The notes under the pieces were generated by a model. It worked only from the letters and a program-made list of their open reading frames with translations, was not told where the DNA came from and ran no database searches. Source: Acidobacteriota bacterium (GTDB taxonomy: Bacteria; Acidobacteriota; Terriglobia; Bryobacterales; Bryobacteraceae). Taken from it: 38,033 bases of DNA. The translations under genes and the position numbers were made by a program. The stretch's first letter is position 1, and each line of letters begins with the position of its first letter. Location of the stretch: the NCBI GenBank assembly GCA_947470805.1, contig CANIVU010000087.1:1-38033 (forward strand), written 5' to 3'. Below are positions 1 to 38,033 of the stretch, piece by piece.

Positions 1-543
1 AAAAACATTCACTCTGCCCTGGAGCCGAACGGCCGGGCCATCATCCTGGTGCCCGAAGGCCAGAGCATTTACGGGTCGCTGGACGAAGCGTTGGGGCATC
101 ATCTTCGCTACTCCGAAGAGTTGCTGCACCAACGTATGACCGAAGCCGGCTTCGTCGTGGAGGAGATGCTGCGCTTCAATCGCATGTCTCGTCCCGGTTG
201 GTGGCTCAACGGTAAGGTCCTCAACAAGACCGACATCAGCCGCTTTCAGCTCAAAAACTTCGACCGTTTGGTCTGGCTGTGGCGCCGCATCGACAGATTC
301 CTCCCGTGGCGTCCGGTCTCCATCATTGCGATCGGCCGCAAGCCGGCCTCGAAATCGACCCCCGACCGGCACTTGGACCGCGCCGGCCAACTCGCTCCCG
401 AGTACGTTGCGGAGGCGGGCGGCCGTCTAGGATTGTTGGAAGCGATTCCAGTTCCGCGGGAGGAACACGCACACGCAGGCCCCAAACTGGCACTGCCGAG
501 CGGTTCCGACTCCGCCGGCCGCCGCCACACCGACGTGCGCTAG
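1..543 (+). CDS. C-terminal part of a class I SAM-dependent methyltransferase (5' truncated)
   Basis: The frame is open from base 1 and stops at 541-543, so the start and the SAM-binding core lie outside the window. The visible part contains a VPEGQ-YGSLDEALGHHLRYS segment, then F-V-V-E-E-M-x-R-F-N-R, PGWWLNGK and LVWLWRRIDRFLPW, ending in SIIAIGRK. This is the C-terminal pattern of type-11 methyltransferases, often fused to or beside glycosyltransferases for cell-surface glycans; here the family is recalled, not searched. About 65 further residues after IGRK are Arg/Pro/Ala-rich and not typical, so the reading frame may have lost its original stop. No ribosome site or terminator is evident before the next gene 78 bp downstream. 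Family confidence is good; substrate is unknown. Confidence 0.7.
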   Translation, partial: KNIHSALEPNGRAIILVPEGQSIYGSLDEALGHHLRYSEELLHQRMTEAGFVVEEMLRFNRMSRPGWWLNGKVLNKTDISRFQLKNFDRLVWLWRRIDRFLPWRPVSIIAIGRKPASKSTPDRHLDRAGQLAPEYVAEAGGRLGLLEAIPVPREEHAHAGPKLALPSGSDSAGRRHTDVR

Positions 544-621
544 CGCCTCGGCGGTTGCAGTTCCACCCGAAGGCCACGTACTTTTCTGAGAGCTTTTCCT
601 CCACGCGCCCACTAGAACTAT

Positions 622-3180
622 ATGGTGGCGCCGCCCTTGGAACGGAAGTTCGTCTGGAATGAGCCCATGGTCATCCCGGCCATCGGGATGGCCACCGGTG
701 TCTTCGGCGAACGTCTGCTCCCCTTTTCCTGGCTCGAAATCGGCATCGCCGGCGTGCTTTTTACGCTCTTTGCTATCCTCCCGGGCTCCACTGCCCGCCG
801 CCGCACCGCCATCGGTCTTGCCTGTTGCGCCCTCGGCATCGGCACCGCCATCTGGCACCGCCCCGGCCCGCCTCCGGTCATCGACGCCTCCGCCTCGGAA
901 ACCGTCATTCTCGCAGGCTGCATCGTCGAACCCTCCGTCTTCTCCGAAAACCGCGAGCAGTTCACCATGGAACTCGCCCCCGGCGCCCGCGGCCGCGTCT
1001 CGCTGAACCTCCGCGAAGGCCAATCCGCTCCGCGCTTCCACTACGGCCAGCGCGTCGAACTGGAAGGGCGCGTCCGCCCGCCCCACAACTTCGGCAACCC
1101 CGGCGCGTTCGATTTCGAAGGCTATCTCGCCCGCCGCCAGATCTTCTGGAACATCTCCACCCGCACCGGCGCCGAAGCCAAACTCCTCCCCGGCGATTGC
1201 GGCTCCGCGTTCGAAGGCTGGCTCTTCGGCCTCCGATCGGCCGCCCTCGAACGCCTCGAATCCCTCTACAAAAACGACGCCTACAAGACGATCATGATGC
1301 AGGCCATCCTCACCGGCGAAAGCACCCGCCTGGAAAAGGCCTGGACCGAACACTACCGCCGCACCGGTACCTATCACGCCCTCGTCATCAGCGGCCTCCA
1401 TCTCACCGTCCTCGCCGGCTATCTGCTCGTCCTGCTCCGCTACACCACCGGACGCCCCGCCCTGTCGATGATCCTCGCCTTCCTCGCCGCCTGGACCTAC
1501 GCCGGCGCCAGCGGCATGACAGCCCCCATCGGCCGCGCCGCCGGCGGATTCACGCTCTTCCTGCTCAGCCGCCACTGGCACCGCCAAACCCACATTCTCA
1601 ACTCCCTCGCCACCGTCGTCGCCTGCTTCCTCCTCATCGACCCCGGCCAGCTCTTCGAAGGCAGTTTCCTCCTCAGTGTCCTCAGCGTGCTCGCCATCGG
1701 CGCCCTCGCCGGCCCCATGTTCGAGGCCTACACCCGCCCCGTCGTCATGGGCTTCCGCGAACTCGGCCGCGATCAAACCGACGTTGATCTCGACTGGCAT
1801 ATCTGCTCCATGCGGGTCGAAGCCCGCCTCATCGCCCAAACCATCGCCGTCTGGACCCGCATCTCTGAAAAACACTGCATCACCTTCATCGCCCTCTGCG
1901 TGCAGACGTTCTTCCACCTCTACGAAATCTTCATGCTCTCTGCCGTCGTCCAGGTGGCCCTTGCCCTGCCCATGGCCGTGTTCTTCCACCGCGTCTCGCT
2001 CAGCGGCATGGCCGCCAACGTCGTCATCGTGCCCGTCATGAACGCTGTCGTCGTCATCGGCTTCATCGCCATCCTCACTAATCTCACTCCCCTCGCCTGG
2101 GTCGCCGGGGCGCTCCTCGAATTCTCCCGCCGCGTCGCCGAATTCTGCTCCGGCCTCGAACCCGACTGGCGCATCCCCGACCCTCCCCTCTGGCTCGCCC
2201 TCGCATTCACCGCCGCCCTCGTCGTCCTCGCCATGGTCGCCCGCCGCCCCTCCGGGCTCCGCACCGCCGCCTTCGCCGCCGTCTGCCTGCTCTTCATCAC
2301 GCTCGTCGTCCACCCCTTCCCGCCCTCCATCGCCCCCGGCCAGCTCGAAGTCACCATGGTCGACGTCGGCCAGGGCGATTCCGTCCTCGTCATAACTCCC
2401 GAAGGCCGCACCGTCATCGTCGATGGCGGCGGCGTCCCCGGCTTCAAGGGCCGCCCCAAGCCCAAACTCGACATCGGCGAAGACGTCATCTCTTCCTACC
2501 TATGGACCCGCTCCGTCCAACGCATCGACGTCCTCGCCCTCACCCACGCCCACGAGGATCACAGCGGCGGCCTCGCCGCCCTCATCGTCAATTTCCGCCC
2601 CAAGGAACTGTGGATCGGCGCCATGGGCGAATCCGCTGTCTGGCAAAAACTCCGCGCGGTTGCCGAATCCCACGGCGTCAGAATCGTCCCCCGCCTCGCC
2701 GGCGAACAGTTTAATCTCGGTGGCGCCGCCTTCCAGGTCCTCGCCCCATTCCCCGATCACGTGCCCGACGTCATCCCCCGCAATAACGACTCGCTCGTCC
2801 TCTCCGTCCGGCTCGGCACCCGGTCTTTCCTGCTCACCGGCGACGCGGAAAAGGAGATCGAATGGCGACTCGTCGACAACGGCTCCGTCCCGCCCGTCGA
2901 CGTCTTAAAGCTCGGCCACCACGGTAGCCGGACCTCTTCCACCGCGGACTTTCTCGACAAAGCCCACCCCACCTTTGCCGTCGTCTCCGCCGGGCTCGAT
3001 AATCTCTATCACCACCCGCACCCCGACGTCATGGCGCGCCTCGAACAGCGCAACGTACGCGTCCTGCGAACGGACCGCGGCGGTCAGATCCGCTTCCTCA
3101 CCGATGGGAAACACTTGGACGTCACCGCCTTCCGCGGCCTCCGTCCCATCGATGCGCAGACACTCACCGCCGCGCGGTGA
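622..3180 (+). CDS. comEC: ComEC/Rec2 family DNA internalization channel
   Basis: This 852-residue protein has the standard ComEC layout. An N-terminal hydrophobic stretch and DUF4131-like OB region (about residues 10-190) comes first, then the polytopic 'Competence' core (about 225-520, with the H-x-L-V-I-S-G-L-H signature near 253-262). A metallo-beta-lactamase-like domain (about 575-835) follows. The lactamase metal ligands are visible as H642-x-H644-x-D646-H647, preceded by VDVGQGDS and followed by GHHGS. ComEC forms the inner-membrane pore for single-stranded DNA during natural transformation, and the lactamase domain is thought to degrade one strand. The ATG at 622 has no clear Shine-Dalgarno sequence; a second ATG 15 codons in is possible. 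The gene stands alone, without comEA or pil genes. Codons mostly end in C. Confidence 0.93.
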   Translation: MVAPPLERKFVWNEPMVIPAIGMATGVFGERLLPFSWLEIGIAGVLFTLFAILPGSTARRRTAIGLACCALGIGTAIWHRPGPPPVIDASASETVILAGCIVEPSVFSENREQFTMELAPGARGRVSLNLREGQSAPRFHYGQRVELEGRVRPPHNFGNPGAFDFEGYLARRQIFWNISTRTGAEAKLLPGDCGSAFEGWLFGLRSAALERLESLYKNDAYKTIMMQAILTGESTRLEKAWTEHYRRTGTYHALVISGLHLTVLAGYLLVLLRYTTGRPALSMILAFLAAWTYAGASGMTAPIGRAAGGFTLFLLSRHWHRQTHILNSLATVVACFLLIDPGQLFEGSFLLSVLSVLAIGALAGPMFEAYTRPVVMGFRELGRDQTDVDLDWHICSMRVEARLIAQTIAVWTRISEKHCITFIALCVQTFFHLYEIFMLSAVVQVALALPMAVFFHRVSLSGMAANVVIVPVMNAVVVIGFIAILTNLTPLAWVAGALLEFSRRVAEFCSGLEPDWRIPDPPLWLALAFTAALVVLAMVARRPSGLRTAAFAAVCLLFITLVVHPFPPSIAPGQLEVTMVDVGQGDSVLVITPEGRTVIVDGGGVPGFKGRPKPKLDIGEDVISSYLWTRSVQRIDVLALTHAHEDHSGGLAALIVNFRPKELWIGAMGESAVWQKLRAVAESHGVRIVPRLAGEQFNLGGAAFQVLAPFPDHVPDVIPRNNDSLVLSVRLGTRSFLLTGDAEKEIEWRLVDNGSVPPVDVLKLGHHGSRTSSTADFLDKAHPTFAVVSAGLDNLYHHPHPDVMARLEQRNVRVLRTDRGGQIRFLTDGKHLDVTAFRGLRPIDAQTLTAAR

Positions 3181-3181
3181 A

Positions 3182-3328
3182 CTACATCTCCAAACTGGAG
3201 CCTTGCGATCCGCCGCTACGGACGTACACGCCCAGTAGCCAACAGAAAAAAAGGAACCAGCAAGCGAGCGACGTGACGACGGAGAACACGCCCGGGAGCT
3301 GGCGGCGCTTTGCGTAGGGAGCCGACAT
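3182..3328 (-). CDS. 48-residue single-pass membrane microprotein
   Basis: The reading frame begins at ATG 3328 and ends with TAG one base past the comEC stop on the other strand. A textbook ribosome site, GGAGG, sits five bases before the ATG (3334-3338). The product has a basic N-terminus (YAKRRQLPG), one hydrophobic helix (about residues 14-37, ending WFLFFCWLLGVYV) and a short Ser/Gly tail. That is an N-in single transmembrane protein. I do not recognise a family. It lies 79 bp downstream of the SDR gene in the same direction, so it could be its last operon gene or use the weak promoter noted at 3360-3388. The strong ribosome site and the membrane pattern argue against a chance frame, but without homologues this remains a prediction. 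Confidence 0.6.
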   Translation of the reverse strand: MSAPYAKRRQLPGVFSVVTSLACWFLFFCWLLGVYVRSGGSQGSSLEM

Positions 3329-3359
3329 ATTTTCCTCCAGGTGTCATCCCTCGATCGGG

Positions 3360-3388
3360 ATAAAAGATGGACGTCGCACTCCCCGCAA
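3360..3388 (-). promoter_or_regulatory. weak sigma-70-like promoter candidate for the microprotein
   Basis: On the minus strand TTGCGG (3383-3388) is followed after exactly 17 bp by TTTTAT (3360-3365), about 30 bp upstream of the microprotein ATG. The match is only 3/6 and 4/6 to consensus, so this is suggestive at most. Confidence 0.2.
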
Positions 3389-3407
3389 TCGGTTGCGAAA
3401 AAATCCT

Positions 3408-4211
3408 TTACCCGCCCGATGCCCACGCCGTCCGGAACTCCGGATACAGCGTCAACCCGCCGCAGGCAAACAGCGTCTGGCCGGTAATATACGAAGCCTC
3501 GTCCGACGCCAAAAATGCGAAAACCGCCGCAATTTCGCTCGCCTCGCCAGGACGTCCCATCGGAATGTGGCTCTCCACCTCCGCCCGTGCCTTCGCATCG
3601 CCGGTCCAGGACGCGTTGATCGGCGTAACAATCGCGCCCGGCCCCACCGCGTTCACACGGATGCCCCGGTCGGCATATTCCAGCGCCAGCGTCTTCGTCA
3701 GGTTCTCCATCCCGCCCTTGGTGATTGAATAGCTCAGATACTTCGGCTTCGGAATGATCTCGTGGACCGACGAGTTGTTCAAAATCACCCCGCCCCGCCC
3801 CTGCTGCAGAAACAGCCGCAACGCTTCCCGCGAACACAGAAACGGTCCGCGCAGATTCACGCCCAGAACTTTGTCGAAGTCCGCCGCCGTCATCTCGTGC
3901 GATGGCGCCGGTTTTTGAATCCCGGCGTTATTGATCAATACGTCGATCGAGCCGAACTCCTTCACAAACGCGCCAAACATCGCCTGCACCTGTTCCTCGT
4001 TCGAAACATCGGCCGCCACAATCATCTCCCTGCCCGCCGCGCCCTGCCGCGCCGCCGCCGCCTGTCGCGCCGTTTCCTCGGCCCCCTCCGGCCCGCCGAT
4101 GTAGTTGATGCCTACGTTGGCGCCCTCCGCCGCGAACCGGATGGCGATGCCTCGTCCGATCCCAGACGACGCGCCCGTAATCAGTACATTCTTGCCCTGT
4201 AGTCGTGCCAT
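3408..4211 (-). CDS. SDR family NAD(P)-dependent oxidoreductase (glucose 1-dehydrogenase-like)
   Basis: This 267-residue protein is a classical short-chain dehydrogenase. The nucleotide-binding motif TGASSGIG is at residues 12-19, NNAG at 94-97, the catalytic serines at about 147-148 and Y161-x3-K165. The C-terminal end has the usual SDR GQTLFACGGLT element. These residues support a soluble Rossmann-fold NAD(P)H-dependent alcohol/ketone oxidoreductase. The overall look is close to proteins labelled glucose 1-dehydrogenase or 3-oxoacyl-ACP reductase, but the substrate cannot be read from sequence. The start is set at the ATG at 4211 because MARLQGKNVLITG begins there and GAGGAG lies just upstream; the frame stays open for 34 more codons without similarity. 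It is divergent from the 4321 gene across 109 bp. Confidence 0.92.
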   Translation of the reverse strand: MARLQGKNVLITGASSGIGRGIAIRFAAEGANVGINYIGGPEGAEETARQAAAARQGAAGREMIVAADVSNEEQVQAMFGAFVKEFGSIDVLINNAGIQKPAPSHEMTAADFDKVLGVNLRGPFLCSREALRLFLQQGRGGVILNNSSVHEIIPKPKYLSYSITKGGMENLTKTLALEYADRGIRVNAVGPGAIVTPINASWTGDAKARAEVESHIPMGRPGEASEIAAVFAFLASDEASYITGQTLFACGGLTLYPEFRTAWASGG

Positions 4212-4320
4212 GTACGCTCTCCTCGGTCCATTATCCCTGTCCGCGCCGTCAGCGTTGGCGCGAACGTGGCAAAATAGTAGGTTGGTGCGGCATTCTCCGC
4301 CATCCATCCCCACAACCCCA

Positions 4321-7300
4321 ATGAAGTCTGGCGATAATCTTTCTCTCTCCTTTGGCCTGCATTTTGAAGACCTCTATACGTCGGAGGGCCTGGCCAAGGT
4401 CGACGTAGCCTTCCAGCGGTTTCTTGAAGCTGGCGACGCGGCGCTGCTGCCCCAACTCCTGGCGGCGCGCGTGGATCCCAAATCCCTCGCCCGCAAGGCC
4501 GAGTCGGAACTGATCCTCTCCCTCGCGCCCCACTTGGAGGACTTCCTCGGCGAACTCTTCCAGATTCAATCGGAGATCCGCGCCCTCCAGAACCAGCACG
4601 CCGAACTCGCGCCGCTCTATACCGTCAAGCGCACCTTCATTCAGCGCAAGGCCCTGACGTCCATCAAGGAAGCCGACGCCCAGCACCTCCACGGCCACAC
4701 CCTCCAGGTCGAACTGGAAACCTACATGGGCGAACCGCTCTCGGAGCTCGCCTACGCCCGCGCCGTCACCAAGTGGCTCGATGACGCCGCCGGCCACGCC
4801 CATCACCTCGACGTCGCCGCCAAATACGCCGCCTGGGCCCACTACACCAAGCCCGGCAAGGAAAAGCACAAGTCCGGCATTCTCTTCAAAAAGCCGCACA
4901 AACTCGAGTTCGAAAAGCTCGTCCCCGTCGAGTCGATCACCGAAAACAACGCCGCCCGGTTCGTTTTCCCCGAACACGAATGGCGCCACCGCGAAGGCTT
5001 CGGCCTCACGGACTCCGGTACCGATCTCACCGGCGCCCTCGACGAAGCCAACTACTGCATCCACTGCCACAACCAGGGCAAGGACTCCTGCTCCACCGGC
5101 CTCCGCGAGAAAACCGGCGAGTTCAAGAAGTCCCACTTCGGCGTCACCCTGAACGGCTGCCCGCTCGAAGAGAAGATCTCCGAATTCCACCTGTCGATGA
5201 CCCGCGGCAACACCGTCGGCGCCCTCGGCATCATCACCATCGATAACCCGCTCTGCGCCGGCACCGGCCACCGCATCTGCAACGACTGCATGAAGTCCTG
5301 CGTCTTCCAGAAGCAGGAACCGGTCAACATTCCGCAGGCCGAAACCCGGTCGCTCAAAGAGGTGCTCAACCTCACCTGGGGCTTCGAAGTCTACTCGCTG
5401 CTCACCCGCTGGAACCCGCTCAACTTCAATCGGCCCCTGCCCAAAGCCGACACCGGCTACAAGATCCTAGTCGTCGGCCTCGGCCCGGCCGGCTACTCGC
5501 TCGCCCACCACCTGTTGAACGACGGCCACACCGTCTGCGCCGTCGACGGCCTCAAAATCGAACCCCTCCCCGAACACCTCTCCGGTGTCGATGCCTACGG
5601 GAACAAGAAGCCCTTCCGCGCCATTCGCGAGATCCACGAGATCTACGAATCGCTCGACGACCGCATCATGGCTGGCTTCGGCGGCGTCGCCGAATACGGC
5701 ATCACCGTTCGCTGGGACAAGAACTTCCTCAAGGTCATCCGCCTCTTAATCGAGCGCCGCCGTACCTTCGCCATGTTCGGCGGCGTCCGCTTCGGCGGGT
5801 CGATCACCGTCGATAGCGCTTTCGACCTCGGCTTCGATCACATCGCCCTCTGCGCCGGTGCCGGCCGTCCGACCGTGATTCCGATGAAGAACGGCCTCGC
5901 CCGCGGCGTCCGCCAGGCGTCGGACTTCCTCATGGCCCTGCAGTTGACCGGTGCCGCCCGCGGCAACTCCATCGCCAATCTTCAGCTCCGCCTCCCCGCC
6001 GTGGTCATCGGTGGCGGTTTGACGGCCGTCGATACGGCCACCGAATCGCTCGCCTACTACCCGGTTCAGGTGAAGAAGTTCATGGAGCGCTACGAAACGC
6101 TCTGTGCCGCCAACACCGAAGCCGCCGTCCGCGCCATCTGGAACGAAGAAGAAAACATCATCGCCGACGAGTTCCTTGCCCACGCCCGCGCCATTCGCGC
6201 CGAGGACGACAAGGCCGCCGCCGAAGGCCGCAACCCGGTCTACCTGAAGCTCCTCCAGTCCTGGGGCGGCGTCACGCTCGCCTACCGCCGCCGGATGATC
6301 GATTCGCCGTCCTACACGCTGAATCACGAAGAAATCGCCAAGGCGCTCGAAGAAGGGATTCACTTTGCTGAATGCCTCTCGCCCGAAGAAGTCGCCGTCG
6401 ATCGCTTCGGCCATGCCTATTCGATCACCATGTCGAAGCTCGCCTTCGACGCCGAGAAGAATAAACTCGTCAGCACCGGCGAAACCGCCGTTCTCCCGGC
6501 CAAGTCCATTCTGGTCGCCGCCGGCACCCAGCCCAATACCGTTTTGGAACGGGAAGACGCCACCAACTTCATGTTGGACGGCAAGTACTTCCAGGCGCTC
6601 GACGAGAATGGCGATCCGGTCAAACCGGAACGCGTCGCCAAGCCGAACGATGTGCGCGTGTTGACCTCGCTCCGGGCCGATGGCCGCGCCATCAGCTTCT
6701 TCGGCGATCTCCACCCCTCCTTCAGCGGCAACGTCGTGAAGGCCTTCGGCAGCGCCAAACAGGGCTACCCGGTCGTCAGCCGCATCCTCGCCGCCCGCCG
6801 CAATCCGGAAGGCGTCACCGGCGCCGAGATGATTCAGAAACTGAACGGCGAGATGCGCGCCGTAGTCTCCGACGTCATTCGCCTCACGCCGAACATCGTG
6901 GAAATCGTGGTGAAGGCTCCCCTCGCCGCCCGGGCGTTCAATCCGGGCCAGTTCTACCGCCTGCAGAACTTCGAAACCATCTGCCCGCGCACCCCGGAAA
7001 CGGTGTTGGCCATGGAAGGTCTCGCCCTCACCGGCGCCTCCGTGGACCGCGAAGCCGGAACGCTCTCGACCATCGTCCTTGAAATGGGCGGTTCGTCCGA
7101 CCTTTGCTCCCTGCTCCGCAAAGGCGAACCGGTTGTCCTGATGGGACCCACCGGCACGCCAACGGAGACCCCGGGTAAGGAGACGGTCCTCCTCGTCGGA
7201 GGCGGCCTCGGCAACGCCGTGTTGTTCTCCATCGGCCAGACGCTCCGCGCCAACGGCAGCAACGTTATCTACTTCGCCGGCTACAAGAAGTCGATTGATC

Positions 7301-7851
7301 GCTATAAGATAGAGGAGATTGAGCGCGCCGCCGACGTCATCGTCTGGTGCTGCGACGAAGCTCCGGGCTTCACCCCCACCCGCGCCCAGGACCGCGCTTT
7401 CGTCGGCAACATCGTCGCCGCCATGGAAGCCTACGGCAAGGGTGCGCTGCACGCAGAAGGCGACGATTCGTCGCTCAAGCTACAGGATGTGGACCGCGTG
7501 ATCGCCATCGGCTCTGATGGGATGATGGCCGCCGTCGCCCGCGCCCGCCACGGCATCCTGGCTCCGTATCTGACCAAGAAGCCGCAGGGCATCGGGTCCA
7601 TCAACTCGCCCATGCAGTGCATGATGAAGGAGATCTGCGCGCAGTGTCTCCAGCTGCATCGCGATCCGGACACGGGTAAGGAAACGGTGGTCTTCTCCTG
7701 CTTCAACCAGGACCAATCGCTCGACCACGTCGACTGGGCCAGCCTCCGCCAGCGTCTCAGCCAGAACTCGACCCAGGAGAAGCTGACCAAGCTCTGGATC
7801 GACCGCTGCCTGAAACAGCTCGGCCTGCGCCCCGAACTCGCCGCAAAGTAA
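4321..7851 (+). CDS. large Fe-S/FAD pyridine nucleotide oxidoreductase: GltD/NfnL-like half fused to PyrK/NfnS-like half
   Basis: The 1176-residue protein has several parts. An N-terminal region of about 240 residues is unassigned. A cysteine-rich Fe-S region follows (C246-x2-C249-x7-C257, C280, C312, C320-x2-C323-x3-C327). An FAD Rossmann motif VVGLGPAG lies at 384-391, and a second dinucleotide motif VVIGGGLTAVD at 561-571. From about 845 there is an FNR/DHODH electron-transfer-like domain (FNPGQFYRL; LLVGGGLGNAV near 957-967). The end has C1100-x5-C1106-x2-C1109-x17-C1127, the PyrK-type [2Fe-2S] spacing. It thus joins in one chain the two halves that form heterodimers in NfnSL/SudAB transhydrogenases. 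A soluble NAD(P)H-linked electron-transfer role is inferred; the acceptor is unknown. The start is the ATG where conserved-looking sequence begins; upstream in-frame codons overlap the divergent SDR gene. No ribosome site is obvious. Confidence 0.85.
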   Translation: MKSGDNLSLSFGLHFEDLYTSEGLAKVDVAFQRFLEAGDAALLPQLLAARVDPKSLARKAESELILSLAPHLEDFLGELFQIQSEIRALQNQHAELAPLYTVKRTFIQRKALTSIKEADAQHLHGHTLQVELETYMGEPLSELAYARAVTKWLDDAAGHAHHLDVAAKYAAWAHYTKPGKEKHKSGILFKKPHKLEFEKLVPVESITENNAARFVFPEHEWRHREGFGLTDSGTDLTGALDEANYCIHCHNQGKDSCSTGLREKTGEFKKSHFGVTLNGCPLEEKISEFHLSMTRGNTVGALGIITIDNPLCAGTGHRICNDCMKSCVFQKQEPVNIPQAETRSLKEVLNLTWGFEVYSLLTRWNPLNFNRPLPKADTGYKILVVGLGPAGYSLAHHLLNDGHTVCAVDGLKIEPLPEHLSGVDAYGNKKPFRAIREIHEIYESLDDRIMAGFGGVAEYGITVRWDKNFLKVIRLLIERRRTFAMFGGVRFGGSITVDSAFDLGFDHIALCAGAGRPTVIPMKNGLARGVRQASDFLMALQLTGAARGNSIANLQLRLPAVVIGGGLTAVDTATESLAYYPVQVKKFMERYETLCAANTEAAVRAIWNEEENIIADEFLAHARAIRAEDDKAAAEGRNPVYLKLLQSWGGVTLAYRRRMIDSPSYTLNHEEIAKALEEGIHFAECLSPEEVAVDRFGHAYSITMSKLAFDAEKNKLVSTGETAVLPAKSILVAAGTQPNTVLEREDATNFMLDGKYFQALDENGDPVKPERVAKPNDVRVLTSLRADGRAISFFGDLHPSFSGNVVKAFGSAKQGYPVVSRILAARRNPEGVTGAEMIQKLNGEMRAVVSDVIRLTPNIVEIVVKAPLAARAFNPGQFYRLQNFETICPRTPETVLAMEGLALTGASVDREAGTLSTIVLEMGGSSDLCSLLRKGEPVVLMGPTGTPTETPGKETVLLVGGGLGNAVLFSIGQTLRANGSNVIYFAGYKKSIDRYKIEEIERAADVIVWCCDEAPGFTPTRAQDRAFVGNIVAAMEAYGKGALHAEGDDSSLKLQDVDRVIAIGSDGMMAAVARARHGILAPYLTKKPQGIGSINSPMQCMMKEICAQCLQLHRDPDTGKETVVFSCFNQDQSLDHVDWASLRQRLSQNSTQEKLTKLWIDRCLKQLGLRPELAAK

Positions 7852-8269
7852 ACCCTCTGGCCGGCCGGGCCTTGCCCGAGCTCGCCGAACCCCAACCCGT
7901 AGCGGACAGGTCGGCCCTTCTGGTCGACCTGGTCCCGAGTTCGGCCACGTCGCCAGCTATATCCGTCCAGGTGCCGCGCCCCGAGCGCGCCGCGCCAACG
8001 AACCTCCCCAACCCGGTACTTAAACACCGCACCCGGCGCCCCTCTCTTCCGCCCCCCCCTGCTCCGGCCATCCCGGCTGTTTTACGGAAAATTCTTAGCC
8101 TTCAGCCCTCCGAAAGGCCCGCGAAACCGGCAAAAAACATGCCTGTGGAAAAGTCAGTCACAAGGGAAGTTAGATTTATTTCTCCTTTCCCCTGAACTAC
8201 TTAGGGGGATCTTCGTTTCCGGTTATGGTGCAACTGCCTGCTAGTTTTATGGCTGGAGGTGCAAATATT
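7852..8269 (+). other. 418-bp intergenic region with hairpins; leader of the 8270 gene
   Basis: No convincing reading frame is present on either strand. A 7-bp inverted repeat (CAGGTCG 7907-7913 / CGACCTG 7925-7931) follows the oxidoreductase gene but has no T-run, so it is at best a weak terminator. An AT-rich stretch begins around 8080. A GG-N10-GC element resembling a sigma-54 site (8128-8143, CGGCAAAAAACATGCC) could drive the next gene, but such spacing is common by chance in GC-rich DNA. The inverted repeat at 8189-8207 is listed separately. Confidence 0.4.
8189..8207 (+). promoter_or_regulatory. inverted repeat CCCCT-N9-AGGGG in the leader of the 8270 gene
   Basis: A 5-bp perfect inverted repeat lies about 62 bp upstream of the next ATG in an AT-richer stretch. 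It could be an operator or an mRNA hairpin. No T-run follows, so it is not an intrinsic terminator. Confidence 0.3.
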
Positions 8270-8782
8270 ATGTCTGCACAAGGTGAGGTTCGGTACGGGA
8301 TTGAATCGCTGTACCTGTTCCCGTATTTCCAGACCCGTGAAGATTACCAGAAGGCGACCGGCGTGGAGCCCCCGAAATGGGACAGCACCCGGCCTCCCAA
8401 ATACTGGTTCGACCCGGCCGCGAAGGATTCGACGCGCCGGAATGTCACCTATGACCAGGTCATTGCCTATTCGGTCAGCGGCTCGCCGCTGTTCGATGAT
8501 AAAGGCAACCCGACCCTGGAACTGATGATGCTCAACAAGGACGAGGCCGCCGGTGTCAATATTCCGCCCAAAGGGCTGGGTATTGCCAATGTTCCCGGTG
8601 CCGACAAGCCGGAAATCCCGCCGCCGTTGCGGGCTCTCCACGCCGATGAGGAACTCTTCGTTCCCTTCGGTAGCATCGTCGCTGTCCGCGTCAAAGGCAC
8701 GCTGGAGACCGACCGTGGCTTCACCGAGGAGGACCGTTCCGTCCTCCTCGCCGTTGCCCGCAAGCTCGGCGTGACCCTCTAA
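8270..8782 (+). CDS. conserved-looking hypothetical protein, 170 residues
   Basis: I do not recognise a family. The protein is soluble and rich in charged and Pro residues, with no signal peptide, membrane helix or cysteine-metal motif. It has an N-terminal aromatic segment (YLFPYFQTREDY) and a C-terminal stretch (EELFVPFGSIVAVRVKGTL, then FTEEDRSVLLAVARKLG) that looks like a small beta-rich fold followed by a helix. The start is the ATG at 8270 because GGAGGT lies at 8255-8260, nine bases before it; in-frame ATGs at 8225 and 8249 lack such a site. It has its own long leader and ends 4 bp before the stop of the convergent gene, so it is probably monocistronic. Codon use matches its neighbours, and the strong ribosome site argues that it is expressed. 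Confidence 0.75.
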   Translation: MSAQGEVRYGIESLYLFPYFQTREDYQKATGVEPPKWDSTRPPKYWFDPAAKDSTRRNVTYDQVIAYSVSGSPLFDDKGNPTLELMMLNKDEAAGVNIPPKGLGIANVPGADKPEIPPPLRALHADEELFVPFGSIVAVRVKGTLETDRGFTEEDRSVLLAVARKLGVTL

Positions 8783-8786
8783 CCTG

Positions 8787-9317
8787 CTACCGCCGGATAT
8801 TCCCGTTGGCGCCGCTCGCCGTCGGCGTAACGCCGAAATAGCTTTGCAGCTCGTAGGCGGTGACAAACGGGTTCCGGTCCGTTAGCTCGGCCGAGAAGCG
8901 CTCGGTCTTCCCGCCGGCGGTTACATTGATCTGTTTGTTCATGTAGCCGCCGCCGGGATACCCAACGAAATCCTCGCTGTAGGTGATATTCAGCCCCGAG
9001 GTACTCATCCCTAACGAGGTCATGGTGTCCAACAGCTTTTGCATCCCGGTCCCGCTGGCTTCCAGCTTCCCGGTGGTAACCGCCGGAACCGACGTAGAAT
9101 TGGCGGTTGCGACGGCCGGGGTGACAGGATTTTGACTGCCCCGGACCGTGTTTGTGGTCTCTTGTCCGCGAACCGCCCGCGGTGCGGCGGCCTGCGGCAG
9201 CGAAAAAGCCGTAGCGCCAGCCCCTCTTTGACGCTGTTGGGCGGCGCTACGGCTCTGTGTCTGGGTGGTCCGGGACGAATCCGGAGCGGTCAATTGGTTG
9301 CGTGGTACGACGAACAA
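8787..9317 (-). CDS. hypothetical protein with disordered Gln/Ala/Thr-rich N-terminus
   Basis: This product of about 176 residues has no recognised family. The first 80 or so residues are low complexity (Ser, Gln, Ala, Thr, Arg) and probably disordered. The remainder, from KLLDTMTSLGMSTSGLNITYSED onward, looks folded and has a VTAGGKTERFSAELTDRNPFVTAYEL stretch of alternating strand-like residues. There is no classical signal peptide. The start is uncertain because no ATG is available. A TTG at 9317 is preceded by GGAGG with five bases' spacing and is preferred over the TTG five codons upstream, which directly follows an in-frame stop. It lies 44 bp downstream of the secreted-protein gene in the same direction, so the two may be co-transcribed. 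Confidence 0.6.
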   Translation of the reverse strand: MFVVPRNQLTAPDSSRTTQTQSRSAAQQRQRGAGATAFSLPQAAAPRAVRGQETTNTVRGSQNPVTPAVATANSTSVPAVTTGKLEASGTGMQKLLDTMTSLGMSTSGLNITYSEDFVGYPGGGYMNKQINVTAGGKTERFSAELTDRNPFVTAYELQSYFGVTPTASGANGNIRR

Positions 9318-9361
9318 AGTAGCCTCCGCCAATCTTTAAGCAACCAGCGGGCCATTCCCAA

Positions 9362-10186
9362 CTACTGCTTCGGCAGCTGCTTCTTAACCTCTTCCGGGAT
9401 GTCGAAAACGATCGGAATGATGACTGTTTTGCCCAGCGGATCCACTTTCAATGACGCCTTCAAAGTCGGTTTCGCCGACGGGTCCCGCGGGTCATAAATG
9501 ACTTCCAACTGGGCCGACTCCCCCGCGCTCAGCTCTGTCTTTTCAAGCCGGTAGGTCAATCCAGGCACCGATTCTGTCTGGAAGCTCAGAGTCACCGATC
9601 CGTGCATCCCGTTGGTAATCACTAGCGAATCGGCGGATTTCTCCCAGCTCCGCACCAGGAACTTATCCTTGCTCACCTTGATCTGGTTCAGGATGATGTT
9701 GGGATCCTTCATCATCGCTTCCACGCTCATCCCGCCCCGGTTCCCCGGGCCCGGCGTCAAACGGCCCACCGGCGACTGCCGCCCAAGCGCGGGATCAAAG
9801 TAGTAGCACCACTTACCCTCTTCCAGCTTCCAATGCGTCGCCATCGGCGCGTTGGCCGGAATCACCTGCCCGCGCATACTGATCGTCGTCCCAACCAACG
9901 TCACTACCGACGCCTTTTTGAAGCTGTCATCCCAAGTAATCGTAACGATTTCAAAGCTCTTGATCTTCGTTTTTTCCTGGTTGTAGTGAAGTTCCTTGGT
10001 GTCCTCAGCCACATACTGTTCGGCCGACCGGAATTTCCCGTCCACATACGCCTGATAGAAACCGGACACCCGTTCGCGGAGCGCCTTCTCGACATCAGGC
10101 GCGGCGGCGTTGAAAAGATTGGGCTTTTCCTGCGCGCCCAGGGTCAGGGCGGCCGTCAAGGCGAAGGCAAACGTACGGAGCATCAT
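9362..10186 (-). CDS. secreted protein with NTF2-like and DUF1573-like halves
   Basis: The protein of about 274 residues begins with a Sec-type signal peptide (MMLRTFAFALTAALTLGAQ). Residues of about 25-130 (ALRERVSGFYQAYVDGKF, AEQYVAED, THWKLEEGKWCYYFDP) resemble an NTF2/SnoaL-like cone fold. The last 100 residues (LVITNGMHGSVTLSF, LSAGESAQLEVIYDP, TVIIPIVFDIPEEVKKQLP) resemble a DUF1573/Ig-like beta sandwich. Both assignments are by eye. A periplasmic or exported role is inferred from the leader; function is unknown. The start was placed at the first ATG of the leader. TTG codons at 10201 and 10192 are also possible, the second having a GAGAGGGA about nine bases upstream. It is followed in the same direction by the 8787 gene. 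Confidence 0.7.
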   Translation of the reverse strand: MMLRTFAFALTAALTLGAQEKPNLFNAAAPDVEKALRERVSGFYQAYVDGKFRSAEQYVAEDTKELHYNQEKTKIKSFEIVTITWDDSFKKASVVTLVGTTISMRGQVIPANAPMATHWKLEEGKWCYYFDPALGRQSPVGRLTPGPGNRGGMSVEAMMKDPNIILNQIKVSKDKFLVRSWEKSADSLVITNGMHGSVTLSFQTESVPGLTYRLEKTELSAGESAQLEVIYDPRDPSAKPTLKASLKVDPLGKTVIIPIVFDIPEEVKKQLPKQ

Positions 10187-10246
10187 AGACAAGTTTATCA
10201 ATCCCTCTCAAACAGTAGACGCGCCAGCCCGCCGAATTGTTGATAG

Positions 10247-11662
10247 CTATTGTTTTCTCCCTGGGAATGGACCGTATTTGGTGAGGTTCTGCTTGGTCGT
10301 CTTCGTCCACTCTTCGATCGGCGGCGCGCCATTCTTCTGGAACCACCCCTCGATCTCCTTGCGCAGCGCCTGCACCTCCTTGGCGTAGGCCGGATCGTCG
10401 ATCTGGTTCTTCGTTTCGCCGGGGTCTTTCTCCAAATCGTAGAACTCGCTCGGGAACCCCTCGGCGCGAATTACCAGCTTCCGCGTCGTCGTTCGGACAC
10501 CCCGTACGTAGCTGTATTCAAAGAACAACTTGTCTTCCCACTTCGGCTTCTGGCCGCGCAGGAAGCCGGCATAGGATCGCCCGACCCGCCGTTTATCCGG
10601 CGCGGCGGACAGCCCGGTGTATTCCACCATGGTCGGGAAAAAGTCATACGACGACACCATCGAGGTGATCGTCTGCCCGGCCTTGATCCCCGCCGGGTGG
10701 CTCCAGATCATCGGCACGCGGATGGATTCCTCGTACATATTGAACGGCCAGGTGCCGTTGCCTTTCCCCCAAACTCCGTGGTGCCCGGCGTTCCAACCCT
10801 GGTCGGCGGTGAAGATCACGAGGGTGTTTTCGCGCCATCCGCGCTGTTCCAGGTACCGTAAAACGCGTCCAATGTTGCGATCCGCGCCCGAAATGAGCGA
10901 AAAATACGCGATTTTTGATGCACTTTGACCATGGTTTTTGCCCAATCCGGGGTGCTGATTGCGGTGTTTCGGGGTGTCCGGGAAGCAGGAAAGCTTCGTC
11001 TCGTCGTAGTGTTTCCGGTCTTCTTCGGGCTGGAAATCGAAGGGTGTGTGTGGCGCGTAGAAGGGCACTTGGAGGTAGAACGGCGCCTCCGGTTTTTGTT
11101 TTTCCAGGAACTCCAGGGCGAAGTCGCCGATGGCGTCCTCTTTGAACCCGGGGTAGGGCGTGGTGACGCCGTTCTTGACGTATACAGCGTCCTTAAACGT
11201 CCCGCCGCCGCCTGGCACCGTGGCCCAGTAGGAGAAGCCATGTTGGGCCTTGTCGTCGTGGCCCATATGCCATTTGCCCACCATGCCGCACTGGTAGCCG
11301 CCCTTGGCGAGCACTTCCGGAAAGATGGTGAAGCCGTCGAGCCAGCCGGTGGCCTTGGGGCCGAAGGCGTCGTCGGGAACTAGCCAATCCTGCACCCCAT
11401 GCGCGGATGGCACCGCGCCGGTCATATACGTCATGCGGCTGGGCGAGCACACGGGCGTGCAGGCGAAGGCGCGGGTGAATTTGGCGCCAGTCTTCGCCAG
11501 CGCGTCGATGTTCGGCGTATGGATATCGGCGCAGCCGTAGGCGCCGGTGGCCCAGGCGCCATGGTCGTCGGTCATGAAGACGATGACGTTGGGGCGGCGG
11601 CGTTGCGGTTGGGCGGCGGCGAGGAAGGGAAGGCCGAATAGGGCGCGGCGGGTGAGGCGCAT
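10247..11662 (-). CDS. secreted sulfatase (alkaline phosphatase superfamily)
   Basis: The 471-residue protein starts with a twin-arginine-like leader (MRLTRRALFGLPFLAAAQ). It contains the metal-binding TDD near residues 31-33 and the formylglycine signature C72-S-P-S-R76, in which the cysteine is converted to formylglycine by an activating enzyme not encoded here. Later elements include GKWHMG, PFYAPHTPF, TADQGWNAGHHGVWGKG and a C-terminal FYDLEKDPGE segment, all usual for arylsulfatase-type enzymes. It should hydrolyse sulfate esters, perhaps of sulfated polysaccharides, outside the cytoplasm; the substrate is not deducible. The start is the ATG preceding MRLTRR; the open frame continues far upstream only as a shadow. 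Within the gene the G/C balance of the plus strand switches from C-rich to G-rich near 10.9 kb. Confidence 0.93.
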   Translation of the reverse strand: MRLTRRALFGLPFLAAAQPQRRRPNVIVFMTDDHGAWATGAYGCADIHTPNIDALAKTGAKFTRAFACTPVCSPSRMTYMTGAVPSAHGVQDWLVPDDAFGPKATGWLDGFTIFPEVLAKGGYQCGMVGKWHMGHDDKAQHGFSYWATVPGGGGTFKDAVYVKNGVTTPYPGFKEDAIGDFALEFLEKQKPEAPFYLQVPFYAPHTPFDFQPEEDRKHYDETKLSCFPDTPKHRNQHPGLGKNHGQSASKIAYFSLISGADRNIGRVLRYLEQRGWRENTLVIFTADQGWNAGHHGVWGKGNGTWPFNMYEESIRVPMIWSHPAGIKAGQTITSMVSSYDFFPTMVEYTGLSAAPDKRRVGRSYAGFLRGQKPKWEDKLFFEYSYVRGVRTTTRKLVIRAEGFPSEFYDLEKDPGETKNQIDDPAYAKEVQALRKEIEGWFQKNGAPPIEEWTKTTKQNLTKYGPFPGRKQ

Positions 11663-11696
11663 CCTATGCACGCTATCACGCAGATCCCAGAAAGAG

Positions 11697-11725
11697 AAAG
11701 GGCGCTCTATGATAGAGCGCCCTTT
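11697..11725 (-). terminator. perfect 14-bp palindrome, terminator of the 11806 gene
   Basis: AAAGGGCGCTCTAT, one central base, and its exact complement form a hairpin of at least 12 bp with a small loop. On the minus strand it is followed by a pyrimidine-rich TTTCTCTTTC, so it can terminate transcription from the amidohydrolase gene before the sulfatase ATG 35 bp on. The T-run is interrupted, so partial read-through is possible. Confidence 0.65.
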
Positions 11726-11805
11726 CGGCACGTCGGTCGGATTTGACCTTGTGTTCAGAATTATGCAGTCCCCTGCTAATCGGGGTGCTTTCAGTATCTC
11801 ACGGA

Positions 11806-12687
11806 TCAGGCGAAATGGTAGAGCTTGGCCGCATTGGTGAAGCGGATCTGCTGGCGCGCGGCTTCGGGTAGATACGACCAGATGGTCTCGAACGCCTGCT
11901 TCTGTTTGCCGTGATCGGCGGCGTTCATTCCCAACCCGCCCCAGACGATCTTCTCCGCGCCGAACGCGCCGTGGATACGGCGGGCCAGCGGCTGCAGATC
12001 GGCGTGCGGGGGCGGTTGTTTGGAGCTGTAGTTGAGGCCCGAGAACTTCATGTAGACGCCCTGATGGGCGCCGAGTTTCAACACCTCTTCGTATTCGGCG
12101 GCGGTGCCTTGAGCGTGGCGGGCCAGATGGTCGATGACGACGCGCGCGCCGGGCGTCTGCTTCACCAGTTTCGCCACGGCCGGGGCCCACTGCGGCGTCA
12201 TGTGCATTTGAATCGCCAGGCCCAACTTCGTGGCCGCGGCCCAGGTTTGGGCCATGCGCGGGTCGGCGAGGTCGCGGTCCTTGATGGCGCCCGTTTTGTT
12301 GACCTCCTTGCCGATGGCGTGGACGCGCAGGGCGACGATGCGGTTGGGCCACTTCTTCGTCAACGCGGCCATGCGGGCGGGCGTCTGCGGGTCGAGACCG
12401 TCGAACAGGCAGGTGCCTTTGAAGAAGCCTTTGCGGGGCTCGTTTTCAAAGCAGTATTCCAGATAGCGGTGGTCGTCCTGATACGGCTCCGGGTGGACGA
12501 TGATGGAGTGGCTCAACACGCCGGCGGCGAAGGGGGCGTAGTTGGCCAGCGTCTCGGCGGGCGGTTGGTAGGTGGCAGCCGGGTGGTAGGGGAAGCGGGC
12601 GGGCTCGAAGAGGTGGATGTGCGTGTCGATGGGTTTGGCGTCACTGGCGGCGAGGGCCATGAGCAACGCGCGGCGGGAGATTTCCAT
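11806..12687 (-). CDS. exported amidohydrolase_2 family protein
   Basis: This 293-residue TIM-barrel metal-dependent hydrolase belongs to the amidohydrolase_2 (dicarboxylate lactonase/decarboxylase-like) group. A short RR leader (SRRALLMALAA) precedes the metal motif H23-I-H25. Other conserved elements are ALRVHAIG, the IQMHM strand, VIDHLARH and KLYHF at the end. The usual strand-8 Asp motif (W-G-S-D) is replaced by VWGGLGMNAADH, so the standard metal-ligand Asp is absent at that place. The enzyme may use another residue or have lost hydrolase activity. The ATG at 12687 is the natural start. It is divergent from the GNAT gene by 41 bp. Its own terminator lies between it and the collinear sulfatase. 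Family certain, activity not. Confidence 0.85.
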   Translation of the reverse strand: MEISRRALLMALAASDAKPIDTHIHLFEPARFPYHPAATYQPPAETLANYAPFAAGVLSHSIIVHPEPYQDDHRYLEYCFENEPRKGFFKGTCLFDGLDPQTPARMAALTKKWPNRIVALRVHAIGKEVNKTGAIKDRDLADPRMAQTWAAATKLGLAIQMHMTPQWAPAVAKLVKQTPGARVVIDHLARHAQGTAAEYEEVLKLGAHQGVYMKFSGLNYSSKQPPPHADLQPLARRIHGAFGAEKIVWGGLGMNAADHGKQKQAFETIWSYLPEAARQQIRFTNAAKLYHFA

Positions 12688-12728
12688 ATCGGGGCAAGTG
12701 TATCGGATTGCGTGGCTAGAATGGGGGG

Positions 12729-13205
12729 ATGGCGCGGATACGGCGAGCGGTGTTGGCCGATGCGGCGGCGATGGCCGCGGTGCATGTGGCCAGTTGGGAG
12801 TCCACCTATGCCGGGGTGCTGCCGGCGTCCTATATCGCCGAGCGGACGGTAGCCGTGCGTTATGCCTTCTGGCGGGACCGGCTGGCGGAAGACGATCCGG
12901 CGATCTGCATCTTTGCCGCGTGCGGGGACGATGAGGCGGTCTGTGGGTTTGCCTCTGGCGGGAACGGGGAGTTGTACTCGCTGTATTTGCTGGAGGAGGC
13001 GCAGGGGCTGGGGCTGGGGCGCGGGCTGGTGGAGGCGGTGCTGGCGGAGTTGCACGGGGCCGAACGCGTGATCGTCTGGGTGCTGGGCGTGAACCCGGCG
13101 CGCGGGTTTTATGAGCATATGGGCGGGCGGCTGATTGCCGAAAAACAGACGATGATGGGTGGGGAAATGTTCACGGAGGTTGCCTATGATTTGGGACCGC
13201 GTTGA
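12729..13205 (+). CDS. GNAT family N-acetyltransferase
   Basis: The 158-residue protein has the GNAT fold. The N-terminal IRRAVLADAAAMAAVHVASWESTYAG is typical of acetyltransferases in the RimI/YjgM-like range. The acetyl-CoA pyrophosphate loop QGLGLGRGL lies in the middle (about residues 93-101), and the C-terminal VLGVNPARGFYEHMGGRL is motif B. It should transfer an acetyl group from acetyl-CoA to an amine of unknown identity in the cytoplasm. The ATG at 12729 lies right after a G-run, so there is no well-spaced ribosome site and the message may be short-leadered. Its last 20 bases overlap the DUF2252 gene, indicating translational coupling. Codons here end in G far more than in comEC. Confidence 0.9.
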   Translation: MARIRRAVLADAAAMAAVHVASWESTYAGVLPASYIAERTVAVRYAFWRDRLAEDDPAICIFAACGDDEAVCGFASGGNGELYSLYLLEEAQGLGLGRGLVEAVLAELHGAERVIVWVLGVNPARGFYEHMGGRLIAEKQTMMGGEMFTEVAYDLGPR

Positions 13206-14349
13206 AGCCTACAATAAGGGCCGGGATCCGGAGCGGTTAGCGCTGAAGTACAAGAAGATGTCGGCCGATGCTCTGGCGTTTTTCCGGGGAACGGCGCACC
13301 TGTTCTACGAAGACTGGCCTGCGGACAAAGCGCTGGTGCGGGCGCCGGCGGCGTGGTTGTGCGGGGACCTTCATCTGGAGAATTTCGGGACCTACCGGGC
13401 CGACAACCGGCTGACCTATTTCGACTGCAACGACTTCGACGAAGGCTGCCTGGGCCCGGCCACCTGGGACCTGGCGCGGCTGTTGGTGAGCGTGGCGATT
13501 GAGTGCGACGAGCGGGAGTATAAAGCCAAAGACGCGCGGGCACTGTGCCTTCGTGTGACCGCCGCCTATGCGGAGGCGCTGGGCAATGGCAAGCCGCGCT
13601 GGACGGAGGAAGAGACCTCGACGGGGATCATTCGCGAACTCTTCGTTGGCCTGGAATCGCGGACGCCGGTGAAGTATCTGAACTCGCGCACGGTGCTGGA
13701 GAAACGCAAGCGCCGGATCAATGTGGAGAACGGGAAGGCGCTGCCGGCGACGGCGAAAGACCGGGCCGCTGTTCGCGCGTTCATAGAGAAACATACGGAG
13801 TTCCGCTGCGTGGATGTAGCCAGGCGAATTGCGGGGAATGGGAGTCTGGGCGTGCCGCGGTTTGTTGTTCTGGCGGAGGACCCGGAGCGGAACCCGTTTC
13901 TCGTGGATATGAAACAGGCGCAGGCCCCGGCGCCGCTGCGGTATGGCGTTCCGCCGGTGCAGCCGAAGTGGAAGAACGACGCGGAGCGGATTGTGGGCGC
14001 GCAGGGGCTGGTATTGGCCATGCCGCCAGCGTTCCTGCAGGCCGTCGTGTTTGGCGGGACGGGGTGGGTGTTGCGCGAACTGCTGCCGAGCGAGGACCGC
14101 GTGGATGTGGCAGGGGCAACCGATGCGGCATTCCGTGAGTATGCGGCCACGTTGGGCGCGGTGACGGCGTGGGGGCAACTGCGAGCCAGCGGGCGGAAGG
14201 GCGCAGCCAATGGCGATGTACTAGTGGAGTGGCGCGTGCCGGCGGAGAGGCTCGTTGAGTTTGCGTTGGACTATGGGCGGCAGGTGGTGGCGGACTGGAA
14301 GGCGTTTCGCGCGGCTACTGCTTCCCGGGCTGTTCCTTCGCGACGGTAA
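13186..14349 (+). CDS. DUF2252 family protein
   Basis: The 387-residue product matches DUF2252, a kinase-like family of unknown function. The recognisable parts are KYKKMSADALAFFRGTAHLFYEDW, WLCGDLHLENFGTY (a GDLH-x2-N motif like that of aminoglycoside phosphotransferase folds), YFDCNDFDEGCLGPATWDLARLLVS, FLVDMKQAQAP and WGQLRASGRKG. The H-x3-N and D-x-D patterns suggest phosphotransferase ancestry, an inference. The ATG at 13186 is chosen over one nine codons upstream because GGAGGT lies five bases before it. This start overlaps the GNAT gene by 20 bp. The last 30 codons form the first unit of the repeat array that continues past the stop. Confidence 0.88.
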   Translation: MIWDRVEAYNKGRDPERLALKYKKMSADALAFFRGTAHLFYEDWPADKALVRAPAAWLCGDLHLENFGTYRADNRLTYFDCNDFDEGCLGPATWDLARLLVSVAIECDEREYKAKDARALCLRVTAAYAEALGNGKPRWTEEETSTGIIRELFVGLESRTPVKYLNSRTVLEKRKRRINVENGKALPATAKDRAAVRAFIEKHTEFRCVDVARRIAGNGSLGVPRFVVLAEDPERNPFLVDMKQAQAPAPLRYGVPPVQPKWKNDAERIVGAQGLVLAMPPAFLQAVVFGGTGWVLRELLPSEDRVDVAGATDAAFREYAATLGAVTAWGQLRASGRKGAANGDVLVEWRVPAERLVEFALDYGRQVVADWKAFRAATASRAVPSRR

Positions 14350-14950
14350 GGCGAGCTGGGATGCCCTGGTGGTGGCGCGCGTCGAGTTTGGGTTGGGCTA
14401 TGCGTGGCCGTCGGTGACGGACTGGACGGCGTTTCGCGGGGGTGCTGTTTCCCAGTCCGTTCGGGCGCGACGATGGGGCGACCAGGGGGGGCGCGGCGGG
14501 CGTCGAGTTTGGGTTGGGCTATGCGTGGCCGTCGGTGACGGACTGGACGGCGTTTCGCGGGGGCGCTGTTTCCCAGTCCGTTCGGGCGCGACGATGGGGC
14601 GACCAGGGGGGGGCGCGGCGGGCGTCGAGTTTGCGTTGGACTCTGCGCGGCAGGTGGTGACGGGCGGTGCGGCCTCTTGCACGGCCGCGGATTTCCAAGG
14701 CGGCTGCGGTGCAAGGGTGAGGTGAGCAGGGATGCTCTGGTGGCAGCGCGCATCGAGTTTGCGTTTGGCTATGCGCGGCAGGTGATGACGGACAGGAAGG
14801 CCCGGCGTTGCCTGGGCTTTGCCGGCGCGACGAATAAGGGCGCCCGGCGTGGGGGCGGGCGCAGGTGTACTCGTTCTACGACTGGAGCCGCTAGTGGAGC
14901 GGGGTGTGCCAGGGTCGCGTTCGCGCGGCGCGAATGGCGTCGCGACGGGC
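14254..14950 (+). repeat. degenerate tandem copies of the DUF2252 gene 3' end
   Basis: At least five copies of a roughly 121-128-bp unit start at 14254 (inside the gene), 14381, 14502, 14624 and 14752. Each starts with (G/A)T(C/T)GAGTTTG(C/G)GTT and encodes a recognisable (V/I)EF-x-LxY tail in one frame. The units at 14381 and 14502 are almost identical (one substitution and one extra G in a 7-8-G run). The linkers after the first and fourth units match each other (GGGATGC-CTGGTGG), and the second and third share another. A sixth, weaker copy may begin near 14891 with CTAGTGGAG, as at 14221. Beyond the gene stop no unit forms a credible gene. The array fills the whole 641-bp gap up to the convergent aldolase-like gene. 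Confidence 0.85.
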
Positions 14951-14990
14951 TTGATCGTCGCGAATGGCACGCCCGTGGCGCGCTGAGCCG

Positions 14991-15710
14991 CTACGACCTT
15001 TCTGCCGCAGTTGCCAACTCCGTCTTCCACTGCGCCGCAATGAGAATCGCCGATGACGAGGTGAACCGCTCTGCCCCATCCGCGTAGCCAGCCTTGAACT
15101 GATCGAGATTCGCTCCCGTCAGCTTGGGCTTGATGAAGTCCCGGCCAATCCGTTTCAACAGCGCCACGTCCGCCACATTGTTGGTGGAGATAAACGCCGC
15201 CCCCACCCGCTTGCTCATCTTCGTCAGGATCACCTTATGATCCTCGCCAAAGTAGCTGCTTTCAAATAGCACCGACAGCGTCACGCCCGCCCCCTGGCAG
15301 CTTTCGGCGATCTGCTCCAACTCCGTCTCCTGGTGGCTGAACTGGCGCGAAATCATCTTGCTGTAGTTCACAACAAAGTTCAGTTCCTTCGCGCCGCGGC
15401 GGATCAGGTCGCGACCTTCGTACAGCTTGGTGGCGGTATTCGAACTGCCGTGCGGAAACCCGGCCACGGTCGCCATCGCTACCGGCGAATCGGACAGAAT
15501 GCGCGCGGCCATATCGACATCGCACGGACGCACGATCACCGCCGCCAGCCCCATCTCAATCGCCTTATGGCACCCGGCGTTCACCTGCTCCTCATTCAAC
15601 GCGGGATGGGTCAGCAACAACTCCAGCCGCCCGGCCACATCGGCGTATGTAACTAACGGGGCGCGTTCTTCTTGCTGAATGCTCGAGTCCGGATCCACAG
15701 TGTTCCCCAT
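14991..15710 (-). CDS. DeoC-like aldolase homologue lacking the Schiff-base lysine
   Basis: This product of about 239 residues aligns by eye with deoxyribose-phosphate aldolase: VATVAGFPHG-like (81-88), RRGAKELNFVVNY, LFESSYF, and an ERFTSSSAI phosphate-binding end. Where DeoC has GADFVKTSTG with the Schiff-base lysine, this protein has AAFISTNN (171-178), with Ser175 in the lysine position and a shortened loop. The D102-equivalent is N111. K194 in DFIKPK fits the second active-site lysine (VKASGG in DeoC). Classical aldolase activity is therefore doubtful, although the fold and phosphate site appear kept. The start is the ATG at 15710, overlapping the upstream gene by 58 bp; an ATG at 15752 is also in frame. 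It is the last gene of the tol-pal collinear run. No symbol is given because activity is uncertain. Confidence 0.75.
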   Translation of the reverse strand: MGNTVDPDSSIQQEERAPLVTYADVAGRLELLLTHPALNEEQVNAGCHKAIEMGLAAVIVRPCDVDMAARILSDSPVAMATVAGFPHGSSNTATKLYEGRDLIRRGAKELNFVVNYSKMISRQFSHQETELEQIAESCQGAGVTLSVLFESSYFGEDHKVILTKMSKRVGAAFISTNNVADVALLKRIGRDFIKPKLTGANLDQFKAGYADGAERFTSSSAILIAAQWKTELATAAERS

Positions 15711-16519
15711 TCCTTCAATCTCGTGCGCCCTTGCGGCGTGCCGGCGAACCAATCCTCATGATGGAAATGCGCGAAATTCCCGTTTCCGCGTTCCTTCTCG
15801 TCGATGTCGCCGAGGGCGATATTCAAGCCCATCGCGCGGTCGCCCTGCTTCGTGTTGTAAAAGACGCCGGGGCTCACTTCCAAACACGGGTCGAAGCTCA
15901 CGGCCCACTCAATCACGTAGCCCTTGCCGCCCGGCTTGGGCTTGGCGGCGCAGTCCATGGCGTGTTCCACAATCCACTTCTGATAGGTATTCCACGCGGA
16001 TAACTCGCGGCGCGGCTCGCCCTCCATCAGTCCACCCTTGCCAATCCCGCCGAGGCGCGACTTCGTCAAATTGCATACCATCTGCCAGCTCTGCCCGTTG
16101 CCGGCGGCGTTCTCTTCCGGCGTCGTGTACTTATTCGTCGCGTTGATCAACAGCTCCATCTCGTCGCCGAACCAGGGGAAACCTTCGCGCGTCAGTTCGT
16201 GCGTCTTCGGATTTTCCTCGGGAACCCAGCGTGGAATATCGATGTCGTACAGCACATCGTCCGTCACGTCGAAGGCGAAGTAGAGCCGCTTGCCGTCGTG
16301 CTTTACGTAGCCGGTGACGGCCAGGTCCTTCGCGTCGGTCACCTTGGAAAACGTCGAAACCCAGACGTCCTTCACGCCCGCAAACGTAGTGGCGTCGGCG
16401 TATTCGCCGGGGCTGATCACCCCATCCAGCTTCGGCGTTTTTCCGCGAAAGGCTTCGAGCGAACGGGGATAGTCGCCAGCGAACAGGGCCGCCGAAAGCA
16501 GGAGCAGGGCCGGACGCAT
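15653..16519 (-). CDS. secreted CBM9-like (carbohydrate-binding family 9) domain protein
   Basis: The 288-residue protein has a short signal peptide (MRPALLLLSAALFAGDY). The rest is one CBM9-like beta-sandwich. The features are PKLDGVISPGEYADATTF near the start, a GKRLYFAFDVTDDVLYD strand pair, GFPWFGDEMELLINATN, YVIEWAVSFDP and a final EWGTLWI. Such domains bind sugars, often at chain ends, or occur in exported proteins of unknown role. There is no attached catalytic domain. It starts four bases after cpoB on the same strand and overlaps the aldolase-like gene at its 3' end, so it is very likely in the tol-pal transcript. Role in the envelope is an inference from that context and the leader. 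Confidence 0.8.
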   Translation of the reverse strand: MRPALLLLSAALFAGDYPRSLEAFRGKTPKLDGVISPGEYADATTFAGVKDVWVSTFSKVTDAKDLAVTGYVKHDGKRLYFAFDVTDDVLYDIDIPRWVPEENPKTHELTREGFPWFGDEMELLINATNKYTTPEENAAGNGQSWQMVCNLTKSRLGGIGKGGLMEGEPRRELSAWNTYQKWIVEHAMDCAAKPKPGGKGYVIEWAVSFDPCLEVSPGVFYNTKQGDRAMGLNIALGDIDEKERGNGNFAHFHHEDWFAGTPQGRTRLKEWGTLWIRTRAFSKKNAPR

Positions 16520-16523
16520 ACGG

Positions 16524-17429
16524 TTAGCGCTTCTTGGTGGCGGGCCGCCCGCCGGGCCGCGCCGGGCCGTTTAGCGCGGCGAGTTCGGTCTTGGCCTTGG
16601 CTGCGTTGTCGTGATTGGGGAACTTCTTGATCAGCGAGGTGAACTCCTGACGGGCTTCGGCCTTGAAGCCGGCCTTCACCAAGGCTCGCCCTTTTTGCAG
16701 CATCGCGTCGGAGGTCTTAGGGTTGTCGGGATACTTTTCGAGCAGCGTGTCGAAGGCCATCAGCGCGCCGTCGAGATCACCGCGCAGGTACTTGATTTCG
16801 CCGATGTAGTATTGGGCGTTGGGCGCCAGATCGGTGTTGCCGAACCACTTCAGATAGTTCTGGAACTGCTCGATGGCGAGGTCGGAATTGCCGGCCGTCT
16901 TGTCGCGCATGGCGCCGTTGTAGAGCGTTTCGGCGGAGACGCCAGCCGGGGCGCCGTTGGGGTTGGCGGCGTTGGGCGCGGTCGTCGGATTGGGCGGCGG
17001 TAGCGCCGGCGTGGCGATCAGCTTCACGGCCGTGTTGATATCGGCGATCTGATTCTGCAGCTTACCCATGCGGGACGACAGATCAGTAATCGACTCGCGG
17101 ACGCCGCCGAAGTCGTTGGACATCGTGTCTACCTTCGCGCCGAGGCCGGCCACCGGGGCGACCAGCAGCCGTTCCTGCTCCTTCATCCGGTCGCGCATGG
17201 CAGCGTCGAGCACGGCGACCGCGGTATTGGCCTTGTTGGCGGAATCGAGGATCTGCTGGACCATCACCTGCATGGCCGCCATCTTTTCATCCTGGGAGCG
17301 CTGGAGAGCGCGGATCTGATCCTGCATCAGCAGGATGTCACGTTGAATTTCGGCGATCTTTTCCTTCTGGGAGAAGACGGGGATGCTGGAGAGAAAAAGG
17401 ACGGAGAGAAGAAAGAGGGGGTGTTTCAT
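16524..17429 (-). CDS. cpoB: Tol-Pal system protein CpoB/YbgF
   Basis: The 301-residue periplasmic protein has a signal peptide (MKHPLFLLSVLFLSSIPVFS) and an N-terminal coiled coil (about residues 22-140, heptad-rich with DIL-x-MQDQIRALQRSQDEKMAAM). A Pro/Asn/Ala linker leads to a C-terminal TPR domain (about 165-285; AETLYNGAMRDKTAGNSDLAIEQF and following helices). This is the YbgF/CpoB architecture. CpoB coordinates peptidoglycan synthesis with outer-membrane constriction in E. coli and binds TolA. The C-terminal tail is basic and Pro-rich. It follows pal after a 69-bp gap containing a strong hairpin. The ATG start is supported by the leader. Confidence 0.92.
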   Translation of the reverse strand: MKHPLFLLSVLFLSSIPVFSQKEKIAEIQRDILLMQDQIRALQRSQDEKMAAMQVMVQQILDSANKANTAVAVLDAAMRDRMKEQERLLVAPVAGLGAKVDTMSNDFGGVRESITDLSSRMGKLQNQIADINTAVKLIATPALPPPNPTTAPNAANPNGAPAGVSAETLYNGAMRDKTAGNSDLAIEQFQNYLKWFGNTDLAPNAQYYIGEIKYLRGDLDGALMAFDTLLEKYPDNPKTSDAMLQKGRALVKAGFKAEARQEFTSLIKKFPNHDNAAKAKTELAALNGPARPGGRPATKKR

Positions 17430-17447
17430 ATCAGGACTTCTAACAGA

Positions 17448-17475
17448 ACGGGGACGAAGCGAACTTCGTCCCCGT
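17448..17475 (-). terminator. 12-bp hairpin between pal and cpoB (attenuator or mRNA stabiliser)
   Basis: On the minus strand ACGGGGACGAAG and its exact complement flank a TTCG loop. Only short, broken T's follow, so full termination is unlikely. Its place between two operon genes suggests differential expression, with more Pal than CpoB. Confidence 0.55.
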
Positions 17476-17498
17476 GGCTGGTTATTGGTTAGCGAGCG

Positions 17499-18296
17499 TT
17501 ACTGCCCGGTGAAGTGGTCGCGGCGATTTTTCTGCCAGCAAGCTTCGCTGTTGTCGGTGCACTGCGGCCGTTCCTTACCGTAGGAGAGGGTACGGAGACG
17601 GTCAGCCGGGACACCAAGCTGGACCAGGAATTCCTTGGCGGCGATGGCGCGGCGGTCACCGAGGCCGAGGTTGTATTCGGCCGAACCACGTTCGTCGGCG
17701 TGGCCTTCGATCGTGACGGTGCCGGTCGAGTAATCGCGGAAGATGGTCTTCAGCTTGTCGGCGTTCTGGGTCAGCACGTTGCGGGCGTCTTCACGGACAT
17801 CCGACTTGTCGAAGTCGAAGTAGACATCCTGGATTTCGCGGGCAATTGCTTCACCAAACGTTGCCTTGGGCGCGGGCGTGTCCTTCACGGCAGCGGGTGC
17901 CGGAGCGGTCACATTCACGGTCACGGTTTCGCTCACCGAGCCGCCGGCGTTGGTGGCGGTCAGCGTGTAGGTGGTGGTGTTGCTCGGGAACACCGAACGG
18001 TTACCAGAGATGGTTCCACCGGAAGGCGACGTTCCGATCATGCCGAGCCCCTGATTGATGCTGGCGGTCTCCGCGCCGGTCACTTCCCACTTGAGCGACG
18101 AGGCCTGGCCGCGTTCAATCGTGGCGGGTTCGGCCGTGAAGAATTTCACGATCGGCTTTGCCACAACTTTCGGGGCGGGCGCCTCCTGCTTCGGAGCGGG
18201 CGGGGGTGCGGGTGCGGGAACTTTCTTCTTACACCCTGCCGCGAAAAAGCTCAGACAGAGCGCCAACGCTAGTGCACTGGCTTTATTGGTAGTCAT
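17499..18296 (-). CDS. pal: peptidoglycan-associated lipoprotein Pal with an Ig-like insertion
   Basis: The 265-residue lipoprotein has a lipobox (AAGC, Cys22) followed by KKK and a Pro/Ala-rich linker. The middle (about 48-130) is an Ig/PKD-like beta domain (IVKFFTAEPATIERGQASSLKWEV, TTTYTLTATNAGGS). The C-terminal OmpA-like domain (about 150-265) has VYFDFDKSDVR, TIEGHADERGSAEYN, the DRRA helix start and LGVPADRL, the residues that bind diaminopimelate in peptidoglycan. Canonical Pal is shorter (about 150-170 residues) and lacks the Ig-like part. Pal links the outer membrane to the cell wall and is used by TolB. GGAGG lies 11 bases before the ATG. The C-terminus carries an ECWQKNRRDHF element. 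Confidence 0.94.
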   Translation of the reverse strand: MTTNKASALALALCLSFFAAGCKKKVPAPAPPPAPKQEAPAPKVVAKPIVKFFTAEPATIERGQASSLKWEVTGAETASINQGLGMIGTSPSGGTISGNRSVFPSNTTTYTLTATNAGGSVSETVTVNVTAPAPAAVKDTPAPKATFGEAIAREIQDVYFDFDKSDVREDARNVLTQNADKLKTIFRDYSTGTVTIEGHADERGSAEYNLGLGDRRAIAAKEFLVQLGVPADRLRTLSYGKERPQCTDNSEACWQKNRRDHFTGQ

Positions 18297-18354
18297 CCTG
18301 GTATCTGCCTCCTGGAATATTTTGCTGCGGTCGTATTACTTGAGATTAGTGCTG

Positions 18355-18367
18355 GGCGCCGAGCGCC
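18355..18367 (-). other. short GC hairpin between tolB and pal
   Basis: GGCGC-N3-GCGCC lies in the 76-bp tolB-pal gap. No T-run follows on the minus strand, so it is more likely an RNA processing or stability element than a terminator. Confidence 0.35.
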
Positions 18368-18372
18368 TGATG

Positions 18373-19725
18373 TTACTTGGACCAGGCCGGTTTTTCGTTG
18401 ATTCCGGCTGAGGTCAGTTGTCGAAGTTGGGAGCCATCAGCGAGCATCGACCAGATTTGGCTGCGCCCGCCGCGGTCGGATGAGAACACAATATGCTTGC
18501 CGTCCGGGGCCCACGTAGGGTTCTCGTTCCGGCCCGCGCCGCTGGTGAGCTGTACGTACTCGCGTGTGTTCACGTCCATCACAAAAATATTGAAGTTACC
18601 GGGATCATATCCTCTCGTCCACGCAAAGGCAATATGGGTACCCTGCGGATTCCAGGACGGATTCGTTGCTTGCCCTTCTCCGGTTGTCAGGCGCTGAACA
18701 TCCGCACCGTCACTATTCATTCTATACACTTGCGGCGACCCGCCGCCCCTCCCCGACACAAAAACTATGTCGTTGCCGGTCTTCGGATTGATCTTTGGCT
18801 CCACTTCGACGGCCCGGGTATTCGTGAGGCGGCGGATACCGGAACCGTCGGCGTTAGCCATGTAAATCTGCGAAAAACTGCTTGCAGATGAGGAAAACGC
18901 AATCTGTTTGCTGTCGGGAGAGTAGCTGGGATTTTGGTTTGTACCGGCCCTTGGATTCAAAAAAGGGATGCGCCGGAGGGTCTCCAAAGAATGCACTAAA
19001 ATTTGTGGCTGACCGAGCGCCCAGGACGTAAAAGCGATGCGCGAACCGTCCGGAGAGACCGACGGCATGGTGGAAATCGACTTGTAGGAGGTGATTTGCT
19101 TCTGTCCCTGGCCGTCATAATCCATCGACCAGATCTCTTTATTGCCGCTGCGGTTGGACACAAAATAAATTTTTGAGCCGGCGAGGGACTCGACGCCGAA
19201 GTGCTTCAGGATGTCGGCGGCGAACTCGTGGGCCACCTTGCGCGCGCCGGCTTCGTCGACGGGTCCGAAGTAGAGTTTGCCGAAAGCCTGAGCGCTGGAG
19301 ACGTCGGCCTGCTTCACGTTGAAGAGCCAGCCGTAGAGGACGATTTGGCCGTCCTTTTCGGCGGCATAGCCGAAGGCGAGGTAATCGGCATTGACGGGCG
19401 GGTCCGACCAGTCTTGCAGCCACGGGGCGGCGTTGCGATTATTGGGGTCGTACTGGAGCGGCTTGCGGAAGTCGGTGGGCTGCTGCGGCACGCGCGTGGG
19501 GTACATGCTCTTCGGCGCCATTTTGAAAACGGCGGCGTCTTCCAGATCGCGGAAGATGGTGGCATTTACAATGCTCATGAGGGCTTCGGCGCGTCCGGCG
19601 CCGCGCATGTCGGGCACGGCGATGACGGCCTTCTGCGTACCCATGATGGATCCGGTGATGTCCGGCCGCGGCTGCGCGATTGCGGCGGCGGCGATAACGA
19701 GAAAGGAGACAAGTAATTTTTTCAT
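18373..19725 (-). CDS. tolB: Tol-Pal system beta-propeller protein TolB
   Basis: The 450-residue periplasmic protein has a signal peptide (MKKLLVSFLVIAAAAIAQ). An N-terminal TolB-N domain (about 20-190, ending EFAADILKHFGV) is followed by a six-bladed propeller made of PD40/WD40-like repeats. Repeated features are SPDGSRIAF, SPDSKQIAF, NPQGTHIAF and APDGKHIVF blades spaced at about 43-46 residues, each with an IY/IW-x-M strand. TolB binds Pal and TolA and transmits the proton-motive-force-driven signal that frees Pal at division sites. The ATG overlaps the tolA stop by four bases (ATGA), indicating coupled translation. Length agrees with the family. Confidence 0.95.
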   Translation of the reverse strand: MKKLLVSFLVIAAAAIAQPRPDITGSIMGTQKAVIAVPDMRGAGRAEALMSIVNATIFRDLEDAAVFKMAPKSMYPTRVPQQPTDFRKPLQYDPNNRNAAPWLQDWSDPPVNADYLAFGYAAEKDGQIVLYGWLFNVKQADVSSAQAFGKLYFGPVDEAGARKVAHEFAADILKHFGVESLAGSKIYFVSNRSGNKEIWSMDYDGQGQKQITSYKSISTMPSVSPDGSRIAFTSWALGQPQILVHSLETLRRIPFLNPRAGTNQNPSYSPDSKQIAFSSSASSFSQIYMANADGSGIRRLTNTRAVEVEPKINPKTGNDIVFVSGRGGGSPQVYRMNSDGADVQRLTTGEGQATNPSWNPQGTHIAFAWTRGYDPGNFNIFVMDVNTREYVQLTSGAGRNENPTWAPDGKHIVFSSDRGGRSQIWSMLADGSQLRQLTSAGINEKPAWSK

Positions 19726-20501
19726 CGCTGTAGTTGGAAGGTGAATTCTACGTTGGCCGAACTGCGTTCAAACTCCCGGGGCAGTTCGGGAAGAGGAGAT
19801 GCATCAAGGACGGCGCGGCGCGCCGAAAAGTCGAGAGTAGGAACGCCACTGGATTGGACAATGCGCACATTTTGCACCGTGCCATTGCGCAGAATGTCGA
19901 AATTGACGATGGCGACCTGGGCGTTGCGCGCGATGCGGTCTACGTCGTGCGTTTGCCATTTTTCAGAGATGCGGCGGCGCAGCAGATCGGCATAGGCGCC
20001 GAAGCGGTTTCCGAATGGTGTGCCGGTGCCAACGCCCACGCCACCGGCGCCCACGGTGCCGTACATGGGGTTCGACATCGCCTGCCCGGCGGAGGTGCGG
20101 AGTTGGTTCTTGCGTAGCTCGTCCGAGGAGCGGTACTGGTAGCGGCTGGAGGCCTGCTGCTGCTTGCGCTCCTTGCGATTGGTGGAGAGGGCGATCGCGT
20201 CCTCCTCCTCCTTCTGCACACGGTCGCGGTCACGATCTTTCTTCTCGGCCTTCTCCACTTCCGATTCCGAATCATCGGCCTTCGGATTGGGCCGCGCAGT
20301 GCGGGTGGGCAGAGGAATGCGATCAACCGGGGTGACGGCGAAACCCGCGCCAGGATTGGCGTTCGGGTCGCCCCACCGGTCCTGGGCGCGGAAGTTGATG
20401 TAACCCCAAAAGATGCCGAACCCGACGATGCCCACATGCAGAACGAACGAGTAGGCGAAGCCCGACTTCAAATTCTCTTCGCGTTGGAACGGGGTGGTCA
20501 T
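19722..20501 (-). CDS. tolA: TolA/TonB-like energy-transducing protein
   Basis: The 259-residue protein has a cytoplasmic N-terminus, one transmembrane helix (about residues 15-36) and a charged low-complexity spacer (about 60-115; KAEKKDRDRDRVQKEEEDA). Its C-terminal TonB/TolA-type domain (about 165-259) has LLRRRISEKW, VQNVRIVQSSG and FSARRAVLDASPLPELP. Position between tolR and tolB makes TolA the best name, although the C-terminal domain looks like the TonB_2 form. It should span the periplasm and couple the TolQR motor to TolB-Pal and, possibly, to the neighbouring TonB-dependent receptor. Start and stop overlap tolR (TAATG) and tolB (ATGA). The spacer is much shorter than in E. coli TolA. 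Confidence 0.88.
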   Translation of the reverse strand: MTTPFQREENLKSGFAYSFVLHVGIVGFGIFWGYINFRAQDRWGDPNANPGAGFAVTPVDRIPLPTRTARPNPKADDSESEVEKAEKKDRDRDRVQKEEEDAIALSTNRKERKQQQASSRYQYRSSDELRKNQLRTSAGQAMSNPMYGTVGAGGVGVGTGTPFGNRFGAYADLLRRRISEKWQTHDVDRIARNAQVAIVNFDILRNGTVQNVRIVQSSGVPTLDFSARRAVLDASPLPELPREFERSSANVEFTFQLQR

Positions 20502-20935
20502 TAGCGGCGGCGGCCGGCCTCGTCAACCGGTTGCGTCACCATGCGGACGTCCAGTTTCGCCTGGCCCAGTTCGCTTACCACCTGCGCGATCGGGTCCCAC
20601 GGCGTGGCCTTATCGGCGCGCACGTAGACGGCCTTCTGCCCGGGGAAGCGCTTCTTCACCAGGTCGCCCACCTCGTTGATGTTGACGTCCTTTTCGTTCA
20701 GTTTCATTTCGCCGTCTTTGGAAATGGAGACGACGGGAAGCTCCTGCGAGGAGTTGCGGACCTGCTTCACCTTCGGCACGTCCACCTCCAGGCCGAACTC
20801 CATCACATGCGCCGTGAGCATGAAGATGATCAGCAGAACGAGTACGACGTCCACCAGCGGGATGATATTGATCTCGGCCAGCGAATCGAAATTGCCGCGC
20901 CGCCCGCGTCCGCCATGTTTCATGGAGAAGGCCAT
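20501..20935 (-). CDS. tolR: ExbD/TolR family motor protein
   Basis: The 144-residue protein has a basic N-terminus (KHGGRGRRG), the signature AEINIIPLVDVVLVLLIIFML with the proton-conducting Asp at the start of its single transmembrane helix (about residue 29), and a periplasmic ExbD-like domain ending ELGQAKLDVRMVTQP. TolR forms with TolQ the proton channel that energises TolA. GAAGGG precedes the ATG, and an ATG four codons in is possible. The gene starts 3 bp after tolQ and overlaps tolA by one base, so the three are tightly coupled. Confidence 0.95.
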   Translation of the reverse strand: MAFSMKHGGRGRRGNFDSLAEINIIPLVDVVLVLLIIFMLTAHVMEFGLEVDVPKVKQVRNSSQELPVVSISKDGEMKLNEKDVNINEVGDLVKKRFPGQKAVYVRADKATPWDPIAQVVSELGQAKLDVRMVTQPVDEAGRRR

Positions 20936-20938
20936 GGT

Positions 20939-21646
20939 TTACCCTTCGTAGACGCGTTCGATGAGGTTCATGAACTCCAGGCCGAAGTCGTCCATGCGGC
21001 CGCTGAGTTCGCGGATGACGAAGCCGAAGTAGTTATAAAAAATGGCGGCGGGGATGGCGGCGAACAGGCCCATGGCCGTTGCGATCAGCGCCTCGGCAAT
21101 GCCGGGGCCAACGGCCCGTAGGCTGGCCGCGCCCGCGCCCGTGAGCGCCTGGAACGCGTCGATAATGCCCCACACCGTGCCGAACAGCCCGACGAAGGGC
21201 GTGATGGCCGCCGTCGTCGCCAGCCAGTTCATGTTCTTTTCCAACCGGGCGATCTCTTCACCCGCGCCGATCTGCAGGCTGCGTTCCACGGCTGTACGGT
21301 TCGTTAGAGTCTTGCGGACCCGCACCTGCCGGTCCACTTCGGCGTATCCGTAGTCATAGACCGTCACCAGCGGCGCCGCCGGGAACTGTTCGCAAGCGGC
21401 CGTGATGCCCTCAAACCCGCTGGCCTTCCGGAAGGCGCGCAGGAACTTGCCATTCTCCTGCTGGGCGCGGCGCAGGCGGCTCCACTTGCTGAAAATGATG
21501 GCCCAGGAGTAGCAGCTGGCCACAACGAGAAGCGCAAGAACCGCCATGGAGATCGGCTTCGACGTGCTGACGAGGCTCCAAAGTCCGGGTGTGGACGGGG
21601 CGGCGGCGAGGGCGGGGAGGAAAAGGTGTATCAACAGACGCTCCAA
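20939..21646 (-). CDS. tolQ: MotA/TolQ/ExbB proton channel family protein TolQ
   Basis: The 235-residue inner-membrane protein has three hydrophobic segments (about 30-55, 135-160, 175-200). The conserved first part is GLWSLV, then VASCYSWAIIFSKWSRLRRA. The TolQ/ExbB core has LATTAAITPFVGLFGTVWGI and GPGIAEALIATAMGLFAAIPA. With TolR it forms the motor that couples proton flow to TolA. No ATG is available before the first helix. The TTG at 21646 follows GGGAAG closely, and a TTG four codons later has GGAG at a better distance, so the N-terminus is uncertain by a few residues. It is the first gene of the tol-pal cluster, 67 bp after the amidohydrolase gene, with no clear terminator or sigma-70 promoter between. 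Confidence 0.94.
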   Translation of the reverse strand: MERLLIHLFLPALAAAPSTPGLWSLVSTSKPISMAVLALLVVASCYSWAIIFSKWSRLRRAQQENGKFLRAFRKASGFEGITAACEQFPAAPLVTVYDYGYAEVDRQVRVRKTLTNRTAVERSLQIGAGEEIARLEKNMNWLATTAAITPFVGLFGTVWGIIDAFQALTGAGAASLRAVGPGIAEALIATAMGLFAAIPAAIFYNYFGFVIRELSGRMDDFGLEFMNLIERVYEG

Positions 21647-21713
21647 CTTCCCATTTTATGACGGGGACGGGCCCTGGAAAGTTGGCGGATTAACAATTTC
21701 TAGTGGAAATGTT

Positions 21714-23342
21714 TTAGTGCTGATAAAGAACCCGGCCGTCGAAGACGGTCATATCGACCGTGGTTTTGTGAATATCCATCGTTGGGATGCTGAACAGATT
21801 CTGGTTCAGCACCACGATATCGGCCAGCAATCCGGGGCGGATCGTTCCTTTCACGGCTTCTTCCCGGCCCGCGTAGGCGCTGTTGGCCGTATAGGCGCGC
21901 AGCGCGGTTTCCACGCTCACACGTTCCTCCGGAATCCACCCTTGCGGCGGCAGGCCGGTGGTGGTGCGGCGGTTCACGGCGTTGTGGATGCCCCGGATCG
22001 GATTCAGCGAAATCGATGCCGGCCAGTCGCTCGAAAATACCAGCCGCCCGCCGGCCTTCTCGATACTCCGCCAGGCAAACCCGCGCCGCGTTCGCTCCGG
22101 ACCGATGCAGGCCGACCAGATTTCAATCGTCGCCGGGTCGGCGTGAATCGGCTGCATGGAGGGCAACACCCCCAGCGCGGCGAACCGAGGCATGTCCGCC
22201 GGGTCGATCGTTTCGATGTGCTCAATCCGGTGGCGGCCGGCGGGCGAAACCTTCGCGTAGCCGTCGAGCGCTATTCGCACCGCCCGGTCCCCGATCGCGT
22301 GGGTGAAGATCTGCAGGCCGAGCGAGTCGGCCATCGTGACCGTTTTCCCGAACTGTTCCGCGGTCCAGGCGGAGTTGCCGCTCGTGCCCGGCTTGTTCGA
22401 ATATGGCGCCAACATCGCGGCCGTATAGGATTCAATCACGCCGTCCATCATGATCTTGATCGCGCCCACCCGCAGCAGCGGACCGGCGTACTTCTGCCGC
22501 ATCGCCGCGTAGTCCCGCAGCGTGGCCTCGGTCTCCATCGGGCCGACGGACATCGCGAACGCCGCCCGCATCGTCAGCTTATTCCGGCTCTTCAACTCCT
22601 CATACAGCTCCAATTCGTCCAGCGAGCCATTCGCGTTCTGCACGCTGGTAATGCCCAACGACGCGGCCAGCCGCAGCCCCGCCTCCAAGCTGGCGAGCTT
22701 CTGATTCCGATCCGCCGTCGGAATCAATCGCCGAACCAACCCCATCGCACCTTCCTTCAATGTGCCCGTCGGCTCTCCCGTCTTCGGATCCTTGACGATC
22801 TCGCCAAACCCGGTGAAAGCGGTGTCCCTGGTGATCTTCGCCAACTCCAGTGCCTTCGAATTCACCCACGCGGTGTGCCCGTCATAGGCGGACAGAAACA
22901 CCGGGCGGTCCGGCACCACTTTGTCCAACTCCGCCTTGTTCGGCAGTCGCCCCCGCGGGATGCAGACGTACTCCCATCCGCGGCCATTCAGCCACTTGTC
23001 CGCCGGGTGCGCCTTGGCGAACTTCGCCACCTCCGCCTGCATCGCCTCCATCGTGCAGATGCCATTCAAATCGATCTGCGTCAGCCCCATCGATCCGCCA
23101 AGAAAATGCAGGTGCGCGTCATTAAATCCCGGAATCGTCAGGTGCCTTTTGAGATCAATAATCCGCGCACCCTTGGCCTGTTTGGCCACCTCCGCGTCGC
23201 TGCCCACGGCGGCAATCGTGTTGCCGCGAATCAGTACTGACTCGGCCCACGGCCGCGCCGCGTCGGCGGTCCAGATCGTACCGTTCCGCAACCACAAATC
23301 ATCAGCGAAGACCGAACAGGCCAGGAAGAAAAAGAGCCGCAT
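21714..23342 (-). CDS. secreted YtcJ-like amidohydrolase (amidohydrolase_3)
   Basis: The 542-residue protein has a short signal peptide (MRLFFFLACSVFA) and the amidohydrolase_3 domain throughout. Conserved points are LRNGTIWTAD at the N-terminal sandwich, the HLH metal motif in NDAHLHFLGG, AYDGHTAWVN, IKIMMDGVIESYTA, THAIGDRAV, HRIEHIE and FSSDWP with the catalytic Asp. The C-terminal TANSAYAGREEAVKGTIRPGLLADIVVL closes the composite sandwich. All expected metal ligands appear present, so a functional amide- or ester-hydrolase in the periplasm is likely, with the substrate unknown. The ATG overlaps the receptor stop (TAATG), so receptor and hydrolase are translated together. This suggests that the hydrolase processes whatever the receptor imports. 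Confidence 0.92.
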   Translation of the reverse strand: MRLFFFLACSVFADDLWLRNGTIWTADAARPWAESVLIRGNTIAAVGSDAEVAKQAKGARIIDLKRHLTIPGFNDAHLHFLGGSMGLTQIDLNGICTMEAMQAEVAKFAKAHPADKWLNGRGWEYVCIPRGRLPNKAELDKVVPDRPVFLSAYDGHTAWVNSKALELAKITRDTAFTGFGEIVKDPKTGEPTGTLKEGAMGLVRRLIPTADRNQKLASLEAGLRLAASLGITSVQNANGSLDELELYEELKSRNKLTMRAAFAMSVGPMETEATLRDYAAMRQKYAGPLLRVGAIKIMMDGVIESYTAAMLAPYSNKPGTSGNSAWTAEQFGKTVTMADSLGLQIFTHAIGDRAVRIALDGYAKVSPAGRHRIEHIETIDPADMPRFAALGVLPSMQPIHADPATIEIWSACIGPERTRRGFAWRSIEKAGGRLVFSSDWPASISLNPIRGIHNAVNRRTTTGLPPQGWIPEERVSVETALRAYTANSAYAGREEAVKGTIRPGLLADIVVLNQNLFSIPTMDIHKTTVDMTVFDGRVLYQH

Positions 23343-26300
23343 TAAAACGAGAATCGCACACCGAGTTGAATCCGGCGCGGATCGGCGGCGGAGGTGAAGC
23401 CCAGCGGGTCGCTCGGTCCCCGGTCGTCGCGGCCCCGCAGGTTGAACGGCCCGCTGATGTTGCCCACCACGTTGTTCACCGACGTGTAGTTCAGGTTGTT
23501 GAACAGGTTGAACGCCTCCGCCATGAATTCGAGCTTGCGGCCCTCCCCGGCTGGAATGCGGCGCGAAATGCGCAGATCGAACGCGCCGAACGCCGGGCCG
23601 ATGCCCGTGTTGCGGCCCGCGAAGTACGGCCGGTCTGTCGTGTTATGCCGGTCGTTGTTCAGTTCGGTCCCGGCCAGGAGGTTGAACGGCCGAGAGCCGG
23701 TATACCGGAAAATGGGCGTGAACAGCGTGTCGGCCCACAGGCGATTCGCCTTCTCCGGTGTTTGCAGCACGGCGTAGAGAACCACCTTGTGGCGCTGATC
23801 GAAGCTCGAAAGCGCCCGCTCCGCGCGCCGGTTGGTCTGGTCGTTGGGCTGAAAGTCGGAGTTGAAATCCGTCGTCTCGTCGATCGCCTTGGCGAACGTG
23901 TAGTTGAAGTGGAACGTCGCACGCCGGCTCATCCGGTGCGTCGCCTCCAGCATCAGGCCGTGGTAGCCGCTGGTGGCGTTGGACTCATACAAATTCTCCT
24001 GGAACACCAGCGGATTGACGAAGAACGCCGCGCCGGTTGGGTTGGCCGCGAACGGGCCCCAATCGCGAATCCCCTTGGCCGGATTGACCGGCGCCGGCAG
24101 CAGGTTGATGTCGCGCGACGTCGTCAGGTGCAGCCCGCGCACGCCGACATAGCTCGCCGAAACCGCCAGGTTTTTCACCATTTCTCGCTCGATGCCGAAG
24201 CTGAACTGTTGCGCGTAGCCGTTCACGTAATCCGGCGCCGGGCGGAACAGTACCGTCAAGGGCGGGCGCGGGCCGGTCTGGCTGACGTTGATGCCGAACT
24301 GCCGCAGGTCGCCCGCGGTAATCGGCCGCTGCGGCGTGGGAATGCCGATCACGCCCTGCGCCCGCAGCGTGGAGAAAATGTTGATCGGTCCGTTCGGCGC
24401 CGTTGGTGCCGACGCGTTCAACACGCTCAGCACCTGCGCAATCTGCCGCTTCCCGTCAATCTCATTCAGCGCCTGCACGACGTAGTCGATCTGGAAATCA
24501 ATCGGGGCATAAAACACGCCATACCCGCCCCGAATCGTCGTCTTCCGGTCCTTGCCCGGTGCCCAGGAGAAGCCCAGCCGCGGCGCAAAATTATTGGTGT
24601 CCGTCGGCAACGGCAGTTTGCGGTTGTCTCGCTCGTAACGGATGCCGTAGTTGAGCGTCAGGCCATTGACGGGCGTCCATGTATCCTGCGCATAAATCGC
24701 ATAGAGCGGAAGCGTGCCGCGCACAATCGGGTCTCCGAACCCTTGCTGGTAGCTCTGCGCCAGGCCCAGATTAAACGCCTGCAGCGAGTTGATACTGGTG
24801 CTGGCGAGCGCCGCATTCACAAGCGATCCCGGCAGCGCGCCAAACGTAAACCGGCCCGCCATAAATGTCGCCGAATCCTGCGTAACGTTGCGGATCAGTA
24901 CATTCCCGCCGAACTTCCACGCGTGTTTTCCGCGGAAAAGGCTGACGTTGTCGGCAATCTCGTTCCGCCGCGAAAGCGTGGTCGCGGGCAGATAACGGTC
25001 GCGGTTAAAACTGCCAAAGCCCGCGATGTCGAGCGACGGGCCGTTCGGGTCCGTGCTGGCCGTGTTCAGCACGTAGTGATTGAACTGCGCGCGGAATTCG
25101 TTCACCGCGGTCGGCGAAAACGAATGCGGATAGTTGAGCAATACCGTGTGATCCCGGAACGACTGGATGTACCCGCGCGACTGTCCCACCAGTGCGCCCA
25201 CTCCTTCGTTGGAATCGTAAATATTCGTCGCGTTGTAGCGGAAGCTCACCGCGTTCGCATCGCTGAATCGATGGTCGATGCGGAACATTCCTTTGTGGTC
25301 ATCGGTCTGAAACGGAAAGATCCCGCTGTTCTTCCGGAACATCTCCTGTACCGCCGGCGGGGTCGATAGCACGCCCCGCAACTGCGCCGCTGCCGGTGCA
25401 GGCAACCGCTGCAGTATCGCCTCCTGCTCCCTCGTCGGCCCAAAAATCGAAAGGTCCGTCAGCACCGGCACCGTCCGGTTTTCCCGGCGACGAAGCCGTT
25501 CGTAGCTCAGGAAATAGAACGTCTTGTCCTTGGCGATCGGCCCGCCAATTGTCCCCCCAAACTGCTGCCGGTCGGAGTCTGGTTTCACGCGCCGCAACAC
25601 GGTCCCTTCCAGGTTCACCGCGAACGGATCGGTCGCGTCCAATGACTGATGCCGGAAGAACGCGAACGCCGAGCCGTGCAATTGATTGGAGCCGGAGCGC
25701 GTGACGATGTTGATCACCCCGCCGCGCGCCGAACCGTGCTCGGCCGAATAGTTCGAACGGTTCACCTGGAACTCCTGCACAGCCTCCTGGCTTACCGTCG
25801 GCCGCACGCCGCCGCCCGGATCGTTGGCTTCGCCGCCGTCCACGTTCACGCTGTTCCCGCGCCCGTTAGAGCCGTAAAAGGACAGCCCGGAATCCGGCGT
25901 CTGTTTCACGCGAAAGCTGTTGGAATCGGCCAGCGCTTTGGAATCAGCCACCCCCGGCGCCAGCAGAGAAAACGTCAGATAATCGCGCCGGTTGATCGGT
26001 AGATTGCGCACCGAATCCTGTGTCAGCGTGTTCGACTGCTGCGTGCGTTGCGACTCGATCAGCGGCACTTCCGCCGTGACATTCAACTCCAGTTGCGACG
26101 CGGCCACGTCGAGATGGATCTCGAGCGTTGCTTCCTGCCCCACCGTCAACTCCAACCCGTCCCGCTTCCACGGCGCAAAGCCGGCTTTGCCCGCCTCCAC
26201 GCGGTAGATCCCCGGAACCACAAACGGCAACAGATAGGTGCCGTCGGTCCCGGCGACCGTCTCGAACTTGGCGTTCGTCGCGCTGTTTGTCAGGATCACG

Positions 26301-26428
26301 CGGACCTGCGTCACCCGCGCTTCGCTCGCATCCTGAACGATACCTCGCACGCTTGCGGTCGTCTTGGATTGCGCCATCGCGGTAATGGCAAGGAACGGAA
26401 GGAGTAGCCACTTTGAGGGCACGGACAT
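23342..26428 (-). CDS. Oar-like TonB-dependent receptor with carboxypeptidase-regulatory-like domain
   Basis: The 1028-residue outer-membrane protein has a signal peptide (MSVPSKWLLLPFLAITAMAQ) and a beta-sandwich carboxypeptidase-regulatory-like domain (about 25-105; ASVRGIVQDASEARV, GTYLLPFVVPGIYRVEAGKAGF). A plug follows (about 115-240; RNLPINRRDYLTFSLLAPGV, GRGNSVNVDGGEAND, EFQVNRSNYSAEHG). The rest is a long barrel ending in Phe (RIQLGVRFSF). This is the Oar/OmpA-related family expanded in Acidobacteriota. It should take up a large or polymeric substrate using TonB/ExbBD-type energy, perhaps via the adjacent TolQRA proteins. GGAGGT overlaps the kinase stop and lies four bases before the ATG, so it sits in the two-component operon. 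Confidence 0.95.
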   Translation of the reverse strand: MSVPSKWLLLPFLAITAMAQSKTTASVRGIVQDASEARVTQVRVILTNSATNAKFETVAGTDGTYLLPFVVPGIYRVEAGKAGFAPWKRDGLELTVGQEATLEIHLDVAASQLELNVTAEVPLIESQRTQQSNTLTQDSVRNLPINRRDYLTFSLLAPGVADSKALADSNSFRVKQTPDSGLSFYGSNGRGNSVNVDGGEANDPGGGVRPTVSQEAVQEFQVNRSNYSAEHGSARGGVINIVTRSGSNQLHGSAFAFFRHQSLDATDPFAVNLEGTVLRRVKPDSDRQQFGGTIGGPIAKDKTFYFLSYERLRRRENRTVPVLTDLSIFGPTREQEAILQRLPAPAAAQLRGVLSTPPAVQEMFRKNSGIFPFQTDDHKGMFRIDHRFSDANAVSFRYNATNIYDSNEGVGALVGQSRGYIQSFRDHTVLLNYPHSFSPTAVNEFRAQFNHYVLNTASTDPNGPSLDIAGFGSFNRDRYLPATTLSRRNEIADNVSLFRGKHAWKFGGNVLIRNVTQDSATFMAGRFTFGALPGSLVNAALASTSINSLQAFNLGLAQSYQQGFGDPIVRGTLPLYAIYAQDTWTPVNGLTLNYGIRYERDNRKLPLPTDTNNFAPRLGFSWAPGKDRKTTIRGGYGVFYAPIDFQIDYVVQALNEIDGKRQIAQVLSVLNASAPTAPNGPINIFSTLRAQGVIGIPTPQRPITAGDLRQFGINVSQTGPRPPLTVLFRPAPDYVNGYAQQFSFGIEREMVKNLAVSASYVGVRGLHLTTSRDINLLPAPVNPAKGIRDWGPFAANPTGAAFFVNPLVFQENLYESNATSGYHGLMLEATHRMSRRATFHFNYTFAKAIDETTDFNSDFQPNDQTNRRAERALSSFDQRHKVVLYAVLQTPEKANRLWADTLFTPIFRYTGSRPFNLLAGTELNNDRHNTTDRPYFAGRNTGIGPAFGAFDLRISRRIPAGEGRKLEFMAEAFNLFNNLNYTSVNNVVGNISGPFNLRGRDDRGPSDPLGFTSAADPRRIQLGVRFSF

Positions 26429-26437
26429 GGGAACCTC

Positions 26438-27769
26438 CTAATTTGGCGGACAAGGCAGTTGGAGCCGCGCGATGCAGCCGCGCGAGCCCTGCCTGTTAGT
26501 AAGTGCAAGGGATCCGCCATGCGCTTCTACGATCTGGCGGCACAATACGAGCCCGATTCCAGATCCTCCGGGCTTTGTCGTAAAGAAAGGCACAAATAAA
26601 TTCGCGGTCGCGGCCAATCCCGGTCCATCGTCCAAAATCTCAACGATAAGCTGCCACCGTTCGAAGCGCCATCTTATAACAATCCGTCCCCCATCGGTAT
26701 CGTTGGCGTCGGCCGCGTTCCGGAGCAGATTGATCAATACCTGCTCCAATTGGTCTCGGTCGGCCTGCAGCGCCAGATCCGGCCCGCCCTCGATCGTAAT
26801 TGGCACCCGCGTCTCCAGACGTGCTCCCCGCTGCAGCCAATCGGCCACCCGCACCGGAGCTAACGTCGGTCGTGGCAACCGCGCCAGCTTCGCGTATGCC
26901 CCCAGGAACCGCGCCAGCGACTCCGCCCGCCCCCCAATGATATTAAGCCCCCGCGTCATGTCCTCGTGCCAATCCTCCGGCAACGGGTCCTTCTTCAAGA
27001 TCGTCTCCAGCGACCCGGCAATCGATTTAATCGGCGTCAACGAGTTGTTCAACTCGTGCCCCAGCACGCGCACAATCCGCTGCCACGCCTGCAGCTCCTC
27101 CTCCCGCAACGGCCGCGTCAGGTCCGTAATGACCAGCAACTGGTGCGGCAACCCGCCCTCTCGGAACGACGTCCGGGCAATCCCCCACCGCCCGAAGCCC
27201 CCCGGAAACGCCCGCTGCACCGTGGTCGATTCCTCCCCGTCCAGAAACGTGTTCAACTCCAATTCCGCCGCCGGTAAATCAATCGCCCGCTCCGCCGGCA
27301 ACGCCAACAGGCGCTCCGCCGCCCGATTCAACAACTTCAATCTCCGCGCCTCATCAAACGCGAAAATCGCAACGTCGATCTCCTCCATCACCTTCCGCAA
27401 AAGCGTCGTCGCCTCCATCGCCCCCAGCCGCTGCGCCCGCAGCGTCGATCCCATCGCGTTCACCTGCTGCATCACATCCGACAGCGCATCGTCTCCGGTC
27501 CCGCCCCTCGCCCGGATCGAATAGTCGCCCTCCCGCATCGCCTCCAGCAAATTGGCGATCGTCCGCAACGGGCTCGCCACCCGCTCCCTCACCGCTGCCG
27601 CGAACCCCAGCCACGACCCGCCCAGCACCAGCCCCATCGTCCACAAAACCTTCGGCGGATAATCCCCCGTCCACAACACATAAACCGCAAAAACGATGGC
27701 GGGAAATCCCGCGGCCAGGGCCAGCAGTTGCGCATACCGCTCGTGCGAAATCCGCTCCCGGGGTTCCAT
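26438..27769 (-). CDS. NtrY/NtrB-like sensor histidine kinase
   Basis: The 443-residue membrane kinase has two N-terminal helices (about 16-33 and 42-60) with almost no periplasmic loop. A HAMP segment (about 62-112) and a PAS-like domain (about 120-220) follow. The HisKA dimerisation helix has H238 in VLGHELNNSLTPIKS, and the HATPase_c domain shows INLLRNAADAN, LDDGPGL, FFTTKPGGSGIGL and a final Gly-rich strand. The LNNSLTPIKS box is the NtrY form. With no sensory loop, it probably reads an intracellular or membrane cue. The ATG follows the regulator stop after one base (TAG-G-ATG), so the pair is coupled. It should phosphorylate D58 of the regulator. Confidence 0.94.
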   Translation of the reverse strand: MEPRERISHERYAQLLALAAGFPAIVFAVYVLWTGDYPPKVLWTMGLVLGGSWLGFAAAVRERVASPLRTIANLLEAMREGDYSIRARGGTGDDALSDVMQQVNAMGSTLRAQRLGAMEATTLLRKVMEEIDVAIFAFDEARRLKLLNRAAERLLALPAERAIDLPAAELELNTFLDGEESTTVQRAFPGGFGRWGIARTSFREGGLPHQLLVITDLTRPLREEELQAWQRIVRVLGHELNNSLTPIKSIAGSLETILKKDPLPEDWHEDMTRGLNIIGGRAESLARFLGAYAKLARLPRPTLAPVRVADWLQRGARLETRVPITIEGGPDLALQADRDQLEQVLINLLRNAADANDTDGGRIVIRWRFERWQLIVEILDDGPGLAATANLFVPFFTTKPGGSGIGLVLCRQIVEAHGGSLALTNRQGSRGCIARLQLPCPPN

Positions 27770-27770
27770 C

Positions 27771-29138
27771 CTACAAGCCGTACCGCTCCAGCCGCCGGTA
27801 CAGCGCACTGCGGCTCAACCCCAATACCCGCGCGGCGTGGCTGACATTCCCATCGTTCTTCGCCAGCGCCTTCTTGATCAGGAACTGCTCCACTTCCTCC
27901 AGGCTCATGTCCTCCAGGCGGCCCGACGATTCCCGGTTCGCCCGCAACGCCAAATCCACCGCGCGGATCTGGTCCCCCTGCGCCAGCAGCACCGCCCGCT
28001 CAATCACGTGGTTCAACTCCCGCACGTTCCCCTGCCACCCGTTCTCCAGTAGCAATCGCATCGCCGACGTATCGAACCCGTTCAAATTCTTCCGGTACCG
28101 CCGCGCGTGCGATGCCAGAAAATAACTCGCCAGATGCGGAATGTCTTCCTTCCGCTCCCGCAGCGGCGGCAGGTGAATTTCAATCGTGTTCAGCCGGAAC
28201 AGCAGGTCCTGCCGGAACCGGTTCTCCCGCACCTCCACGTCCAGGTTCGCGTTTGTCGCGCTGATAATCCGCACGTCCACGCGCTTGGTCTTCGACGACC
28301 CCACCCGCTCCATCTCCCCGATCTCCAGCACCCGCAGCAGCTTCGTCTGCAGGCTGATCGGCACGTTCGCGATCTCGTCCAGAAACAGCGTCCCCGAATC
28401 GGCCAGTTCGAACCGCCCCACCCGGTCCAGCTTCGCGTCCGTAAACGCGCCCTTCACATGTCCGAACAGTTCGCTCTCAAACACGCCCTCGGCCAGCCCG
28501 CCCGCGTTCACCGTAATCATCGGCTTATCGCGCCGCAATGACAGCGCGTGCAGCGTCCGCGCCACCACCTCTTTGCCCGTCCCCGGCTCGCCAGTCACCA
28601 GCACGTTTGCGTCCGACGGCCCCACCCTCGAAATCATATCCAGCACCGGCTGCATCGCCGCGCATTCGGCAATCATCGTCGGCCGCCCGTCGCTGTTGAA
28701 CAGCCGGTTCTCCGCCTCCAGCCGCGCGCTCTTCCGCAACGCCTCGGCCAGCTCAATCTGCGTTTTCACAATCGCCAGCAACCGTGCGTTTTCCCACGGT
28801 TTCTGCACGAAATCCCGCGCCCCGTGCCGCATCGCCTCCACCGCCAACTCCACCGATCCCCACGCCGTCATCACCACCACCGGCAGCGATGGATCAATCC
28901 CCGCGAGTTGCGCCAACAGGTCCAACCCCTCCTGCCCGCTCGTCGTGTCGCGCGTGTAGTTCAGGTCCATTAACAGACAATCGAACTCGCGAATCCCCAG
29001 CGCCGCCACCACCGCGGCCGGCGAAGAGGCGGTCTCAATCTGATACCCCTCGCCCTTCAACAGGAAGCGCAGCGCCTCCAGAACATCGGGTTGGTCACCG
29101 GCGACAAGGATACGGGTTTGCTTCGTTGGCTTATTCAC
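27771..29138 (-). CDS. NtrC-family sigma-54-dependent response regulator
   Basis: The 455-residue activator has a receiver (1-125; phospho-acceptor D58, K113; the acidic pocket is AGDQ instead of DDE). The AAA+ domain (about 150-390) has Walker A GEPGTGKE (183-190), the sigma-54-contact loop GAFTDA (230-235, a variant of GAFTGA) and Walker B LFLDEI (251-256). A Fis-type helix-turn-helix is at the end (NVSHAARVLGLSRSALYRRL). It should drive sigma-54 RNA polymerase open-complex formation when phosphorylated. The start is set at the GTG at 29138, giving the normal receiver N-terminus; an ATG at 29183 is in frame but lies upstream of the inferred transcription start. No ribosome site is seen. It precedes the kinase and probably the receptor and hydrolase on one transcript. 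Confidence 0.92.
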   Translation of the reverse strand: MNKPTKQTRILVAGDQPDVLEALRFLLKGEGYQIETASSPAAVVAALGIREFDCLLMDLNYTRDTTSGQEGLDLLAQLAGIDPSLPVVVMTAWGSVELAVEAMRHGARDFVQKPWENARLLAIVKTQIELAEALRKSARLEAENRLFNSDGRPTMIAECAAMQPVLDMISRVGPSDANVLVTGEPGTGKEVVARTLHALSLRRDKPMITVNAGGLAEGVFESELFGHVKGAFTDAKLDRVGRFELADSGTLFLDEIANVPISLQTKLLRVLEIGEMERVGSSKTKRVDVRIISATNANLDVEVRENRFRQDLLFRLNTIEIHLPPLRERKEDIPHLASYFLASHARRYRKNLNGFDTSAMRLLLENGWQGNVRELNHVIERAVLLAQGDQIRAVDLALRANRESSGRLEDMSLEEVEQFLIKKALAKNDGNVSHAARVLGLSRSALYRRLERYGL

Positions 29139-29143
29139 GGCGG

Positions 29144-29195
29144 AGTCAGCTGCAAACTCTGCAAGCTGACTTCCATTGTGCATGCGGTTTGCAGC
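29144..29195. promoter_or_regulatory. two overlapping inverted repeats around the regulator promoter
   Basis: One dyad is AGTCAGCT (29144-29151) with AGCTGACT (29164-29171). The second is GCTGCAAAC (29149-29157) with GTTTGCAGC (29187-29195). Both are perfect and bracket the -12 element. They could be operators or form alternative hairpins in the leader. Confidence 0.5.
29160..29175 (-). promoter_or_regulatory. sigma-54 type -24/-12 promoter of the regulator-kinase operon
   Basis: The minus strand reads TGGAAGTCAGCTTGCA, with GG and GC separated by exactly 10 bp (consensus TGGCACG-N4-TTGCW). Transcription would begin near 29150, about 12 bases before the GTG at 29138. The adjacent dyads at 29230-29265, around -88 and -107, support the call. 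Confidence 0.55.
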
Positions 29196-29223
29196 ATTGG
29201 ACAAAACCCCGCCAGTGCCCAGT

Positions 29224-29266
29224 AAAAAGTGTCCGGTTCCGGGACAACTGTCTCGGAACCGCACAC
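29224..29266 (-). terminator. intrinsic terminator after the DUF4097 operon
   Basis: On the minus strand an 18-nt arm pairs with its partner (three internal mismatches) around a 2-bp spacer and is followed by TTTTT (29224-29228). It begins two bases after the DUF4097 stop. It also overlaps the proposed enhancer sites, so both functions may share this DNA. Confidence 0.75.
29230..29265. promoter_or_regulatory. tandem dyads, proposed enhancer sites for the NtrC-type regulator
   Basis: TGTCCGGTTCCGGGACA (29230-29246) and TGTCTCGGAACCGCACA (29249-29265) are two imperfect 17-bp palindromes, two bases apart. A similar dyad occurs at 35060-35076 before the adaptor operon. Their distance from the -24/-12 element fits an activator enhancer. 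Confidence 0.45.
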
Positions 29267-29267
29267 A

Positions 29268-30035
29268 TTACTTCGCCCGGCGTATATAAATCGTCCCGTT
29301 CATGCTCCGCATCGAGATCTCCGGTCCGCCGCCATTCAACTGCGCGCTCACAATCCGCTCCAGATTCAGCTTGTACTTCGGCCCGTGTTCCCGCTTCGAT
29401 TCCGTCCGGTTCACGCTCGATGTCACCGCCAGATCAAAATCGCTATACGTATCCCCGCGCTGATTGTTGATCTTCAACTCCGCCTTCGCCGACGCCGGCA
29501 ACGTCACGTCAATCCGCCCGTTCATCGTGCTGAACGACATCGGTTTCCCCGCCGGCATGCTCTTCATATTCACCGTCAGTCGCCCGTTCAACGAATGCGC
29601 CACCACCGGCCCCGATGCGTCCACAATTACAATCGACCCGTTTACTGTATCGGCGTTAATCTCGCCCTCCACCCCCTCCACGCGCAACTCCTTCGCGTTC
29701 ACCGAACGGATATGCACCGAACTCTTCTCCGGCACCAGCACCATGTACGACCCGTTCCCCTGCGGCGATTTGATCGTGACAACGTTGTTCTCCTCCTCAA
29801 CGTTCACCCCGCCCATCCCGCTCAGAATCTGCTTCATCCCGTTCGGCGCCGCCTGCGTCCGCGGCCCCGCGTAGTCCATCTCAATCACAACATCCTTGCC
29901 CGCATGAGCCTTGATCTGGATGCTCCCGTTGATCGTCGAAACCTTCACCAGCGCTGGCCGCGAAGCGTCCCGCAACGGCACGTTGATCCGCTCCCCAAAC
30001 GCCGAAACAGCCAAAACAAACAAGAGAAATCGCAT
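29268..30035 (-). CDS. secreted DUF4097 beta-strand repeat protein (second copy)
   Basis: The 255-residue protein has a signal peptide (MRFLLFVLAVSAFGE) and a right-handed beta-helix-like domain of the DUF4097 family. Its repeated strand motif is x-S-T-x-N-G-x-I or x-V-N-G-x-I (STINGSIQI, DTVNGSIVI, STMNGRIDV, SMNGTIYI). Such proteins are exported or envelope-associated, and the family is of unknown function. It starts one base after the other DUF4097 gene and is the last gene of the sigma-factor operon, followed by a strong terminator. It shares the repeat pattern with its neighbour but differs in sequence and lacks the long charged insert seen there, so the pair arose from an old duplication. 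Confidence 0.85.
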   Translation of the reverse strand: MRFLLFVLAVSAFGERINVPLRDASRPALVKVSTINGSIQIKAHAGKDVVIEMDYAGPRTQAAPNGMKQILSGMGGVNVEEENNVVTIKSPQGNGSYMVLVPEKSSVHIRSVNAKELRVEGVEGEINADTVNGSIVIVDASGPVVAHSLNGRLTVNMKSMPAGKPMSFSTMNGRIDVTLPASAKAELKINNQRGDTYSDFDLAVTSSVNRTESKREHGPKYKLNLERIVSAQLNGGGPEISMRSMNGTIYIRRAK

Positions 30036-30036
30036 C

Positions 30037-30882
30037 TTACGGCCGCCCTTTCGCCAACGAATGAATCAGGATAGACCCGTTCACCGTCTCCGTGCTGATC
30101 TTCGGCCCGCCGTTCCCAGCCCGCAGCGCGCCCGATGTCCCACGCCGGTGGATCACCTTCATCCCCTTCGTCTCTTCCCCGCCAATCGACGCCATGTCGA
30201 AGTCCGTATACGCCTTCCCGTTCACCGTCTTCACGTGAAAATCCGCGCTCAACGACAGCTGGAAATACAGGTCCAACTTCCCATTCACCGTCCGGAATTT
30301 CGTCTCCGCCGAAGGGTTCTGCTGATACGTCGCCACAACGGTCCCATTCACCGTCGACACCTCTCCCGCCCCCGCCACATCGGTCATCTTAATCCCCCCA
30401 TTCACCGTCGTCACCACATAGGTGCCCGTCGTCCCCGTCACTTCAATCCCGCCATTCACCGTGCGAATTTCCAACCGCGCCCCCCGCGGCGCCACCACGT
30501 TCACCTCATGCTCCACTTTCGTCTCGTTCCATTCCCAACGCCCGCGCTTCTCCCCGCGCGGTTGGTCGTCCCGACGCCCGCACTCCCGGCCACCCCACGG
30601 CCCCTTCACCCCGGCCCGCACCGCGCCCGTCTCCGCCGTAATCACAAAATCCACTTCTTTCTTCAACTCCTCCAGCCGCTCCCGCGTCGGCGCCGAAATC
30701 CGCTCCCGCACCGTGAACCGGACGTCGTTCCCATCGCCCGCCGTCACGCGCACGGACCCATTCATTCCGCACACCGCCAGGCTCCCATTCGCCCCCAGCG
30801 GCACCGTCTTTTCAATCGTGCGCGTTGACTCCTCCGCGCTCCACGCCGCCACCGCGGCCACCAGCAAAATAAACCGTTTCAT
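30037..30882 (-). CDS. secreted DUF4097 beta-strand repeat protein (first copy)
   Basis: The 281-residue protein has a signal peptide (MKRFILLVAAVAAWSAE) and DUF4097 strand repeats (CGMNGSVRV, RTVNGGIEV, TTVNGGIKM, STVNGTVVA, RTVNGKLDL, KTVNGKAYT, ETVNGSILI), with about seven copies of T-V-N-G. Between the first and second repeats lies a charged insert of about 60 residues (GGRECGRRDDQPRGEKRGRWEW) that is probably an exposed loop. Cellular function is unknown; an envelope role is inferred from the leader and from control by the ECF sigma/anti-sigma pair. The ATG overlaps the anti-sigma stop by four bases (ATGA). Confidence 0.85.
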   Translation of the reverse strand: MKRFILLVAAVAAWSAEESTRTIEKTVPLGANGSLAVCGMNGSVRVTAGDGNDVRFTVRERISAPTRERLEELKKEVDFVITAETGAVRAGVKGPWGGRECGRRDDQPRGEKRGRWEWNETKVEHEVNVVAPRGARLEIRTVNGGIEVTGTTGTYVVTTVNGGIKMTDVAGAGEVSTVNGTVVATYQQNPSAETKFRTVNGKLDLYFQLSLSADFHVKTVNGKAYTDFDMASIGGEETKGMKVIHRRGTSGALRAGNGGPKISTETVNGSILIHSLAKGRP

Positions 30883-31631
30883 TGATATTGATTCCCTTGT
30901 TTGCGTTGATTTGAGAGCAGCGCTTGCAGGTAATCCCGTACATTCGCATCCAACCCCGCCCGGTCCCGCAGCTTCTCCAGCCGCGCCCGCGCCGATGGGT
31001 CTTTCCCCGCCGCCAGCAGATCGATCACTGCAATCTGCACCAGCGGCGAATCATCCTGTTCCAATAATTTCCAGGCCGACTCCCGCGCCGCCGCCGGCAG
31101 CGGAAAGCGCCGCAACGCCTCCGCCGCCGCCAGCCGTACATCCACGCTCGAATCGTTCGACAGCGTCCGCGACAAAGCGTCCACCACCTCCGGGTCCGTC
31201 CCCTCCAGCGCCGCGCTGTACCGGATTCCCCGCAGCCGCTCACTCGCCGACTGCTGGTCCAACAACGACAGCGCCACCACCTCCCGCAGATTCCTCACCT
31301 CACCCCGCAAACTCGCAATATCGGACTCCGTCCGCGGTGCCGTATACCGCCCCGCCACGAAGCTCATTACGCCCACCACCACAGCCGCCGCCACCGCGCC
31401 CCACGCCCATCGTGGCGCCGACGGCCGTGGCGCGATCCGCTGCGCAAACCGCGCCGGCAAATCGGCCGCGGGCAAGGCCTCCGGCATCTCCCCCATCGCA
31501 TCCCACAACGCCGCATTCGCTCGGCACGAAGCGCAAGTCGCCATGTGCCCCTCCGCCCGCGCCCGCGCCGCCGCCGTGGCCGATCCAGCCAGCGTATCCG
31601 CAATATCAACCGCAAATTCCGAACACGTCAT
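30879..31631 (-). CDS. anti-sigma factor with zinc finger and HEAT-like repeats
   Basis: The 250-residue protein begins with a zf-HC2 anti-sigma domain (H29-x3-C33-x2-C36). A linker and one transmembrane helix (about 75-94, WAWGAVAAAVVVGVMSFVAG) follow. The C-terminal part (about 130-240) has HEAT-type helical repeats (VDVRLAAAEALRRF, SPLVQIAVIDLLAA) facing the periplasm. It should hold the ECF sigma factor at the membrane and release it on an envelope signal; the HEAT part may sense the signal. It starts 2 bp after the sigma gene and overlaps the DUF4097 gene downstream. Gene order and the ZAS motif make the role secure; the signal is unknown. Confidence 0.9.
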   Translation of the reverse strand: MTCSEFAVDIADTLAGSATAAARARAEGHMATCASCRANAALWDAMGEMPEALPAADLPARFAQRIAPRPSAPRWAWGAVAAAVVVGVMSFVAGRYTAPRTESDIASLRGEVRNLREVVALSLLDQQSASERLRGIRYSAALEGTDPEVVDALSRTLSNDSSVDVRLAAAEALRRFPLPAAARESAWKLLEQDDSPLVQIAVIDLLAAGKDPSARARLEKLRDRAGLDANVRDYLQALLSNQRKQGNQYQ

Positions 31632-31633
31632 CG

Positions 31634-32215
31634 CTAGCTCCTCCCGCCCATCGCGGCCAGTCCCGACTCTCCTGAAATCCGCTCGTAAATCTCTCGCAAC
31701 TGCCCCAGGGCCCGGAACACCCGTACCTTCACTGTATTCGTCTCCACGCCCAACAACTCACCAATCTGCTCATACTTCAACCCCTGGAACCGGCTCAGCA
31801 CCAGAAACTCCCGCTTGTCCGCCGGCAGCGCCATCAGCGCCCGGTGCAGCATCGCGTGCTCCTGGTCCTGCTCCAACTGCCGCCCGGCCGGTGCGGCGAT
31901 GTCCCACTTCTCCGGCATCGCGGTCTCCCATTTACTCTTCCGTGTGTGGTCGATAAAGGCGTTGTGCGCGATCCGGTACATCCAGCTCGAAAACCGCGCC
32001 TCTCTCTGCCACGTTTCACTCTTGCGCAACATCCGCAGAAACACGTCCTGCGCCAGGTCTTCACTCAGCGCCGCGCTCCCCGACATCCGCAAGAAGTACC
32101 GATACAGCGCCGCATGATGACGTCGAAACAGCTCGCCCAGCGCCGGGGTATCCCCGCCCTGGACCGCCGCCATCAGTTGCTCGTCCGTATCGCTCAACAA
32201 CAAGTCTGCTCTCAC
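31634..32215 (-). CDS. ECF-type RNA polymerase sigma factor
   Basis: The 193-residue sigma factor has region 2 (about 30-95; LFRRHHAALYRYFLRM, LAQDVFLRML, FSSWMYRIAHNAFIDHTRK) and region 4 (about 125-180; LMALPADKREFLVLSRFQGLKYEQIGELLGVETNTVKVRVFRAL). It lacks regions 1.1 and 3 as expected for the ECF group. The start is the GTG at 32215, giving SDTDEQLMAAVQGGDTPALGELF before region 2. The promoter elements at 32221-32248 place transcription initiation within a base or two of this GTG, so translation may be leaderless. It leads the operon sigma, anti-sigma, DUF4097, DUF4097. Confidence 0.93.
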   Translation of the reverse strand: MRADLLLSDTDEQLMAAVQGGDTPALGELFRRHHAALYRYFLRMSGSAALSEDLAQDVFLRMLRKSETWQREARFSSWMYRIAHNAFIDHTRKSKWETAMPEKWDIAAPAGRQLEQDQEHAMLHRALMALPADKREFLVLSRFQGLKYEQIGELLGVETNTVKVRVFRALGQLREIYERISGESGLAAMGGRS

Positions 32216-32220
32216 TCTCT

Positions 32221-32248
32221 CTTACGAGCGCAGCCGCCGATAGTTACA
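32221..32248 (-). promoter_or_regulatory. ECF-type promoter of the sigma factor operon (probable autoregulation)
   Basis: On the minus strand TGTAAC (32243-32248) is followed after 16 bp by CGTAAG (32221-32226). This matches known ECF -35 AAC and -10 CGTA elements. With initiation about 7 bp after the -10, the mRNA would begin at or next to the GTG at 32215. Confidence 0.6.
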
Positions 32249-32282
32249 AAAAAAGCCGATGTGCCACCGAGGGCGCACCGGC
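32248..32282 (-). terminator. intrinsic terminator after the ABC ATPase operon
   Basis: On the minus strand an 11-bp stem (one mismatch, one G-U) ending ATCGGC is followed by seven T's (32248-32254), 22 bp after the ATPase stop. The last T is also the first base of the proposed -35 of the sigma operon. Confidence 0.75.
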
Positions 32283-32303
32283 ATAGGGGAAAGTCACGGG
32301 AAA

Positions 32304-32978
32304 TTATTGGGTTTCCACCCACCCATCGCGCAACTGAATAATCCGGTTTCCATGCGCCGCATTCCTCTCGTTGTGCGTCACCTGGATGATCGTTGTCCCC
32401 TCGCTGTTCAGCTTCTTGAACATCTGCATAATCTCCTCGCCCTGCGACGAATGCAGGTTCCCCGTCGGCTCATCGGCCAGGATGATCTGCGGATTGCTCA
32501 CCACCGCCCGCGCAATGCCCACCAACTGCTGCTGCCCGCCCGAAAGCTGGTTCGGAAACAGGTCCTTCTTACCCACCATCTGGAACCGGTCCAATACGTC
32601 GGCAACAATGCTCTCCCGCTCGCTCCGCTTGATATTGCGGTACGTCAGCGGTACCTCTAAATTCTCGTAAACCGTCAAACTATCCAGTAGATGGTAGCTC
32701 TGGAAAACAAAGCCAAAATGCGCCTTGTAAACCTCCATCCGGTCCTTCTTGCCCATCGAATGAATCGGCCGGCCCATCAGGAAGTACTCCCCGCGCCATG
32801 ACGCGTCGTGCATCCCCAGAATGTGCAGCAACGTCGATTTTCCGGCGCCCGACGGGCCCATAATCGATACAAAATCGCCCGCCGCGATATCCAGGTTCAC
32901 CTGTCGCAGCACGTACGTCCGCGACACTCCGTGCTCGAAGTACTTCTCAACGCCGCGCAGTTGAACCAGCGGGCTCAT
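32304..32978 (-). CDS. ABC transporter ATP-binding protein, MacB/LolD type (second ATPase)
   Basis: The 224-residue ATPase has Walker A GPSGAGKS (41-48), a Q-loop FVFQS (about 90-94), signature LSGGQ (145-149), Walker B IILADE (165-170) and an H-loop VTHNE. The D-loop region reads TGNLHSSQG instead of the usual NLDS, so the conserved Asp is His176. This should weaken, or alter, coupling between the two sites. It lies in the cytoplasm bound to a membrane permease in the LolD/MacB group, which exports lipoproteins, peptides or macrolides. Its ATG overlaps the first ATPase by four bases. No permease follows; a strong terminator lies 22 bp downstream. Confidence 0.92.
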   Translation of the reverse strand: MSPLVQLRGVEKYFEHGVSRTYVLRQVNLDIAAGDFVSIMGPSGAGKSTLLHILGMHDASWRGEYFLMGRPIHSMGKKDRMEVYKAHFGFVFQSYHLLDSLTVYENLEVPLTYRNIKRSERESIVADVLDRFQMVGKKDLFPNQLSGGQQQLVGIARAVVSNPQIILADEPTGNLHSSQGEEIMQMFKKLNSEGTTIIQVTHNERNAAHGNRIIQLRDGWVETQ

Positions 32979-33673
32979 GCCGCCGGCGCTTCCCGCGACT
33001 CTTCCACAATCCGTCCGTCAAACAGGTGAATCTCCCGGTCGGCGTACTTGGCATATCGCGGGTCGTGCGTCACCATGCAGATCGTCGCCCCGCCCCGGTG
33101 CAGTTCACGCAGCAGGTCCATCACCTGCTCGCCGTTCTGCGAATCCAAATTACCCGTCGGCTCGTCCGCCAGCAGGATCGACGGATCCCCGGCCAACGCC
33201 CGCGCCACCGCCACGCGCTGCTGCTGGCCGCCCGAAAGCTGCGACGGATAGTGCTTAATCCGGTGGCTCATCCCCACCCGTTCCAACGCCTCCAACACGC
33301 GCTTCTTCCGCTCCGCCCCGCTCATTCCGCGGTACGTCAACGGCAGTTCGACGTTCTCGTACACCGTCAAATCGCCAATCAAATTGAACGCCTGGAAAAT
33401 GAACCCGATCTCCCGGTTCCGGATCCGCGCCCGCTCGGCCAATTTCAAATCCTGCACCGGCCGGCCGTTTAGTACATACGACCCGCCGCTCGGCGAATCC
33501 AGCAGCCCCAGAATCGCCAGCAGTGTCGACTTCCCGCAGCCCGACGGCCCCGAAATCGATACATACTCCCCACGCTTGAGGTTCAAGTGAATCCCCGCCA
33601 GCGCGTGCGTCTCCACTTCGTCGGTCGTAAACACCTTGGTCACGCCGTCCATCACAAGAAGAGCGTCGCTCAT
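32975..33673 (-). CDS. ABC transporter ATP-binding protein, MacB/LolD type (first ATPase)
   Basis: The 232-residue ATPase has Walker A GPSGCGKST (42-50), FIFQAFNLIGDLT, signature LSGGQ (146-150), Walker B ILLADE (166-171), a canonical TGNLDSQ D-loop and VTHDPRYA. All catalytic motifs appear intact. It belongs to the MacB/LolD family, which couples ATP hydrolysis to mechanotransmission-type export with a FtsX-fold permease and a periplasmic adaptor such as the product encoded just upstream. It starts 15 bp after the adaptor gene and overlaps the next ATPase (ATGA). The pairing of one canonical and one D-loop-altered ATPase raises the possibility of a heterodimer, an inference. Confidence 0.94.
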   Translation of the reverse strand: MSDALLVMDGVTKVFTTDEVETHALAGIHLNLKRGEYVSISGPSGCGKSTLLAILGLLDSPSGGSYVLNGRPVQDLKLAERARIRNREIGFIFQAFNLIGDLTVYENVELPLTYRGMSGAERKKRVLEALERVGMSHRIKHYPSQLSGGQQQRVAVARALAGDPSILLADEPTGNLDSQNGEQVMDLLRELHRGGATICMVTHDPRYAKYADREIHLFDGRIVEESREAPAA

Positions 33674-33688
33674 ATGAATCCCTGTCCC

Positions 33689-34945
33689 CTATTTCTTCAA
33701 TTTGATGCGATTCTGCGAATCGTGCTGCGACATATCGGAGAGCAGCACCGTGTCCCCAACGCTCAGCCCTTCCACGACTTCAATGTGGTTCACCGACGCT
33801 CGCCCCAGTTTCACCGGCACGCGCACGGCCTCATCCGTCCCCGCCACCAGTTTAAACAGCGTGATCGTGCTGTGCGGCTGCCCGTACACCGGCCGGCCGA
33901 CGTACACCACATCGGCAATCCGCTCCAGGTCCACGGTGCCATCCACGCTCAGGTCCGGCCGCGCGCCCGCGGGCAACGCCCCGTCCAATTTCACGTCCAC
34001 CGTCACAGTCCCGTTAATCGCCGCCGGATCAATCCGCGACACATGCCCCGGAATCAGACCGTTCCGAGTATCGATCGTCGCCGCCTGGCCAATCAGAATG
34101 TCCTTCGTCTGCGTCTCGGCAATCTTCAATTCCGCCTTCAGCTTCGTCGGCTGCGCCACCTTCGCCAGCACCGCGCCCGGCAGTACTTTCTGCCCCACTT
34201 CCACCGCCATCTGCTGCAATACACCCGCCGCCCCGGCCCGTACCTTCAACTGCATCACCTGCTGCTTCTTCAACTCCCAGGCGGCTTTCAACTTTTCAAT
34301 CTGCACCGTCTGCGCGGCCAGTTGCGCCTCTACCGACTCGGCGAAATTCGACACCCGCTGGTTCTCAATCTTCGTCCGCCCGGCCAGTTCATCGGCCTTC
34401 GCCTTGGTCAGCTTATATTCCAAATCGGACTTCAGCCCCAGCTTGATCAGCGCCTCGTCCCGGTCCGCTTGCAGCTTCGCCTGGCTGAACTCGCTCGACA
34501 CGCGCGCCGCGTTCGACACCTGGTCCAGCCGCTGCGATTCCAGCTTCACCTTCAAATCCCGATACGTGGCAACCGCCGCTTTCACCTGCCACTCGGCGTC
34601 AAACGCCGCCAGTTGCAACTCCGGATTGCTCAGCTCCAGCAGCACCGTATCGGCCTTCACAATGGCCCCGGCGCGCATGTGGATCTTCTCCACCCGCCCC
34701 TCGGAAATCGCGGGCACAAACAGAATCTCTTCCGGGACCAGGGTGCCCATCCCGCGCACATTCCGCAGCATCGGCCCGCGCTTCACCGTGTCCGGCCAAA
34801 CGGTGGAGAAGTCCACCGAAACCGCCGCCGGCTGCATCTTGCCCAGCCAAAAGGTAATGCCGCCCGCCGCCGCCAGAACCACCACACCGACCACAATCCG
34901 CCGGATCAATCGTTTTTTTGCTGCTCCCTCGCGAGGTACGTCCAT
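33689..34945 (-). CDS. MacA/HlyD-type periplasmic adaptor of an ABC exporter
   Basis: The 418-residue protein has a basic N-terminus (KKRLIRR) and one membrane helix (about 15-34). The membrane-fusion-protein architecture follows: a lipoyl/hairpin domain (about 65-115 and 225-260; EGRVEKIHMRAGAIVKADTVLLEL, GVLQQMAVEVGQKVLPGAVLA), a long coiled coil between (about 118-230) and beta-barrel/membrane-proximal domains to the end (VEVVEGLSVGDTVLLSD-like). It should bridge the inner-membrane transporter and an outer-membrane channel. AGGA lies seven bases before the ATG. A sigma-54-type promoter at 34969-34983 would give a leader of about 12 bases. Confidence 0.92.
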   Translation of the reverse strand: MDVPREGAAKKRLIRRIVVGVVVLAAAGGITFWLGKMQPAAVSVDFSTVWPDTVKRGPMLRNVRGMGTLVPEEILFVPAISEGRVEKIHMRAGAIVKADTVLLELSNPELQLAAFDAEWQVKAAVATYRDLKVKLESQRLDQVSNAARVSSEFSQAKLQADRDEALIKLGLKSDLEYKLTKAKADELAGRTKIENQRVSNFAESVEAQLAAQTVQIEKLKAAWELKKQQVMQLKVRAGAAGVLQQMAVEVGQKVLPGAVLAKVAQPTKLKAELKIAETQTKDILIGQAATIDTRNGLIPGHVSRIDPAAINGTVTVDVKLDGALPAGARPDLSVDGTVDLERIADVVYVGRPVYGQPHSTITLFKLVAGTDEAVRVPVKLGRASVNHIEVVEGLSVGDTVLLSDMSQHDSQNRIKLKK

Positions 34946-34968
34946 GAAGTTTTCCTATCCCCTCTATC

Positions 34969-34983
34969 GCAACTGCGCGGCCA
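34969..34983 (-). promoter_or_regulatory. sigma-54 type -24/-12 promoter of the adaptor/ATPase operon
   Basis: The minus strand reads TGGCCGCGCAGTTGC, with TGGC and TTGC correctly spaced (GG-N10-GC). Initiation near 34957 leaves a 12-base leader that still contains AGGA before the ATG at 34945. A matching dyad lies at about -111. Confidence 0.6.
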
Positions 34984-35057
34984 ATCCCCATCAAACGCGT
35001 AACTGCTTCTGATCAATCACTTTAGCGCAGCACTGCCGTCGGGGTATACAGCCGCCA

Positions 35058-35098
35058 GGTGTCCGCTTGTGGGACGGCATGGCCACTTCCGGACCACC
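35058..35098. promoter_or_regulatory. dyad/hairpin upstream of the adaptor operon, proposed enhancer site
   Basis: TGTCCGCTTGTGGGACG (35060-35076) resembles the dyads before the regulator operon. A degenerate second copy, TGGCCACTTCCGGACCA (35080-35096), follows, centres 20 bp apart. The whole also folds as one hairpin (GGTGTCCG with CGGACCACC), but no T-run follows, so it is a poor terminator for the TPR gene. Confidence 0.4.
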
Positions 35099-35102
35099 CG
35101 CC

Positions 35103-36515
35103 TCAGCGTAAAGGCGCCAGCAACGAATTCGCCCGTCCCTCAACCCGCGCCGCATCCCGGTTCCGCTTCGCCCCCCGCAACAAATGCGCGTAAGCCTTGA
35201 ACAACTCCGCCACCCCCTCCTGCTGCACCGCCGGCAATTCCGTCGCAAACGCGCTCACCGCCTCCAAATACCGCTCCCCCTCCGCATACCGCCGCTGCGC
35301 CAGTTGCACCAGCGCCAACTCCGCCAGCACGAACCCATGCGGCGCGCTCCGTTGCATCCGGTTCTCCTCCACAATCGCCAATTCTTCCAACAACAGCCGC
35401 TCGGCCTCCGTATACCGCTTCTGCATCCCCAGCGCCTGGCTCAAATGGTGCATCGCCCCCAGCGTCGCCTCGTCCGTCCGGCCCAACGTCGCTGTCCGCA
35501 AGGCCAACGCCCGCCGGAACAACGCCTCCGCCCCAACACCCTTTTCCTGCCGTAAAAACAACACGCCCAAGTTGTCCACCATGTCCGCCAATCCCGCCCC
35601 GTGCGTCTTTTCCACCACCGCAATCGCCCGCCGGTACAACGGTTCGGCCTCGCCCACTCGCCCTACCGTCACCAGTAGCTCCGCCAGGTTGTTCAACCCC
35701 GCCGCCAACGACGGATGCTCCCCGCCCAGCGTCTTCTCCCACAGCGCATTCGCCCGCCGCAAATACCCCTCCGCACTCTCCATCCGCTCCATCTTCCGGT
35801 GCAGCGTTCCCAGGTTGTTCCACACACTCGCCAATTCTGCCCCCTCCGACATCACCTCCGCTTCCAGATACATCGCCTCCGCCCTCGCCACATCATCCAA
35901 CTCCTGCCGTACCGACCCCAAATTGTTCAACGTCTTCCCCAACTCCGCATTCCCCAAACGCCGCTTCATCTCCAACGCCCGCTCAAAACTCGCCGCCGCC
36001 TCCCGCACTCGTCCCGCCTCCCTCTGGACGGTCCCCAAATTATTCAGCGCTCCCGCCACTCGCAATTCGTTCCTCGTCCCCAGCCGCTCCCGAATCCCTA
36101 GCGATCTCCGCAACACCTCCTCGGCCTCCGCATACCGCCCCATCCGCCGGTACAACTCCCCCATATTGTTCAACGTCGTCGCCGTCTCGTCGCTCTCCTC
36201 CCCGGTCGCCCCCGCCCAATACCGCACCGCCTCCCGATACCGCTTCTCCGCCTCGGCAAACTGCCCATTCGCCATCAGCATCGCCCCGTAATTGTTCACG
36301 CACTTGGCCTTCATCAACAGCGGAAACTGATACCGTTCCGCCGCCTCCGCCAACTGCTGAAACAGCTCTCCCGCCTCGGCAAATCGCCGCGCCCGCGCCA
36401 TCTCCCCGGCCCGTCCCAGGGCTACTTCCCAATCCTCACTCCGTCGCCACTCTTCCAACTCCGCCGCCATCAGCGGAGAAAACGCCAGCATTGTCAGAAC
36501 CGTTAAGTACCACAT
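35103..36515 (-). CDS. secreted tetratricopeptide repeat protein
   Basis: The 470-residue protein has a signal peptide (MWYLTVLTMLAFSPLMAAE). Almost all the rest is TPR of the kinesin-light-chain form (TPR_10/TPR_12), with about nine units recognisable by NNLG or NNMGELYRRMGRYAEAE-type consensus (TTLNNMGELYRRM, GALNNLGTVQREAG, KTLNNLGSVRQEL, SVWNNLGTLHRKM, AGLNNLAELLVTVG). No enzymatic domain is visible. It is presumably a periplasmic scaffold for protein contacts, though the partner is unknown. The start is the ATG at 36515, as an upstream extension of 27 codons lacks a leader. Codons strongly favour G endings. It is divergent from tyrS by 119 bp. Confidence 0.87.
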   Translation of the reverse strand: MWYLTVLTMLAFSPLMAAELEEWRRSEDWEVALGRAGEMARARRFAEAGELFQQLAEAAERYQFPLLMKAKCVNNYGAMLMANGQFAEAEKRYREAVRYWAGATGEESDETATTLNNMGELYRRMGRYAEAEEVLRRSLGIRERLGTRNELRVAGALNNLGTVQREAGRVREAAASFERALEMKRRLGNAELGKTLNNLGSVRQELDDVARAEAMYLEAEVMSEGAELASVWNNLGTLHRKMERMESAEGYLRRANALWEKTLGGEHPSLAAGLNNLAELLVTVGRVGEAEPLYRRAIAVVEKTHGAGLADMVDNLGVLFLRQEKGVGAEALFRRALALRTATLGRTDEATLGAMHHLSQALGMQKRYTEAERLLLEELAIVEENRMQRSAPHGFVLAELALVQLAQRRYAEGERYLEAVSAFATELPAVQQEGVAELFKAYAHLLRGAKRNRDAARVEGRANSLLAPLR

Positions 36516-36634
36516 ACCCGGCAATACGCCCCACCCCGCAATTCGTTCTAGCGAAGGGACCAACCGCGCAATTCCGGGGCGAAATACACCCGCCAAATGG
36601 GGAGCGACGCCCCAGTGCGCAATAATGGTAGGAA

Positions 36635-37810
36635 GTGACTGCGATTTCTATCGACGAACAGGTCACCTACCTTCGCAAAGGCTTCTCGGAAATGATCCGG
36701 GAAGAGGATCTCCGCGAGCGGCTCAAACTGGGCCGCCCGTTGCGTGTGAAGGCTGGGTTCGACCCCACCGCCCCCGATCTCCATCTGGGCCATACCGTAT
36801 TGCTCCGGAAGATGAAACACTTCCAGGACCTCGGCCATCAGGTCATCTTCCTGATCGGGGACATGACCGGCCTCATCGGCGACCCCACCGGCCGCAACCT
36901 CACCCGCCCCCCGCTCTCCCGCGAAGACATTGATCGTAACGCCGAGACCTACAAATCCCAGGTCTTCAAAATCCTCGATCCCGAAAAAACGGAAGTAAAC
37001 TTCAACTCCCGCTGGCTGGAAGGCATGAAGTTCGAAGACGTCATCCGCCTCTGCTCCCACTACACCGTGGCCCGCATTCTCGAACGCGACGACTTCTCCA
37101 AGCGCTACGCCGATCACACACCCATCTCGGTTCACGAATTCCTCTACCCCCTCGCCCAGGGGTACGACTCGGTTGCCCTCAAGGCCGACGTCGAACTCGG
37201 CGGCAACGACCAGAAATTCAATCTCCTGGTCGGGCGCGAACTGCAAAAATCGTTCGGCCAGCCCCCGCAAATTGTGGCCACAGTCCCCCTTCTCGAAGGC
37301 CTCGACGGCGTCGAGAAAATGTCCAAATCCAAAGGCAACTACGTCGGTATCACCGAATCGCCCGAGGAGATGTTCCGGAAATTAATGTCGATCGGCGACG
37401 ATTTGATGTTCCGGTATTTTGAGTTGCTGACCGATAAGACCCTTATCGAAATTCAGCAGTATAAGAAAGCCCATCCCAAAGAAACAAAGATGGAGCTGGC
37501 TAAGCTCATCATTGCCGACTTCCATTCCCGGGCCGACGCCGAACGCGCCGCCTCGGAATGGGTCCGCGTGGTGGCCGGTGGGGAAGTCCCCGCCGATATT
37601 GAGACGGTCTCGATCACCGAGCCTTCTTTGCGAATCGACAAAGTGCTGGCAAAGGCCGGCATCGCCGCGTCCACCAGCGACGCCAACCGGCTGGTGAAAG
37701 CCGGATCAGTAGAAGTAAATGGCCAGAAAATCACGGAATTTATCACCCTCGCCTTCCCCGGCGAATATGTGATTCGTGTTGGCAAAAAGTGGAAGAAGGT
37801 AACAGGATGA
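36635..37810 (+). CDS. tyrS: tyrosyl-tRNA synthetase
   Basis: The 391-residue class I synthetase has the HIGH-like motif HLGH (50-53) in a Rossmann core. Other markers are [16 protein letters not shown], the tyrosine-pocket [17 protein letters not shown] and KMSKS (228-232). The C-terminal S4-type RNA-binding domain (about 325-391; [24 protein letters not shown]) binds the long variable arm of tRNA-Tyr. It catalyses tyrosine activation and charging in the cytoplasm. The GTG at 36635 is the first in-frame start, with TAGGA directly before it but too close to be ideal. An AATAAT (36621-36626) seven bases further up could be a -10 giving a leaderless message. It overlaps folP by four bases. Confidence 0.96.
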
Positions 37811-38033
37811 TTCGCCCCAAGCGGTACCTGATGAAGCTGGCCGAGCGTGAAGTACAGCTCGGTGATCGTACGCTCATCATGGGCATTATTAACGTCACGC
37901 CGGACTCGTTTTCCGACGGTGGCCTCAGCATGGATCCGGATCGCGCCGCCGCGCGAGCCCTTGAATTGGAAGAAGCAGGCGCCGACATTATCGACATTGG
38001 CGCCGAATCAACACGCCCCGGTTCCGAGCGTAT
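37807..38033 (+). CDS. folP: dihydropteroate synthase (3' truncated by the window end)
   Basis: Only the first 75 residues are present. The pterin-binding family signature [15 protein letters not shown] lies at about residues 25-39, followed by [19 protein letters not shown], including the loop-2 STRPG element. The enzyme joins p-aminobenzoate to hydroxymethyl-dihydropterin diphosphate in folate synthesis and is the sulfonamide target. The ATG overlaps the tyrS stop by four bases (ATGA), so it is translationally coupled to tyrS. The visible part contains intact family motifs. Confidence 0.93.

Follow-up and report, generated by a model that had tools for sequence, protein, structure and literature searches.

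Response regulators of the ZraR, NtrC and PEP-CTERM types that work with sigma-54 have operator dyads located upstream of -24/-12 promoter elements. Intramembrane-sensing kinases possess two membrane helices separated by a loop of under about 25 residues, and BceRS-type kinases have this short-loop design. The ADOP permeases (TIGR03434) are, to our knowledge, described as a family without nearby ATPases. Their RAST label, as given in PMC11573002, is 'of unknown function'. PMC5985334 names PhoPQ as the regulator of the MacAB-TolC tripartite efflux pump in Salmonella and E. coli, and describes BceRS-BceAB modules as pairing a MacB-like ABC transporter with a two-component system. No account of the regulon proposed here was found in the literature listings searched, which cover few subscription papers.

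We analysed a locus in a 38,033-nucleotide stretch of DNA from a member of the Bryobacteraceae (the window, meaning this whole stretch; Table 1). The proposed exporter would resemble MacAB-TolC in its adaptor, its MacB-family ATPase and permease parts, its TolC-type channel and its two-component control, but here separate genes encode the ATPases and the permease, the proposed permease is a duplicated ADOP, the parts are dispersed and control would be of the sigma-54/NtrC type. As in BceRS-BceAB, a transporter is paired with a two-component system, and the window's kinase seems to combine two helices with a very short loop; crude hydropathy indicated two separate membrane segments in 27 of 33 kinase sequences, including this one. 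In contrast to BceRS-BceAB, the system proposed here has an NtrC-type regulator, sigma-54, an adaptor and an outer-membrane channel. The domain layout and the dyads upstream of -24/-12 elements are shared with the ZraR, NtrC and PEP-CTERM types, and autoregulation is likely, whereas the predicted targets differ and the regulator falls under the curated NCBIfam cut-offs for ZraR (362.5 vs 760 bits), NtrC (360.6 vs 558.6), PEP_resp_reg (375.3 vs 502.6) and AtoC. Its NtrC-type identity, proposed in a preliminary description of this DNA, was borne out by the presence of receiver, sigma-54 AAA+ and Fis-type HTH domains. The genome, for which absence of rpoN had been named as refuting the circuit, has a PF04552 match at one place (198.7 bits).

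Table 1. Genes, predicted promoters and putative operators of the locus (positions in the window).
Feature	Position	Strand	Remarks
Amidohydrolase	21714..23342	minus	PF07969
TonB-dependent receptor-like protein	23342..26428	minus	PF25183, PF00593
Histidine kinase with PAS	26438..27772	minus	two membrane helices and very short loop predicted
NtrC-type response regulator	27771..29138	minus	GTG start at 29138; PF00072 (Response_reg), PF00158, PF02954 (HTH_8)
Sigma-54 -24/-12 element TGGAAGTCAGCTTGC, regulator operon (predicted)	29161..29175	minus	GG-N10-GC; 71 bp from dyad
Primary operator dyad TGTCCCGGAACCGGACA, regulator operon (putative)	29230..29246	minus	
Second dyad copy TGTGCGGTTCCGAGACA, regulator operon (putative)	29249..29265	minus	2 mismatches
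DUF4097 (toastrack) protein	29268..30035	minus	PF13349
DUF4097-like (toastrack) protein	30037..30882	minus	match under Pfam cut-off
HEAT-repeat protein	30879..31631	minus	HEAT_2; 4-nt overlap with DUF4097-like gene
ECF sigma factor, encoded between exporter and regulator genes	31634..32215	minus	PF04542, PF08281
ABC ATPase 2, MacB/LolD/DarD-like	32304..32978	minus	PF00005
ABC ATPase 1, MacB/LolD/DarD-like	32975..33673	minus	PF00005; top NCBIfam match DarD, under cut-off
Periplasmic adaptor (membrane fusion protein)	33689..34945	minus	Pfam HlyD_3, HlyD_D23; NCBIfam RND_mfp and DarC matches, both under curated cut-off
Sigma-54 -24/-12 element TGGCCGCGCAGTTGC, exporter operon (predicted)	34969..34983	minus	GG-N10-GC; 93 bp start-to-start from dyad
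Primary operator dyad CGTCCCACAAGCGGACA, exporter operon (putative)	35060..35076	minus	
Weaker second copy TGGTCCGGAAGTGGCCA, exporter operon (putative)	begins 20 bp upstream of primary dyad		

We consider it probable that one kinase-regulator pair controls, via sigma-54, a dispersed MacAB-TolC-like exporter with ADOP permeases. From the sites, their spacing, their co-occurrence with the regulator and the identities of the genes, we infer that the pair would bind and activate sigma-54 promoters from a GTCCC-N5-CGGACA dyad that starts 57-94 bp upstream of the start of the -24 element and is often accompanied, about 20-21 bp further upstream, by a weaker copy of itself. The operons so activated would be the regulator's own and the one that encodes the adaptor and two ATPases. 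In relatives, ADOP permease and TolC-type outer-membrane channel genes are headed by the same operator-promoter unit, an extent of the regulon that the preliminary description had missed. Since the operator heads adaptor/ATPase, ADOP and TolC genes, the regulon would co-produce all parts of such an exporter. The window's exporter operon consists of the adaptor and two ATPases and has no permease or TolC gene; ADOP and TolC genes are present elsewhere in the same genome.

On re-reading, the coordinates of both GG-N10-GC elements and their upstream dyads were all correct, and a second copy was present at each dyad (Table 1). The dyad was originally given as TGTCC-N7-GGAC(A/G); its informative form is GTCCC-N5-CGGACA. 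Comparison with orthologous loci, suggested as a check, found both dyads and -24/-12 elements conserved in relatives. In one search all 19 adaptor loci, the window counted, had the operator ahead of the adaptor (14 with zero mismatches, 3 with one and 2 with two), and 18 of the 19 had a -24/-12 element. More distant adaptor loci had the operator in 10 of 13 cases (8 with at most one mismatch, 2 with two); none was found in L057, L063 and L065. Of 14 loci from the same genus, 10 had it before the regulator, and in L045-L047 none was found there. Five genomes (G001, G005, G008, G011 and G017) have the adaptor on a different contig from the regulator, with no adaptor in the approximately 12.8 kb of sequence covered upstream of it, and carry the operator at both promoters; the adaptor operator was exact in all five and the regulator operator in three, with one mismatch in G008 and G017.

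The distance between dyad and -24 element fell into clusters at 58-61 (16 of 68 non-redundant sites), 67-71 (19), 77-82 (14) and 90-94 bp (17), with two sites elsewhere. The strict pattern is blind below 58 and so cuts the lowest cluster; a scan of the retrieved loci below this floor detected only four sites, all of them at 57 (site G019:C116, at 57, was left out of target classification). These distances showed a periodicity of 10.5 bp, with Rayleigh p of about 1e-12 for all 68 sites and, when distances under 62 bp are set aside, 3e-8 for the remaining 52, both values being too small because the genomes are related. For the second operator copy, an upstream shift of 21 bp was strongest (z 4.9 across shifts), with weak scores at single sites.

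A survey of 150 genomes of the family, 108 of which carry a regulator orthologue, identified 168 operator-plus-promoter sites against 10 for a reversed control. Strict sites occurred in 83 of the 108 genomes with the orthologue, and were not found in the other 25, compared with 6 of 42 genomes without it. Together these counts support the proposed sigma-54 circuit. Targets were read for the 83 of the 168 sites that were among those listed, in loci selected solely by the pattern: 26 precede an ADOP, 25 an adaptor, 10 a TolC-type channel, 8 the regulator, one a DUF4097 gene heading the regulator run and one an ATPase. The remaining 12 precede other genes and fit none of the regulon classes; singletons counted here, such as those before a transporter-like ORF (L276, L280), are likely chance occurrences. 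Outside the family, 150 genomes gave 21 sites against 10 control hits. All 21 were read: nine precede an ADOP directly, three a PadR gene and then an ADOP, one a TolC gene, and two an ABC ATPase that is followed, after about 2.8 kb, by a 64-65% match to the regulator; six precede other genes.

In the window's own 8.7 Mb genome, the proposed genome-wide probe, TGTCC-N7-GGACA, did not perform, occurring at 3 places against 5 for a control pattern. We rejected the two copies other than that in the window as sites: they are absent from the promoter-linked scan (gap 30-60 bp) and lie inside ORFs, one at C86 in a P-type-ATPase-like ORF (L068 6840-8762) and one at C91 in the start of a zinc-ribbon-like ORF (L069 7629-8492), both labels coming from reading, by position. 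A loose dyad-plus-promoter scan gave 24 hits against 23 for the control, no enrichment at such looseness. Apart from the two window sites, the intact unit turned up solely at C51, where there is no convincing promoter or gene; we rejected this site as a regulon member and it is likely due to chance. A TolC gene of this genome has an operator with one mismatch and a poor -12.

The regulon permeases resemble the ADOP family in scoring over its curated cut-off (622.3 bits), which was exceeded by all 18 regulon or in-operon permeases scanned, every one from relatives and none from the window. In a Pfam scan, three of three ADOPs had MacB_PCD and FtsX stretches, two of each, and lacked an ATPase domain, and PF02321 matched in all eight TolC ORFs scanned. 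The ADOP would be the inner-membrane permease of the exporter; since it amounts to two MacB-like permease halves without an ATPase, one ADOP and two ATPases would form one pump. In contrast to the family description, here the operator is common to ADOPs and the adaptor/ATPase operon, or the ADOP lies inside it. Of the 27 adaptor loci that extend at least 4 kb downstream, 9 include an ADOP in the 4.3 kb that was read (ATPase 2 counts were excluded from this downstream-gene tally owing to cross-matches with ATPase 1). L060 has two ADOPs between the two ATPases, and in L266 an ADOP heads the run that holds regulator and kinase. These arrangements, and the match of the ATPase-free ADOP to the MacB permease part, speak against a different reading, in which the regulon is real but the ADOPs form exporters of their own together with other ATPases, a common stress signal explaining the shared control. 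Co-regulation does not prove complex formation, and the 18 ADOP loci that carry the operator and extend at least 3.5 kb downstream showed no adaptor or ATPase on that side, the one covered. This reading also draws on the window's own genome, where all 29 ADOP-model matches, its eight full-score ADOPs included, lack an operator of at most one mismatch ahead of the start; one match (L177) has a two-mismatch operator without a promoter, and another (L178) a three-mismatch operator 58 bp before a -24/-12-like element. We regard separate exporters as possible but somewhat doubtful.

The preliminary description had also suggested that the window's regulator is the protein that binds the dyad. This assignment, still a prediction, gains independent support from the co-occurrence of sites and orthologues and from gene order: several other genera encode adaptor and ATPases together with regulator and kinase in a single run, where an operator precedes the adaptor and the regulator lacks one. 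In addition, SRSALYRRL is found at the end of the recognition helix in 26 of 35 regulator sequences, with close variants in most others. All three observations count against the proposal that the operator is bound by another of the genome's NtrC-type regulators and that the window's regulator is just a target. This proposal can appeal to 26 PF00158 matches in the genome, some of them weak, and to the six genomes that carry a site despite having no orthologue, and we consider it improbable.

Within the window, single elements have no discriminating power: dyads with at most two mismatches numbered 15 against 16.7 expected, and loose -24/-12 matches, at 71 against 42.6 in shuffles, were commoner than in shuffled sequence. 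The ordered pair, a dyad with at most one mismatch followed 40-100 bp downstream by a loose -24/-12 element, occurred twice against a mean of 0.05 and a maximum of 1 in 60 first-order Markov simulations, a null that is somewhat too low because loose -24/-12 matches exceed shuffles. That the window elements are chance matches in GC-rich DNA, where either is common by itself, is hardly credible given this excess, and is contradicted by conservation of the operator before the adaptor in all 19 loci and by sites that track the regulator across 150 genomes.

Control of a receptor, a hydrolase and an exporter by one two-component system had been proposed; the shared operator supports this for the exporter, and the case is weak for the other two. 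In 5 of the 14 loci from the same genus (L034, L035, L036, L038 and L044) the gene after the kinase is that of a TonB-type receptor, and in L037 the hydrolase comes directly after the kinase with no receptor between; conservation of the hydrolase is readable in few loci, as most of those fetched end before its position. An operator for either gene was looked for in the window and none was found, so their control would be by read-through. The best reading is that both are lineage-specific riders on the regulator operon. The ECF sigma factor lies upstream of the regulator in 8 of the 14 same-genus loci, and the HEAT-repeat protein is probably an anti-sigma protein, judging from its position.

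The common control signal of scattered adaptor/ATPase, TolC and ADOP genes suggests that they build one export machine. We tentatively propose that ADOPs may be interchangeable inner-membrane cores of a modular exporter, in which one adaptor and ATPase pair, having no permease gene of their own, would serve many dispersed ADOPs and a TolC channel, and the kinase, with its apparent short loop, would sense transporter activity in the membrane and switch the set on via sigma-54. Through the shared unit, many ADOPs annotated as orphans, both in this family and in other families of its class, are linked to a sensor, a channel, an adaptor and a pair of ATPases. This names candidate partners and an inducing system for these permeases, making the energy source of ADOPs directly testable, and the operator offers a means of reading export regulons from sequence in a little-studied group.

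The preliminary description proposed that an NtrC-type regulator acts with sigma-54 on its own operon and on a nearby exporter operon, and the two dyads and two -24/-12 elements on which it drew were confirmed exactly in the window sequence (table). Single dyads or -24/-12 elements did not discriminate the window from background, and loose -24/-12 matches were commoner in it than in shuffles (71 versus 42.6). The window has two ordered pairs of dyad and -24/-12 element, whereas 60 first-order Markov simulations gave 0.05 on average and never more than 1; we judge this null somewhat low because loose -24/-12 matches exceed shuffles. The genome that carries the window has an rpoN match and 26 matches to sigma-54 activators, some weak.

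Features of the window and of its genome
Feature	Coordinates	Strand	Remark
Exporter dyad	35060-35076		
Exporter -24/-12 element	34969-34983		
Exporter operon	32304-34945	-	adaptor, ATPase 1, ATPase 2
ECF sigma factor group	29268-32215	-	with HEAT-repeat protein and two DUF4097-like genes
Regulator dyad	29230-29246		
Regulator -24/-12 element	29161-29175		
Regulator	27771-29138	-	NtrC-type
Tol-Pal-like cluster	16524-21646	-	label from reading; 3' of hydrolase, same strand
TolC gene (locus L298)	C1:153784-155598		one-mismatch operator
ADOP-model match	C13:83324-85804		three-mismatch operator

The genes of the stretch, all on the minus strand, run in the order TPR protein (as we take this gene to be), adaptor, ATPase 1, ATPase 2, ECF sigma factor, HEAT-repeat protein, two DUF4097-like genes, NtrC-type regulator, kinase, TonB-type receptor and amidohydrolase; the exporter operon holds no permease gene. 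Eight of the 14 same-genus loci have an ECF sigma factor 5' of the regulator, and DUF4097-like genes are also present in five regulon loci from other genera (L153, L244, L251, L265 and L283). Read-through from the regulator operon might extend into the Tol-Pal-like cluster. Conservation of the hydrolase was mostly unreadable, as the fetched loci stop short of it.

Regulator orthologues in relatives gave 34 loci, which were fetched and oriented. The adaptor was found in 19 of the 24 genomes searched, including the window's own, and all 19 carry the operator (GTCCC-N5-CGGACA) 108-133 nt before its start, with no mismatch in 14, one in 3 and two in 2. At 13 further, more distant adaptor loci the operator was found with at most one mismatch in 8 and with two in 2, and was not found in 3. 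Before the regulator it occurs in 10 of 14 same-genus loci (8 exact, 2 with one mismatch) and is absent from three (L045-L047); one locus begins at a contig end. In five loci from other genera (L048, L050, L051, L054 and L060), adaptor, ATPases, regulator and kinase form one run with an operator (at most two mismatches) 5' of the adaptor; no plausibly placed operator was found before the regulator in these, the two-mismatch match in L051 lying 255 nt upstream of it. Five genomes have the adaptor and regulator operons on separate contigs with the operator at both promoters, and the adaptor was not present in the approximately 12.8 kb read upstream of their regulator. These split loci are the strongest evidence that one regulator would serve both operons; support for the circuit is at the level of sequence, and all statistics were computed without a tree.

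A strict unit of operator and promoter element (GTCCC-N5-CGGACA, 41-101 bp, TGG-N9-TGC) was found at 168 sites in 150 family genomes, versus 10 for the reversed pattern. At least one strict site was present in 83 of 108 genomes with a regulator orthologue versus 6 of 42 without (Fisher p=3e-12, relatedness ignored). Target classes were read for part of the 168 sites, those among the matches listed, and were assigned by BLAST against a few references; in sample checks, 18/18 of the class of acidobacterial duplicated orphan permeases (ADOPs) matched TIGR03434 and 8/8 of the TolC class matched PF02321. By first downstream gene, 118 distinct sites, a set partly fetched by homology, comprised adaptor 44, ADOP 27, regulator 17, TolC 11, ATPase 2, a DUF4097 gene heading a regulator run 1 and other 16. 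Among the matches listed, the 83 sites whose loci were pulled by pattern alone (L205-L288) gave ADOP 26, adaptor 25, TolC 10, regulator 8, DUF4097 1, ATPase 1 and other 12. Genome G073 has six sites: two before ADOPs and one each before an adaptor-ATPase-ADOP run, a TolC gene, the regulator and a second protein with a related receiver domain. At locus L266 an ADOP heads a run that includes the regulator and kinase. Locus L260 encodes a 391-aa ORF, possibly a second responder, with 61% identity to the regulator across the receiver domain; it has its own intact operator and a convergent ADOP downstream.

Dyad-to-promoter distances at 68 non-redundant sites cluster at 58-61 (16 sites), 67-71 (19), 77-82 (14) and 90-94 bp (17; other 2), roughly one helical turn apart (Rayleigh R 0.64 at 10.5 bp, 0.70 at 11 bp). 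The strict pattern is blind to distances below 58; the fetched loci contained four sites with a distance of 57 and none below it. Confined to the 52 sites at or above 62 bp, the analysis still gave R 0.58 (p 3e-8 for a period of 10.5 bp, tree ignored). Operator positions left free by the pattern are also conserved (of 68, A at position 6 in 52, at 8 in 53 and at 9 in 59), and a weaker second operator copy peaks 21 bp upstream.

Within the window's own genome no intact unit was found beyond the two window sites, except for a match on contig C51 that looks like chance. The TolC gene at C1:153784 has a second dyad 30 bp upstream of its operator and TGGAAC 66 bp downstream, with a poor -12 element; 9 of 10 same-genus genomes searched have a TolC operator with at most two mismatches. 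Of the 29 matches to the ADOP model, not one has an operator with one mismatch or fewer ahead of its start, so the ADOP link in this species rests on relatives: ADOPs with the unit occur in three same-genus genomes (G013, G006 and G018, the last with two). The operator at the C13 match lies 58 bp from a -24/-12-like element.

Outside the family the excess was modest, with 21 sites versus 10 control matches in the 150 other-family genomes of a 200-genome class draw. All 21 were read: an ADOP follows directly at nine (one 267 nt downstream), a PadR gene (PF03551) and then an ADOP at three (L303, L304 and L308), TolC at one, a different type of ABC ATPase at two (L330 and L331, with a 64-65% regulator match approximately 2.8 kb downstream) and something else at six. 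Thus 15 of 21 precede regulon-type genes, far from chance expectation as judged informally. Some ADOPs, those behind a PadR gene, may therefore be doubly controlled.

Crude hydropathy predicts, for 27 of the 33 kinase sequences, two helices with a very short loop between them, which suggests, by likeness to the short-loop two-helix kinases of Bce systems, that the kinase may sense within or across the membrane. As in its family, the phosphorylated regulator would bind the dyads and reach sigma-54 polymerase through looping. The ADOP has two MacB-like halves and lacks an ATPase domain, and therefore a single ADOP together with ATPases 1 and 2 would correspond to a MacB dimer. Action of the regulator would then raise adaptor, ATPases, ADOP and TolC jointly.
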